A program made the translations under genes and the position numbers. From Undaria pinnatifida (Eukaryota > Sar > Phaeophyceae > Laminariales > Alariaceae), in the NCBI GenBank assembly GCA_012845835.1, contig JABAKD010000020.1:19637606-19701605 (forward strand): a DNA stretch of 64,000 nucleotides, read 5' to 3'. The notes beneath the pieces are model-generated. The model was not told the origin of the DNA. It made no database searches and saw nothing but the letters and a program-made list of their open reading frames with translations. Shown here in pieces: positions 1-64,000 of the stretch (its first letter is position 1; the number at the start of each line of letters is the position of its first letter).

Positions 1-1485
1 ATACCACAACATGCTGATGATGCTCACTAGTCATGCTCACAACTCGTCGGTTATATATGCTCACAACTCGTTGACTTTGCATGATGAGTGGTGTACTTCC
101 AATTCATCGACTCTTTATGTGACCTGACTCAGTAACCTAGTGCAAATGCCAGTGTAAGTAACACATGATAAAAATTTATTCCCCATGCGGGGGAACAACT
201 TCGCGATTTTTGCATGATGGCATGACTCAGTAATATAAATGGTATCATATGAAGCTTAATATTTAGTGCGATCAGCTACTGTTGTAAACAAAAATCTTTC
301 GTGCTAGAATTTAAACGAAATAATGAGAGAGCGGAAACAGGGTGATTATAAAAACATAATCTGTCTTCACGGGTCCATGATACCTGTAGCTAACGAGTTA
401 GGGTGACAGCGTATCGTTATGAAACCGTGGGTTCGTGTCTCACAAACTCCCGTGCTTTTTTCTTTTTTTTTTTTAGAGTGGGAGTTTTGCATGATATCTA
501 TTAGATCACTACTACTGTCTTCATACTCCCGATGTATACCAAAACCCGCCATTATAGCTATTATAATGGATTTTTTTTTTAGTAAGACCACCCCCAGGTA
601 GAGAAAATGTACCTACGCACTTAACCACAAGTACCACCAACCCTGACCAAGCCATCCATCCGCAAACCATCCACACAACATATGATAGAGCAGTATGGTG
701 GAAACTACATCAATAAATTTATCAAATAGATATGATGTTAGATCTAGTTTAAAATCCCCCACCCGAATTAAAAATACCAACACCAATCATTATAGTGAAG
801 AAAAACATTTTTGTTACAAAAGATTAACCCCCCCCCATTGAGAAAAAAATTACCCACGTAGTATATTACAAGTACCAACAAGCAGCTTGAAATGATGAGT
901 ATTGACTCGAAATTCGTCGAACTCACAGCTGACGTCCTGAAAATATTTATATAAAATGTTAGAGTGACAGCGTATCAATCTGGAACCATGGGTTCGAGTC
1001 CCACAGAGACTTTTTTTCTTTTTTGGAGGGGGGGGAGTAGCCGACTTTTCTTCTCGAATGCTGTGTTAGTAGAAACATATTAACATATTAGATATCTAAT
1101 AATACTCTGTATTCGTACTCCTCCCGATATTAAAGCGGAAAGCAAACAAAATAAACCACCCACCATACATATATAGGACAGAGCAGAATAGTGGAAACTA
1201 CAGTAATAAATTTAAAAAATAGATACTAGATGTTAGATCTAGCTCAAAATTCCCTACCTACGAAGTATAAATACCGAAACTAACCATTATAGTGGAGAAA
1301 AACAAAACATATATATATTTTTTTAAACAAAAAAATAGGACCCCTCCCAATAAAAAACTCACCCATATAGTATATTACAAGTGCCAACAACACAGCTTGC
1401 AAAGATGAGTAGTGACCCGATATTCGTCGAACTCACGGCTGACGTCGTTAAATATATTTTTATGAAATAATCGAATACCAGATAT
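1..1485 (+). repeat. Two tandem copies of a tRNA-like dispersed repeat
   Basis: Two diverged direct copies, roughly 396-955 and 956-1485. Each begins with a tRNA-like stretch (GGTGACAGCGTATC followed by a B-box-like GGGTTCGAGTCCCAC at about 990) and a T-rich run, and ends with a motif near AAGATGAGT...TCGTCGAACTCACAGCTGACG (about 890-935 and 1396-1447). That end motif recurs at 25.3, 27.3, 27.8, 32.1, 34.6, 34.8, 45.2, 47.9, 49.4 and 57.9 kb in both orientations. Bases 1-395 are AT-rich; no gene is seen there. The stretch probably lies in an intron of the coiled-coil gene, whose exons continue to the left. Confidence 0.55.
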
Positions 1486-1626
1486 TGCGCCTGAAAATCT
1501 TCGACCCCGTTATAGCAATAAACAATAAACACACGGAGTTTGTCCCAGCCGTTTGGTTACTTTCATCGTCCGAAACTCGTAAGTCAGCCGCAGTGTGTAA
1601 CCGACAATCGTAGCGTGAAAACACAC

Positions 1627-4600
1627 CTTAATGAAATGCTCAACACCGCCGGCATTAGCTGAAACCTTCAAGACCTGCAACCCTTTTTTTGTGACGTACC
1701 ACTTGGAATTGGAGTGGAAACGCTTTGTCAGTGGTAGAATGGTTAAGACAGCGGACACTTAGTCGCGAAGATGCGAAGATAGGAAACATTTTTCACTTCC
1801 GCGAAGGTAGCTTAAGACAGCAGACACTCACTCTCTCGCGAACATAAAGGTGTGACACGAAATTAGCCGACCCTCACTTGCGAAGATAACTCCTCCTGGG
1901 CAGTTTGAACGTCCTGTTTCAAACGAGCGACCAGCTCTTCGAGCTCGAGGCATCGTGCACGCAGCCCGGACGCGACCTGCACGGCGCTCTCTCGGCCTCC
2001 CTCCGTAGACGCCGCCTGCGCCTCCGCCAGTCTGAGGGCGTTTCGTCTTCGAGCGGTGATTTCAGCCGACAGTGTGTCCTGACAACGAGGCAGTGAGAAT
2101 CAGGGTGTTACACCTGTGCAGTCGGGAGGGGGCAAATCTCCGGGATACCCCCGCGGGCTTGCGGCTGATCATGTTACACTTTGAAAGACGGCAAAAAGGA
2201 ATAGGGAAGTCACTCGCGCGAGTGATACCGAGCCACTGCGAAAACAGATCCCGCAAAAAAACAACATAACATCAACATAACATCAACGTAACATCAACGT
2301 AACATCAACACGACCCCCCCAGCAGTAGCCACGGTCGTTTGCGAGAGACATTCAGACAATAAAATGTTGGCACAATCGCTAGCGCTCACCCACCACCAAG
2401 CGGCGCGTACCACCCGCCGTTACTCCTTCTACCTTTCTTTACCTGTAGCTCCCTCAGCTGGCTTTGGGTCTCCCCCTGCGCTGTTGTCACGCTGCTGCCC
2501 AAGGCAGCCAGATTTTCAGCGGCAGGGTCGGATTCGATGTGCCGTTCTAACCGCATCACCTGGAAAACAACCGTTGGGTGGAAGTTCGAAAAGTAACCCT
2601 TAAGCTCGCCATATGCGTGGTAGGAAATCGGCCTTCCGTCATTAGATGTCCGTCGGACGACACAATGTTCTGGTTATTTCCAGGAATATTTTTGCGTTAT
2701 CGACTTTGAAGCTGCACATTGTCGGGTGAAAAAAATAATAAGCATCCTTTCAGCAAGGTTCATGCTGTTCGTGCGTATTGTTAGGCAGGCGTTTTTCATC
2801 CAATCAAGATAGGGCTGGCCTGTCTGTGGTCGCGGAAGTACCCCTCTCACCTCGGATCGAAGGCCGACAAGTTCCTCTTCCAAGGACCGGAAGCTCTTGT
2901 TCGCCATGTTGGCCAACCGCTCCTCAGTGATCTCCACTCGTCCTTTGAGGAGACTTATCGCTTGCGGCACGTTGGTGCTCTCCACCACGCGCTTGGCCGT
3001 ATCCGTCATCATCCCCGACAACTGCAAAAACCAGCACAAGACAGCACCAGGACGACGACCGCGCAAAGCTCGGGTCCGCGAGCGTTTCACAGGATCCCGA
3101 TTCCTTCGAAATACCCATGAAGATAACCATGCAAGTCGCGAGAAGTCTCGCTTTGCTTGACCAAGCTATGTGAGCGCATTACGACGTTGTAGCGCTTTTT
3201 TATAAATTGGACAAAGACGCCTTGATACTGGCAATACATGTGCTGCCACCGTCGATTTACGTAGTATTCTGAGGTGTCCAATGTAAAACCATGTACGAAG
3301 ACTACCAAGGTATACAACGGTCGCCTGCTGAAGAAATTTGAAAAAAAAAAAGCTGCACGTGACCATGGACGGTTGCCCTAGTACTACTGCGAAACCAAAA
3401 TCCACACTAATTTCAAGTAGTTTGTGGCTAATAAAAACGTAGGTCAAGTTGTAAACGCGTTAAGTTGCAGGTGCAGGAAGCGGTGCGTCGAGCGTAACAA
3501 GTGAAAGGTGAAATTATTGACCCGAAAGCGTCACCAGGCACAAGACCTAATTCCCACCTCGTTGGCAAGTGAAGCCTTCAAGGCGTCCAGCTTCTCGCTC
3601 GTAGCCGTCGTCAATGACTCCTGCAGGTGGTGGTGGTGGTGGAGGAGTTACACACGAGGGCGTGTTGTAGGAAGGGCTACAGGAAGGGGTGTGACTTGCT
3701 GTTACTTCACGGCTGGTTATAACTGAGTCTGTGGCGCAACAGCTAACCATTGTAAGTGACTTCGTAGTTAACACCAAGCATTCAGCACCATACAGCCACA
3801 AACGTGCAAGTCGGATGCGAAGACAAAAACCTACGCGAAATACTGCACACAATTAACTGCACTACCTAAGTTGTTAACTAAATAGTTCGTCGGTGACTTA
3901 CTACTTCTACTTTTAGGTATTAGCACAAGTAATGTCCGCCAACTCATGGTCTCACAGCCACAGGGGTTTCGCTCAGGGATTTACACGTTATGCCCTACGC
4001 GAACAGGCAGAAGCGGGCACGATATGTGTGATCTTACTCCGAGGAGGAGGCGCTGCAGCTGACTTGACTATCGACGAACGACCAGGCCAGCATTTCCAAG
4101 CGGGATCGACGTTGCTCCCCATGAGACAAGAGACAAGGTTAATGCCAAGGGCACCTCTGTCTCGCCTGGATCTGCTGCCGTGATACCAACTGCTCTGTTA
4201 TCCCCCCGGCGAAAGCTTGCTGCTCCTCCTGTCGTGTCTCAAGCCGCCGTAAGCTTTGGCATAGCGCGGCCATGTTACTTTCCGAACCGGAATACGCAGC
4301 GCCCAGAGCCTTGACGTGCTCCGCTAGCTGTTTCGTGGCCTCCCTCGTTCCCTTCGCCTCTCCCGTCAGCGCTGCCTACGGAGTCGACAGGAATCACAAG
4401 AAGAAGGGCACCAAAACCTGACATTCATACGTACATTCCCCCGTCAGCGTGCGCAACAAGCCTGGAAGTTGCACGTGTTCTTGCTCGTTTCTTTTTTGTC
4501 GGCGCCAAGCACGCGTCTAGCTTTGTCAAAACTAGACTAAGCTTTTACCTTGCAGCATGTATTCCAGCACAATCCTGGAACTTGTTCAAGCGGCCACACT

Positions 4601-7600
4601 TGCAAGATGAAGCTGCCAACAGGGTGTTTACGGCATACCAATTAGAGCTGGGTACGAAAAAAACATAGTATTATTAACAATATTGAAACCGACGAACGAT
4701 ATAACCCAAGGAAAACCTAACTCGAGAAAAACTAGCAAAATCGAGCGAAAATGGCACATCTAACCTAATTTTTCGTGGGTTGGGTTGGCGTTCGGTTTCG
4801 ACGTTCGTCGGTTTCAATGCTATTAATAGTATAAAATGTTTTCCTGCCCAGCCAAATTTGGGATCCCGGAATCACCCAAAGAGCAGTTGTACGAAAGCTA
4901 GCCCTAACGCTGGCCCTAGGGTTATGCATACAGTAGGTGGCCTTATATAGTGCGGGTATGTGTCACGAAAATTTACCCGCACTATACCGGGCACCCGCAC
5001 TATATAAAAACCGGCCACTATAGAGGGGTCTATATTGTGCCAAACGATTTCAACCGCACAATATCGGACACCCGCACTATATGACCCGCACTATATAGGG
5101 CCACCTACTGTATCCCTAACTAGCTTGCCTCCAGAATGGCGACGCGTTGCGAGGTGCTGTTTTCCTCCGCTCCAAGACGAGCCGCTAGACCTTGCACCTC
5201 GTCCGACACTCGTTCCACCGCCTGACGAAACCGCGCAGCTCTAACCTCGTCAGCCTGTATTCTGGTTCGCGCTTCCTCTTCCAGAGCCTTCACCTGCTGT
5301 TGAGTCATCTCTTGCACCTGCATACGATGCGGCAGCCGAGAATGTGGAACAAAGTGTTTAGGCCGAGTTTTAAGTATGCAAAGGGGTGATGGGAGGGCAC
5401 TCGCTGTGTGCTGAAATTAATCTCCGCCTGTCAAGCATGCGGTGATGAGAGGGTACTCGTTGTCAGCCGAGATGCGCGAAAGGCTGTTGAGCATGCGGTG
5501 ATGAGAGGGCACGCACTCTGCCAGGCGAGGTGCTGAGAGCCACTTGACCGCTAACTTGAGCGCACTATCCGCATTCGGGGTGACACCTATACTCAATAGT
5601 ATATATTCAATAGTGTCATCAATAGTGTATAACTATCCATTGGTGTTCATCAGAAAGCCTTCCACCTTCTGGTCTGACCTCCAGTCAGCGCTGATTGACG
5701 AACACGGCAAAACATAAGCTATAGACTATCTTGATTGTGGTATATCCACCCAAAACAGAGGCATACGGGAATACCAAAGATTGAGGATTTTACCCTTGGT
5801 TCTCGTAGGGAGGCCAGGGCCAGCTAACTCGTTTTGAAGACCCGTACCCAAATGTATGTAAGTGAAGGAACTGCGGCATCAATATCGGCATCAATATCGG
5901 CATCAATATCGGAACTAATATAGGCATCAGTGCATCAATATCGGATCCAAAACAGCGTGCTGGTTCTTTTCATTAATAGTGAGGCAAAGAAAACGACAGC
6001 CGTCGATGCGTCGTCCACTGCTTTTTTAATGGCACATACACCTGGTACCTTCAATCGCTCGTTTCCGAAATAAGATCAGAACACAGTAAATAAATTAGTA
6101 CTTCGAAGTACGAAGTACGAAGTACCAGTTTTGATTGTTGTGACCTTTATGATCGTGATGATCGTTATGATCGTTGGCAGTGTGATGCGTTCTAGAGTCT
6201 ACGCGCGAACTAAATAAGCCATTACAACGACCGAGCGGCCCTTCCGTGCCAGTGCGCTTTTAGTCACATTAGTTTTCCGTTGAAAGTAGCTACCCGCCCG
6301 ATTGTAGTGTGCGGGTGAAGGGCGCGCGGCGAATACCGATATGAGCTCAAGCACCACGTCGTTTGTCCTTCGTTGGGGTGACGATGGTTTGCGACGTAAT
6401 CCTTGGCGCCTGGCATGCGCCATTGCCGTTGAGCACACATTGGAGATCGATCGCTCCACACACCGTCAACGTTCCATGCACGAATTCAAGCACGGCCACA
6501 CCACCAGCTACCACATTTACTACATATTCAGGACTATTATGTTGATATATTGATGACTATTAATTCAGTATGAACTAGTTTCCCACAATTAATCCTGGCC
6601 CCTACTAATATCTACCGTTTTGGGTGTATTTACCTTCGGCGCGAGAGACAGAGTCGTCTCGATGCGATTTTGCCGCTCTTGAACGCGCGCCAGCTCAGCA
6701 TCCAGATATCGTGCTTGCTCGCGAACCTGGGGGAGATATATATGGACAACGGAGAATGGAGATACTACTGCTGTAGTTGCGAGGGTTGTAACGGCATTGG
6801 CCCAGGTTCGAATAGATAGTTGGGCATCGACAAAATGGTTGATGTTCGATGACGTTGTTGAACTCTACCTGGCTCTAAAACCTGTCCCTTACCGTACCTC
6901 TAACCCCGACCGATGGCGAAAAAACTCGCAATGAAGACGTGATGAAGAGTTCGAGTGGGCCATCAACAACTTTGTCGAAGCTGAGTCACGTCGTACCGAT
7001 GTTTGCATCGAAGGCGTTGGCCCCTCTTTTAAAGCGATGAAAATCAATCACCACAAAAAATAAAACCGTGTTTTCGCGACGGTCGACGTATCCATCAAGG
7101 GTCGTTTCTAACGAAGCTATGATATTATTTCGCTTTTTACCGAAAGTTTCGGTTTTTCCCGAAATAGAACGAAATACTGTAGATTCTATTTCGGGAGAAA
7201 CCTAGCTTTTTCTCCCCCGAAAAAACTGGCTTTCAAGTTTTTCAGTTTTTTTAGGGAAAAAACTGAAATTTAGGTACAAGGATGTGTAGAGGACCGGGCA
7301 GCCGCTCCGCTCGAGCTGCGCCACCACTCGCGAGCGCACGAGACTGAGCAGGGTCGTTCCCAAGGTCAATGACAGGTCATGGCTGATCGTAGAAGGCGCA
7401 GTGAGCTTCTGAGCTCTCGTCGTCGAGTTGACAAAGTGCCCGCACCGAGGCGGCCGACCGAACGAGCTCGCTGACGGCAGTAGCTGAGACTTTTGTCGCA
7501 TTGGGCGGTGTAGCGCGACGAGTTGGTGATGGATTTCACTCCCCAAGGCATCGACACGTGCCTACGAGTAAGGCCGACTCCAGTGGGACAACCACGTGGG

Positions 7601-9353
7601 TGTCTTCCGCGAGCGTCGCTGCTGTAGTGACGGCCCTATGCCGGGTGGACGATGGTTTTGCGAGTCAACTGAGGCTCGTACTCGTTAAGATTCAATCCGC
7701 GTAGATTTCGGTAAAATGCCGAAATTTCACCAAAAACTGAAGTGCTGTACCAGTACGTATCGTTTAATGTCAAGAACGACCCTAGTAGGGCCATGACGGC
7801 ATCATCTCCACCAAAAATTGTCATCCTCGGCCCCTGTTTGCGGTGTTTGCGGTGGCGTCGCTTTGAACGTGAGGCATTCTATCCAACATCAACACGTGTT
7901 TGCGGTGGCGTAGCGTTGAACGTGAGGCAGTCTATCCAACATCAACATGCGCAAAAGGAATAACGTGAGTGCGTGCACAAAATGAATTCGGCTTGGTGCG
8001 AGCTCCAACGATTCCATTCACACCTTTTCATTACCATCTATGAATTCATTGCGTTTTTTACCTACACGACGAGAAACCCACAAGATGGATGCTTGAATGG
8101 TGTGCACGACCCTCATCCAACAAGCGGTCTACGGCGCCTTTTCAATCTATTCTTGTATTAAAGAAAAAAGGGTCTCACGCGTAACATGACCCCCACCGCA
8201 ATTTTAATCTTATAACAAAAAATTACCTCCGTGACGGCAGTATCCCGGGCGCCAAGCGAGCTTATACTAGCGGTAGAGTCCTCCATCCAATTTTGCAGCT
8301 GAGCCAACGAGAGACGGCAACACGTCACGCGAGGCCAACGACAATGGCGTGAACACACTCTTGTAGTGTGCGTACAGTATCGTATCTATGGCGTTGCAAG
8401 CATCGTTCAGGGCGCCTATACATCCCACCCCACGGGTGTGGATGGCCGTGTATGCATGGTACCATTACGAGCGAGACTTACGTAATACAACCGTTGTGCG
8501 TTTTTGATTTCATAATACTGCTGATCAAGGTTAAACACGGCCGTGCGGTGCAGATATCCGTTGGCATTTGATAGCCGTGGTGACACGCAGACACTAATGC
8601 AGTACGCGTCGTTCGGATCGCTTCCACATCTTACCCCGACCCGTTTGGATGGCCGTGTATCAAGGGTCAAGACTTACACAATAATACCGTTGTGTGCTTA
8701 CGTTCGTATGTGTTGCATACTTGATTGTGCAGGCATCATAATCGTTTGACGTTTGTTTACCGTGGTGACCTGCAGGTTTCTGAGATATTACACACAATTA
8801 CCGCAGCCAGCCCAAAATACACCAGGTACCTGGTATCTCACTTTTACATCTGCCGTCGTCGCAAATGACGGTCGGTCGGAATGCACATCCGTTGCATCAC
8901 AGATCTGCTCACCTTCTGGCCAAGGGTGCCCACTTTCCTCTCCAACAAGCCCCTCCGCTGCACTTCCGTCTCAAGCCTCTGCTCCAACTTATTCAAATAT
9001 TCACCCTGATAGGAGCCATTTGTATGACTGCCTGGCCGATCCAGATTGCCTCCCAAACCCGCGCCGCCGCCGCCGCCGCCGGCGTCGGCACCTCTCGGTA
9101 CCTGCAGTCTCGACAAGTCGCCATATTTTGCAAAACTTAGATTAGCGTCCGAGCCATGTAACGGTGGGTTGGGTTGGTGCTTTAGCCTTCCTGGGGGAGG
9201 GAGGATCGGAAGCTTTGCTGCTGCTTCCACATCATCATTCCTGGTTTCGGGAGGGGCTTTTCTGCGGGCTTCAACTTGTGCATCTAAGAAAGCGTGGTAG
9301 TCTCTTTGTCGCCTGCGTCGCTCTTCGCCACTCTCTTCGTGATCGAATTGCAT
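1627..9353 (-). CDS. Coiled-coil protein, multi-exon, 3' end beyond the window
   Basis: Assembled from splice sites. Exons in coding order: 9353-8913, 8298-8227, 6726-6634, 5317-5129, 4375-4187, 3620-3558, 3021-2851, 2559-2443, 2078-1878 and, less surely, 1674-1627. Each is flanked by AG and GT, except the 5129 donor, which is GC (GAG/gcaagc). Every exon is a multiple of three and phase 0. The ATG at 9353 follows an in-frame TGA four codons upstream. The product is over 510 aa. Residues 10-35 are basic and charged (EERRRRQRDYHAFLDAQVEA), then comes a Pro/Gly-rich linker, then almost continuous heptad-like helix rich in E, Q, L, A and R (for example VQEMTQQQVKALEEEARTR at 5317). No enzyme domain is seen. 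The N-terminal charged motif recalls centrosomal or flagellar coiled-coil proteins, but this is weak inference. Possible missing exons lie near 7.3-7.6 kb. Confidence 0.75.
4931..5110. mobile_element. 180-bp MITE, TA target site (Tc1/mariner-like)
   Basis: Terminal inverted repeats begin CAGTAGGTGGCC and continue into TATATAGTGCGGGT at both ends, about 27 bp with one mismatch. The element is flanked on both sides by TA (4929-4930 and 5111-5112). The interior repeats ACCCGCACTATA several times. It lies in the intron upstream of the 4375-4187 exon and carries no ORF. Confidence 0.8.
5871..5948. repeat. 12-bp minisatellite, GGCATCAATATC
   Basis: Several near-exact copies of GGCATCAATATC followed by degenerate ones, within a coiled-coil gene intron. 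The rest of 5,318-6,633 shows no supported exon. Confidence 0.8.
7110..7740 (-). other. Broken coding-like stretch between inverted CGAAATTT sequences
   Basis: Minus-strand sequence from about 7570 to 7280 has exon-like base composition and coiled-coil-like peptides, but in more than one frame (VDALGSEIHHQLVALH, then AVSELVRSAASVRALCQL in another frame). No single splice model keeps phase 0, so this is either a decayed exon of the coiled-coil gene or captured sequence. The flanks (7110-7270 and 7700-7735) carry short hairpins made of CCGAAA and TTTCGG. Confidence 0.3.
7836..7947. repeat. About 55-bp tandem duplication
   Basis: Two adjacent copies of a unit containing GTTTGCGGTGGCGT, GAACGTGAGGCA and TCTATCCAACATCAACA. 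It lies within the first part of the coiled-coil gene, outside the assigned exons. Confidence 0.8.
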
Positions 9354-10961
9354 TGTCGCGACTCATGAGGCGGGGAGGAACACAAAGAGTGGTGCCGGTG
9401 AAATCAAGAAGATCATGATCGCCAGCAGTAGTATCCTGTGACCCTCCTCGTGAACGTCACACGCTATTACTTTGATGCGTCTTTGCGCCGGCGTTTTTTT
9501 GGTCGGTCGTCCATTGCGGTCGTGGGTAAAACATTGATAGAAAATGTAACGGGTTTTTATCACGCCTTCCATCTCTATAACAAACCTGGCGTGTTGCAAT
9601 TTTTGATTTTTTTCTTTCTTTGCCTCAGAACAACGTTGAAACAATAGCAGGCACTGGAAGGACGGAGGAAATACAGCAGCTACCAGGATGACGGTCATAT
9701 GCCTGGGCCCCTGCTGCATCCCCGTATCGGCATTCCTACCCCTTCTCCTGATCTTCATTTCTCCCATCCTCAGCCTTCTGCGAAAAACCCCGCTAGGTAT
9801 GTACGACAGGTTCATCGGAGGTTACTATAGCTTTTTTTTTTTTGAGCGCACTGCTTGTATGTAGGTACGTATTAGTCCTGGTCTATATAGCATAGTACCG
9901 CTGATATTAATAGTACAGACCATCACCACTCTGCCACTACAGCAACGGCAACAACGTTTACCTGGGGGTTTTACTACTGCTGTACCTGCGGCACCTGGTG
10001 CTGCTGCTGTACCTGGTGTGATCAAACGGTCGCCCTTGATAGCATGCGGCTATTTATAGAGCGTGACCTGTCCGACTCCTGGGTTGGACTACCCGTACAC
10101 GTAAAACATAAAATAGGGTACCACAGAGTACGAGTACTTGGTACTGACACAACCGATACTTGGTGTACAAACGCGTACAATACCAGCGGAGCAATATATG
10201 CGCAGATGCCAACCAAAATCCCTCCTCCCCTGCTGTCTCTTCTGTCTGTGTTGTCTTCTTCTACCCAACGACGTCAGTACAACCCAGTGTCCGTGCTGAT
10301 TCTTCATCCTAGAGAATGATACAAATTATGTGGTCGCATACTGACAAGAGTACACCAAACAGTCGCAATTCATCAAGGTAACAGGTAAAGCAAGTGAAAT
10401 GCTATACGTATAGCGTACCGGGTACGAGACCACAACAAAACAAGCCAGACCTGTACCGTCGTATTATTCGATTATTCCACGGTAAGTAAGACACTGCTGC
10501 TGGCTGTAGCTCTGGCTAGGACCTCGCGTCGGTACAGTAGCATCAGATAGTTGTGTTTGTCGTCAACTGTGTGCGTTGGTGGGAAGCTTTCTGCTGCTGC
10601 ATTCAGCTGCGGCTGCTGAGGTTCCCGATGATGTTGTGTTGAACAAACGAACGCGACCTGTTCCTCGGTTTGTTCTTTTTCGGAGATTCCGGTTGTCGGG
10701 CAGGACACGGAGATTCTGGCACGCGAGGCTGGCAACAAAGACGTCGGGAGACATGCCAAGCAAGGCAAACCGTGCTTTGTCAAGGATGTACGAAGTAGGG
10801 TGGAGCTGAGCGTTCCACCCTTTTGCGCTTTTTTTGTTTCTCGTCACTTTTTACTTTCCAGCTCAACCCAACCTCTTGAGAGTTTTTTCCCTCAACGACG
10901 TTCCGGACAAGCCGTGGTCACAGGTGTCGTCCCTTCTTCCCCCCGGTTCGTGTATATAACT
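9354..10961. other. Region between divergent genes, no supported gene
   Basis: Lies between the start of the minus-strand coiled-coil gene and the plus-strand thioredoxin gene, so it should contain at least one promoter and perhaps the missing 5' exon of the thioredoxin gene. No recognisable exon could be fixed. At 10,837-10,955 there is a decayed piece of SINE family 1 (TTTACTTTCCAGCT, GACAAGCCGTGGTCACAGG), cut on its right by the hAT-like element. CTG and CTT repeats occur near 9,960-10,015 and 10,590-10,620. Confidence 0.5.
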
Positions 10962-11427
10962 AGGGCTGTGAGTCGGTTTCATTTCACGGTTAATAACTAG
11001 TCGCTAGTCGGCTAGCTGACTTTAGTCGGTAAGCCGGTTGGCTTCGCCAGCCGACTTGCCCACTAAAGTCAGACGAGCGAAGCGAGCCAAAAAAGCCCCC
11101 CCCGGCCCCGCTGGAGGCGCCTCCGGAGGGCCCACCGGAGGATCCCGCTGAAATCGCCGCCGGAGACAATGAATACGCTATTTGGCTTCATTTTACACAA
11201 GAAAAGCGCAAAAAAGATTACCTAATTTAATAGATATTCGCATAAGTTTCAAGCGAAACAACAAAAAAGCTTCAGTTTGCATAAGAAATGCACAAGAAAC
11301 GACGAGTACAACGCATGTACCAGGTAAAATTACCCCTATTAGAGGAACGTGAAAGAAATTGCTTGAGTCGCGCCACACTACCTGGCGGGGATTCGAGCGA
11401 AAAAGCGAAAAAGCGGTGTAAAAACTC

Positions 11428-11539
11428 GTCACCAGGATAGCGGTGCAAAACTTATCCCCAGAACGTCACCAGGATAGCGGTGCAAAACTTATCCCCAGAA
11501 CGTCACCAGGATAGCGGTGCAAAAATTATCCCCAGAACC
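11428..11539. repeat. 37-bp unit repeated three times
   Basis: Three nearly identical tandem copies containing CACCAGGATAGCGGTGCAAA and TTATCCCCAGAA, inside the hAT-like element. Confidence 0.9.
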
Positions 11540-11564
11540 AAAGGTCTTGGATCCCTCCGTAATG

Positions 11565-12172
11565 TTATTCGCTCCCAACCTTGCGCGAAACGCGCGCGTC
11601 GATGACGACCGCAACTCCTAACCATCGATTATTGGGGCTGTCGATGATGAACCGAATCATCATCTTGCTCGTGAAAGGCTTGACGCCGTCCATGTAGGCA
11701 GTGATGCTCCCCGCATCATTCTCGCTCGAGGCCCCGCCACTGCCTCCACCTTTGTCATCCGCCCCACGCGCCTCATGTCCTTTCAGGGGTTCGCAATGCC
11801 CTTTCCTCTTTGCGTCTAGATGCTGCCTCAAATGGGTAAGAAACCCGAACCTAACCTCGGCATCGATCGGCGAAATCTCCGTTCGCCTCGCAAAGCTTGC
11901 CCACCGCTATGCCAGGGAGCGAGTCCTTGAGGTATATCATGAAAAACTTCCACAGCAGGTTGTTGGATCTGAGCGGCTTGCTGCGCCTCTACTGGTGCTT
12001 CATGCTTCATGCGGTTGAGCACCGTTTCGGGGTTGCGTGCACTCGCCAAGGTGGTCCGCGGGCCGATAATGGCCACAACGTTGCCGACGGGATCTCCGCC
12101 GTCAGCGTTGGCATTGGGTGCGCCAGGGCTGACGCCGTCGGCACCGTCGAGAGAGATGGGCTGTCCCGCCAT
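11565..12172 (-). pseudogene. Coding-like ORF pair inside the hAT-like element
   Basis: On the minus strand an ATG at 12172 opens a frame (MAGQPISLDGADGVSPGAP...) rich in Ala, Gly, Pro and Gln that runs to about 11,900. A second frame continues from about 11,880 to a stop at 11,565 (ISPIDAEVRFGFLTHLRQ..., later GVKPFTSKMMIRFIIDSPNN...). The two overlap with a one-base frame change, so the reading frame is broken here or spliced. I do not recognise a family. It could be captured host sequence or an unfamiliar element protein. Confidence 0.35.
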
Positions 12173-12425
12173 GTGTGCGTGTGTGTGGATCTCCCGCTGT
12201 GCGCTGCAGTGTCACAGGGCGTGTGAGGGGTATCCGCAGCCCGCAGCAATTCACGTTAAAAGCTGTACCCCGCATTTTGGCAACCGTCGTACAGTTGAGG
12301 AAACCCAACAAGTCGGAAAGTTGGCACCTCCGTTTCACGACTGACTACTAGTCCGATTATTAATATTCAGTAATAACTAGTCGGCTTAAGTTGTGCCGAC
12401 TCACAGCCCTATATACATCTTTTTT

Positions 12426-12835
12426 CTTTGTTTCTTTTTTCCAATTGAGATGCGTCTGCCGTGCGTATGCGTAGTGATAGGTACTACGTGTAATGTACAC
12501 GTGGTAGTCTTTCTTGAGTGGCAAACGGTATACCTGTAGTCGGTTTATCTAGGCGCGAGTAGTGAGACGTATGCACCAGTGTGGACCTGGCAGATCATAG
12601 GCTGACTCCCGATTTCACTTTGTATACAAGTATGTTTCTGGCGAAGGCGTGAATTGCGTCAACTGTGATGTACTCGTATGCGTGTACCACCTTTGGTTTG
12701 TGTTTTTTCCCTGGAGTATTCCTCAGCTCCAGCGTGACTGTAGACTGTCCTGGGACCACGGACTTGATTATGCGAGTTAATGTGAGAACAACAACAACAG
12801 CATTAACAACTACAACTACAACAACATATAACCGT
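12426..12835 (+). repeat. Dispersed repeat A, copy 1
   Basis: T-rich start (TTTTTTCTTTGTTTC), then CCAATTGAGATGCGTCTGCC, CGTGGTAGTCTTTCTTG, CTGACTCCCGATTTCACTTT, TTCCTCAGCTCCAG and CCACGGACTTGATTATGCGA, ending in ACAACAACAAC. The same order recurs at 23.9, 27.4, 49.7 and 54.1 kb. Read on the other strand it starts with (GTT)n and ends A-rich, like a retroposed sequence. No intact ORF. Confidence 0.8.
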
Positions 12836-13199
12836 TCGATGTCAAGCCAAGGCAAATTAAGGCAATTTCAAGTTTGCTATGTGCCAAGGGGTGAAAGTAA
12901 AGATGTTGTCCTCTGACATATTGATTTGGCTGGATTTGAGCCTCTTTTTCATGTTTTCGGTATCGTCGTCCTCGAAAAGAAACTCAATCTGTCTTGGTTA
13001 GTTGTAGTTGACTAGACGGTACGCCGGCAGTTGTCGTTATCCTTTTTCCAAGTAAAACGCTCGCTTCGCTCGTATTATCACATCAGCTGTATCCCTATTT
13101 GCCCGTTTCGCTCAACCCTGGTTTTGGTATGATGGCAGCATCCATGCTTAAGGCACTTTCTCTACTGTGTCTGCTCCGTTGGTGCCCGTTTTGTTTTAG

Positions 13200-16100
13200 C
13201 CAAGTATCTGCCGAACGCGGACGCTAAGTCAACATCAGGGAAGGGGTGCTGCTCTGATGCGGCGTGCGAAGGGGAGGGACAGGGACCAAGAAACGTGAAG
13301 ACCGTCGACTCGATCGAGGAGTGGGAGGACCTCAAACGGTAGGGGGATTGTGATGGAGCAGACCGTAGTATGAACAGCAGTATTACGGTAATTTGGGCTG
13401 TGAGTTGGCTAGAGTTCACGGGTGGCATCAGTGATGTACCCTTTTCAAGACCACCCGGTTTAAGGCCATATTAGAGATAAAACCAGGTAAACCGGCTTGT
13501 CACGAAAAATATAATATATTGGAATTAGAATGGGATCGTTTTTGCAGTAGGAAAAGGTGGGAGCATAGTAGAGATAAGACCACATACATTGCAGCGGGTT
13601 TCGCGGGTCGGATAATTCCTCGCGGGTCAGATCGAGCCAGCTTGACCCGACCCGACCCGTGAGATTAGAAAACCTCCGGAGCCAACCCACTGGCCGGGTC
13701 ATAACCCGTGAAAACCCGCTAAATATGCTTGTCACGGCGTGGTCTTAGGTGCAACACTACCGCTAGTTACAATTAGTACTTTTGGTGGCGGAGTAGAAAC
13801 CAAACCTTTTGCTGGCGGAGTAGAAACCAACCCTTTTGCTGGCGGAACCGCAATATTCATCCCGCACTAAAGCCAGCTAATTTCTCCCCAGACTTCCTTT
13901 TTCCCGTAAACAGTAGTGGCCTTAAAAACGCAAAATATATCCCACACTAAATCCAATTCATCCGCCGCCGAAAACATAGACCCAGCCCTACGAGTACAAC
14001 TTATAACTGTACAGTAGTACCAGGTACACCCCGAGCCATGAACGCGGTGGTCAGATGCAAAGAGTCACAACTCACAACTCGCAACTCCGCGAATTTTCGC
14101 ACGCATCTAACTGTGTTGCTTAGCCAACCAGACTAATCAATGTGATTCATACAAGGCAGCAGGAAAGAAGCGTTTAAAAAAGACAGCAGGAGGTATCTTG
14201 CAAAATGCTAAATTATTTAGCTCAGAACATCTAACCCCTACCAGGTACAGCCAATATCTCAGTTACAACGTTACAAGAGCTAACCCCTCTTTCCTTACCC
14301 CAAAAAAGTTACCAGGTATACTCGTATAGTCTGGTGGGTTAAGGTGAGTTAATCTCGTTCCATCTAAGGTCAATTTCTCTGGTTCCAGCCCCCCCCGAGT
14401 GCGTATTCTTACTCGTAAGGACTTTTTCTTGTAAAAAAATTGACTCGCGGAAAGCGCGAGAGCGTGAGTTAGCAAAATTCGATAAAAATCGACGACCGTT
14501 GGGAAGGCTGAATCTTCTGCGCATAAAAGATGAAGCCACGTACCGGGGGGGAGTAGGGGCGATCTCTGCGACCACGGCTTGACATTTCCAGAAGAAGCTC
14601 GAGAGTAAAAGTTGAAAAGAAAAGAGGAAAAATGAGCTGCATCACAGCCCTCGTGACAACAATGCTCTGCTTTCGCGGCCAAAAGCTGTTCGCAGTACTG
14701 CTGTACCGGGACGGGCGTGGATGCGGCAACCAAGCAATAGAGGTTGCACCTACGCGGTAAACGTTGCACTTCACACATGGGACAATTCCGATCTCTGTTC
14801 AGGATCTATGTTCGGGCAGATAGATTCCTGGTCCATCTATGTGATATGCGTGGCCTGTAGATCACGTTGCAGGGTGAGAGCCGGACGTTCTGAATGATCT
14901 GGCGCACGTTTGCTGGTTTGGATTTGTACTACATAGGTCCTGCACATGGAAAAATAACGACAGCTACACTGTAGGATTTAGGTTATCTATCTAGATGATC
15001 TAGATCGTCATCTGTCCAATGTGTGTAATGTTTTAGAACATATACCCGAAGTGTTTGATTTGTCGTGCAAGGCGTCGAGCTCACGCGCTTGTGGTGTACT
15101 AGGCACACACTGTATTAATAGCATTAATCGTATTAATAGCACTAATTGTATTTTAATAGTTCTACTCGCCTTCGGGTTCAGTGTAATACAAGTATAATAT
15201 ATACAATGAGTGTTCCCCGGAATCCCATTTTTCCCATGCCCGCGTTCTTTTGCATGTGCGTACATTTTTTTTTTTTTTCACACGTCTACTTTCCAGCTTC
15301 TGGACAAGCCGTGGTCACAGGTGTCGTCCCTTCCCCCCCCCCCTGTTCTTGCCTTCAATTTTTATCGCGCATAGGGTTCAGCAATCCCACTGCTCGTCGA
15401 TTTTCCATCGAGTGTTGCTACCTCACGCTCTCGCGTTTTCCGCAAGTGAATTTGTGCGCAAGAAAAAGCCCCAACGAATTTATACGAGTATGCACTCGGC
15501 GGGGCTCGAACTCACGAAACTGACCTATACCAGGCTCGAGGATAACCTGATACGCCACCGGGGCGACCGCTTAACAAACAGTATCTCGTACCAAGTATTG
15601 CGCACCAGTACCTGGTATTACGTAGCATTGCGCTCAGAAGAGTTGCTCTACACTCACGGGAGGGCATGGCGCTCGTGTTGGTGTTGGTGTTGGTGTTGGT
15701 GTTGATGTTGATGGTGCTGGTGGTGTTGGTGTTGGTGTTGATGTTGATGGTGCTGGTGGTGTTGGTGTTGGCGTTGGTGTTGGTGGTGCTGGTGGTGTTG
15801 GTGTTGGCGTTGGTGTTGATGGTGCTGGTGGTGTTGGTGTTGGCGTTGGTGTCGGCGTTGGGTTCAATGCAATACTGTACCAGTACCAGGTACGCCACGC
15901 GGTAATACGAGAAGTAATCGCTCGTACGACATTTTTCGGATGTACCTGAGCGGTCCCGTACCTGAAGCATCAAGCACAACCACGAAACAAAATGGTGTGC
16001 TTTTTAACTCTAATTACACTTGGTTTCTCCTCGAAATATAGAACGGGTTGTTTGTGCAGGCTGGTTCAAGTAAACCCCCCCAATCCCCCCCTCCACGAAT

Positions 16101-19088
16101 GCCGCTCGCAACATGTAGTGAAAGAGTGAATATTTGGTATGGTTTGGTATCATACTGACCCCCATGACCAGTGCAGTGGAACAGGGTGACATGGTGACAT
16201 GGCCATAATAAAATTTAACGCCCTCGGGCTGTCTCTAGGAGCAAAACTCGTATCGACCAATGACTGGTCTTACATTTTTTTCAATAATATTCGGGCTTTT
16301 TCCCAGCGGGGGCGAAACCAAAATTGCGCCGCATTTTGCACGATTCGGTTTGATGTTATCCAAGGCATGTCTGTAGAAAATTGCGCGCAAAAAATCGAAG
16401 ATCTGACCTGCCTGTGTTCAAGATTGTGCAGAATCTAGCGAAAAACTGGATCCTAGACTCTAACCGAGTGATTTGAAGGAACAAACGTATCTTACTCATT
16501 TTTACGCACCAAAGTCCAAACGTCCACGCCGTTTTAGAGAGAAGGACCCTGAAATTTTGCACACGTGTTCTACATGCCCATGCCGAGGCCTGACCTCCGG
16601 CCTTTTTTTTTTTCTTTGCCGAAAATGTTTGGTCTAAGGTGGGCCATATTTTCAAAAGAATCTTACCTGACGAAAAATCAGTCAAAAAATAAATAATAAA
16701 AAAATAGGAGGTCTTCGCAAGGGCACATAGAAGACTTGTGCAAAATTTCACGGTCTGAATAAAGAAAACGGCGTGGACATTCGCCGGGGGATAAATTTTG
16801 GTTATTTAACGTGAACCAGCCTGTACACCATTCGTATTGTTATCTTTGCACTCCAGCTTCAACGTCTATCACTCACAAACATGCCCAGGAAGAAGAAGAA
16901 TACCAAGGGGAACCGAAAAATAAACCCAAACCTATGCACGTAAAGTATAGGCCCCCAAGCAAAGCGGTGGTGTGGTGTGGTTTAGGTGGTAGATAGAACA
17001 ATATGACCGCCTTGTTGAGGGAAACCGCCTTTTCCATGTCGGGTTATGAGTGCATTTCCCGGTCACGCCAAGCGATTTTGACCGCCTTGAATCGGGACAC
17101 CGCCCTATATAGGGATACCGCCTTATATGGGGATACCGCCTTATATGGGGATATCGCCTTATATGGGAGACCCATACTATAGTGTACCTCCTTTTTTTTC
17201 AGTTGGTAGTTAAGCGCTGGGGATTTATTTGCGAGGTTATAATTTCGACGAGGTTAAGGTAGCGATGGACACCTTTCGAGTTTCGTGAGGCGTTCGCTGT
17301 ACAACGAACGAACACGACTTGATGACAGCTAGAAATGTCCTGCTGCGCAAGTTCCTAGCACCTGCTTATACCATATTTTTCAGGGCTTTTCACTGGTCAG
17401 GTCGCTTTTCGCGGGCCGGATCTGGTCAGCGTGGCCTGGCCTGACACGTGATAGCCAAGAAACCTCTTGACCCGACTCGTGACGTTTCGGAACACCTCCT
17501 GATCCGACCCAACTAGACCTGCGAGAACTTGAAAACCTCGTGATCCGACCGGCTGATCGGATTTTGACACGTGGAAAACCCTGATATTTTAAACCAATTG
17601 CCTGCTATCTGCTACCTGGTATGATACGTGGTTTTGTATGACAGGTCAACGCCGCTACTGATCGTGGATTTCACGGCGGCGTGGTGCGGTCCGTGCAGAA
17701 AGATAGGGCCCGTTTTCGAACGGCTGGCGACGGAGCACGCGGAATTGGCGTCGTTCGTAAAGGTTGACATCGACGATCTTCCGGACGCTTTCACCGGAAT
17801 CAGCATCCCGGCCTTCCATGTGGGTTAAAGGGCATTCTATTATGACATTGGACGTTACCTAGAGTCGACACCCCGGCCTTCCATGTGGGTTTGCCTGCGA
17901 AACGATGGATGGTTGTTGATCTACATGGTACATGGTACATGGTACGTGGTACGTGGTACATGGTACATGGTACATGGTACGTGGTACATGGTACATGGTT
18001 TGACTGTGCCCTTGAATCAGCATCCTGGCCTTGCCTGAGATGAGAGTTAAAAGCGTCAACAGTGCAGTGTGATGACGGTAACACGTATTCTATGATGTCC
18101 TATGTTCCATGTTCGTTAGACGGAATTATTAAGCCTATTGAGATTTTAGGGGGTGTTCGATGATGCAGTGTGATGACGGTAACACGTATTTTATGATACC
18201 CTATGTTCCATGTTCTTTAGACGGAATTATTAAGCCTATTGAGACTTTAGAGGGAATTAACGACGACAAAAACGACGAATACGCACGTCGTCGGCCACTC
18301 CTTGATTGGAAAATGAAAAGTTTGGTGTCCGAATTTGGTGTACGAACTGCAACGCGAAGAGTGTCATCTACTGTGGTGTCTTGAAACTGTCTGAATTGGT
18401 CTAATCTCACTACCACCTACCACACCTATGAACAACGTTGTTAATACCTTAGGCTGTTGTTCACTCAAAAACGCTATCTTCTAATCTCACTACCACCTAC
18501 CACACCTATGAACAACGTTGTTAATACCTTAGGCTGTTGTTCACTCAAAAACGCTATCTGTAACCCATGCTTCAAAGATGTTTTTTAAAACGTCACCGAA
18601 AAGCCCAACCCACGTCAACAGCTGTTAACAACGTCACCGAACAGCCAGATACTGTTGGCAGCCGTCAACGGGCAGGCTGTACGCCAGGCAGCTGCGCTCT
18701 TCGCGTGTATGATACGCCTGTATGCGTGCGTCTTGCTGATGGCGCTGCTGGGGGTGTTATCTTTGTTGCTACTAAACGAGTATCGCGATCTCCCTCTGCT
18801 GCTACTGCTTATGTGGCGTCGCGTATATACAACTCTGTATCACTCGGCGTAAATGCAGTTTAGATGTGGTTTAAACACTTTTGGGTAAATTTTGACACAG
18901 TCCAACCTATATGTTGAGTCCGTGCTTGTTGCCCTTCCTGTGCCCGTCCGAAGGTGTTTCAAAAAGGCCAGAAAATCGACAGTGTCAACGGAGCGATGGA
19001 GCAGAAGCTTCGGGAGCTGGTTGCCAAGCATTGCCAAAAGGGCGGCTCTTTGGACTCTTCGCCAGGAAAAACGACGAAAGTCTCTTAG
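13200..19088 (+). CDS. Thioredoxin-like protein, three exons, 5' incomplete
   Basis: Disulfide oxidoreductase of the thioredoxin fold. Exons: 13200-13338 (after TTTTAG, donor CG/gtaggg), 17645-17819 (after TGACAG, donor CAT/gtgggt) and 18954-19088 ending in TAG. Phases agree at both joins. Exon 1 gives an N-terminal tail with CCSDAAC and then NVKTVDSIEEWEDLK, the usual first strand and helix. Exon 2 gives LLIVDFTAAWCGPCRKIGP with the redox site WCGPC at 17682-17696, then FVKVDIDD and the cis-proline loop ISIPAF. Exon 3 gives VFQKGQKIDSVNGAMEQKLR, the final strands and helix, plus a Ser/Lys-rich tail. The loop after DIDD is a few residues shorter than usual. The ATG must lie upstream in an unidentified exon. 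The introns (4.3 and 1.1 kb) are full of transposons and duplications. Confidence 0.9.
13592..13722. mobile_element. Degenerate short inverted-repeat element
   Basis: Ends AGCGGGTTTCGCGGGTCGG and, on the right, AACCCGTGAAAACCCGCT, with repeated GACCCG inside. It resembles the hAT MITE at 17,381 but no clear target duplication is seen. A further fragment of this type is at 34,819-34,927. It lies in thioredoxin intron 1. Next to it, 13,779-13,850 has a 27-bp tandem repeat (GCTGGCGGAGTAGAAACCAA). Confidence 0.5.
14326..14625 (+). mobile_element. SINE family 1, diverged plus-strand copy
   Basis: Reads in the forward direction as tRNA-like head (GTCTGGTGGGTTAAG, GGTTCCAGCC), then GAGTGCGTATTCTTACTCGT, CGCGAGAGCGTGAGTTAGCA and an A-rich end. 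It matches in order, with many changes, the better copies at 15.3, 53.0 and 63.6 kb on the other strand. Confidence 0.6.
15264..15569 (-). mobile_element. SINE family 1, tRNA-derived, nearly complete
   Basis: On the minus strand it starts with GGTCGCCCCGGTGGCGTATC, containing an A-box-like TGGCGTATCAGG and about 40 bases later a B-box-like GAGTTCGAGCC, as in a tRNA gene. A body without an ORF follows, then a 14-base poly(A) (T run at 15264). The closest copy is at 63,578-63,875. This is the hallmark layout of a tRNA-derived SINE. Confidence 0.85.
15666..15866. repeat. (GGTGTT)n-type minisatellite
   Basis: About 200 bp of TTGGTGTTGGTGTT with interspersed GATGTTGATGGTGCTGGT units. The open frames across it (poly Thr-Asn or Leu-Val) come from the repeat and are not taken as genes. 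Confidence 0.95.
16053..16827 (+). mobile_element. 775-bp TIR element, copy 1
   Basis: Ends are inverted repeats of consensus TGTRCAGGCTGGTTCAMGT (17 of 19 matching). A second copy in the opposite orientation lies at 40,814-41,636 and shares the whole interior in order (CCCCCATGACCAGTGCAGTG, CATGGTGACATGGCC, GACAGCCC, CACGGTCTGAAT, GGCGTGGACATTCGC). No transposase ORF. No clear target duplication. Confidence 0.8.
16940..17195. repeat. ACCGCCTTATATGGGG repeat cluster
   Basis: At least four tandem units of about 19 bp (GGGATACCGCCTTATATGG) after looser GACCGCCTTG units, ending in ACTATAGTGTACCTCC. The style resembles the interior of the TA-flanked MITEs at 4.9 and 19.1 kb, so this is probably a decayed relative. 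Confidence 0.6.
17381..17583. mobile_element. 203-bp hAT-type MITE
   Basis: Begins CAGGGCTTTTCACTGGTCAG and ends with the complement of CAGGGTTTTCCACGTGTCA. The 8-bp flanks are ATATTTTT (17373-17380) and ATATTTTA (17584-17591), 7 of 8 matching, the target-site size of hAT elements. The interior is rich in TGACCCGA and GATCCGACC. It sits about 60 bp upstream of thioredoxin exon 2. Confidence 0.85.
17862..18000. repeat. Partial exon-end duplication and (GGTACATGGTACGT)n
   Basis: The end of thioredoxin exon 2 with its donor (CCCGGCCTTCCATGTGGGTT) recurs at 17,871-17,890, and a weaker trace is at 18,018-18,035. The same short stretch holds a GTACATG/GTACGTG microsatellite at 17,922-17,998. The duplicated piece is too short to be an exon. 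Confidence 0.75.
18059..18560. repeat. Two successive local tandem duplications
   Basis: First, about 90 bp beginning GCAGTGTGATGACGGTAACA occurs twice with a period of about 101 bp (18,065 and 18,166). Second, an 80-bp unit (18401-18480) is repeated immediately at 18481-18560 with one difference at its last base, which indicates a very recent event. Both lie in thioredoxin intron 2. Confidence 0.95.
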
Positions 19089-19136
19089 AACCCTTTTCGC
19101 TCTTTGAGCTGCGTCCACGTTATGTGAGACAAACGA

Positions 19137-19376
19137 CAGTCGCGGGCCCTATACCATGCCGGTGTGTGCCGGTGTGTGTCAGCTAAAGAAACGGCACTAG
19201 AGCGGCAACCTGGACTACTCCGCACACTGCCACCATAGGTTATTCCGCTGTTTCCGGCACTAGAGCGGCAACCGGCACTACTCCGCAGGCTGCCACTACT
19301 GGTTGTTCCCCTCTGTACCAAGCGATTTCACAGGCACTATAGCGGGCCAACCGGCACGATAGAGGGACCTCTACTG
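19137..19376. mobile_element. TA-type MITE relative, copy 1
   Basis: The right end reads AGGGACCTCTACTG followed by TA; the left end is a degenerate inverted match, CAGTCGCGGGCCCTATA. The interior repeats GGCACTAGAGCGGCAACC and TGCCGGTGTG. It starts 48 bp after the thioredoxin stop codon, so it may lie in the 3' untranslated region. Confidence 0.6.
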
Positions 19377-19888
19377 TACTTGGAATCGGAGCCGGGCCTG
19401 TTTGGCAGTGGTAAATGGATTGGTAACCTTTCTACTATTGCAAGCATTTTCCCACACTATTTTCAAGTTATTTGTCCCCAAATATGTGGCTCGCTCGAAT
19501 GGGGGTAGTGTTCGGGGCTGGGAGTTGCATTCGGTAGTCACTTTTGACAGGGCATCGAGCGACCGCACCGTACGTCTACCCCAGCCCTGCTCGCGGATTA
19601 GTCGGTATTCCGTAATATCTAGCTCGGCATAGTTCGCCTACAACTGTTATGGCGGTTTTGCTTGCCGTCAGCAAGGGATCGGACAATGGGGAGGAGGGGG
19701 GGACTGTAACATTTTGTATAATTCAGACTAAACGCCCTGCGCCGTTGGAACTTCCGAGGGCATCCTGTTGGTCGGCAGCTTCAGCATTTGTCACACACGC
19801 AGCACCTCGGACTGCAGGAGGAGACGCGGTGTCCCAACTGCTTCGCAGGGAGATAACCTGTACCTCACGCGCGTGGCACGGGTTAGCA

Positions 19889-20069
19889 GCACAGGTCCCT
19901 CCATAGTGTCGGTTTGGGTAGTGCCGGTTGCCCGCTATCGTGCCTGTGAAATCATTTTTGCACACATATGAACAACCAGCAGTTGCAGTATGCGAAATAA
20001 TGCCGGTTTCCGCTGTGGTGCCGGTATTTACGGCTGGCACATACGGGCACTGTAGAGGGACCACTACTG
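19889..20069. mobile_element. TA-type MITE relative, copy 2
   Basis: Left CAGGTCCCTCCATAGTGTCGG, right GGCACTGTAGAGGGACCACTACTG followed by TA. Interior GTGCCGGTTGCCCGCTATCG resembles copy 1. No ORF. Confidence 0.6.
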
Positions 20070-21429
20070 TACTTGTACTGCTGCGTGCGCTTCCTAGACA
20101 GTACTTTTGGCGCGACAGGACGTCTCTCTTAGTTGTTGCTGTTGCTATTCCTCGGTCCCACAAGGGTTAGCGGCAGTTTTGTTTGCCCCCAGCAAGGCAT
20201 TATAGGAAGGGGCGGCGGGGTGGCGGAGGGTAAAGCGCTGTACAATTTAATGATCCCTTACTTACTTGTATTGACTTTTTTTTGGTGGTGGTAGGAGGGT
20301 AGGATGAACGGTTATAACTCGGTAGCATATGAAGAGACCTATCCGGCAGAGACTCAGCGGGATTGAGGTAACCCTTTGCATAGCTACTTTTGCAACGTTT
20401 TGTGTCCGGTGGTCGTCCATCGCTAGCGTGTTGCTCCTGGAGTGCTTGGAAATATACTCCTTTTGAGCTGATGAAACTCTGCACCTGCGATTGGCGCTGA
20501 AAAGTTTGCGTCTCGTAACATCGGAACTGGTATAGCCTAATATTAATGGTAAGAGTGAATTAAGTACTTTTCTGCCTTCAGTCAAACGAAATAATGTTTT
20601 GTGTTGTCGCGGGACCTCACGCGCGGATGGTTCCACACACGGAGACAGATCAATCAAATCCCCAGTTGTTTTGGGGTAGATAGATCCCTGATCTGTATGA
20701 ACTACTCATGATCTAGATCGTTTTTGCGGTGTGGGCTTGGCACGACACGGCTCTTCCGCACATGCTTGCGGGGTGATATCTGTATGGTACGTCTCTTGAG
20801 CAAAATCTCACAACGGCAAATGAAGGACGTAACGGGTTGTCTACTTCTATCGACTAGATCGTGATCGGTCCGATGTGTAGTTGATTCCGTCGTCGACGAA
20901 CCCGCTGCGATACACATGTAGGCCGAACTAATGTGTGTTGGTCTTGCTAACTTACGCGTAAGGTCTGCTCCCAACAGTGAAACAGGGAGGAAGGACATTG
21001 CTAGTGGGAACTATTGGGATTGATCGGGTTTGATCAATCTCAACTTTGGCCAGGACAGCAAGAGCAGCACCTGAGCGACATGATCACCCAATAAGTAAGG
21101 GAGAGTTGGACACCATAGAACACGTAACCAGCACTGCTAGAGTACCACCTGACTGATAGCTACGTATAGGCTGCAACAGGAAGGAGCTGGTGGGTCGCTT
21201 CTTTTTGTGTGTATTTGTGCGTAGCACGCATTGCAGCAGGCATGATACATACGGTCAGTTTGTGGAGCGCTCCGTATTCCATTGACGCATGCTATATAGT
21301 AAAGTAATTAATTAGAAATCCCTTCACTCTGTTTTGGCTATTGCTTACTATAGACGGCTATCGTGCCCGCAGTGGATTGACCTCAGTTTTTGTGCGCACA
21401 TTTGTTGATCGCGGCTGATAACTTCCGCC
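20070..21429. other. No gene seen; GATC-rich inverted-repeat region
   Basis: Contains scattered palindromes of the type TGATCTAGATC and GATAGATCCCTGATCTG (20,675-20,720; 20,850-20,880), resembling sequence at 14,770-15,020 and 39,520-39,800. The open frames here are short and lack splice support. Confidence 0.5.
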
Positions 21430-21584
21430 TCAGGGCCCCGACGGCCACGCGCTCGCGGCGGTGCCTCCGCACATGTCACCCGCCGCCATCTGGGAGGTCT
21501 CCCGATCCTTCTCGCTGAGCTCGGCGAGCAAATCCTGCGAAAAGTCCCTCAAAGATGACATGATTTGCTCAAAGTCTTTAGTCC
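21430..21584 (-). CDS. Terminal exon of an unidentified gene
   Basis: On the minus strand an acceptor (GAATACAG) precedes 155 bases that end in TGA at 21430. Entering with two bases of a split codon gives about 50 residues: KDFEQIMSSLRDFSQDLLAE, LSEKDRETSQMAAG, then a Gly/Ala/Pro tail. The first part is amphipathic and may be coiled coil. The upstream exons should lie at higher coordinates but were not found. The base composition is exon-like and distinct from the AT-rich surroundings. Function unknown. Confidence 0.5.
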
Positions 21585-21758
21585 CTGTATTCGAGGCAAT
21601 TCGCGCCCAGCATACTGATGCAGTGTACTTGTACTTATCTCTGTCTTGTGGTTTGACTACAGAGCTCGTCGTTCTAAGAGGAGGCATCAGCACGGAGACT
21701 GATTGTGCTGGATGCAGTTGGGTGGAATTTCGGTATGTATGATGGCAATACTCCTAAC

Positions 21759-21992
21759 TTTTTTTTTTTTTTTTTTTTTTTCATCCTCCGGCGGATGGGG
21801 AAAATAAAACCTTTAGCTCTCCACACTTCCACGTATTTTCATGCGCGTCGTGTGTCGATTTAACTCAGTTGCTTTCGCAGCCCAACGCTAGCTGGCGCAC
21901 CCTTCGGATCCCATTGTAGGTATAGCGTGAGCTGTCCCTATCAGTGGTCTTCGTTACAACCCCGGCAGCGCAAGCTGCCGTTGTACTAACCT
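21759..21992 (-). mobile_element. SINE family 2, copy 1
   Basis: Minus-strand reading: CGGCAGCTTGCGCTGCCGGG, GGGACAGCTCACGCTA, a B-box-like GGGATCCGAAGGGTGC (GGGACTCGAAGGG in other copies), GTTGGGCTGCGAAAGCAACT and a poly(A) of over 20 (T run from 21759). CTAAC occurs on both sides and may be the target duplication. Other copies are at 52.4, 53.1 and 54.2 kb. Confidence 0.85.
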
Positions 21993-22778
21993 TCTATAAA
22001 AGTAGTTGCAATCGGAACCCAGTGTGCGTGCTGTCCCGACGCCGGTTTGGTGGTGTCATCTGCTTCGTTGCAGTGTTTTGCTTGCTTTATTTTGTTATAC
22101 GTAATAAGTTGTTTTCTGTATTGGGTACGGGGCCGATGGTGACGGTATGGGCACCAATCAATGCTGTCGTCAGAAACAGTGCGCAGGTGATAAACCGTAC
22201 GGCAATGCTCATAATCCTACAGTAGTAGGTGCATTCGGGACCCTGTATCATATATGGTATGGCCTGTACAGTGTATGGTCATATATGGTATGGTATGGTT
22301 GCTGCCCCGTCGTGGAAGTTTGATTTTCTGTTTTGGAATATTCTTGGGAGGGAAGATCTCCATGCCCCCGACCACTGAACAACTAGATTTTTTAATGACA
22401 AACGACAATTTCTCGCATCCAAATAATATAAACATATATAAAATCATTCCTTGAAAATAGAGCCATTCCTTGGTGTCATGGACTTTGGTCCGGAGTTTTT
22501 TGTCTCGGCCTAAGTATGCGATTCGCGGAACTGGAATTCTCGGTCGAATATGGCTTGGTTCGAGCGCCGCCTTCGGGGGGCGGCTCCAACGCCCCTCGCC
22601 CTGCCGTGTCCGTTCCGCACATCGACGTGAACGCGGACGGGCGCCGAGCGAGACGAGCGAGTGTCGAGGAGGAATTTTGGAAAAATTGTTGAATCTTAAT
22701 GGCTGCAACGCCTGAATGATTTACAAAATTGGCATCATTTCCAAACAAACGGTACGTGATAATGTTTGGAATTTTGCG

Positions 22779-23462
22779 TACCGGGTGAGAACAGCAGTAT
22801 GTACGACGAGCATGAACGCCAACTGACGGCATTGGCAAACACACAACATCAGGTGCATGCAGCAGCAGTAGCCGAAGGGCGAAACTTCTAGCACATACTG
22901 CAGCAACTAGTAGCAACCAGAACCACAGCAGATAGCTCAAAGTGCAGTACGAGTGCAGTTGGCAAGTTTAGTCGTACACGCATCACTCTGTCCAATAGTC
23001 TATATATAACAGCATCTCAAGCAGGTAGAAGAGCCGTCTCTTCGGCCTTCGGCCTTGGCTTTAGCACGGCCGCTGACACTCCAGGCAGCCTCTGCTGTAG
23101 GCATGAACGAGTGCGGTTGATTCGCAGCGAACTATCCCGCTGTGCTCGCCTCTATGTTGCCATTGTCCGTGCCATTTCATGTCACCTCCCTTCTGTTTTG
23201 AGCTCGTCGTCGTGCCGTCGAGGTACGAGGAAACCCGTACGTACTGGGTGAGAACAGCAGTATGTACGACGAGCATGAACGCCAACTGACAACATTGGCA
23301 AACACACAACATCAGGTGCAGCAGCAGTAGCCGAAGGGCGAAACTTCTAGCACATACAGCAGCAACTAGTAGCAACCAGAACCACAGCAGATAGCTCAAA
23401 GTGCAGTACAAGTGCCGTTGGCAAGTTTAGTCGTACACGCATCACTCTGTCCAATATATAAC
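22779..23462. repeat. About 220-bp direct duplication with 470-bp offset
   Basis: Sequence 22,779-23,010 recurs at 23,242-23,462 almost unchanged (GGTGAGAACAGCAGTATGTA at the start, GCATCACTCTGTCCAATA at the end). The first copy has three extra bases in the GCA run. The intervening 230 bp is unique. The leucine-rich open frames in both copies follow from the duplication and lack coding support. 21,993-22,778 shows no gene; it includes a GC-rich patch at 22,500-22,680. Confidence 0.85.
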
Positions 23463-23879
23463 AACCGTTTTATGTTCATATTGATGGAGAAAAAAATACC
23501 AGGTCGTATTACATTTATTTCCTGTAAGAATGATACGTCGTACGAGCGGACGTTCTGATTCTGGTGCCGTGAGACCATCGAGCACACCGCATGTTTTACC
23601 CAAACAAGAGCCAACAAGAGGCAGCGCACAGGGGCCCCCAACACAGAGACACGTGACAACCACGGCCAGCTGTCGGTCGCGTAATTGTCCGGTGGTCCGT
23701 GCTTCGGTGGGTGTATCGGAAGTCGTTCGTAGTACTGCTGTAGATCGTCGAAAAACCACGTGGCATCGTGCTGGTGGCAAGACTCGCCAGTAGACCCCCC
23801 AAAATGTATTTACCTTTTCTTTTTCTTGGCCCCATGCACCCATTTATTTCCTTTCCTTTCTCTTCTTTGTTTGTTTCTT

Positions 23880-24235
23880 TTTTCCAATTGACTTACGTCT
23901 GTTGTGCGCATGCGTAGTGATAGATACCACGTGTAATATATACGTGGTAGTCTTTCTTGGGTGGCAAGCGGTATAGTCGGTTTTCCCAGGCGCGAGTAAT
24001 GAGACGTATGCACCGGTATGGACCTGGCACATTGTAGACTGACTCCCGATTTCACTTTTATATGTTTCTGGTGGAGGCATGAATTGCGTCAGCTGTGACT
24101 TATGCGTGTACCACCTTTGGTTTGTGTTTTTCCCCTAGGGTATTCCTCAGCTCCAGAGTGACTGGAGCCTGTCCTGTGACCACGGACTTGATTATGCGAG
24201 TTAATGTGAGAACGACGACAACAACAACAACTGAA
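23880..24235 (+). repeat. Dispersed repeat A, copy 2
   Basis: Same landmark order as the 12.4-kb copy, from CCAATTGACTTACGTCTG to AACGACGACAACAACAACAA. Confidence 0.85.
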
Positions 24236-24655
24236 ATATTGCCTGTTTCTTGACCTTTCAGCTGCTTCCTGAAAACTTGGTTTTTCTGCCAACACGATTT
24301 TGAACTTTTTCGCGATTTTTTCTTCCTTTTTGTCTAGTAAGTTGAACTTCCTACTGCCGCTAATTGCCGCCTGACAGCTGTGCATTAGTTGCGGAACGGT
24401 CCAGCTTTAGCTTTTCTTTGATTCGCACCATTTGTTTTGTACTTACTTGACGAAGCTTCAGCGGCTGAGATCTGGGCTTGGCTCATCAGCTCGACACCGC
24501 CCAGCACCCCATCGCAGCGCTATAGCTTACAACAACGAAGCGCCGTGCAGTGCCCTGCGATGCCCTGCGGCTCAGCTCAGCAGCGCACCGCTAGCTCAGC
24601 AGAGCGACGCGCTATGCTTTGCCGTGCTCTGCCATCGCGGTCGTTCGTTATTCAT
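24236..24655 (+). repeat. Dispersed repeat B, copy 1
   Basis: The reverse complement is at 47,095-47,530, including TTTCTGCCAACACGATTTTG, AAGTTGAACTTCCTACTGCC, GGAACGGTCCAGCTTTAGC, ATCGCAGCGCTATAGCTTAC and a GCTCAGCAGCGC palindromic run. It abuts repeat A on its left. Confidence 0.8.
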
Positions 24656-24744
24656 GATATCTAAAACTCCGCGTACGCTGATATTTAGGTATTTGGCGCT
24701 TTATTCTATACATATCGCGTCAACCATCGTAATATCATACAATA

Positions 24745-25340
24745 TCAACCCCACCCCCTCGAACACTCCACCCTCTCTTTACTCACTGATTGTACGACTT
24801 ACCCCAGGATATACATGATAAACTGATGTATTATTTCCAAAAATGTCACATTTATCCCCTCGAAATAATGTATAGTTTCCAGGCACATATTGAGCTGCCC
24901 CCCCCCCCCCCCCCCCCCGCCCCAACCCCCCCCCCCCCCCCCCGCCCCCAATAATATACTGGTGCCAAAACCGTCAGATTTATCCCCTCGAAAGGATTTA
25001 TAGCTTACATGCACAAATTGCCCCTTTCCCCCCCCCCCCCCCGCCCCCCTCCAAACCCGCTCGCTTTTGATCAAAACCAGGCCCCCCTTTCCCTTCACAG
25101 CTGTCAGATTTTGTCCCCCTCAGAAACGGGTTTTATAGTTTCCGCGCACAGACTGACTAAAATCATCCTGTTGACCCTGATAGCTACACTGTAGTTGTAA
25201 GGGGAGTCGCCGACCTATATCCTTAATGAAGACACACAACTCGTAATGCGCGCGATCGGAGTATCACACACAGCTTGCAAAGATGAGTTTCGACGAAATC
25301 TTCGATCTCACAGCTGGAGTGTATTTTAATTTTTATAATA
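24745..25340 (+). repeat. Dispersed repeat C with long C runs, copy 1
   Basis: Matches in reverse orientation the stretch 57,845-58,500 through TATACATGATAAACTGATGT, ATTTATCCCCTCGAAA, TCAGATTTTGTCCCCCTCAG, TCATCCTGTTGACCCTGATA and AGCTTGCAAAGATGAGT. It contains C runs of up to about 19 near 24,898-25,042, which make spurious proline- or glycine-rich frames. Confidence 0.85.
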
Positions 25341-26994
25341 TGGGGGAGGGAATGTAATCTCTATGCAAAGATCCTGTTTTAAAATCATTTGTCAGCCGGC
25401 CGCCCCGGTGGTCTATTAATAATAATAGTGGTTTACCCTCGAATATTACTAACGTTTGGTTGTCCTTGAGTTCGACACCCACCACGATGAGATTTGACTT
25501 TATTTGCAAAAATGCAAAAAAAAAAACAGGCATCAATCAACTGCTGAGAGCGCCTAGCAGCGTGGGTTGGTTCGACGCGAGTCGACGAGGGAAGAAAATG
25601 CTGGATTCTCCTGGCGGTAAAAATGAAAGCACGTGCCGAAGTGGGGAGGGAGGAGGAGGGCCCGCTATTGACCCCGGATCTGAGTTACTACTGGGAGGGA
25701 GCGCGAGAGTGGTGCGGGGATAATAAATGGGATGAAGAAAAAAAATGTCGCAAAGGTATATTATTATTACTACCAGTAAATAATATGTCAGTCTCTAGGA
25801 AATACGCACGGCACTATCAGCAGTCGTCATGGTAGACACTCCGGATATTATGCATTGAGGGGACGCGTCCAATTTCGACAACGTGAAAGCCCCCACGAAG
25901 AAAAGACAGCAGACACACATATCCCGCCTTCCCGAGAAAAAACAGAGAAGAAGCGCTACGTCAACCTCCCGTACGAGCAAAGCCACCCCCGCACCAATCT
26001 TAGACAACGCCGCCTCAACGAGAGATCGCCCTCCTCTTCTACGTTTTCCTCCTCGCCCGCGACCACGCAGACCAATCAATGGGACAGCCTTCACGTAACA
26101 AACAAAGCAATCTTCTTCCAAAACCTCGCCGGCTGACATGGCCTCATGTCGACGTTTGATGCAAACCGACTTTGCATCCTGTCGACTTCGAACCTCCATT
26201 GCCACGGGGACAGCAGTGCAGTCTCTTCATTAATGCCAAGGCCTCTTTTTTTTCGCCTAGAGGCGACGCAGGTTCTCAATAATACTCTTTTCGGTATTTT
26301 TGTTTGATAGACGCCAACTTTTACTTGACGGCGCATTTAATAGTTTGTTTCGCCTATCCTTGCCTTCTTTGTTGTATAATATTACGTTTTTTCTTTTGTC
26401 AAAGCATGACTTTCAGAATCCCATGTTCGTATGAAACTCTTGGCATTACTTTAAAGTTCAATGCATGCCAAATCGGACAGCTACACCTTAAGTGGTCGAA
26501 GTGCTGCCCTGCCCTACCCGAAGCATGGGCGCCGGCGAATGCCGGCGCCCATGCGGAGCCCTTGTACGAAGTAATACTGTTCGCTGAAGCGATAGGCCTC
26601 GGCAATCCATCGCGCACACGAGATCACCAGAAAACGCCGAACAGCACATTGCCCGGGAGAAAAACAGGGTGGGGATTGGGATTGAGGCTGGGGCTACCCC
26701 ATGCGATTCTATAGACTAGTACTAAAATAGCACGGTAAGGATGCATCCACAGTTTCCTCATCACCACACTTGAGCTTCGAGTGGTGTTTCTCAATCCCAA
26801 AACTGATGTGGAGACAAATGAAAGTGCAACCCAGTGATAGTTGAAAAATCCCAACAAAAAAAGATCAAACAGGAAACAGGGGGAAGCTTTTATGTTCTCG
26901 AGCTGCGAGACGCCAGCCACACCGATGACTCCGGCGGGCGCAGGCCTGCAGAGGGACGGGAGGAAGGAGGTGGCCTTCAAAACCCAACCGCGCC
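25341..26994. other. No supported gene; contains a perfect 14-bp hairpin
   Basis: 26,523-26,554 is a perfect inverted repeat: GCATGGGCGCCGGC, loop GAAT, then its complement. Open frames on both strands at 25,855-26,205 are charged and low in complexity and conflict with each other; none could be supported by splice sites. Confidence 0.55.
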
Positions 26995-27098
26995 CTAAAA
27001 TTCCCGTCCAGAGCGAAAAGAGCCTCCACTCCGTGCAATTTCGTTCACGTACTCCATCTCGCTTAGAACCAGGTCGAACCGCGTGCGCACACTACACG
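26995..27098 (-). CDS. Possible terminal exon, unidentified gene
   Basis: On the minus strand a good acceptor with pyrimidine tract (ACCTCCCCTCCAG) is followed by 104 bases ending in TAG at 26995. It reads VRTRFDLVLSEMEYVNEIAR, then GGSFRSGREF. No family is recognised. The donor-side partner exons are not found, so this could be chance. Confidence 0.3.
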
Positions 27099-27364
27099 CT
27101 GGAGGGGAGGTGGGTCCCTTAGAGACAGAGAGGTCGGGGCTCCTGGTTCCGCTGGGACCCGACGGTGCTCGCGAAGGGCGAGGCCTCAGAGATGCAGGTG
27201 GTCGCTGTGCCACGCAGAACAAAAAAAAATGGCCGGCGTATCACGCACCTTGTAAATATGAGTATCGTCCCCAATTTATCGAACTCACAACTGAGACGTG
27301 TTCAGAACTTTTCTTTTTTTTAAATGGGAGCCACCGACCTATACTCGTAGTCTATCTTATTTAA

Positions 27365-27722
27365 TTGACTTGCGTCTGTCGTGCGTATGTATGCGTTGTG
27401 ATAGATACTACGTGTAATATAGACTATACGTGTGGTAGTCTTTCTCGGGTGGCAAGCGGTATAGTCGGTTTCTCCAGGCGTGAGTAATGAGACGTACGCA
27501 CCAGTATGGACCTGGCACATCGTAGACTGACTCCCGATTTCACTTTTATATGTTTCTGGTGGAGGCATGAAATGTGTCAGCCGTGATATATGCGTGTACC
27601 ACCTTGGGTTGTGTTTGTGTTTTTCCCTAGGGTATTCCTCAGCTCCAGAGTGACTGGAGCCTGTCCTGTGACCACGGACTTGGTTATGCGAGGTAATATG
27701 AGAACAACAACAACAACAACAA
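27365..27722 (+). repeat. Dispersed repeat A, copy 3
   Basis: Runs from TTGACTTGCGTCTGTCGTGC to AACAACAACAACAACAAC with all the landmarks of the 12.4-kb copy. It is preceded at 27,245-27,300 and followed at 27,822-27,872 by the AAGATGAGT...CACAGCTGACG end motif. Confidence 0.85.
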
Positions 27723-27872
27723 ATCTTTCATGAGGATCAAACATATAACACGCGTGAACGACCTTCCGGAAATTTGTGCAAGTACTAACTGTATATTAGT
27801 GAAAAATAGATGTACTACGCAGCTTGCAAAGTTGAGTTTCAACCGTTCCATCGATCGTACTCACAGCTGACG

Positions 27873-30309
27873 TTCTTCAATTTTTATAAAATGGGACAGG
27901 CCGTTTCAGCGATCTTATGCCCAAGATTTGTCTTATTCTAAATCCCTTTGGGATTCAATTGACTGTTTCGGCTATTCCTGAAATCACTCTTTTTGACAGC
28001 CGTTTTTTCCCCGCGTTTTTTACAGCTCCTTTTATTACCGAGGTTGATAATCCCAGCTCAAGGAATCCACGATCATGCGCTCTGTCGTGTTCCCCAAGTC
28101 CCTTTGGGCCTGTGGGTTCGCTGTGGGGGGAGGCTGTGGTCGTCATGCGACATCCGGGATGCATTCCCGGGTTTCCCATGATTTGATTTGCATCTTGATG
28201 GGAAAACGGATACTACTGCTGCTTGCTCTGAGATAATCGCGCACAGCAGCCATTCTCTTGTGGTCTTTGTGTCGAGTCTTTGGTCGTCGGTGAGCCTCGA
28301 GTTTGACAGTGTAGGGTCTGTCACCCCGGGTCAAGGGCTGACAGCTAATACCAGGTACACGTTTCTCTGGTGTCAACTCTCCTGTTTGGGTGATCATCTC
28401 ACAATTAAGTCGAGATTCAAAGCCCGACAGTTCCTAGTATCGCGGCGGCGGTGGCTTCACGCGTATCACTCTTTATGGTGGCGGCCTGCGTCGTGTGGTT
28501 GATGCTGTAACCGTCACTGGTTTTGCCGTTTGTTCCGTCTGGAGTCCCAAAGCGTCAGGTATGATGTAACCAACGCGAAAGACAAAAAAACGCGCAAGAC
28601 AATTTGTCACAATTTTTTCTATGAACATAAAAAAACGTTTGTTCGGGGCCACCCGCAAACAAGAAAAGGACGCCTGCGTGTGTGATACCAGAGACATACG
28701 TATGACACGTTCAAGGGTTATTTATATCGGGCAGTAATCAATGCGTTACCGGTGGCACGTACAACCGATGTGCCACCGGTGGCACGTTTTTCAACTTCCA
28801 TTAATACTTTGAAGTATTAAATTAGACCTGACCATAAACACATCAAACATAAGTAAACACCGGTGCTAGGCCGGATGGTCAATCCGGTGGCACCTCAAAA
28901 GACGAAAGAAAGTGGCACGAGCGAACGAACAAAAGCCTTAAGCACCCTCACTCGCAGATCCAAAAAAAAGAAAACTGCCGCCGAGACCCGTGTGTGTTCC
29001 CACCAATACATGCGTGGGGGGGGGGGTTGCGACAGTCCGTCTGCATTGCCGCAATCAATACAAACGGGCAACGAAAGCAGCCAACGGCGCCTAAGGACCA
29101 AAGGGTTTCAAAAACATCGACGGCGGTTATACCTACTGTAACTGTAACTCCTCTGGACACTTTTGCTACACTTCTACGTACCTCTCTTTCTTTCTCTCGT
29201 TCTTTCTTTCTTTCCCCTCCCCTCTTCCCATGACACGAAGTGCGACAATCGTACCCTACGCATGCCTAAACGTTTATCCTTTGGGTCTCAAAACTTCCCA
29301 CCAACCCGCTTACTACAGCTACAATTATATATTTAAGGGATCTTTCCATTTCACCCATTTCACCATTTGTACAAGCCATCTCAGTGCGCGGCGCTACGCC
29401 ACGCGAGGATAGCATGCCCATACCGTATATCGCTGTGGTATTAATTAATAGGATAGGGTCTCCTGGACAAAATCCAACAAATAAAAAAAAAACACCAGCT
29501 GCAAAAGCAACATCAAGTCGCATCAAATTCTTGCTCCAAAGTGTGAATTTGGTCCGAAAATTATGCCCCGATGAACCGGATTCTAGCTACCGCACGACGC
29601 AGCACCCGAATAGAGCCAGCCCCACGAGCATCTTTTCCCCGAGCCCGATACCTTTAGGCTATGACTGAAGTCTATGAAAACAAGGCAATCCTTTCAGAAC
29701 TGCAAAACAGTATTCCACGCTAATTCCAAGTATTTAGTTCCCCAAAACATCGATGCAGTTCTAAAGGGGTTAAGCCCACGGTCATAATGTTAGCCCACAG
29801 AGCCCTACTAAGCAGTTTTCGAACAGGACCTCAACTCGTCGTGTCCTTCGAACCTCGCCCCAACAAAACGGGTGTTTCTCCGTTTCCGAAACTCGCCTAG
29901 CTTCTTGCGTCCGTTTTCAGACAGCACGCAAGCATTTCCGTGTGGTGATGGCCATAATATACTGTACATCGAGACCCCAGGAACACTTGCGCGTTTTCCC
30001 CTCTGGCTCCCACGGAGAACAACACCCAAGAGGCGTTTCCCACATCTAGCAATCTTGCGTATTGGTACAATAGACCATTGGTGCGTCGGGCGATAACGCC
30101 GCTCCAACTCACCGCAGATCCAAGAAATCGCAGCACTCGCTGCAGCAGCAGCAGCAGCAGCAGCACCACCACCTCCACAGCCCCCATCACGTCGCGAAAA
30201 CACGCGCACACCACACGTCAGACACCAGTTGTCGCGCGCGCAACAGAGAGATAGCCCTGCACAGGCTTCCAAGGGCAATACCATCATAAGAGGAAACACC
30301 ATTTTTCGC
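27873..30309. other. No supported gene downstream of the cyclase
   Basis: Holds an 18-bp near repeat TGCCACCGGTGGCACGT around 28,745-28,790, a (TTTC)n run at 29,180-29,215 and a (CAG)n run at 30,140-30,170. Minus-strand open frames around 29,808-30,302 contain the CAG-derived Ala run and give no recognisable domain. Confidence 0.5.
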
Positions 30310-30512
30310 TCTTTGTCGGCGCTTGCACAGGCACACTATTAATAGAGACACATCCAACAACTTATCTCACTCGATGTCGGCGCTTGAACAGAAGCACTAG
30401 AGAGAGAAACCCAAAACCTTTTCTCACTCGTTCTCGGCGCTTGCGCACGCAGATACACTCACACCACATGGTGTCGTCGGCATCGTCGGCGCTTGCACGG
30501 ACCGATACAGCC
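30310..30512 (-). repeat. Degenerate 50-60 bp repeats after the cyclase stop
   Basis: Reading with the gene, CAAGCGCCGA recurs four times (30,488, 30,436, 30,375 and 30,317 region), mostly followed by an AC..GAGTGAGA-like segment. It begins a few bases after the TAG at 30516, so it probably forms much of the 3' untranslated region. Confidence 0.7.
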
Positions 30513-30515
30513 ACA

Positions 30516-33500
30516 CTACATGGTTTCGTCGGAAAGGTCGGAGTCATCGTCGTGCAGGGCCCAAGCTTCGGCTATGGCGCCAGTAAGCTCTTCAGCGTCG
30601 ATGTCGTTGACGCACACCGCGTGGCCGATCCCATCCTTGAGGAGCGGCACGCGCTGCTTTCCGTGGCGGTGTTCCACGGCATCCGCCAGACCCTGACCAA
30701 CAAAGGCAACCACGCGAGGAGAAAACACGATTACAAAGTAGAAAACATCTTAAATAGCCCGCCAGTGCCAGTCAAAAACGGAAAACGCCTTTTACGGCCG
30801 CTAGGTAACCTCGGGAGGAGTAATGACTTGGTTATATTGGTGTAACAAGTAGCTCGTCAGTCGGCAAGGAAAGAGGGTCCCACCGGCGCAAGACAACCAC
30901 GGAAGAAACACAAGTTTGAAAAAAATAGAAGCAGTACGTAGCTGGCCGGTCAGCAAGGACAAGAAAACCCACGAAGAGAAACCATGAAAACAAAATAAAC
31001 GTTTGTTAGAAAGAAAAAGTAATTGATTCGAGGTCAGCAAGGCAAACAGGTCTTGCCAGCGCAGGTCGAACCTCGAAAATAACAATTTTGATCAAAAGTA
31101 ACACCAGGTACTATTATAAGTAGCTCGCACATCAAAATGGAAAAGGCCCCCTCTGTGGTCTGCAAGCACGGGAGGACTATAATTTGACGAAACAACCGCA
31201 AGCAGGTCGTCGTCACTCAGCAAGGGAAATTGAAAGGAAGGGAGCCCGCGAACAGCGACCGACGGGAGTTAAAAATAAAGCAACACACCAGGCTGTACAC
31301 ACGCCATGGGCCCTCCAATAAAAAAAAAAGCTCTGAGCAAGGTACAAAAATAAAATAAAACACACTATAGTCACACCAACCATGAGCATGGGGCGAAAAT
31401 ACAGGAGTCAGTGTAGCGCCAGCGCCCGCCGCAGTGCATGCCATATTTTTCAAGTATTGTTCCATAGCTTCCCCAAAACAGTGAGCCTCCTCCCTCATTT
31501 CGATGCTAGCTTGTTTCTTGTTTAGCAGCACCGCAATCTATTGTGTCTCCAGAATCCGCCCCGCAATCTCCACTCTGTCCTCATTCTTCACTAATACTAA
31601 GGCTGGCCTCACTGAAAAACTGCGCCTTCGCGGCGTAAAACAAAACAAGGTACTTGGTATTGCGCGAGCGCTAAGAGCGCTTAAATAAAGCTTCCTGCAC
31701 CAAAAGCGAACAACAGACCACCTGTACTATTAACAAAGCGCGAATGAATAAGCTGCCATACCTGGACGAAGGCCATCCCTTCCCTATATTGTGAACATTT
31801 TGAAACACGAAAAATGACCCGACACTCTGTTCTCTACCTGGCACATGCTTTCGCGTGTGTTGGACCGAATCGGGCTCGCTTTCGTAGGTGTACTTCCGGC
31901 CTTTTGGTAAGATTTTGGGAAACGGTAAAGTATCTAGACCCTTTCTTTCGCCAGGGGCATCGCTCAAAATTTTGGGCGTGTTGTCGCCTTTGGACATCAA
32001 AAGCAGGAAGGTATTTCCAGAGGTATTTCGTCGTTTCACTCCCTTGTGCAATCATCTTCTGAACATTATATTACACCAGGAGGTGTAGTTTTACAAAATA
32101 CAATACGACTGGGAGATAGAAGACTTCGTCGAAACTCATATCTGCAAGCTGTGCGTGATTGTGTGGTACGTACTCCGATCGTACGTGTAAGGGGTCTATA
32201 TATGTCCTCGTGAAGGATAACATCGGTCGGCGACTCCCCTTGGTGCCATTACTAGCTACTACCTACTACAGCAGTAACCTCAGGATCAACAGAGTGATCA
32301 TGCACGTAATACATATGGTCTACATATTTGTAACATCGGATGGTAAAACATGTATGTACTAGTACTCGTATAATTAGACTAGTCACCTTGACCATTAGCG
32401 CGAGCTCCACGCCCTCGTGAATGGTAGGTAGGCCGATGTCCTTCATCACGCGGAACACCCTGTTGAGTACCGCCTGCGAGATCATCCCACGGCGCTTGGC
32501 AATGACGAGGCATAGGAAGCCGTCCACGTTCACCGCCTCGCCGTGCATGATGTCGGCCGAAGGCAGCATCTCAATGATCTTGCTGAAAGTGTGCCCGTAG
32601 TCCACGCAGCTGGAAAATTCGACAAAAAAAAAAACAGAGCGCACCCTATGTCAAAGAATTTTCCAGGACAGCGAGGGAATAAAGCGAGAGCGCAAAATCC
32701 CGCAAAAAAAAACAAGAGACCCGACGACCTGGCCTGGCCGCCGCGCTGATATTTGAGGATAGCTTTAACGCCCTCTCATTGGCCGAGGGCTATGTGGTGG
32801 TCCGTAGATCGGAATATATATGTACTTTTTGTAATCGAACAGCGACGCAGCCGCGTTTCTCGTGCGTTTTTCGCACGATGTGGGTCCGGGTTGGGGTCAG
32901 GGTAAGGTTAGGGATTGGGTTGAGTCTACGCCCGTACTTTTATCCCATCCACAAGCGCTTCCTTTTCCCACGCTCTCTTTTACGACCTAGTGCTTTCCGC
33001 TAGTCATTTGTTTAGGCAACAAAAAGTCCCTACGAGCACGAGTATGCACTCGGGCGGATTCGGACTTGCATCATTGTCCTTAGCCGGGACGAGATTCACC
33101 TACTACTTCATAGGGGACGCCTTCTCTACACGCTCGAGTACCCGGGTACCAAATCTGGTTATGCTGGCCGTACCCGGGTATTCCAACCCACTCAAGTACC
33201 CGGGTAGTCCTACCCGGATATTCATACCCAGGTGAGTACCGAGGGGTAGTCATACCCGGGTACGTACCCGGGTATCCTCAGAAATGTACACTATGCCTCA
33301 CAGCCTTGCCAGGTTAAGGCAAAATCTACGGCACCGTCAAGGACGTGCCGTTTCCGTTTAAGCTGCGCGAAGAAGCCCATCCAACAGCAAAACTCACGAG
33401 GACGCTGTGCCAAGCACAAAACTCGTCAGGAAGCCCAACCCAATCACAAAACTCTCACGAAAGCTCAGCCAACCACATAACTCACCGCTCCAGCCTGTGC

Positions 33501-36500
33501 TCCCACAGGTTGGGCCCGAGCTCCTCCAGCATGATTTGCACCGACAGCTCGATCACACGGTCCGCCACACCATCAGTGCCCTAATTTTGCCGAGCGGCGT
33601 CGCGACACAGTGGAAAACGAACCGGTTGCTTCCGCGTTAACAGTGCAGATATATAATGCTGCAGCGGAACCTCGGGTCAATCTATGCAGGTAGAGTTGGG
33701 GAGGGTACTGCTACAACGGAAGAAAACCGAATCAACCAAGCGGGGATGGGGGGTGTGGGGGATGTACTACAATATAATTTCGCGCAGAGCCGTAGTCGTA
33801 TGATGTGGCCATTATTGACCTTCGCACCCCGACAACGCTGTGACGGAGCACATCGGATTTTTACGACACCAGGCAGACATCGCGTGCACCAGGCGCAGGC
33901 AGACATCGCGCGCACCAATCGCGAAGCGCCGCGAGGTGTTGGGCGAGTCGCAAGAAAGGTGAGCTGCATCCTACAAAGAACCACTTGTGAGGCGGACTTC
34001 CGCACCCTGTGCGTACTTTCTTGCGTATGGACGTCATCTTCGAATGGGTTTCTGTATTTTCTGGTGTGGCCACTTCCAGAGACAGCAATGGGTACCAGGT
34101 ATTAACTACTATGTCACCGCCTTGCGGGTGCCTTACCATATGCACACTACGTGATATCGTCATATCGTCATATCGTGATATCGTGATATCGTGATATCAC
34201 CCCCCTTGCGTCGAGTGAAGTTTCTCCACTCCGCACAGAATGATCTAGTATGATCTACTGTAACCTCCACCATCATCTCGGTTGCCGGCAAAACGTAAAC
34301 ACCAGAAAATAACAAAGACGATACCCTGGTGCTCAAGCTCACGTAGTGCGAGAAGGGGGTGGGAGGTGGGGGGGTAACTGTAAAAATGGCAAGCCGAATC
34401 AACTCAAGGGGGGAGGGGGCGGGGCATGGCTTCGGTGTACAACCGAAATCAACCTCAAGAGGGGAGAAGAAGAGTAAAAACCAAAAAATGAACTGGGGGG
34501 GGGGGGGGGGTGCATGAGCAAAGGATGAGCATAATGCCGCGGCTCCATTGAGACGCACAATTGTTACTGACCCTACAAGTAGACACGCTATTTTATACAA
34601 ATATTCTAACAACGTCAGCTGTGAGTTCGACAAACTTAGGGTCGATACCCATTTTTGCAAGCTGCGTAATACATGGGCCGTCCATTTTCAATAATTTTTC
34701 ATGAGCCAAAAGCTAGGTAAACGCTACCAGGTACCTGGTATTTTATAAAGATTGTTCTACCAACGTCAGCTGTGAGTTCGACGAATAAAGAGTCGATACT
34801 CATCTTTGCAAGCTGCGTCCTAAACCTCACGGGTCGGGTCAGGAGGTTTTCCAGTATCACAAGTTGAGACGGGTCATCCTGACACGATCCGACCGCGAGC
34901 AGTGATCCGACCCGTGAACAGCCCTGGAACTAGTAGCTCACTCGCTACTACGCAAGTTAATAGGAGCTCGCTCATCGCAACGTGTACACGTACGTGTAAA
35001 TCGGGCTTAGGTTTACAGCGCATGCTATTAATAGCAGTTGCGCAAAGATAATACCAGGTGCCAGGTACGAAGTATGTGCAGTATGCACTACCTACCTGGA
35101 AACGCTGGAGGACAAGACGGGGGCCGTGCTGCTCGAGCAATCCGAACAGCTCCGTGGACCGCACTAGCGCCAGCTTCATGATCTCTCCGAGGCCGTTGAT
35201 GATGTTGCGTTCGTCCTACGAATACGAACAAAAACAGAAAACAAAAACAAAAACAAAAACAAAAACCCGTTGGTTCCTATCGCTTAATCAACAGATTTAA
35301 TACGCCCCTCTTGCGTGTCCTAACGATGAGGCACGTCGCTCACATCATTACAAAAACACCCGCCCGGACGATTTCCGGTCGTCCTCATTCTTATTCTTAT
35401 TATTATCCGAAAACTTTGCGACGGTGCCCATTCTTCTTCTGCTTCTGTTTAGCCCTCCGACAGCGAAGCGTAGACGCCGTTCTGATGGAACGCGAGTTTT
35501 CTCCGCAAAGCAGTATTGATAGTACCTCTCCAGTGACTCTCTACCAACCATTCCCCAAATTTCCTTCCCCACATAATTTGATCTTTAGTTACTCGTACCA
35601 GCCAGGTAGAATTTGTCCTGTTGTTTAACCTCGGTGAGACTCGAGAGGTGACACACTGACTGTCCAAAATAAAAAAGACCATTACATTAGTCAGCAGGGC
35701 GCGTGAAGAACATATCCGAGTTGCTGGGGCAAAGGATGCGTCCGAACCGCAACTTAGGTGGGGTACATGGCTGTACTACAAGCGCGCAGCTTGGTAATTA
35801 TCATGCTTACTGCGAGCTCTCTCTTGTATCAAATAGGCGCTCGAAAAAATGTCGTACTCTTACGTTTTTTCGGGCCGTTGTGAAAAAAGGTCCTCCAATG
35901 AGATTCAGAGTGCAGCACTCGGACTGGGACCAGCGTTGGTGTCCCAAAAACTTTGGCACCGTGACTTCAAAACTTCAACCAACATGGTATCCGGTACTTC
36001 AACTTCAACTTCAACGAATGTTTACCGTAATAAAGCACCGTAAAAAGTAAAAAGCTTACCTGGCTGGCGATGAAAGACTTGTCCAGAAGAGCTCCCACGG
36101 GCGCATAGAACGTCCCCACGCGGTTCTTCTGCGGCCCCATGGAGCACGAGCAATAATCCACCCCGTTCTTCACCCCCACCGACGCGTCAACGAGCGAGAG
36201 AAGGGTCGTCGGGACGCGGACGAAAGGCACGCCGCGGCGGTAAAGCGAGGCAGCCATGCCGACAATATCCAGCAACACCCCACCGCCGATGGCTAGGATG
36301 GGCTCGCGGCGGCGGAGGCCGAAACGGCACAGCTCCTCCAAGATTTTGTCCACGGCTTCCATGCGTTTGTTGGCCTGGGTTGGGGGGCGTGGGGGGTGTG
36401 GGACGGGGGGGTAATGTTACCATGCATGGCCGTAGTAGTCCTTAGGGTCATAGGTCATACACCCTCGCCTGCCTACAATGCAGGGACCAGGAGCAAGTCG

Positions 36501-38104
36501 GGCTTTCACCGACCAGAGCGGGGGGGGTGTACTCAGTTTGTGCATGGCCGTAGTTGTATGACCATAAACCCTCCCATCCCTACTATGCCGGGACGGAGCA
36601 CCGTTGACCACGCATCCCTTTGGAGACGGAGCACCGTTCCTACTCCTAATAGAGACACCTCCAATATGTGGGCGCTCGTTACGCTTCTTCCGTATACTAC
36701 ATAGAAACTGTCTGCTTATCCTATCTCCGTCCTGTTTCGCCGTCTGCAGCAACCATCTATCTCCTAGGATAGCGATCGTTTTCTCGCTACTCTCTAGTAT
36801 ACCAAACTCTTCCGTGTCACATACGTCTAATTTCCTCATCACCCTCTAATGCATCCCGTTTCCTCCATGTATATTTCACATTCTCCTACTACTTGTACGT
36901 GAGTCCTACTCTCTAATGTTGTCCCACACGGACACATATTTGTAGCCACGTCCTCCTCCTCCCGACTATTGGTATATCTCTTTCTTCGTTCTGGTAGGTC
37001 CAAGTCCCAAACACGAAATCGCAGTTTTAGCTTTTTCGCGTAGACCATTGGGCCGTGCCGATACCTTTTCATTCCAATATCTTGCCTCAACCCCAAGTGT
37101 AACTCTAAGTGTTTCTCCTCTTCCACCTTATTTCATAGCGCTTGTCTTCCCCTTTCTTCTATTATTGTTTCTTTTACTTCTGTCTTGTACCCGCTAAACT
37201 TCTCTACTGACAGTACCTCTTCTTGGTCTTCCCCTATACCCTTCCATGTTTTCTCGACTGCGTCATCCCACCTTGTTTCAGCAAGTCCTCTTGTTATTTG
37301 TTATTTTCTCCCATACCTGGTACAGCATTATCAACTATGGCTGGCTGGCAACCTTTTTTCTGGCATATTCTTTGATTCATATTGTCATTTCACCTTTATC
37401 ACGTCTCTACTTGTTTCAAGTGGGAAAATTCCTAGTTCTGCTCTTAATACTGTATTACTCGTCATACTTGAGCAGCTGCTGTCATCTGCACTGTTTCCAG
37501 CTGTTTTGCGAACTTAGCGTTCTCTTCCCATACTTCTCCTGCATACTCTAACTTTGGTACAATCACATTCATCAGCATACACATTTTAATACTATTAATA
37601 GTGTCAAGGTGCGGGTCTGCTAGGATCGCATCCATCTTGCCTACTTGTGATCTACCTTTTCCCATTACTTTCGCCGTGTGTGCATCCCAAGAGAAGTCCT
37701 TTGAGATCTCAACGCCAAGGTATGTATATTGGTCTACAATCGGTAGTTCATCTTCTCCCCACTTCCATTTGAAAGAGGGGGGGGGGCGTACTCGTTTATT
37801 GCTTGCCTCAGTCGTTTGTCCATTGGCCACGCATCTCTTTCGAAACGAAGCACCGTTCCTACTCCTAATAGAGACACCTCCAACGTTTGGGCGCCCATTA
37901 CGCTTTTGCCATATGCTACATAAAGACTGTTTGCTTATCCTATCCCCGCCCTGTCTCGCCGTCTGTGGCCACCACCTATCTCCTAGGATAGCGATCGTTT
38001 TCTCGCTACTCTCTAGTCTACCAAACCCTTCCATGTCACATTCGTCTAACTTTTTGTCATCTCCTCTAACGCATCCCATTCCTCCTCGTGTGTTTCACGT
38101 TCTC

Positions 38105-38147
<43 letters not shown>

Positions 38148-41100
38148 ACCTACTACAACAGTATGTGAGTGCTACAGGGGGGTGATCGTAGTGTCAAGCA
38201 CGGCGCAGTCCTTGTACCGTATGATGATAGTTAGTGGTATCATAGTGGTATCATAGTGGTATGACTCTACTTGTAGCATCCCCACAACGTCGGAACGAGG
38301 CACACCCCCACATCGGGTTTTCACCGACCAGACAGACAGTGTTTGCAACAAGCGCGACCGCCGTGAGTGGGGTGTTGGGTCGGTTTCAAATACGGCAGGG
38401 GACGGCAGATCTGGGCCCCGTCAGTCACGCCTCTGGGAACCAACAGGCTAAAACTCCTTCATTACGTCTAGACGGCTGTCCGTCACACGTCACACGTCTA
38501 AAGTGCCGTTTCCTGACATCTGTGGTCGGGGGTGGGACTGGCGTCGAGGGGAGGGGGGGGGGGGGTATAGCGGGGGTGCCCCTTTAGGGTTGGGGGTGTA
38601 CAGCGGGTTTTGGCTTTGACAGCGGGTGTGGTAACTTCGGTAAGATGCAACTTTTTTCTGTACTGGTGCGGTGGGATTACGTCGTTCGCAGCCATGATTG
38701 ACGCCATCAGACCGAAACGTCTCGTTGAAACTTCAAGGACGGTGAATGTGGTGTGCAGCTTGCACCAGACGGGGAAAAAAAAAAAACAAGAAAAAATGGG
38801 CCATAGTAGTGACGACGCAATCTCCACAGGCACTATTATACCGCTGTCGTCACGAATACATCTCTTGAGAAGCGGACCACAAAACCCGGGCAAGGGGACG
38901 AGGGGACGTTTGGTTGGGAAAGCGAACTATTAATACCACATGCACCGATAAGACGAAGGGCGGGTAGAGGTTTCGGACAGGTGTTTGGTCGGCCCAAAAA
39001 AAGGCATGAAGCTACGACACTATTAACAGCAGCATTTACGTTAACATGTATGCATGGTACCAGGTATGTTTTAAGACACCATGGGTGGGCTTACCTCCTC
39101 TCCGGGCAGCACGAGGCGTTGCACCACCACGCCATGGTTGCTAAAGTTGGCGGACATCTTCGCGCCGTACAGGTTCTCCACTGCCTCGTCTGATTACGCG
39201 ACAGACAAAAATATCAACAAACATGAACAAGTTTCGTCAACGCAGGGAAAAAATCGGAACACAACGAATTGAAACTGCAAGGTCAGTACGCGACAGCACG
39301 ACAGCACATTAGCATAACGTCGATATAAAGAAAAATAAGCTCGGCCGAGGTTTTAGGCACGAAACATGAGAATAAATCGGAAAGAAAACATCACCATCCT
39401 CCAGCAAAGGCAGTGGCTGATGCTGATTTTGTAACCCGTGAGTGATTTGTTGTGGTCACTTTTGTCCTGTTCCTCCTCTCAAATCCAGAAGGAAACAATC
39501 GTAGAGTCTTACACCCCGGATAGATCGTGATCTAGATCATGATACAGATCATGATACAGATCAAATATACCTTCTAGATCATCTACAGATAGTCTAGATC
39601 ATGATACAGATCAAATAGACCTTCTAGATCATCTACAGATAGTCTACACTGTACCTGCCGTATGAGATGTTTTAATGAGATTTGTCGATCGTGATCTTCA
39701 TGAGATGTTGATCGTGATCTAGATAATCTGTAGTAGATCCTGTATCCGCGACTATGGCATGTCATGCCGGATCTATCTATCTATATAGTCTATACGTATA
39801 TAGACTATAGGATAGGATACAGTTCTAACCCAGGGTACAAGCGGAGATCGACGCGCGCAGAGCTGTTAACTTAGAACAAAAACGAAGCTCACTCCGACAC
39901 AGGCGATACAAACGCCTGCGCTCGTTGAGGTTGTCCTCCTCCGGCAAAATCCGATGCTATGTAATCGTGATTCGGTGTCGCCAACAATAGGGATAGATAG
40001 GAGGACCCCTACAACAGCAAAACCAAGCCCGACAAAAAAGGATGGAAACATAAATTGCCTGCGCGCGCCTACGTCAACCTCACTCCACGGAGATCTCAAG
40101 AGAGGAGACCCATTTGCCCGAGGGTATCATACTCGAGAGCGCACCGACCACCGCGGCAACGACCCCACATACATATTCAACAGTAACCACCACTACTGTG
40201 TAGAAAAAGAGAAAAAAAGTGTCTCCCACGTCAATTTCTTCGGGGTCAAGGGTAGGAGTAGTAGTAGTGTAGGTTATAGTGTAGGCTATAAACACATTTT
40301 ATCAATGTCGTCTTCCCTCTGCACGTTACTATGGCCGATAATTTTTCACCTGTTGGGCTGTGCACTTTCAAAGTTGCACCTGCTGCCGGGACTTTCAAAC
40401 AGCTGTTGTTGTTGTCACACCAACTCGTTGACAAGTCGCGTGAAAAACGTCAGTCTCGCACCGCCATCACCGCCATCACCGCCATCACAGCACCTCTTTC
40501 TTGAACCCCAGCCATCATGCACCTTTCCAAATGCTGGATGCTGGTGGTGGGCATCGCGCTCAAAAATTCCTCCTTTCAACTCGCCGACCTCCTGACCCAT
40601 GCCAAACCCCTGATCGCACGCACCTTCACGTAAAGTTAGTTACTATTAATACCAGGTACGAAGTAAAGGTCTTCTTCCTGTCTCCCAACACTTACTTCCC
40701 AGCCCTCATCTAATCTCTCCACAGACACAGCCAGCCCCCTTACATTACTTAGCTTTCTGGCCTTCTTCCCCATGCTACATGCTATCCCTTCTGGCACTTT
40801 TGCTTGTTTTGAGGCTACTGGTTGGTTCAAGTTGCAAGCCCGAAGCGTATTTCCCGGCGAATGTCCACGCCGTTTTGTCGATTCAGACCGTGAAATTTTG
40901 CACAAAGACCTCACCTGTGCGTGTGAGTGTTTTTTTGCCTGATTTTTAGTCAGTTAAGGTTTTTAGGAAAACGTGGAACCACCTTACTTAGATCAAACAT
41001 TTTCGGCGAAAAATAAGAAAATACCCCCCCCCCCCACCCCCGAGGCAATGCCTCGGGATGGGCATGTAAAACACGCGCTGTGCAAAAAATCAGGGTCTAT

Positions 41101-44100
41101 CTCTCAAAAACAGCTTGGACATTTCGACTTTAGTGCGTAAAAATGAGTAAGATGCGTCATTCATTGCCTTCAAAATGGCTTAGTTTTAGTCTAGGATCCA
41201 GTTGTTTCGCTAGGTTCTGCTTAATGTTGAACATAGGCGAGTCAGATCTTCGATTTTTGCTCGCAAAAAATTTACAGACATAATATATCATGCCTTGGAG
41301 TACTTTCAACCGGGTTGTTGTGCGGAAGAATGCGACGCAATTTGTTTTTCGCCCTCGCTTGGAAAAAGCCTTGAATATTTTCGAAAAAATTGAAGGTCTG
41401 TTATTGATTGGTAGAAGATACGAGTTTCGCTCCTATAGAGACAGCCCGAGGTCGTGAAAAAAAAGTGGCCATGTCACCATGTGACCCTCTTCCACTGACT
41501 GACTGGCAGCACTGCACTGGTCATGGGGGTCAGTATGATATCAAATATTCACTCCTTGACTCGATATTGTGAGGGGCATTCGCGGGGGAGATAATGGACT
41601 GCTTTTTACTTGAACTCGCCTGTAAAGACTTCAAATTGAATTTTTCTACTGCCGCTGCTGCTGCTGGTGCACAAAAAAACGTCACACTGGTTACGTTAGT
41701 ACTATGTACCAGAAAACTGTACTATATATAGTAGTATCTGGAAATAAATAATATCGAATTTGAAAAAGTCAATGTGGCAAACGCCACACACACACGGAGA
41801 AAATTCAGTTTTTGCGCAAAACCTCCGATATATATCCTTATTTATTTTGTTTAAAAACTACCAAATAGCCCATCAAACACTCTACCAAGTGCCATTGCTG
41901 CTGTAGACTGTGTATGTATGTATGTAGCAGCCTGCTTGCCGTGAGTGTTGTATTTAGCTGGAATTTTCCAGCCATCTAGATCTTCACGTACCATGTACCA
42001 GGTATTTTTCGCCGGGTAGGTTGTCTTTTGTGCCGGCTACCTACAGCGCAGCAAGAGTACCATCTTAAATGCCTGGTAGTTGCTGCTGTGAGCAGTGTCA
42101 GCAGTATTCATACCAATAATAGTAGTGGGGTGCTGTACTGCTGCTGTACTGCTGCTGAATACACTGCTGTATCAAATGCATCAAATGTGCTGAGCACACA
42201 CAACAACAGTTTTCTGGTTGTATGTTGCTCCCGAATGCTTACGCCGGTTACATGAAAGTCGCCGCTGCTGCGGTAAACTCATCATTGTGTGCAGCAGGTA
42301 GACTGAAGCAGCAGATAGTCTACATCCCTACACTTTCCCTTCGATAAATGTTGTAAAGCTTAGTTTGGGTAATAAGCTATTGGTTAACCTTTTGCAAGTG
42401 GTCAAACGGACTAATACCCCACGAATAACTTTAACAAATGGCGTCGTCGACAGACCATTTTTTTTTGGGTCGTGGGTTCAAATCCCACATCCACCATGAA
42501 TAAACTTTTTCAGACTTTCCCCATGTCGAACTTGAAAAATACTCTCCCCGGTATCCCCAGGGAATGAAACGACTTGGATGTATTGACAGGTCCGCCCGTA
42601 TATCCGGCCGACCTGCTACCCCGCCGTTTCAGGGGGGGAGAGTGTTATATAAGGCTTAGTTTGGGTAAGCTATTGGTTAACCTTTTGCAAGTGGTCAAAC
42701 GGACTAATACCCCACAAATACCTCAACATAATAAACCTGAACTATTTACATTGCAGTATCTATAAACTTATACCTGGTTAAAATTCTAGTCTATATTAGT
42801 CTATATTAGTCTATATAAATGCACTACCGGTGGGGTGCCGGCATTAGAGGGGGTGCAAAAAATCAGCAGCCTTGCGTCACTCTTTTTGCAGGTGGTCAAA
42901 CAAACCATTATTAATAATATCCTCTAATTCTTAAACGTCGTCGGCAGGACCGTGGGGTTTCGGGTCGTTCTAAAGGAGTAGCCTTGATGACCCCCAGACG
43001 ATATGATCCGCAGAAGGGGCACAGGACCTTAGGTGTGTCTATCGGTAGACCACAGCAGTCAGCTGTGTAAAACCCAGACAGATACAAGTCTCTTATTATT
43101 ATCATCGCGCAAGGCTTGCTTCATTTGGGTACTACTACTACTGTCGTGCTATAGACCTATATGTATGTGCCTATTCCTGGACCGTACGTCAGTTTCGTAA
43201 GCACACTGACTGGAGATTCCGAATCCCACGGCCGATTCCGAATGACACGACAGTTGAATGACGGAAATCAGACCTTAATTGACCAGCAGGGATGGACGGT
43301 TGGTCTGTTGCTCATGCAAATAGCGCATACTGGGTGGCCCACCATAACATTAGCCCACCCTGAATAGTTGTAGATGCAGATTACACGACGATAAACCGAT
43401 GGCTAACTAAGACATCAGGAAATCGGGAAGTGGATCGAAGATATTGCTATTCAAAACAACGACAGCAAAGGAGGCTATAGACCAACCGGGTTTGAATCCC
43501 ACCATCCACCAATAATAAACTTTTACGATCTTTCCCATGTCGAACTTGAAAAATATTCTTTCCGGTATACCCAGGAAACGAAACCGCTTGAATATTGACA
43601 TTTCTGCCCGTATTTCCGGCCGACCTGCTATCCCGCCGTTTCAGAGGGGAGGAGTGTTGCAAGGCCTACTTTGGGTAGGAAATTGGTTTACCATTTGCAC
43701 GTGGTCAAACGGACCAATACCCTTTAATCCCTTAACAAATGACGTCGTTGGAAGGGGAGCCTTGTAGTCTAGACTACCGTGGCACTGCGGAAGGTGGTTG
43801 TTACTACAACAAGAATCGGGCATCATATAATATATATATATATATATATTTCGGTCAGTAGTCTGAATGGCCAATGGCAGGACAGGAAACCTAATAAGAT
43901 ACATAAGAACTGACCTAGACTGAGTTTCTTATTTCGGAGAGGGTGCGTTGTACACTAACTTCACCATAACGGCCGAAGCATTTCTTAAACTGCTGCAAAT
44001 ATCACCCTGGCGTTCTTGTCACCCTGGTTCATGTTATTAATACTAATACTAATACTAATACTAGTACTAATACAAGTAGTTGTCCTCAATTGTAGTTCGA

Positions 44101-47100
44101 CCACTAACGGAAAGTGGTTGTTACTCCTCAACTACTCCTCAACTACTCCTCAACTACGCCTCAAACTACTCCTCAACTACTCCTCAACTACTTTCGAAGA
44201 CTGACCGAGTGACGCCCGATTGATTCATAAAATACTAACAACAACCATCTTCCGTACCAGGTACCGTGGTACTGCCGAAGGTGGCTGTTTGGTAGTATCA
44301 TAGCTAGTTGAAGTTGAAGTTGAAGTTATTCAGATTACTGACCAAAAGTTATTATACCCGGTTCTTGTTAACAACCAACAATGTTCAGTCACTTGTAGTA
44401 GTAAAGAATCGGGCGGAAATATAGGTAATTTTTTCCAAATAACGCCAGGATGTCTCTAGAGCTCTAAAACCACTCCCTGTACTAACTCCAAACATTGTCC
44501 CAAAAACGGGTTTCCAGCTGTAGAGTCGTTAAATGAAGTCGCTGCGCATAGATGGAGTGGTCGTTGCTGAGCGAGAGCATCGTGTGAACCACGCTCTGCA
44601 ACATTTTGGCCCACCCAGCCCACCCAGCGTCAAACCCCTTCAAAATTTAGCATGGCACCGATTTTTTTGTGAACAAACCCGAGAGTTTTTGAACATTTCA
44701 CCATTTCACCATTGCAACTCAACGTTTTAAACCATCACATCGAAAGCTCATAAGCTTCAACTCGGGCATTCTTGACACTCTGGAGAGACCCACCGCGGCA
44801 AAAACAAGCAAAAACAAGCAAAAACAAGCATATCCCACCCTGCGGCAAGCGCGCGTCGCGAGGGCGTATTGAACGTAACGCTCACCGATGACGATGAAGC
44901 GACGGCGAGGTCCCCCGTCCGGCAGAAATCGGCACGACAGCGTGGCCGAATCCGGCTGAAGCAGGCCAGGGCACAGCTCGACATCGTACTCGATCGGCAG
45001 GTCGAAGACGTTGCGCCAGCCGAGGACCTCACCGCTCTTGCCTCGAAACACGAACACGTTGTCAGGAGCGCGCGCCAATGGCTCCGGCTTGGAGTAGGTG
45101 TAGCCGTTCATGGGGCGGAGGCTTCTTGCGAGGCCCCCTGCGATGCCCCCCCCGGGCACGCTGCAACGCGTCAATAATAATATATGAGTTAGTAATGTGT
45201 TGGAATATTGTAACAATAAAATATACTCCAGCTGTGAGATCGAATGTTTTGTCGAAACTCATCTTTGCAAGCTGTGTGTGATACTCCGATCGCGCGTAGT
45301 ACTGGGAGTGTGTCCTCATTAAGGATATGGGTCGGCGACTCCCCTTGGAACTACAGTGTAGCTTGTACCAGGGTCAACAGGGTGATGTTAGTCAGTATGT
45401 GCGCGGAAACTATAGAACCCGTTTGGAGGGGGACAAAATCTGACAGCTGTGGAAGGAAATGCATCAGTTTATCAAGACTTAAGCATATCCTGTAAGTCGT
45501 ATAACCGGTGAGGGAAGGGCGGAGTTTTTAAGGGCGTGGGGGCCTGAGTTGAACAAGAGGGAACGGGGGGGGGGGGGGGGGAGGGGGAAACGGGCGGGGC
45601 AACTCAATCTGTGCGCGGAAACTATAAATCCGTTAAGGGAACAAATCTGACGGTTGTGGAAGGAATGCATCAGTTTATCATGTATATCCTGTAAGTCGTA
45701 CAACTGGCGAGGAGAAGGTGGAGTGTTCGAAGGCTTGAGGGAGAGGGGGGGGAAGGATTTCCAACAGCTTTATGTCGCATAGATGTAGGGGTTTGCTATA
45801 CGCGTGGTGCTAGGTCTGGGCGATGGTGCGGGTGGTGGGGAAGGAGGGGGTGTTGGGGGTGTTTGGGGGGGGGGCGAATTAGAGCTACAGCATGGATGGC
45901 TAGAAGGATAGTGAGGTGATATCAAATGCGTGGTAGTTTTTATTGCTCTGACATACTTCGTTTTTAGGTGGGGCGTTTGAACAAGAGGGAGCGGGAAAAG
46001 AAAAGGAGGGGGGGGGGGGGGGGGGGCGGAAATTAATTGGAGCTACCACATGGATGGCTAGAAAGATAATGAGGTGATACCAGTTGCCTGGTAGTTTTTA
46101 CAAGGGCTCCACTCCATGGGCGGCTGACGCCGCCCGCTACGCTCGCGCAAGGAAGATTTCAACTATTAATAATAAATGTGAAGGGTGCAGAAAGAAGAGG
46201 CCCATGATTTAGTGCAACTAGCGATTTGATAATGCCAAGAGCTAGTTGTGCGGAGCTGATTGCCCCGTCTGTGCTGTGCTTTTTATGTTGGCGATGTCAC
46301 GTTCTGATCGGCAGTAGTACGGGTGTAATTTGCGAAGAAAAAATCGCGAAGAGGACCGAGATGGTGAACAAAACCAACCACGAAAAAGCAAAAAGACGAG
46401 TACACACACATACCGACGGTACCTGGTACCTGGTACTTCGCCCAATACCTGGTGGTACTCTGTGTGGTTCTAAAGAAAGCACAGGGCTCTGCTCCGCAAG
46501 GCTGCTGACGCCGCCCGCTACGCTCGCGCAAATAAGAATGCAACTATTCAATAACTGAAACATGTAAATAAATGGGGCAGGAAAAAGAGGCCCGTGATTA
46601 TTTGGGGCGAATAGCGAATTGATAATAATGCCAAGAGGTGCTTGTGTAGAGCTAATTGCCCTGCGCTGTGCTGTGCTTGTTGATGTCACGTTCTGAACGG
46701 CAGTACGTGCGATATTTGCGGGGGGGGGGAGACATGGGGACCGAGAGAGGACAATCATCTGAAGAAAGCAAAAAGACGAGTACACAAAACACGTACATAA
46801 ACCTGGTATCTGTATCATACCTGGTACTACAACTACTACTAGTAACTGCTGCCGTATGTTCAAAAGAACGCACAGCGCCGCACGACGAAGCATCGCAAAA
46901 CGAAGCGCAAGGCACGGCACCGCGCTGCGTTGCGCTGCTGAACTATATATAGCCGTGCTGAACTGAGCTGGGGGTGCATTGTTTGTGATCCAATAACAAC
47001 GTCATATGTACAAACCTGGTGTAGTATTAATAGCACCTGTACGTGGTATGATACTTCGAATATTATTGGCATGTACGAACTAGTAAAAAAGTACAGCAAA

Positions 47101-50100
47101 GCACGCAGCATGGCAGAGCACGGCAAAGCACAGCGCTTCGCTCTGCTGAGCTAGCGCTGCGGTGCGCTGCTGAGCTGAGCTGCAGGGCATCGCAAGGCAC
47201 TGCACGGCGCTGCGTTGCTGTGAGCTATAGCGCTGCGATGGGGTGCTGGCCGGTGTGGAGCTGATGAGCCAAGCAAGCCCAGATCTCAGCTGATGAAACT
47301 TCGTCGTGTACAACACAGCTACCATGGTGGGAATCAAAGAAAAACTAAAGCTGGACCGTTCCGCAACTTGAATGCACAGGCGGCAAATTAGCGGCAAATG
47401 GTAGGAAGTTCAACCTACTAGACAAAAAGGGAGAAAAAATCGCGAAAAAGTTCAAAATCGTGTTGGCAGAAAAACCAAATTTGCAGGAAGCAGCTGGAAG
47501 GTCAAGAAACAACTGGCAAAACACAAACAATAAAGGCCGAGCAAGAAACCAAAGAAAAGCTGGACCGTTCCGCAAGTAGGCTGGACCGTCCGACCCTGGA
47601 GATGCCAGGGATGCACCAACCGAGCGCTTTCAGCAAAAATATCTAAGTAAGTCTATTACTCTGGTAGGGGGTGGGGAAGGAGGGGGCGTTGGGGGGTGGG
47701 GGGGGGGTGATTTGGGCTAAAGCATGGATGGCTAGAAAGATAATGAGGTGATATCAACTGCGTGGTAGTGTTTATTACTCTGGCAGATTTTGATTTTAGG
47801 TGGGACGTTTGAACAAGAGGGAGGGGGGGGGAAATATATATTATAAAAAATGAAAATACACTCAAGCTGTGAGATCGAAGATTTTGTCGAACTCATCTTT
47901 GCAAGCTGTGTGTGATACTCCGATCGCGCGTATTACGGGTTGTGTGTCCTCATTAAGGATATGTGGCAAGCACGGAGCACGGAGGCGGCGGGGGCAGAAA
48001 AAGCGGGGCAGCGGTCGATAGAATGATACAACGTGCTAAAGCTACAAGTACAACTACATCACGCATACAGAGTTACATTGCGCACGGCAGTTTGTTTAAT
48101 ACTGGTAGTTGATGATGTGTTCATGACATTGTCTTCGAGGAAACCCCCGTAGAACCGGTACTTCGCGATATTAATGCTGTACAACACCAGGCACGTACGA
48201 GTACGTACGGCTTTATCTATTTACGAGTGTTGCGCGGATCACGATGTCCTACGAATCGAAACTTTAGAATACCAGTACGAGCCGATACACAGCCTGGGTA
48301 GCGTCATACATTCCCCTCGATCAAGGTTTGTTTATGTTTGTCCTGCACAGGCAGGTGTATATCATGCATGCTCAATTTGAACGTCGACGACAAACAATGC
48401 CCGTGCGTGTGGGAGAACGACGACGGAGCAATGTTATTAACAGTCCTCATGTTCACATTCAGCATTGAGAGGATTGAGAGGGGGGTACTGGTATGTATGT
48501 AACGCATTCGGGGCTGCCAACAGCGCCAACTGAGGCAATGCCTATCCTCGCTTCTAGAACAATTACGTACGAAACTTTATTGAAGTAAAGGGTATCATTA
48601 CGTATACTACTACTACTACTACTACCACTACTACTACCACTACTACTACTATTAATACTCCTGCTACTACTACTAATATTAATACTACAAATATTAATAC
48701 TACTACTGCTACTACTACTACTACTACTACTGCTGCTGCTGTGTCGTACAAATGAACTCATGCTATTATTAATGGATTATTACTTGGAAGTAGCTGCCGT
48801 TACCGTCGTCATCATCATCATCATCACCATCACCATCATCATCATGATCATCATCATGATGGTCATCATCATCCTTAGCGGGGCGGCAGTTATTAAGGTA
48901 CGCGTGTTGCACTACAGATACAAGTAGTAGCTCCAAGTACCTGGTAGACTATACCTACTGGCTGCAGTACAACAGAAAGAAGAAGAGCAAAAAACACGAC
49001 GAAAACGTCGACACAAAAATATCAAACACGTTTTTCGGCTGACGCAATGCAACGCAGAGTGCAATGGCAACGCCCAGCAGTTTTATTTCTTGTGGGCTAT
49101 CCGCAACAATCGCCGCACACACATCCGAGGTCGATCGAGATCTGTGCTGGTAAAAATAACGGCCGATGGTGCAAGCCGGTTGTTTGGTGCGCGGAGAGAT
49201 GCGCAGCAGCGGCACAGCCTCGTCTGTCGGCAGTACCACAGCCTACCAAAACGGCGGCTTTGGGAAGGTCTCGTCGAGGCCGTTCTACTATATAACGCCG
49301 GGGGGGAGGCGCACACAACGGAAACAATGGTGGCTTGCTTGGGAAGATCCCGTCGATACCTATTAATATATCATTCTGTCATTGACCCGAACTTCGTCGA
49401 ACTCACGGCTGAGGTCCATAAAATATTTGTATACTTCGAAGTATAAAATATCACAACGATGGACGACGCTTCCTTTACGACGAAAGGTAAGACCCATAGC
49501 GGCCCCGCAGCCAGTCCAGCTCGGGTGCGTCACCCTCTTGGATACGGGGCCACCACAGGCGTCCATCAATAGCCGCGCTCTGGACAGTACGAGGGGCGAC
49601 CTCTGGAGGTCACCGTGAGCACCGCACTCCCCAGGGGATACTCCAGGCGCGAGAAGTGAGACGTATGCACCGGTCTGGACCTGGCACATCGTAGACTGAC
49701 TCCCGATTTCACTTTTATATGTTTCTGGTGGAGGCATGACTTGCGTCAGCTGTGATGTAGACTATGCGTGTACCACCTTAGGTTTGTGTTTTTTCCCTGG
49801 GGTATTCCTCAGCTCCAGAGTGACTGGAGCCTGTCCTGAGACCACGGACTTGATTATGCGAGTTGATGTGAGAACAACAACAGCACAAATTACCTACTCT
49901 GTACTTCGTCTGAGGTGTGTGAGGGCGTGATATCTCGTGTGTTACGAGGTATATGATGGGTGCAGAAACAGGCAAAAGCCCCAACGGAAACGTACTTTCG
50001 TGTTTTCATTATCTCTAGACTAGGTATTTAAAAGCCCTGTTGTTGGAAACGTGTTCTCGCCGTACTTGCGTTCTCTCTAGTACCTGGTATCTGTGGTTTA

Positions 50101-51705
50101 GACAGATAGGCGGGGATCAAACAAACACGCACAAGAGTCAGTGCGGGGTGCCCGTACAGCAGTATGCAACACCAGGTAAGAATCTGCTATTACTTCTGGC
50201 CAGGCTGGAATTTATTCTTACGTAAGGCAGGGTGTCCCACACTATTTTCAGCACAAAAGAGGCCAAGTTCATACCTACCTGGTACTTTCGTCTAAAACCC
50301 GAGCCTGACATTCTTCAAAACTTTCAAATTAGTAGACTAGTCTATAGACTATACCCGGTGATGCCGCGTGCTGTAAGTGCAAAACGCAACGCGTAATATT
50401 TGTAGATGCGTAGGGTTAGGGAAAGGTTCCGGTAAAGGGCAGCAACCCCCTCGACCTTCAGTTACAAAAACAAACATACCACTTTGTGCGCTCGCAAGTT
50501 GCTTGCAAGGCTCCATATGCTTGCCCGTGGAACAGGGGGGTGGGTGGGTGTACGGGGGCGTCGGGGGGGGGGGGATGTCGATGATACATCATAGAACGGA
50601 AACGTTGCTGACGTACGAGACTCAAGTCAGCGTTCTTCTAGATTGGTTCAAGATTTTAGCAGACAGGGCGGGTTTCATTCTATTCTATTTTTGTGTGTAC
50701 ACACAAGATGCATGAAGAAGCAGCAGCAGCGGCAGCAGAAAGCGACCAAGGGGAAAAAAACCCCACCCTCTGCAGCAGCGTAGATAGCAATGGGTTACAC
50801 CCCTAAATATACCAAAGCGTGCTCTAGTACGAGTACGCTGCTGCTGCAGCCAATATATAACATGCCGGTACGTACGAGCATGATTCCGAAACAACCATCA
50901 CCAGAGCGGAATCATCGCCGGCGGCAGTGTTATTCTTTTACGCAGTATAGACTATATTATAGTAGTGAAAAAAGACCCACTTGTTCTTGTTTGAATCTAT
51001 GAGCAGCCGCTTGAGCTCCTCCCTCGTCTCCTCCGGCAGCACCCTCCAGGCCTGAAGTAGCACAGCAAGCAGGAGGGATGAACGCAAGAGGCAGGCGCGG
51101 CGTTGCTGTTGTTGTTGTTGTTGTTGTTGTTGGATTCTTGCTGAACTGACTGAGTTCGTGCGTTTGCACTACCACGACTACTTACTGCTGTGCACACATG
51201 ATACACGATGACTTCACTCACCACAATCATCATCGGGAAACAACATATTATACACGAAAAAAAAAACTGTAAACAATTCTGGGCTTGGGTCATGCCAACT
51301 AGAGGAAAGACACAGAGCAACGAATGCCACCCAAGCTGCGGTGCTCATCATGGCATGCTAGGGGGGGGGGGGCTCTCGAGCCTCCAAGCTTTGCGGTCTG
51401 TTTCTTTGATTTGGGGGGGGGGGTGCTTTCAAATCTTTCTGACTCGAACGGTTTTCACAACCCTCTCTGATTGAAGGGCTTGAAAAAAAATCATGTCATG
51501 TGTCGGCAGAGATAGACGTCACGAGGATCGACGGAGAGCAACCACCCACCTCGACAATGCAATTCATCGTCGCCTCGGGGGACACGCTCGCCACCCACGG
51601 CTGGGCTTTCCCCTCCACGAGGGGCCTGCTGGAGGGGTCCATAAGCTTCTCCGGCGTAACCGCGCTGAGAGGGCGCCCTCCGACTTGCTCCTTGATGGTC
51701 TTCAT
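30516..51705 (-). CDS. Sedoheptulose-7-phosphate cyclase (EEVS/DDGS-type, dehydroquinate synthase superfamily)
   Basis: NAD-dependent sugar-phosphate cyclase, probably making a C7 cyclitol from sedoheptulose 7-phosphate, as in mycosporine, gadusol or validamycin-type pathways. Core exons: 45160-44886, 39189-39095, 36374-36060, 35215-35096, 33580-33486, 32609-32387, 30692-30516 (TAG). All join in phase with GT-AG borders. Two phase-compatible upstream exons, 51711-51550 (ATG at 51705) and 51051-50981, give a 508-aa product. Core motifs by that numbering: RRRFIVIDEAVENLYG at 160-175; RREPILAIGGGVLLDIVG (221-238), the NAD loop; RVPTTLLSLVDASVGVKNG (252-270); NRVGTFYAP (283-291). Expected zinc ligands are E315 in NGLGEIMK, H382 in DYGHTFS and H398 in MHGEAV; K318 is kept. 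The C-terminus has HRHGKQRVPLL and GHAVCVND, typical of this subfamily and not of shikimate-pathway DHQS. Product choice between EEVS and DDGS needs alignment. The catalytic core looks intact. Confidence 0.92.
32995..33112 (-). mobile_element. SINE family 1, diverged fragment
   Basis: CAAAAAGTCCCTACGA, ACGAGTATGCACTCGG and a decayed B box follow the order of the better SINE 1 copies. It lies in the intron between the 33580-33486 and 32609-32387 cyclase exons. Confidence 0.55.
33137..33275. repeat. Cluster of TACCCGGGTA palindromes
   Basis: At least seven copies of TACCCGGGTA or one-base variants in about 140 bp, spaced irregularly and separated by different sequences. It is therefore not a simple tandem repeat. 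It lies in a cyclase intron. Confidence 0.85.
34605..34927 (-). repeat. Two copies of the GATGAGT end motif plus a hAT fragment
   Basis: 34,609-34,668 and 34,755-34,807 both read AACGTCAGCTGTGAGTTCGA ... GCAAGCTGCG, the reverse of the motif at 0.9 and 1.4 kb. 34,819-34,927 carries GGGTCGGGTCAGG and GACCCGTGAACAGCCCTG, a truncated relative of the 17.4-kb MITE. Confidence 0.7.
36430..38095 (-). pseudogene. LINE C-terminal remnants, two pieces in tandem
   Basis: Non-LTR retrotransposon debris on the minus strand. From 38,080 to 37,800: a C-terminal tail (ESSEKTIAILGDRW, GGVSIRSRNG). From 37,790 to about 37,480: the region after the RT palm (DELPIVDQYTYLGVEISKDF, MNVIVPKLEYAGEVWEENA). From 37,126 to 36,870: a Cys/His segment (ATNMCPCGTTLESRTH followed by VGECEIY). 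From about 36,840 to 36,600: the same C-terminal tail again. Stops and frameshifts separate them. The order tail-thumb-zinc finger-tail means the end of one copy lies upstream of a second, 5'-truncated copy. It sits in the cyclase intron upstream of the 36374-36060 exon. Confidence 0.85.
38105..38152. repeat. (TAC)n microsatellite
   Basis: About 15 TAC units, at the 5' side of the minus-strand LINE debris. Confidence 0.95.
39520..39800. repeat. GATC/TAGATC-rich repeat
   Basis: AGATCATGATACAGATCAAA, then TAGACCTTCTAGATCATCTA and ACAGATAGTCTA, in two tandem copies (about 39,540-39,600 and 39,596-39,652). TGATCTAGATCA-type palindromes follow. Similar sequence at 14.8-15.0 and 20.7-20.9 kb suggests a dispersed family. 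Confidence 0.75.
40814..41636 (-). mobile_element. TIR element, copy 2, inverted relative to 16.1 kb
   Basis: Ends CTGGTTGGTTCAAGT and ACTTGAACTCGCCTG. The interior matches the 16,053-16,827 element in reverse order, with a C-run insertion near 41,025. It lies in a cyclase intron. No transposase. Confidence 0.8.
42349..42728 (+). mobile_element. TRIM retrotransposon, complete, 380 bp
   Basis: LTRs 42349-42436 and 42643-42728 start TGTT, end AACA and are nearly identical. Two bases after the left LTR comes TGGCGTCGTCGAC, a plausible primer-binding site. A tRNA-like 3' end, GGGTTCAAATCCCACATCCA then CCA, follows at 42,475-42,498. The right LTR is preceded by a purine tract, AGGGGGGGAGAG. The internal 206 bp has no ORF. 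It lies in a cyclase intron. Confidence 0.85.
43490..43737 (+). mobile_element. TRIM, 3' part with right LTR
   Basis: Shares the tRNA-like GGGTTTGAATCCCACCATCC, the middle (CCCATGTCGAACTTGAAAAA), the purine tract and an LTR at 43655-43737. The left LTR is missing or unrecognisable; 42,885-42,990 may be a decayed relic of it. Confidence 0.75.
43828..44200. repeat. Microsatellite (TA)n and 12-bp minisatellite
   Basis: (TA)n at 43,828-43,849; (TAATAC)n at 44,036-44,065; CTACTCCTCAA units repeated about seven times at 44,123-44,190, next to duplicated GTGGTTGTTACT segments. Confidence 0.9.
45225..45770 (-). repeat. Dispersed repeat C, copy 2
   Basis: CAGCTGTGAGATCGAATGTT, AACTCATCTTTGCAAGCTGT, GATACTCCGATCGCGCG, GGGTCAACAGGGTGATG, GGAAACTATAGAACCCG, a long G run at 45,566-45,580 and TATATCCTGTAAGTCGTA, in the same order as 57.8-58.5 kb. 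It begins just upstream of the 45160 acceptor of the cyclase gene. A further G-rich relic follows at 45,780-46,090. Confidence 0.85.
46107..46930. repeat. Direct duplication of about 400 bp
   Basis: GACGCCGCCCGCTACGCTCG, GATAATGCCAAGAG, CACGTTCTGA.CGGCAGTA and AGCAAAAAGACGAGTACACA occur in this order twice, from about 46,107 and from about 46,490. The copies differ by substitutions and indels. Confidence 0.8.
47095..47530 (-). repeat. Dispersed repeat B, copy 2
   Basis: Reverse complement of 24,236-24,655 with several indels. The GCTGAGCT/AGCTCAGC palindromes are conserved. Confidence 0.8.
47640..47965 (-). repeat. Dispersed repeat C, copy 3, partial
   Basis: G-rich stretch, then GAAAATACACTCAAGCTGTG, CGAACTCATCTTTGCAAGCT and ACTCCGATCGCGCG as in the other copies. 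Confidence 0.8.
48595..48870. repeat. (TAC)n and (ATC)n microsatellites
   Basis: TACTAC with TTAATA interruptions at 48,600-48,745, then ATCATCATC at 48,805-48,870. The Ser/Val-rich frames across them are repeat artefacts. Confidence 0.95.
49650..49890 (+). repeat. Dispersed repeat A, copy 4, 5'-shortened
   Basis: Begins at TCCAGGCGCGAGAAGTGAGA and runs to TGAGAACAACAACAGC. The 5' half is replaced by unrelated sequence (49,440-49,645), which has exon-like base composition but no supported gene. Confidence 0.8.
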
Positions 51706-51711
51706 GTCGCA
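50981..51711 (-). CDS. Candidate N-terminal exons of the cyclase gene
   Basis: Two minus-strand exons, 51711-51550 (162 bases, phase 0, donor GAG/gtgggt) and 51051-50981 (71 bases, acceptor CTTCAG, donor AA/gtgggt, leaving phase 2). The first reads MKTIKEQVGGRPLSAVTPEK and PWVASVSPEATMNCIVE; the second AWRVLPEETREELKRLL. The phase left open is exactly that needed by the first core cyclase exon at 45160, on the same strand with no other recognised gene between them. No family is recognised, and they could belong to a separate upstream gene. Confidence 0.5.
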
Positions 51712-52387
51712 CTGCTATCGGAAACGTATAGCGAACTTTTTGCCTTGCACCACGTTGATCTCTGAGACTGCTTGCCGAGAGTGTGCTGGGGGTAGGTTCC
51801 GAGGGGAGCTGGGACTGCCTGCTTGTAGGTGAAGCTGGGAGGGAGAGTGGGGTGGCAGGAGAGGGGGAGGGTGGACGGCACAGGTACGTGGCTTGTTGTA
51901 CGGTATGGGCGGCAGAAAAACTGAACTCGGATGAAGTGCGTGGCGTTGATCGTGGAACCAAACCAACTTTCATATGAACGTCGCTGATTCGTCGAAAGTT
52001 ACGCCGCAAAAAACAGTGGAAACCTGCGCGGGGCACAGGATACAGTTTATCGGCAGTGGCTAGACAGCACAATGCACAGACAGCAGAGTCAGTACGTCAG
52101 TATGTGCAGCAGGTTGGTCGCTAGATGTCGCTAGGTCGCGGGTGTCATATAGGAAGGATGCAACACCGCCAACCAACCACCATAGCAATCTTTTAATTCT
52201 TTCTTGCTTCCACCATCGTAAGTATGCGGGCCCCCGGAGCTGTTGATGCTCAACTTGTGTGTCACACGTCAATAGCACATCAAAATCATGAAAGGAATGG
52301 ACCCTGATTTGTTTTTTGAATCCATGATTCTTGCGCATGGTTGATGTGCATATGATCATGCGGACTCTGCCCTCTCTGCTGCTTGCT
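51712..52387. other. Upstream of the cyclase start, no gene seen
   Basis: Should hold the promoter if 51705 is the true start. No recognisable element. Open frames here are out of phase with each other and proline-rich by composition. Confidence 0.4.
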
Positions 52388-52612
52388 TTTTTTTTTTTTT
52401 TTTTTTTTTATCCTCCGGCGGATGGGGAAAAATAAAGCTTTAGCTCACCACACTTCCGCGTATTTTCATACGCGTCGTGTGTCGATTTAACTCAGTTGCT
52501 TTCGCAGCCCAACGCTAGCTGGCGCACCCTTCGAGTCCCATTGTAGGTATAGCGTAAGCTGTCCCTATCATTGGTCCTCGTTACAACCCCGGCAGCGCAA
52601 GCTGCCGTTGTA
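52388..52612 (-). mobile_element. SINE family 2, copy 2
   Basis: T run at 52388-52409, TCCTCCGGCGGATGGGGAAA, CAACGCTAGCTGGCGCACCC, ending CCGGCAGCGCAAGCTGCCG. Close match to the 21.8-kb copy. Confidence 0.9.
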
Positions 52613-52952
52613 TACGGGTGCGTGTGTATGTCGACCCGGCCTGTCCCCTGAGGGTCAGGTTCGGTGGAGATAGCCACCCGGAATGTCATCTTTCCGGGTA
52701 GTGTGGGACTTGCGCAAGCTCACCCACTAACAAAACCCCTGGCCATGGGAGATAGCCTTCCGCCGGACTTGGTCCAGTTACGGTCCACCCTACCCATTCG
52801 GGCGTTGGTCCGTTGCTGTGCTGCTGCTGCTGCTGCTTGCTGTTGTTGGTGTCGTTGCTTGAAGCTTGTAAAAGGCTTACCCCGCCCTTGCGGATCAGAT
52901 TTTGAATCCAGACTCCTCCTCCTCCTGCAGCTGTTGCATACATACCTGTTAT

Positions 52953-53593
52953 CATTTTTTTTTTTTTTTTTCACACTTCTCTAGTCTATACTTTCCAGCT
53001 TCTGGACAAGCCGCGGTCAAGGAACATGCACAGAAGGGAGTGAGAGCAGCACCAGCAGTAGCAACGCACAGCAGCAGCAGCGGTGGCGGCTGCGGGGGGT
53101 GTCGTCCCTTTTTCCCCCCGATTCTTGCTTCTTTTCTTTTTCATCCTCCACAGGCGGATGGGGAAAAATAAAGCTTAATTTTACTAGTAGTCTAAGCTCA
53201 CCACACTTTCTTCCACTTATTATTTTCGTACACACGTCGTCTGTCGATATAATTCAATTGCCTTCGCAATCCAGCGCTAGGTGGCGTGTCCTTCGTTCGG
53301 TTCCCACTACAGCGATGGCGTGGTGAGCTGTCCCTATCGGCGGTCCTCGCTTGCCTTCAATTTTTATTGCGCATAAGGTTCAGCAATCCCACTGCTCGTC
53401 GATTTTTCATGGAGTGTAGTTGCTAACTCACGCTCTTCTCGCGCTTTTTCCGCAAGTCAATGTGAGCCTGTGTGAGCACAATAAAAAGTCCCTACGAATT
53501 TATACGAGTACAGTAAGCACTCGGAGAGACTCGAACTCACGAAACTGACCTATTAGACTACTACTGTATAGTACCAGGCTTGAGGATAACCAG
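52953..53593 (-). mobile_element. SINE family 1 split by a SINE family 2 insertion
   Basis: T run at 52953, TTCCAGCTTCTGGACAAGCC, a CAG-rich insertion near 53,020-53,090, then at 53,137-53,349 a SINE 2 copy. SINE 1 then resumes with TTGCCTTCAATTTTTATTGC through the tRNA-like head to GGATAACCAGAT. CTTGCTT and CTTGCCTT flank the inserted SINE 2 and look like its target duplication. Confidence 0.85.
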
Positions 53594-53670
53594 ATATTCA
53601 TGCCTCCACCAGAAACATATAAAAAAAGTGAAATCGGGAGTCATCCTACGAAGTGCCAGGTCCATGCTGG

Positions 53671-54730
53671 TAGGCTATGCTCCCATTCTCGACAAGAGCA
53701 CCAGCGAAAAGGATTTCTTTTGGAGTTCACTTGACGAGGTGGTCAAGGGGGTACCCAGTAGGGACCACCTACAATGTCCTGATGGACGCAAAATTTCAAT
53801 GCTCGTACGGGTATGGGCCCGGGTATGAGAGGGATCGTCGGGTGGACCGACAGCAAGGTATTAGGTGCATACATACGGACGTGACGAGCTGAACGACAAC
53901 GAAGAGCGACCATTGATTCACGCAACTGATAACAAACTCGCCCTCAACACGTACTATGCTACAGATGCTCGTGGTATATCGTACACGTTTCAGAGTTCTA
54001 ACCGAGGAAAGGCCCAGTACAAGTACAGGCTTGACTATTTCCTTCCTTTCTTTTTTCGTTTTTTGTTTCGCTTTTTCTCTTTTCTTTCCTTTCCTTTCGA
54101 TCATTTTATCTTTTTTTCTTTTCTTTGTTTTTTTTCTCCAATTAATTGACTTGCGTCTGTCGTGCGTATGCGTCGTGATAGATACTACGTGTAATATATA
54201 CATACGTGGTAGTTTTTTTTTTTTTTTTTTTTAATCCTCCGGCGGATGGGGAAAAATAAAGCTTTAGCTCACCACACTTCCGCGTATTTTCATACGCGTC
54301 GTGTGTCGATTTAACTCAGTTGCTTTCGCAGCCCAACGCTAGCTGGCGCACCCTTCGAGTCCCATTGTAGGTATAGCGTAAGCTGTGGTAGTCTTTCGTG
54401 GGTGGCCAGCGGTGTAGTCGGCTTCACCAGGCGTGAGTAATCTGTCCTGTGACCACGGACTTCATTATGCGAGTGAATGTGAGAACAACAACAAAACAAC
54501 TATGAGACGTATGCACCAGTAGACTATGGACCTGGCACATGGTAGGCTGACTCCCGATTTCACTTTTATATATTTCTGGTGGAGGCATGAATTGCGTCAG
54601 CTGTGTTATATGCGTGTACCACCTTGGGTTCAGTAGTGTGTTTTTTCCTGGGGTATTCCTCAGCTCCAGAGTAACTGGAACCTGTCCTGTGACCACGGAC
54701 TTGTTTATGCGAGTTTATGTGAGAACAACG

Positions 54731-54767
<37 letters not shown>

Positions 54768-55878
54768 CTGACAGGGCAAGTGGATAGACGATTGATACGT
54801 AATGAAACTGTGCGGACCCCACCTAAGGAGAACGCTGAGTCGGACCACAATCTCGTAATCGCAAATATTCGCCTTTTGGGCCGCATCGCACCACATCGTC
54901 CAAAGAGTCATGAAAAACCGGCGAGCTATTGATCTACCAAGATTAATGGCGGACCCGCATCTCCGGATGAAATTGCAAAACGCGAGAGCAGCCAAGCTTG
55001 CCTCCCCGATGATACTCGGTACTAATGCCGGAAGCGTTGATGACATGACCTCATTTCTGACCGAGACGCTACTGTCGAATGCGGCCGACAAAGCGCCCCC
55101 TATTCGGCCCAAACAAGTACCGAGGGGCTGGTGTGCGACCGAGGAGACGAACGCGGAGTTGAACGCACGATGTCAGGATAGGGAAGACGCGAGGAAACGG
55201 GTCCGTTCTGCTCCAAACCATCGTGGTCTACGGCGAGCCTTGAAGGCGGCCACCAAACAGCTGAAACGCACGCGGGCGGAAGCTGTAGAGAGGTTCTTCG
55301 AAGATTACGTTAGCCAACTCGAAGGGCGTACAGGTATCCGAAAAAGTGATCAATTTGGCTTCTACAAACACCTCAGGGGGATGGATGTGGAAGGGAAGAG
55401 GGCGTTTAACTCGCAGTACATCAAAGACGAGGAAGGTCGATTGCTGCGGGATAATGCCCTCATCCGCGAGCGGTGGGTGAGGTGGTTTCACAAACTGCTT
55501 AACACCAAGTCGCCGACCCTTGACCCGAGCATTGAGGACGAGCTTAGGCGGTGGCCCCCGTGCAGACCACTGGACAATGTCACGTCCAGGTACGAAGTAG
55601 AGGAGGCGATCCGTGCGTTGGCGAACCGAAAGGCGGTAGGGCCCGATGGTCTCCCGGCCGAGGTCTTGAAGGTTTTGGCCGAAGAAGAATTGAACACTCT
55701 CGCCAAGTTCCACGATATCATCGTCGCTGCGTGGAGAGGAGGTGGCTTGCCGCAACAATGGAGAGATGCAACGATTAAGGTGCTTCACAAGAAGAAAGAC
55801 CGGACTGAGTGTGGCAGTTATCGTGGCATCTCCCTCGTGGCTCACGCCGGCAAAGTACTCCTTGAAGTCATCGGCTAG
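53671..55878 (+). pseudogene. LINE with endonuclease and partial RT, interrupted
   Basis: Non-LTR retrotransposon remnant. Endonuclease pieces: GYAPILDKSTSEKDFFWSSL at 53,671, YGRDELNDNEERPLIHATDN at 53,868, GISYTFQSSNRGKAQY to about 54,038, then after a 730-bp insertion ESDHNLVIANI at 54,836, the C-terminal SDH motif of EEP endonucleases. A frame change near 54,900 leads to an open frame 54910-55878 with the RT start: ALANRKAVGPDGLPAEVLK, ATIKVLHKKKDRTECGSYRG. It stops at VLLEVIG, well before the catalytic YxDD motif, where inverted gag-like sequence begins. It cannot encode an active RT. Confidence 0.9.
54039..54767 (+). mobile_element. Repeat A with a SINE 2 inside, inserted in the LINE
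   Basis: The LINE endonuclease reading breaks at ...AQYKYRLDY and resumes after the (AAC)n run at 54,768. The insert is repeat A copy 5: CCAATTAATTGACTTGCGTC at 54,137 to ACAACAACAAC. It is itself split at 54,213-54,387 by a SINE 2 copy with T run and TCCTCCGGCGGATGGGG; TGGTAGT on both sides is the likely target duplication. The segment 54,430-54,500 shows a small internal rearrangement of repeat A. A 75-bp inverted fragment of repeat A also lies at 53,594-53,668, at the 5' break of the LINE. Confidence 0.85.
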
Positions 55879-56016
55879 GATGGGCTTAAGATCCGGCGCG
55901 AAGAGGTTGACTGCGTTCCGGAGTTTTGTCTTCCACACGCGAACACCCTGCTGCCCCGAGAAGGTCCTAACGGCGTTCAGCATGCGGTGGAGCCCGGAGC
56001 TTGATGATTCCGCCAT
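55871..56016 (-). pseudogene. gag-like N-terminal fragment
   Basis: On the minus strand an ATG at 56016 opens MAESSSSGLHRMLNAVRTFS, then VWKTKLRNAVNLFAPDLKPI, which runs straight into antisense LINE sequence near 55,871. The pattern (short N-terminus, Trp, KLRNAV) resembles gag starts of LTR retrotransposons, but this is judged from style alone. Confidence 0.45.
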
Positions 56017-57465
56017 CGCTGAAAGCCAGGGTCACACTCCCGGGCGCGGTCAGGTTTTCGGCACACGTACGACGCCCCGAGAGCGTGAAAAGGGTCGGCG
56101 CGCCTAAGAAGGATACGGTGCAATGCTACATAAGGGTAGGCTTAGTTCAGGTCGCAGCTCCGTAGCTCACGACCCACGTCCGGCGTTAGCTACCCAGCGT
56201 CCGCCCAGACCACTGCGCCCCGTCGAGCACAGCTTATCAACAACCGCAGGTGGCGAAACTGCGGTGTTGAGACGACGGATTAGCCAGCTCCGGCCTCGTC
56301 CTGCAGGTACATGGGCCAGATGCACTGCTGAGACTTGCCACGCGTCTTGCAGCGCAGAAGGCTGCTGCACGGATGCAAACAGGCCTGGTCAGATCCTCAG
56401 ACTACACACGCACCGATAGAAAAACCAGCGCGAGGAAGATATCTAGGACAGACCTACCTCGCGTATACCACAACACGCAGGTATACCTCGCGTATACTAC
56501 AACGCGCAGACAGATTTACGCGAACGGGTCACGTAGGTGCAGCGGCAGCAGGCGGCTACCAGCTAGCAATCGTATCCTCAGCCTACACACGCTACCAAGC
56601 CGGCAACTCGGTACGTGGGAGATATCTTGGATAGACTACGCCTCGCGAGAGAACCACGCGCAGGCGATTTCGGTCGCCTGTTAGTTACAGACACAAAGAA
56701 CACCGAGAACGGTGCGCCGCGCGCAGAACTAACAACCTGCACAACCCTACTCGCCGACCGAAATCAACGCCCAGAAGTTGTGCTCCCGAATGCTTTACAC
56801 AAACAGTAGCGTGCCGAAAGTGCAGCCGAGAGCCCAGGTGATCAGTCCGGGCCCAGTAAGCAAGCGGGTTGACTCACAGTGTGGCCTCCAGCAAAAAGCA
56901 GACTCCGGCAGTAGCTCCCCGCGGAAAAATATCCAACAATATCCATCCTGGAGGATCCAAAAATATCCAAATCCTGGAGGACGGGTGTGCTCTCAACAGC
57001 ACTCGGCGACAGCAGTAGACGCGCAGTCGCCGCAGGCCCCCACTCACACACACGAGGCTTCGTAACATGTCATTGATAATGTGTGATACAAAGACGAAGT
57101 GCTTCCGAGATGTATGTAGAGAAGAATCTGAAGATGTTGAATAATAGTACAACGGTGGCGCTTAATTTGGCCAATGCACACAGATATAAACCGCAGAGTT
57201 GCAGGAGCCCAGACGACGGCTGCTTCCCGGAGATAACCAGGACAGCTATGATCCGGAAAGATCTACAAGAGTGAGCCACACGAGAGAGTGAGCTACCTGG
57301 ATATCAAACGGAGAATCCTACGGAAGTAATTCCTCCGCACATATACGTACGTTGCACTCGAACCGACACATACATATGAGATCTACAATACACAAGAGCA
57401 GTGCTAACTGAACATTGACTCATAATATGGCTACCTGGTAGTATGTGCTAACCTTTCCATAACAG
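56017..57465. other. Moderately GC-rich region, no gene assigned
   Basis: Contains a doubled CTCGCGTATACYACAACRCGCAG (56,458-56,507) and a CCAACAATATCC/CCAAAAATATCC pair near 56,931-56,970. It could be untranslated or LTR sequence of the element carrying the gag-like fragment. No long terminal repeat pair could be found by eye. Confidence 0.4.
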
Positions 57466-57655
57466 AAACGGCTTGGATAATCGACAGGTCCGCCCATATA
57501 CCCGGCCGACCTGCTATCCCGCCGTCTCAGGGGGGGGAGTGTTATAAGGCTTAGTTTGGGTAAGCTATTGCTATTTTTGGTTAATCTTAACTAGTTGCGC
57601 AAGATTATCTTTTGCAAGTGGTCAAACGGACTAATACCCCACCCTATACCTTAGC
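57465..57655 (+). mobile_element. TRIM, 3' end with an interrupted LTR
   Basis: AACGGCTTGGATAATCGACA, CGACCTGCTATCCCGCCGTC, the purine tract and an LTR from 57540 (TGTTATAAGGCTTAGTTTGG). The LTR carries an extra ~30 bp (AATCTTAACTAGTTGCGCAA) before TTTTGCAAGTGGTCAAACGG. Confidence 0.75.
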
Positions 57656-57844
57656 ATTGACCCAAAAGTAACATTTTGATTGTCGCCAGCATCTATCTGA
57701 ATACCTGGCTGTAAGTAACTGCCATGTATTTTATTTTTACATCGCCTTCAATGACATTATTACTACACAGCAGTATTTAGTAGAATAATTTTGATAGTTG
57801 AAGTGACAAAACCCCCCCGAAGAAAACCAATCACTGTGTTATTT

Positions 57845-58690
57845 TATTATAAAAAATGAAAATACACTCCAGCTGTGAGATCGAAGATTTCGTCGAAACT
57901 CATCGTTGCAAGCTGTGTGTGATACTCCGATCGCGCGCATTACGAGTTGTGTGTCCTCACTAAGGATATAGGTCGGCGACTCCCCTTACAACTACAGTGT
58001 AGCTATCAGGGTCAACAGGATGATTTTAGTCAGTCTGTGCGCGGAAACTATGAAACCCGTTTCTGAGGGGGACAAAATCTGACAGCTGTGAAGGGAAATG
58101 TATCCTTTTATCAAGACTTAAGTGAATCTTGTAAGTCGAATAACCGGTGAGGGGGGTGGGGCGGAGTTTTGAAGGACGTGGGGGCCTGGTTTTGATCAAA
58201 AGCGAGCGGGTTTGGAGGGGGGGGGGGGGGGGGGGAAGGGGGCAATTTGTGCATGTAAGCTATAAATCCTTTCGAGGGGATAAATCTGACGGTTTTGGCA
58301 CCAGTATATTATTGGGGGCGGGGGGGGGGGTTGGGGCGGGGGGGGGGGGGGGCGTGTGGGGCAGCTCAATATGTGCCTGGAAACTATACATTATTTTGAG
58401 GGGATAAATGTGACGGTTTTGGAAATAATACATCAGTTTATCATGTATATCCTGGGGTAAGTCGTACAATCAGAGAGTAAAGAGAGGGTGGAGTGTTCGA
58501 GGGGGTGGGGTTGGGATGGGTTGGGGGGGAGGTAGGGGGTGTGGGGGCGGGGGGTGTGGGGGCGGGGGGGGGGGGGGAGGAAGGGCTTCAGGTGAGGGGT
58601 TTGTTATACATGTGGTGCTAGGTCTAGGCGATGGTGCGGGTGATGGGGAAGAAGGGGGCGTTCGAAGCGGGGGGGGGGGGGGGGGGGGAC
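57845..58690 (-). repeat. Dispersed repeat C, longest copy, with G runs
   Basis: Starts GAAAATACACTCCAGCTGTG and continues through GACTCCCCTTACAACTACAG to ATCAGAGAGTAAAGAGAGGG. Uninterrupted G runs reach about 20. It is inverted relative to 24,745-25,340, and a G-rich extension continues to 58,690. Glycine-rich frames here are artefacts. Confidence 0.9.
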
Positions 58691-58958
58691 ACAGCGGCAT
58701 GGATGGCTCTCGAAAGATAATGAGGTGATATCCTGTGCGTGAAGTGTTTATTAATGTGGCGGATTTCGATATTTGTATCGAATAGGACGAGCCCACCATC
58801 CATTTCTACACAGCAGCACGTATTAATAGTAGTAGTAATAATAGAACGAAAAAAAAACAATGAAAACCACTCAATCACCGTTACAAGTATTCGTATCGAA
58901 TGGGACGAGTTCAGCATCCATCCACTTTCGCTCGTAGAATAGTACTCCGGAGTATTAC

Positions 58959-59338
58959 TGTTAAGGTATTAGTGGGGTGTCAGTCCGTTAGAACACTTGC
59001 AAAAAAAGGTTAACCAATAGCTTACCCAAACTAAGCCTTCTAACACTCTTCCCCCCTGAAACGGCGGGATAGCAGGTCGGCCGGACATACCTACGGACCT
59101 GTCAATACATCCAAGTCGTTTCATTTCCTGAGGATACCGGGGAGAGTATTTTTCAAGTTCGACATGGGGAAAGTCTGAAAAAGTTTATTATGGTGGATGT
59201 GGGATTTGAACCTACGACCCCAAAAACCCATGATCTGTCGACGACGCCATTTGTTGAGGTTATTCGTGGGGTATTAGTCCGTTTGACCACTTGCAAAAAA
59301 GGTTAACCACTAGCTTAACCAAACTAAGCCTTATAACA
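58959..59338 (-). mobile_element. TRIM retrotransposon, complete, 380 bp
   Basis: LTRs 59338-59252 and 59045-58959 (reading on the minus strand TGTTATAAGGCTTAG ... AACA). TGGCGTCGTCGAC follows the 5' LTR, then the tRNA-like AGGTTCAAATCCCACATCCA and CCA, and a purine tract before the 3' LTR. It has exactly the same total length as the 42.3-kb copy. Confidence 0.9.
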
Positions 59339-59998
59339 CTACTAAGAAGACTCTGCTCTTGTTGTTTTTGTTCTTGACGTCTTTTTTAGAAGCGCATAAA
59401 GATTAATTAACAGTTATACACTATTATTCACTCTATTATTATATGATTATTATACATGGTACAAACTTCCCCTCGTCCTTGGAGATGTGGTGGACTTGAA
59501 CCAACCAACCCTCGGGGGAAGGGTGTCTTAATTAACTTAAGTTGAAAGGGGGAGGGGAACTCTTGTACAAACTGAAGACAAAACAATTAGCCAAGCCACC
59601 CGCGCTGAAGTAACTCGACAAGTAACACGGACCAGCCTCAGACAAGTTTTTAGGTTAGACTACACCTCCTAGGACCTGGTATAACAACAACAACAACAAC
59701 AACAAGCAGCAGTACGGGGTTGAGGCTACACAACTGTAGTGTTGCAGCTGCAAGAAGCCTACATATTCTTGTCGTTTTTCTGTTGGACTTCGAACTTCGC
59801 CGAATGATTTTATCTTCACCTTTTAACTTTCATTTTCATTCATTATAATTCCGTTTTTGATTTTGTTGCGTCTGCCGAATTTCGTCTGTAATCCTTGAAT
59901 GATGAGCACCAAGACGGGACTGGCGACTGCCACCGCTATCATACTAATAATAGTATACTATGCTATTATACTACTACTAATGATATTATACTGTTAAC

Positions 59999-60063
59999 AA
60001 TACTATACCAATCTCCAGGCTTGAACAAAGTCCAGGTTCAAGCCGGGAGATTGGTATAGTATT
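59999..60063. repeat. 28-bp near-perfect hairpin
   Basis: Left arm 59999-60026 (AATACTATACCAATCTCC...), 9-base loop AAAGTCCAG, right arm 60036-60063. One position differs and could pair G-U. Flanked by a TAATAGTA-type microsatellite at 59,938-59,998. Confidence 0.95.
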
Positions 60064-63000
60064 AAAGTTACGCTGCGGTCATTCTAAGCTGGTTAACAAA
60101 TGGTTACTTTTAGCCTTTACCCCGTTATGCCGTGTTATGCCCTCCCCCTGGCAGTAGGAATTTCGCCAACTCGCAGTCTCGCACTTTCGTCGACGAAAGA
60201 CTGTTCCAAAAAACCGCTCTGCGAAATAACAACACCACCAGCCCAAAAACAGAAAACTCTTAAAATCAGCAAACCAATACCCCACCTCGTCTTCGTAAGC
60301 AAAACGGACTAGACCACCGCCACAACCGTTTAACTACCATCAACACCAACAGCATCAGCAATTAGTGGTACACTGTTGTGTGAATGGAGGATGATATCGT
60401 TGCGTTCACCATCGATGCTGCAACCTCCATAAATATCGACAGCGTTCAGTAGGTTGCCTGAATCAGGTACATAAGTATCATATTAAATGGTAAACAACGA
60501 CAGCTAGCAGTAGTAGTAGCACTAGTGTTGTTTAGGTTGCCTGGTTTAGGTACAGCATCTATTAGTACGACAGGAACAATAATAGGACAGGAGAGGCGAC
60601 CCTGAGCAAAAGTGACGTCGCGGACACAGCGCACTTCTGTGGCAAGTCTTGAAAGTTTTGAAACGACAAGAAAACAAAAAAAAAAACTGTACTTTGCCAG
60701 CTCCACTTGCGTACAGCTCTAAAAAAGCTCTACGAAGCGGAACCACCCTGACGGATGACTTCGCGTGCCGCCCCCCCCCCACCTCCTTCCTGCCTTCCTT
60801 CATACCTGCTTGGACTCGCGGTCCATCAAGTTCTTCACGTACGACAAGCTACATGAATAAGGTCCCACACGCCAGAAGCGGGTCTGGACCCACGCACGGG
60901 TGGGCATATTGTACTGCAAATAGCACGCAGAACCTTAAAAAAGCAAAGAGAATCCAGCTGTAAATACCAGGTACGTCCTTTCTGGGTTCATTTGAGACAA
61001 ATCGAACGGGCGACATGTCAACAGTCAATACATGAATCAGTCCATGAGTCAATCCTCTTTATCCCTTATCCCGTGCCTTACTGTCATCGCTTCACAAGTA
61101 AGAACCGCATCCGTCCTTCAATACCGCCCGCCCTGTAATTACCACCTTACTTAGTAGTACTGTACCACGGAAAATCGCCTCCTCAGTCATTTAGCGCGAC
61201 CTGAAAGACGGCATATAACCATATTACAAACCCTATTACTATATTATAAATATAGCTATACCTCCTGATGTGATACCAAATCTATCGCAAAATTATCCTT
61301 CGGGTTAACCAAGGTATTGGCAATGCTCGGAACAGAAAAACAAGAGGTCAGTCCTGCTGCTGCCCCCTGGGCTGCGATACACGACCCAGAGCCAAAAACA
61401 CCAGCGATCGCCTGAGCGTCCTGGGTCATACCGTTGAAGCGATCTTAGGCGTCCTCGATCAAACCGTTCAAGCGATCTTGTCGATTGATCCACCGCAAAT
61501 GCGCCCCGAATTCCCCGACTCTGTAGGCACAAACGGCACACGGGTCGACAGTCGGGGAGGAAGAGCGCCCACAGGGATGAGTTGTTGCGGGGCGAAAAAA
61601 AAGATTGCCTTTGGTCGACGGATATCGATACCGTAAGGCGGCGCGGGTAGCTGCCAAGGCAAAATCCGGAATGATGTTGATCGATACAAAAGATTACTGA
61701 GTATTGATATATAACATAGTCGACTACCTGGTACAACAAAGGAAAATTGGCGTTGATAGTGGAACATGGGGACAGGAACATAACTCGCGGACTGGGGAAC
61801 GAAAGACAAAGGTGGAAGCGTACGGATGTAGAATATGCTTTGAATAGATTGCGGTCGATCAAATATATCAGAATGATGTCATGCGGCTGCCGTGGCTGAT
61901 CGCGAATCAATCCAAAACAAATATGGAAATATGGTACCAGGCATCACACTGCTCAAGAGGAACGCATCTTCCACAACGAACACAAACCAACTCACAGCCG
62001 TGTACTTTACCCCCCTCCTCGCACCCGTCCTCTGCCGTGTGCAAACTCAGGGCGAATGCCGTTTCTATCTTGTTGCGGCGCGGCCGACGACCTGTTCCTT
62101 ACCACGTCTGATTGGGTGTGCCGCACACCAGCCGCACACCAGCAGCACACCAGCAGCACACCAGCAGAAGAAGCACTCCCGAACAATATCACGCAAAGCA
62201 ACACAGCCCCTCCAACAGATTTCAGAGTCAGCTTCTTCCAAAAACCAGGGGGCCACACCAAACGAAAACGACGGCGTTGGGTTGACCTCGATGAGGTCTT
62301 TCCATAGATATGTCACTACTCGGCGTTCGCGCTCTCCGCGTTATCAAGAAAAAAAACTGCTTGGGGAGCACGAGCGTGTGTTATCTTGCGTGTTGTACGG
62401 TATGATATGCCTCAACAAGAGTATTAATAGCAGTGCTGTAGTTGTAGTTGTAGTTGTAGTTGTAGTTGTAGTTGTAGTTGTAGTCACGCCTGCTACTATA
62501 GAGGGTATTATTAAGGTATTATTAAGGTATGCCACTCTTCGGCAAAATTATTTTGTGGATTTCGGGACTCCTCAACCCAATATCGGCGTAATTTCACCGT
62601 CATTTTTGCTATTTGCTTTTCTTTTGTATCTAGTTTGGGCCATGATAGTCTATTTCACCGCCATTTTCGTCATTTGTTCTTCTTTTGTACATATTCTAGG
62701 CCATGATTAGGCCATCACAGTCTTACTCGGGTTGCACATGATTGTTCTCCAAATCACTTCTTGTGGGTGAGGTATAGAGGTCCTCATCAGCTCATCAGCT
62801 CATCAGGTTAAGAGCCTCCGAAACAAAAGACGGCCATGTCACCTCTACCGTACTACACTAATTAGCAGCATGTGTCCCAAACACACGCCAATACCCGTCT
62901 TCTCTTACGGTCTACCCGGTATTACACTGCTCTTGAGTCCTACCTGAGTATTTGTAGGAGTAAAAGTCCCAACCAGGCCCCATGCAGACCGCGCGCCGCC

Positions 63001-63266
63001 GGCCAGCTTCTGACCCACTGCATGAACAAAACCATGACCCCTGTGTTTATAGCGTAGCACCTGCAGCAGAGAGAACCAAAACATAGTTGGAAGGGATCAC
63101 GGGATCAGGGAGCACAAAGGTTATTCATTCGAAATGGAACAAAACCATTACCGCTGTATCTTATAGTATAGCACCTGCAGCAGAGAGAACAAAAAAAATA
63201 GGGCAGACGACAGAAAGCGGTATACCGCCACCATTCCGCGCCACCGTGCGGTACAGCAGAATACAC
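60064..63266. other. No supported gene
   Basis: Open frames up to about 270 codons exist (for example 61,892-62,710 plus), but they cross microsatellites such as (CAGCACACC)n at 62,125-62,165 and (TAGTTG)n at 62,431-62,484 and have no recognisable domain. A duplicated GTATAGCACCTGCAGCAGAG / AGAACAAAA pair lies near 63,050-63,195. Confidence 0.5.
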
Positions 63267-63515
63267 CTAGGTTTTTGACCCCGATCCGCGACACTGATTG
63301 GTCAACTCAGCCTCGTACCGGTGTTTGACACCAACTCCTTGCGGTATATTGTACCGCGGCTTTTCAGCTCGGCCGTCACCGTTTCCTGACGCGACCCATA
63401 ACGCTTTCTGTCGCAAAATACACCACGCGGACCGACTTTGCCCCAGGCTCTTCTCGGCCCATAGCCTTTCAATTTCCGACCGAATCTCAACCATGGGCAC
63501 AACATCATGCAGCAT
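63267..63515 (-). CDS. Hypothetical ORF, unassigned
   Basis: Minus-strand frame reading MVEIRSEIERLWAEKSLGQS and further charged sequence to KHRYEAELTNQCRGSGSK. Composition is exon-like (GC-rich against an AT-rich flank), but an overlapping frame at 63,302-63,544 is equally open. No family is recognised and no splice borders are convincing. Confidence 0.25.
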   Translation of the reverse strand: MLHDVVPMVEIRSEIERLWAEKSLGQSRSAWCILRQKALWVASGNGDGRAEKPRYNIPQGVGVKHRYEAELTNQCRGSGSKT

Positions 63516-63577
63516 CGATAGAACGACGCGCTTTCATATTCCATAGAATCATATTTAGGATTCCTTCAGAGATACGT

Positions 63578-63875
63578 CTTTTTTTTCATACATCTACTTT
63601 CCAGCTTCTGGACAAGCCGTGGTCACAGGTGTTGTCCCTTCTTCCCCCTGGCTCTTGCCTTCAATTTTTATCGCGCATAGGGTTCAGCAATCCCACTGCT
63701 CGTCAATTTTTCATCGAGTGTTGCTAACTCACGCTCTCGCCCTTTCCGCAAATCAACCTGTGCACAAGAAAAAAGTCCTCACGAATATATACGAGTATGC
63801 ACTCGGGGGGATTCGAGCTCACGAAACTAATCTATACTAGGCTCGAAGATAACCTGATACGCCACCGGGGCGACC
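63578..63875 (-). mobile_element. SINE family 1, nearly complete
   Basis: T run at 63578, TTCCAGCTTCTGGACAAGCC, TATCGCGCATAGGGTTCAGC, the inverted B box GGATTCGAGCTCAC and the head ending GCCACCGGGGCGACC. Best match to 15,264-15,569. Confidence 0.9.
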
Positions 63876-64000
63876 GGCAATATACCTACCCCGAACGAAT
63901 CTCACTTTTTTACACTTGGCAAACCCAGCTTCCTCGCCTCGGCAAAACGCGTCTAAGCTGGAGCATGCATCCCTACCTCTTGTGCCTTCGGCTAAAACAA

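Follow-up and report, generated by a model that had tools for sequence, protein, structure and literature searches.

The 64,000-nucleotide stretch of the brown alga Undaria pinnatifida analysed here (the window; contig JABAKD010000020.1, positions 19,637,606 to 19,701,605) most probably encodes an EEVS-type sedoheptulose-7-phosphate (S7P) cyclase in a complete gene interrupted by introns. We base this reading on the score of the encoded protein against ValA, its placement in the S7P-cyclase clade, the rejection of a grouping with either 3-dehydroquinate synthase (DHQS) or EboD, the presence of EEVS-type residues and the existence of a separate DHQS-like gene in the same genome.

Structure and family membership of the cyclase gene

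The gene sits on a 20-Mb contig and consists of seven exons (positions are those of the window):

Exon 1 (E1), 45111-44886, minus strand: inferred start codon and N-terminal region; donor GTGAGC
Exon 2 (E2), 39189-39095, minus strand: DEAVENLYG...PGEE; acceptor AG, donor GTAAGC
Exon 3 (E3), 36374-36060, minus strand: NAD loop GGGVLLD, YRRG, catalytic Lys and KNRVGTF; five-residue insertion and T-to-N and N-to-D changes; PF01761 above the family cut-off
Exon 4 (E4), 35215-35096, minus strand: NGLGEIMK with the Glu metal ligand E223
Exon 5 (E5), 33580-33486, minus strand: MLEELGPNLWEHRLER, an EEVS-type signature
Exon 6 (E6), 32609-32387, minus strand: VDYGHTFS (diagnostic Asp D287, His ligand H290) and MHGEAV (His ligand H306); PF24621 at 47 bits against a cut-off of 27.6
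Exon 7 (E7), 30692-30516, minus strand: EHRHGKQRVP (diagnostic His H366), C-terminal VNDID and stop codon

The preliminary description had claimed that seven exons join in phase into a complete catalytic core, and this was borne out: all six introns start with GT and end with AG, their phases are compatible, and the joined frame comprises 416 codons plus a stop, with a GC3 of 0.81 and no internal stops. The in-frame Met at 45111 is the putative start codon; the open frame extends 5' of it as far as 45258, and a further exon may lie upstream of E1. Intron ORFs resembling decayed retroelement pieces gave no Pfam matches.

The encoded protein belongs to the sugar-phosphate cyclase superfamily: over the joined frame, PF01761 scores 109.4 bits against a cut-off of 24.2, and PF24621 scores 72.3 bits against one of 27.6. 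The conserved NAD loop, lysines and three metal ligands described earlier were all recovered, and K176, K190, K226, E223, H290 and H306 align to both ValA and DHQS; from general knowledge of the family, we take E223, H290 and H306 to be the metal ligands and likewise assume the roles of the lysines. ValA was the best-scoring solved relative (314 bits, compared with 202 for DDGS and at most 131 for DHQS), and its match (E 1e-92) covers residues 31-398 of the joined cyclase and starts at residue 31 in both proteins. Five ORFs of the 14.6-kb gene stretch matched ValA at E <= 0.01 (best 4.2e-27), whereas none of 100 first-order Markov shuffles of that stretch gave a match. It should be noted that all eight matching NCBIfam models stayed under their own cut-offs, and that the Fe-ADH Pfam matches in the window map onto exon 3 of the cyclase gene.

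Phylogenetic placement

Single-sequence scans of genome_contigs and viral_contigs revealed no close relatives. With an alignment as query, 185 relatives were found among 265 stretches, of which 80 were kept, all of them bacterial according to their record titles; among viral contigs, one of 73 stretches held a relative. We aligned 103 proteins and used 47 in the first tree, omitting near-identical rows and four second copies (L111-L114); the second tree omitted the DHQS-labelled rows L109, L110 and L115 and added the viral row. The DHQS label of L108, L109, L110 and L115 means only that each is the other PF01761 match in a genome bearing an EEVS-type gene. Both trees were built without EVS, DOIS, aminoDHQS or eukaryotic EEVS rows, and contained one cyclase of unassigned subfamily (L015). 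Among the EboD rows, L106 and L103 adjoin genes annotated as ebo, and L104 adjoins a TatD-family gene only.

The Undaria protein fell inside the S7P-cyclase clade, composed of EEVS and DDGS, in both trees (100/99 in the first, 100/98 in the second). In approximately unbiased (AU) tests, joining it to EboD was rejected (p 0.0019), which rules out an EboD-type cyclase, and joining it to DHQS was rejected as well (p 0.0003), so that in these trees it stands outside shikimate DHQS. Neither a grouping with DDGS (p 0.40) nor one with EEVS to the exclusion of DDGS (p 0.143) was rejected, and an EEVS clade excluding DDGS did not appear. The end branch of the cyclase is long (1.58 in the first tree, 1.2-1.6 over both) and was flagged by the tree tool, which also warned of other rows that were long or of odd composition and, in the second tree, of long branches meeting; that of L115 was very long (6.79, first tree).

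Residues distinguishing EEVS from DDGS

Because the tree failed to split EEVS from DDGS, residues were used to judge instead. A figure legend in PMC4426668 describes two sites distinguishing the two enzymes. At the first of them the Undaria cyclase has Asp (D287), as do all 84 EEVS-type rows, whereas both DDGS rows have Ala and seven of seven DHQS-labelled rows have Asn; at the second it shares His (H366) with the same 84 rows, the DDGS rows having Thr. We take the identities of the two sites to be Asp and His and their ValA numbers to be 281 and 360. Kean et al. 2014 reportedly defined 14 active-site fingerprint residues of EEVS; as a substitute we used 27 columns whose residue was at least 95% conserved among the EEVS-type rows but occurred in neither DDGS row. 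The cyclase agreed at 23 of the 27, the diagnostic Asp and His included, in a test that is partly circular since, apart from ValA, presumably the sole characterised row, the EEVS-type rows were collected by similarity. The residues favour EEVS over DDGS, for which Ala and Thr would be expected at the two diagnostic sites. DDGS (MysA, desmethyl-4-deoxygadusol synthase; PDB 5tpr and the Nostoc HK-01 row L016) belongs to the same S7P-cyclase family and is 32-35% identical to the Undaria protein. ValA shares with it 46% identity over aligned columns, the metal ligands, both diagnostic residues and the PNLWEH segment; the Undaria gene differs in being eukaryotic and intron-bearing, and in its loop near the catalytic lysine.

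Alternative explanations

The possibility that the gene encodes the shikimate DHQS of the alga, split off from AROM, is barely credible. The two enzymes have the superfamily, the NAD loop and the metal ligands in common, and aroB was the top NCBIfam model, though at 198.8 bits it was far below its cut-off of 305. Against this stand the AU result, the Asp at a site where DHQS-labelled rows have Asn, an identity of 25-32% to eight DHQS-labelled rows, and a second gene: a DHQS-like locus on contig C2, which forms a pair with plant DHQS in both the first tree (100/99) and the second (99/98) and appears to be a DHQS itself. All nine candidates scored in a protein search of the genome resolved to the seven exons of the cyclase gene and one place on C2, and a PF01761 search found one place at the cyclase gene and two exons at the C2 locus; the cyclase was found in one copy. 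On sequence grounds, the gene is an S7P-type cyclase rather than a shikimate DHQS, and this part of the preliminary description stood. Bacterial contamination, or a decayed and non-expressed transfer, is very improbable too. Such an origin would fit the relatives reached, which are at most 48% identical to the cyclase and bacterial save for one on a viral contig, but six introns, a 20-Mb contig with thioredoxin, TMEM260-like and MatE matches close by, the lack of internal stops and the GC3 value argue against it.

A more serious rival, still rather unlikely, is an S7P cyclase that diverged through its lysine loop and makes a different product, which might be 2-epi-valiolone, a diketone of the DDGS kind or a new stereoisomer. 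In the loop adjoining the catalytic lysine (KNGVDY), the Undaria protein has Asn where 82 of 83 relatives have Thr and Asp where all 83 have Asn, together with a five-residue insertion that none of the 83 bacterial relatives contains; with these changes beside the catalytic lysine, the product may differ. The long end branch, the inseparability of EEVS and DDGS affinity by tree and a comparison set composed without EVS or eukaryotic EEVS leave room for such a change. However, both diagnostic sites and most EEVS-specific columns are retained, and Asp at the second changed position is also present in Xanthomonas DHQS, which suggests that the N-to-D change alone is tolerated by the fold.

Proposed function and genomic neighbourhood

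Enzymes of this type cyclise a seven-carbon sugar, which is the opening step on the way to natural sunscreens and related compounds. As in other members of the family, the EEVS-type cyclase would bind NAD+ and a divalent metal through one Glu and two His, and would convert S7P by transient oxidation, phosphate elimination, reduction and aldol ring closure into 2-epi-5-epi-valiolone or a near stereo-relative. The genome has 61 matches to light-harvesting families, indicating a phototrophic host, and the Calvin cycle would supply the S7P. Among the fates of such a cyclitol in eukaryotes, conversion to gadusol or a gadusol-cored compound is the best known.

The preliminary description had further proposed a UV-screen-type pathway, and here the neighbourhood offered no backing. 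Among 134 ORFs of the window and 66 of its flanks (about 20 kb per side, about 104 kb in all; Pfam, E <= 0.05), no methyltransferase or ATP-grasp family was found, by a scan insensitive enough to see only two of the seven cyclase exons; a neighbouring MT-Ox, judged by methyltransferase family rather than with an MT-Ox query, was likewise not seen in this range. Convincing Pfam neighbours were thioredoxin in the window and TMEM260-like and MatE in the flanks. Weak matches (E 0.0055-0.05) included Sirohm_synth_C in the window and PMT_2, Nitrate_red_gam and US10 in the flanks. The GC content of the window is 0.45-0.50, and the genome has 511,146,479 bases.

Eukaryotic context

That such a cyclase should occur in a eukaryote had been considered noteworthy. 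The gene is indeed of S7P type and eukaryotic, but its occurrence is less surprising given that EEVS together with MT-Ox was reported in 2015 from vertebrates, the stramenopile Aureococcus and the microalga Coccomyxa (PMC4426668). Eukaryotic EEVS of the gadusol pathway (zebrafish LOC100003999, Aureococcus and Coccomyxa; PMC4426668, PMC7826186) resemble the Undaria gene by description rather than by sequence comparison; theirs adjoin MT-Ox, unlike the gene found here within the range scanned. Since brown algae, like Aureococcus, are stramenopiles, an EEVS-type gene in this group is of a known kind. Algae have been proposed as the gene-transfer source of the vertebrate gadusol genes (PMC4426668).

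EEVS genes are patchily spread in eukaryotes, and an EEVS-type gene in a brown alga would add a further lineage to this map. A recent survey that included brown algae could not detect gadusol in any of its algae, so the gene poses a testable question, namely which C7 cyclitol these seaweeds produce. One tentative answer, possible though not the favoured one, is a non-gadusol C7-cyclitol pathway of brown algae. Its cyclase, derived from EEVS but remodelled in the loop next to the catalytic lysine, would lie apart from genes for MT-Ox and MAAs and would provide a cyclitol not yet described. If so, the compound could serve as an osmolyte, a glycoside-like signal or a defence compound in organisms that have little or no detected MAA and gadusol.

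Structure of the cyclase gene

Seven exons on the minus strand could be joined into a single frame encoding a protein of 416 amino acids, a cyclase of the 2-epi-5-epi-valiolone synthase (EEVS) type within the sedoheptulose-7-phosphate (S7P) cyclase family:

45111 to 30516, minus strand, cyclase gene, seven exons, joined frame of 416 codons

GT...AG boundaries were found at all six introns, phases match across every exon junction and GC at third codon positions of the joined frame was 0.81. When the gene stretch was searched with ValA, five ORFs matched at E <= 0.01; in 100 versions of that sequence shuffled under a first-order Markov model, no ORF matched. Since introns, phases, third-position GC and the shuffle control agree, the seven exons and coordinates of the preliminary description appear to be right; the start codon probably lies at 45111, as judged from the sequence. 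Within the second intron, at 36417-38094 (minus strand), lie long ORFs that by eye resemble remnants of decayed retroelements; such remnants may be the reason why this intron is so long. Three of these ORFs were scanned and gave no Pfam match at E <= 0.1.

Family assignment and phylogeny

The best match of the protein among solved structures was ValA (4p53, labeled 'Cyclase'; 314 bits, residues 31-398), followed by 5tpr (labeled '3-dehydroquinate synthase'; 202 bits) and plant shikimate 3-dehydroquinate synthase (DHQS; 131 bits). We take 5tpr to be a desmethyl-4-deoxygadusol synthase (DDGS). ValA is the EEVS of Streptomyces hygroscopicus, and passages of PMC4426668 identify PDB 4P53 as ValA. 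Both Pfam domains of the superfamily exceeded their cut-offs on the protein, and all eight NCBIfam models that matched were far under their own cut-offs.

A scan of genome_contigs with the cyclase alone found no relative. A five-protein alignment query matched 265 stretches, 185 of which were relatives, and tree rows were drawn from the best 80 of these 185, plasmid records, PDB chains and other loci. In a 47-row tree, the cyclase fell inside an EEVS and DDGS clade (100/99, starred) with its sister not resolved. The tree tool warned of long branches (1.58 for the cyclase row) and uneven letter composition. The same clade was recovered (100/98) in a 45-row tree from which three DHQS-labeled rows were dropped and to which one viral row was added.

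Forcing the cyclase to group with DHQS cost 49.5 log units and was rejected (P=0.0003), as was grouping with the related EboD family (43.7 log units, P=0.0019). On the other hand, grouping with DDGS cost 2.9 log units (P=0.40), and an EEVS clade including the cyclase and excluding DDGS cost 3.5 log units (P=0.143). Thus, the tree settles S7P cyclase versus DHQS, but does not separate EEVS from DDGS. The earlier claim that the gene is not a shikimate DHQS held. The phylogeny proposed along with it was covered in part, by rows lacking EVS, DOIS and eukaryotic EEVS.

The subfamily-specific active-site positions, which the preliminary description had singled out for inspection, pointed to the EEVS type. 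In 27 columns, conservation reached 95% or more across 84 EEVS-type rows while neither DDGS row had the residue, and the protein matched 23 of these columns; this comparison is partly circular, because ValA is, to our knowledge, the sole characterized protein among the 84 and the others were chosen by similarity. The matched columns include Asp and His at two sites separating EEVS from DDGS, which we take to be ValA positions 281 and 360. Two sites that distinguish these enzymes are indicated in a figure legend of PMC4426668. Of the four missed columns, one adjoins the catalytic lysine and the other three fall around 300-305. The lysine loop reads KNGVDY where relatives have KTGVN (Thr in 82 and Asn in all of 83 rows), and is followed by a five-residue insertion missing from all 83.

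Occurrence in the genome and a viral relative

A PF01761 search of the genome (511,146,479 bases, 68 contigs) identified one exon of the cyclase gene and, on another contig, C2, a single locus with two exons. Searching with the cyclase protein (all nine candidates scored) recovered the seven exons of its gene together with one exon on C2. The sequence of the C2 exons reads as DHQS, and their protein paired with plant DHQS in both trees (100/99 and 99/98). The genome also contained 61 matches to the light-harvesting family, indicating that the host is a phototroph. A run of light-harvesting protein exons within ~114 kb of contig C27 (1403056-1516962) resembles a local gene array.

An EEVS-type cyclase with 39% identity was observed on an IMG/VR viral contig (IMGVR_UViG_3300032332_001684; L116); its diagnostic sites read VDFGH and VIKHR. 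At 3333-6732 of this contig, the cyclase forms a row with ORFs for an NTP_transferase, a kinase-like protein (Fructosamin_kin match under cut-off) and an SDR, with a DNA ligase downstream, and this row is possibly a phage-borne C7-cyclitol cassette. Among 50,697 phage records, 14 matched the viral cyclase, all at ~26-30% identity; 4 were annotated as 3-dehydroquinate synthase and 10 had no annotation.

Neighboring genes and putative function

According to parts of PMC4426668 and PMC7826186, EEVS adjoins MT-Ox, its gadusol-pathway partner, in vertebrates, Aureococcus and Coccomyxa. Pfam scanning, which covered 134 ORFs in the window and 66 in the flanks (~20 kb each side), revealed no methyltransferase or ATP-grasp family; a multi-exon partner gene could be missed, because the scan sees two of the seven exon ORFs of the cyclase gene itself. 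Apart from several weak matches, the named neighbors were:

17625-17825, plus strand, thioredoxin exon (PF00085, E 4.8e-14)
flanks (L020 on the left, L021-L022 on the right), TMEM260-like (E 1.3e-13) and MatE (E 1.8e-4) matches, ORFs picked by eye

Several minus-strand ORFs at 1866-12211 have coding-like composition; by eye they look like exons for coiled coils and may belong to a single gene. Two of them, scanned singly, gave no Pfam family above cut-off. Two Nostoc HK-01 proteins, which judging from gene order would be MysC and MysB of the mycosporine-like amino acid (MAA) pathway, were assigned to ATP-grasp_3 and Methyltransf_3, respectively.

A 2017 survey reportedly lists stramenopiles. 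An EEVS in a stramenopile was already in print in 2015, as stated in part of PMC4426668. In the literature searched, the sole paper found on valiolone and DHQS in brown algae or on S7P cyclase in Ectocarpus deals, in the portion consulted, with EboD in eustigmatophytes (PMC5133447), and nothing was found on brown-algal EEVS and sunscreens or on MAA biosynthesis genes in Phaeophyceae, which does not imply absence from print. The Undaria pinnatifida gene, a real and intact EEVS-type cyclase gene found in one copy in a photosynthetic eukaryote, adds to the already known eukaryotic EEVS kind, and a role of its product in a UV screen, as initially suggested, is plausible.
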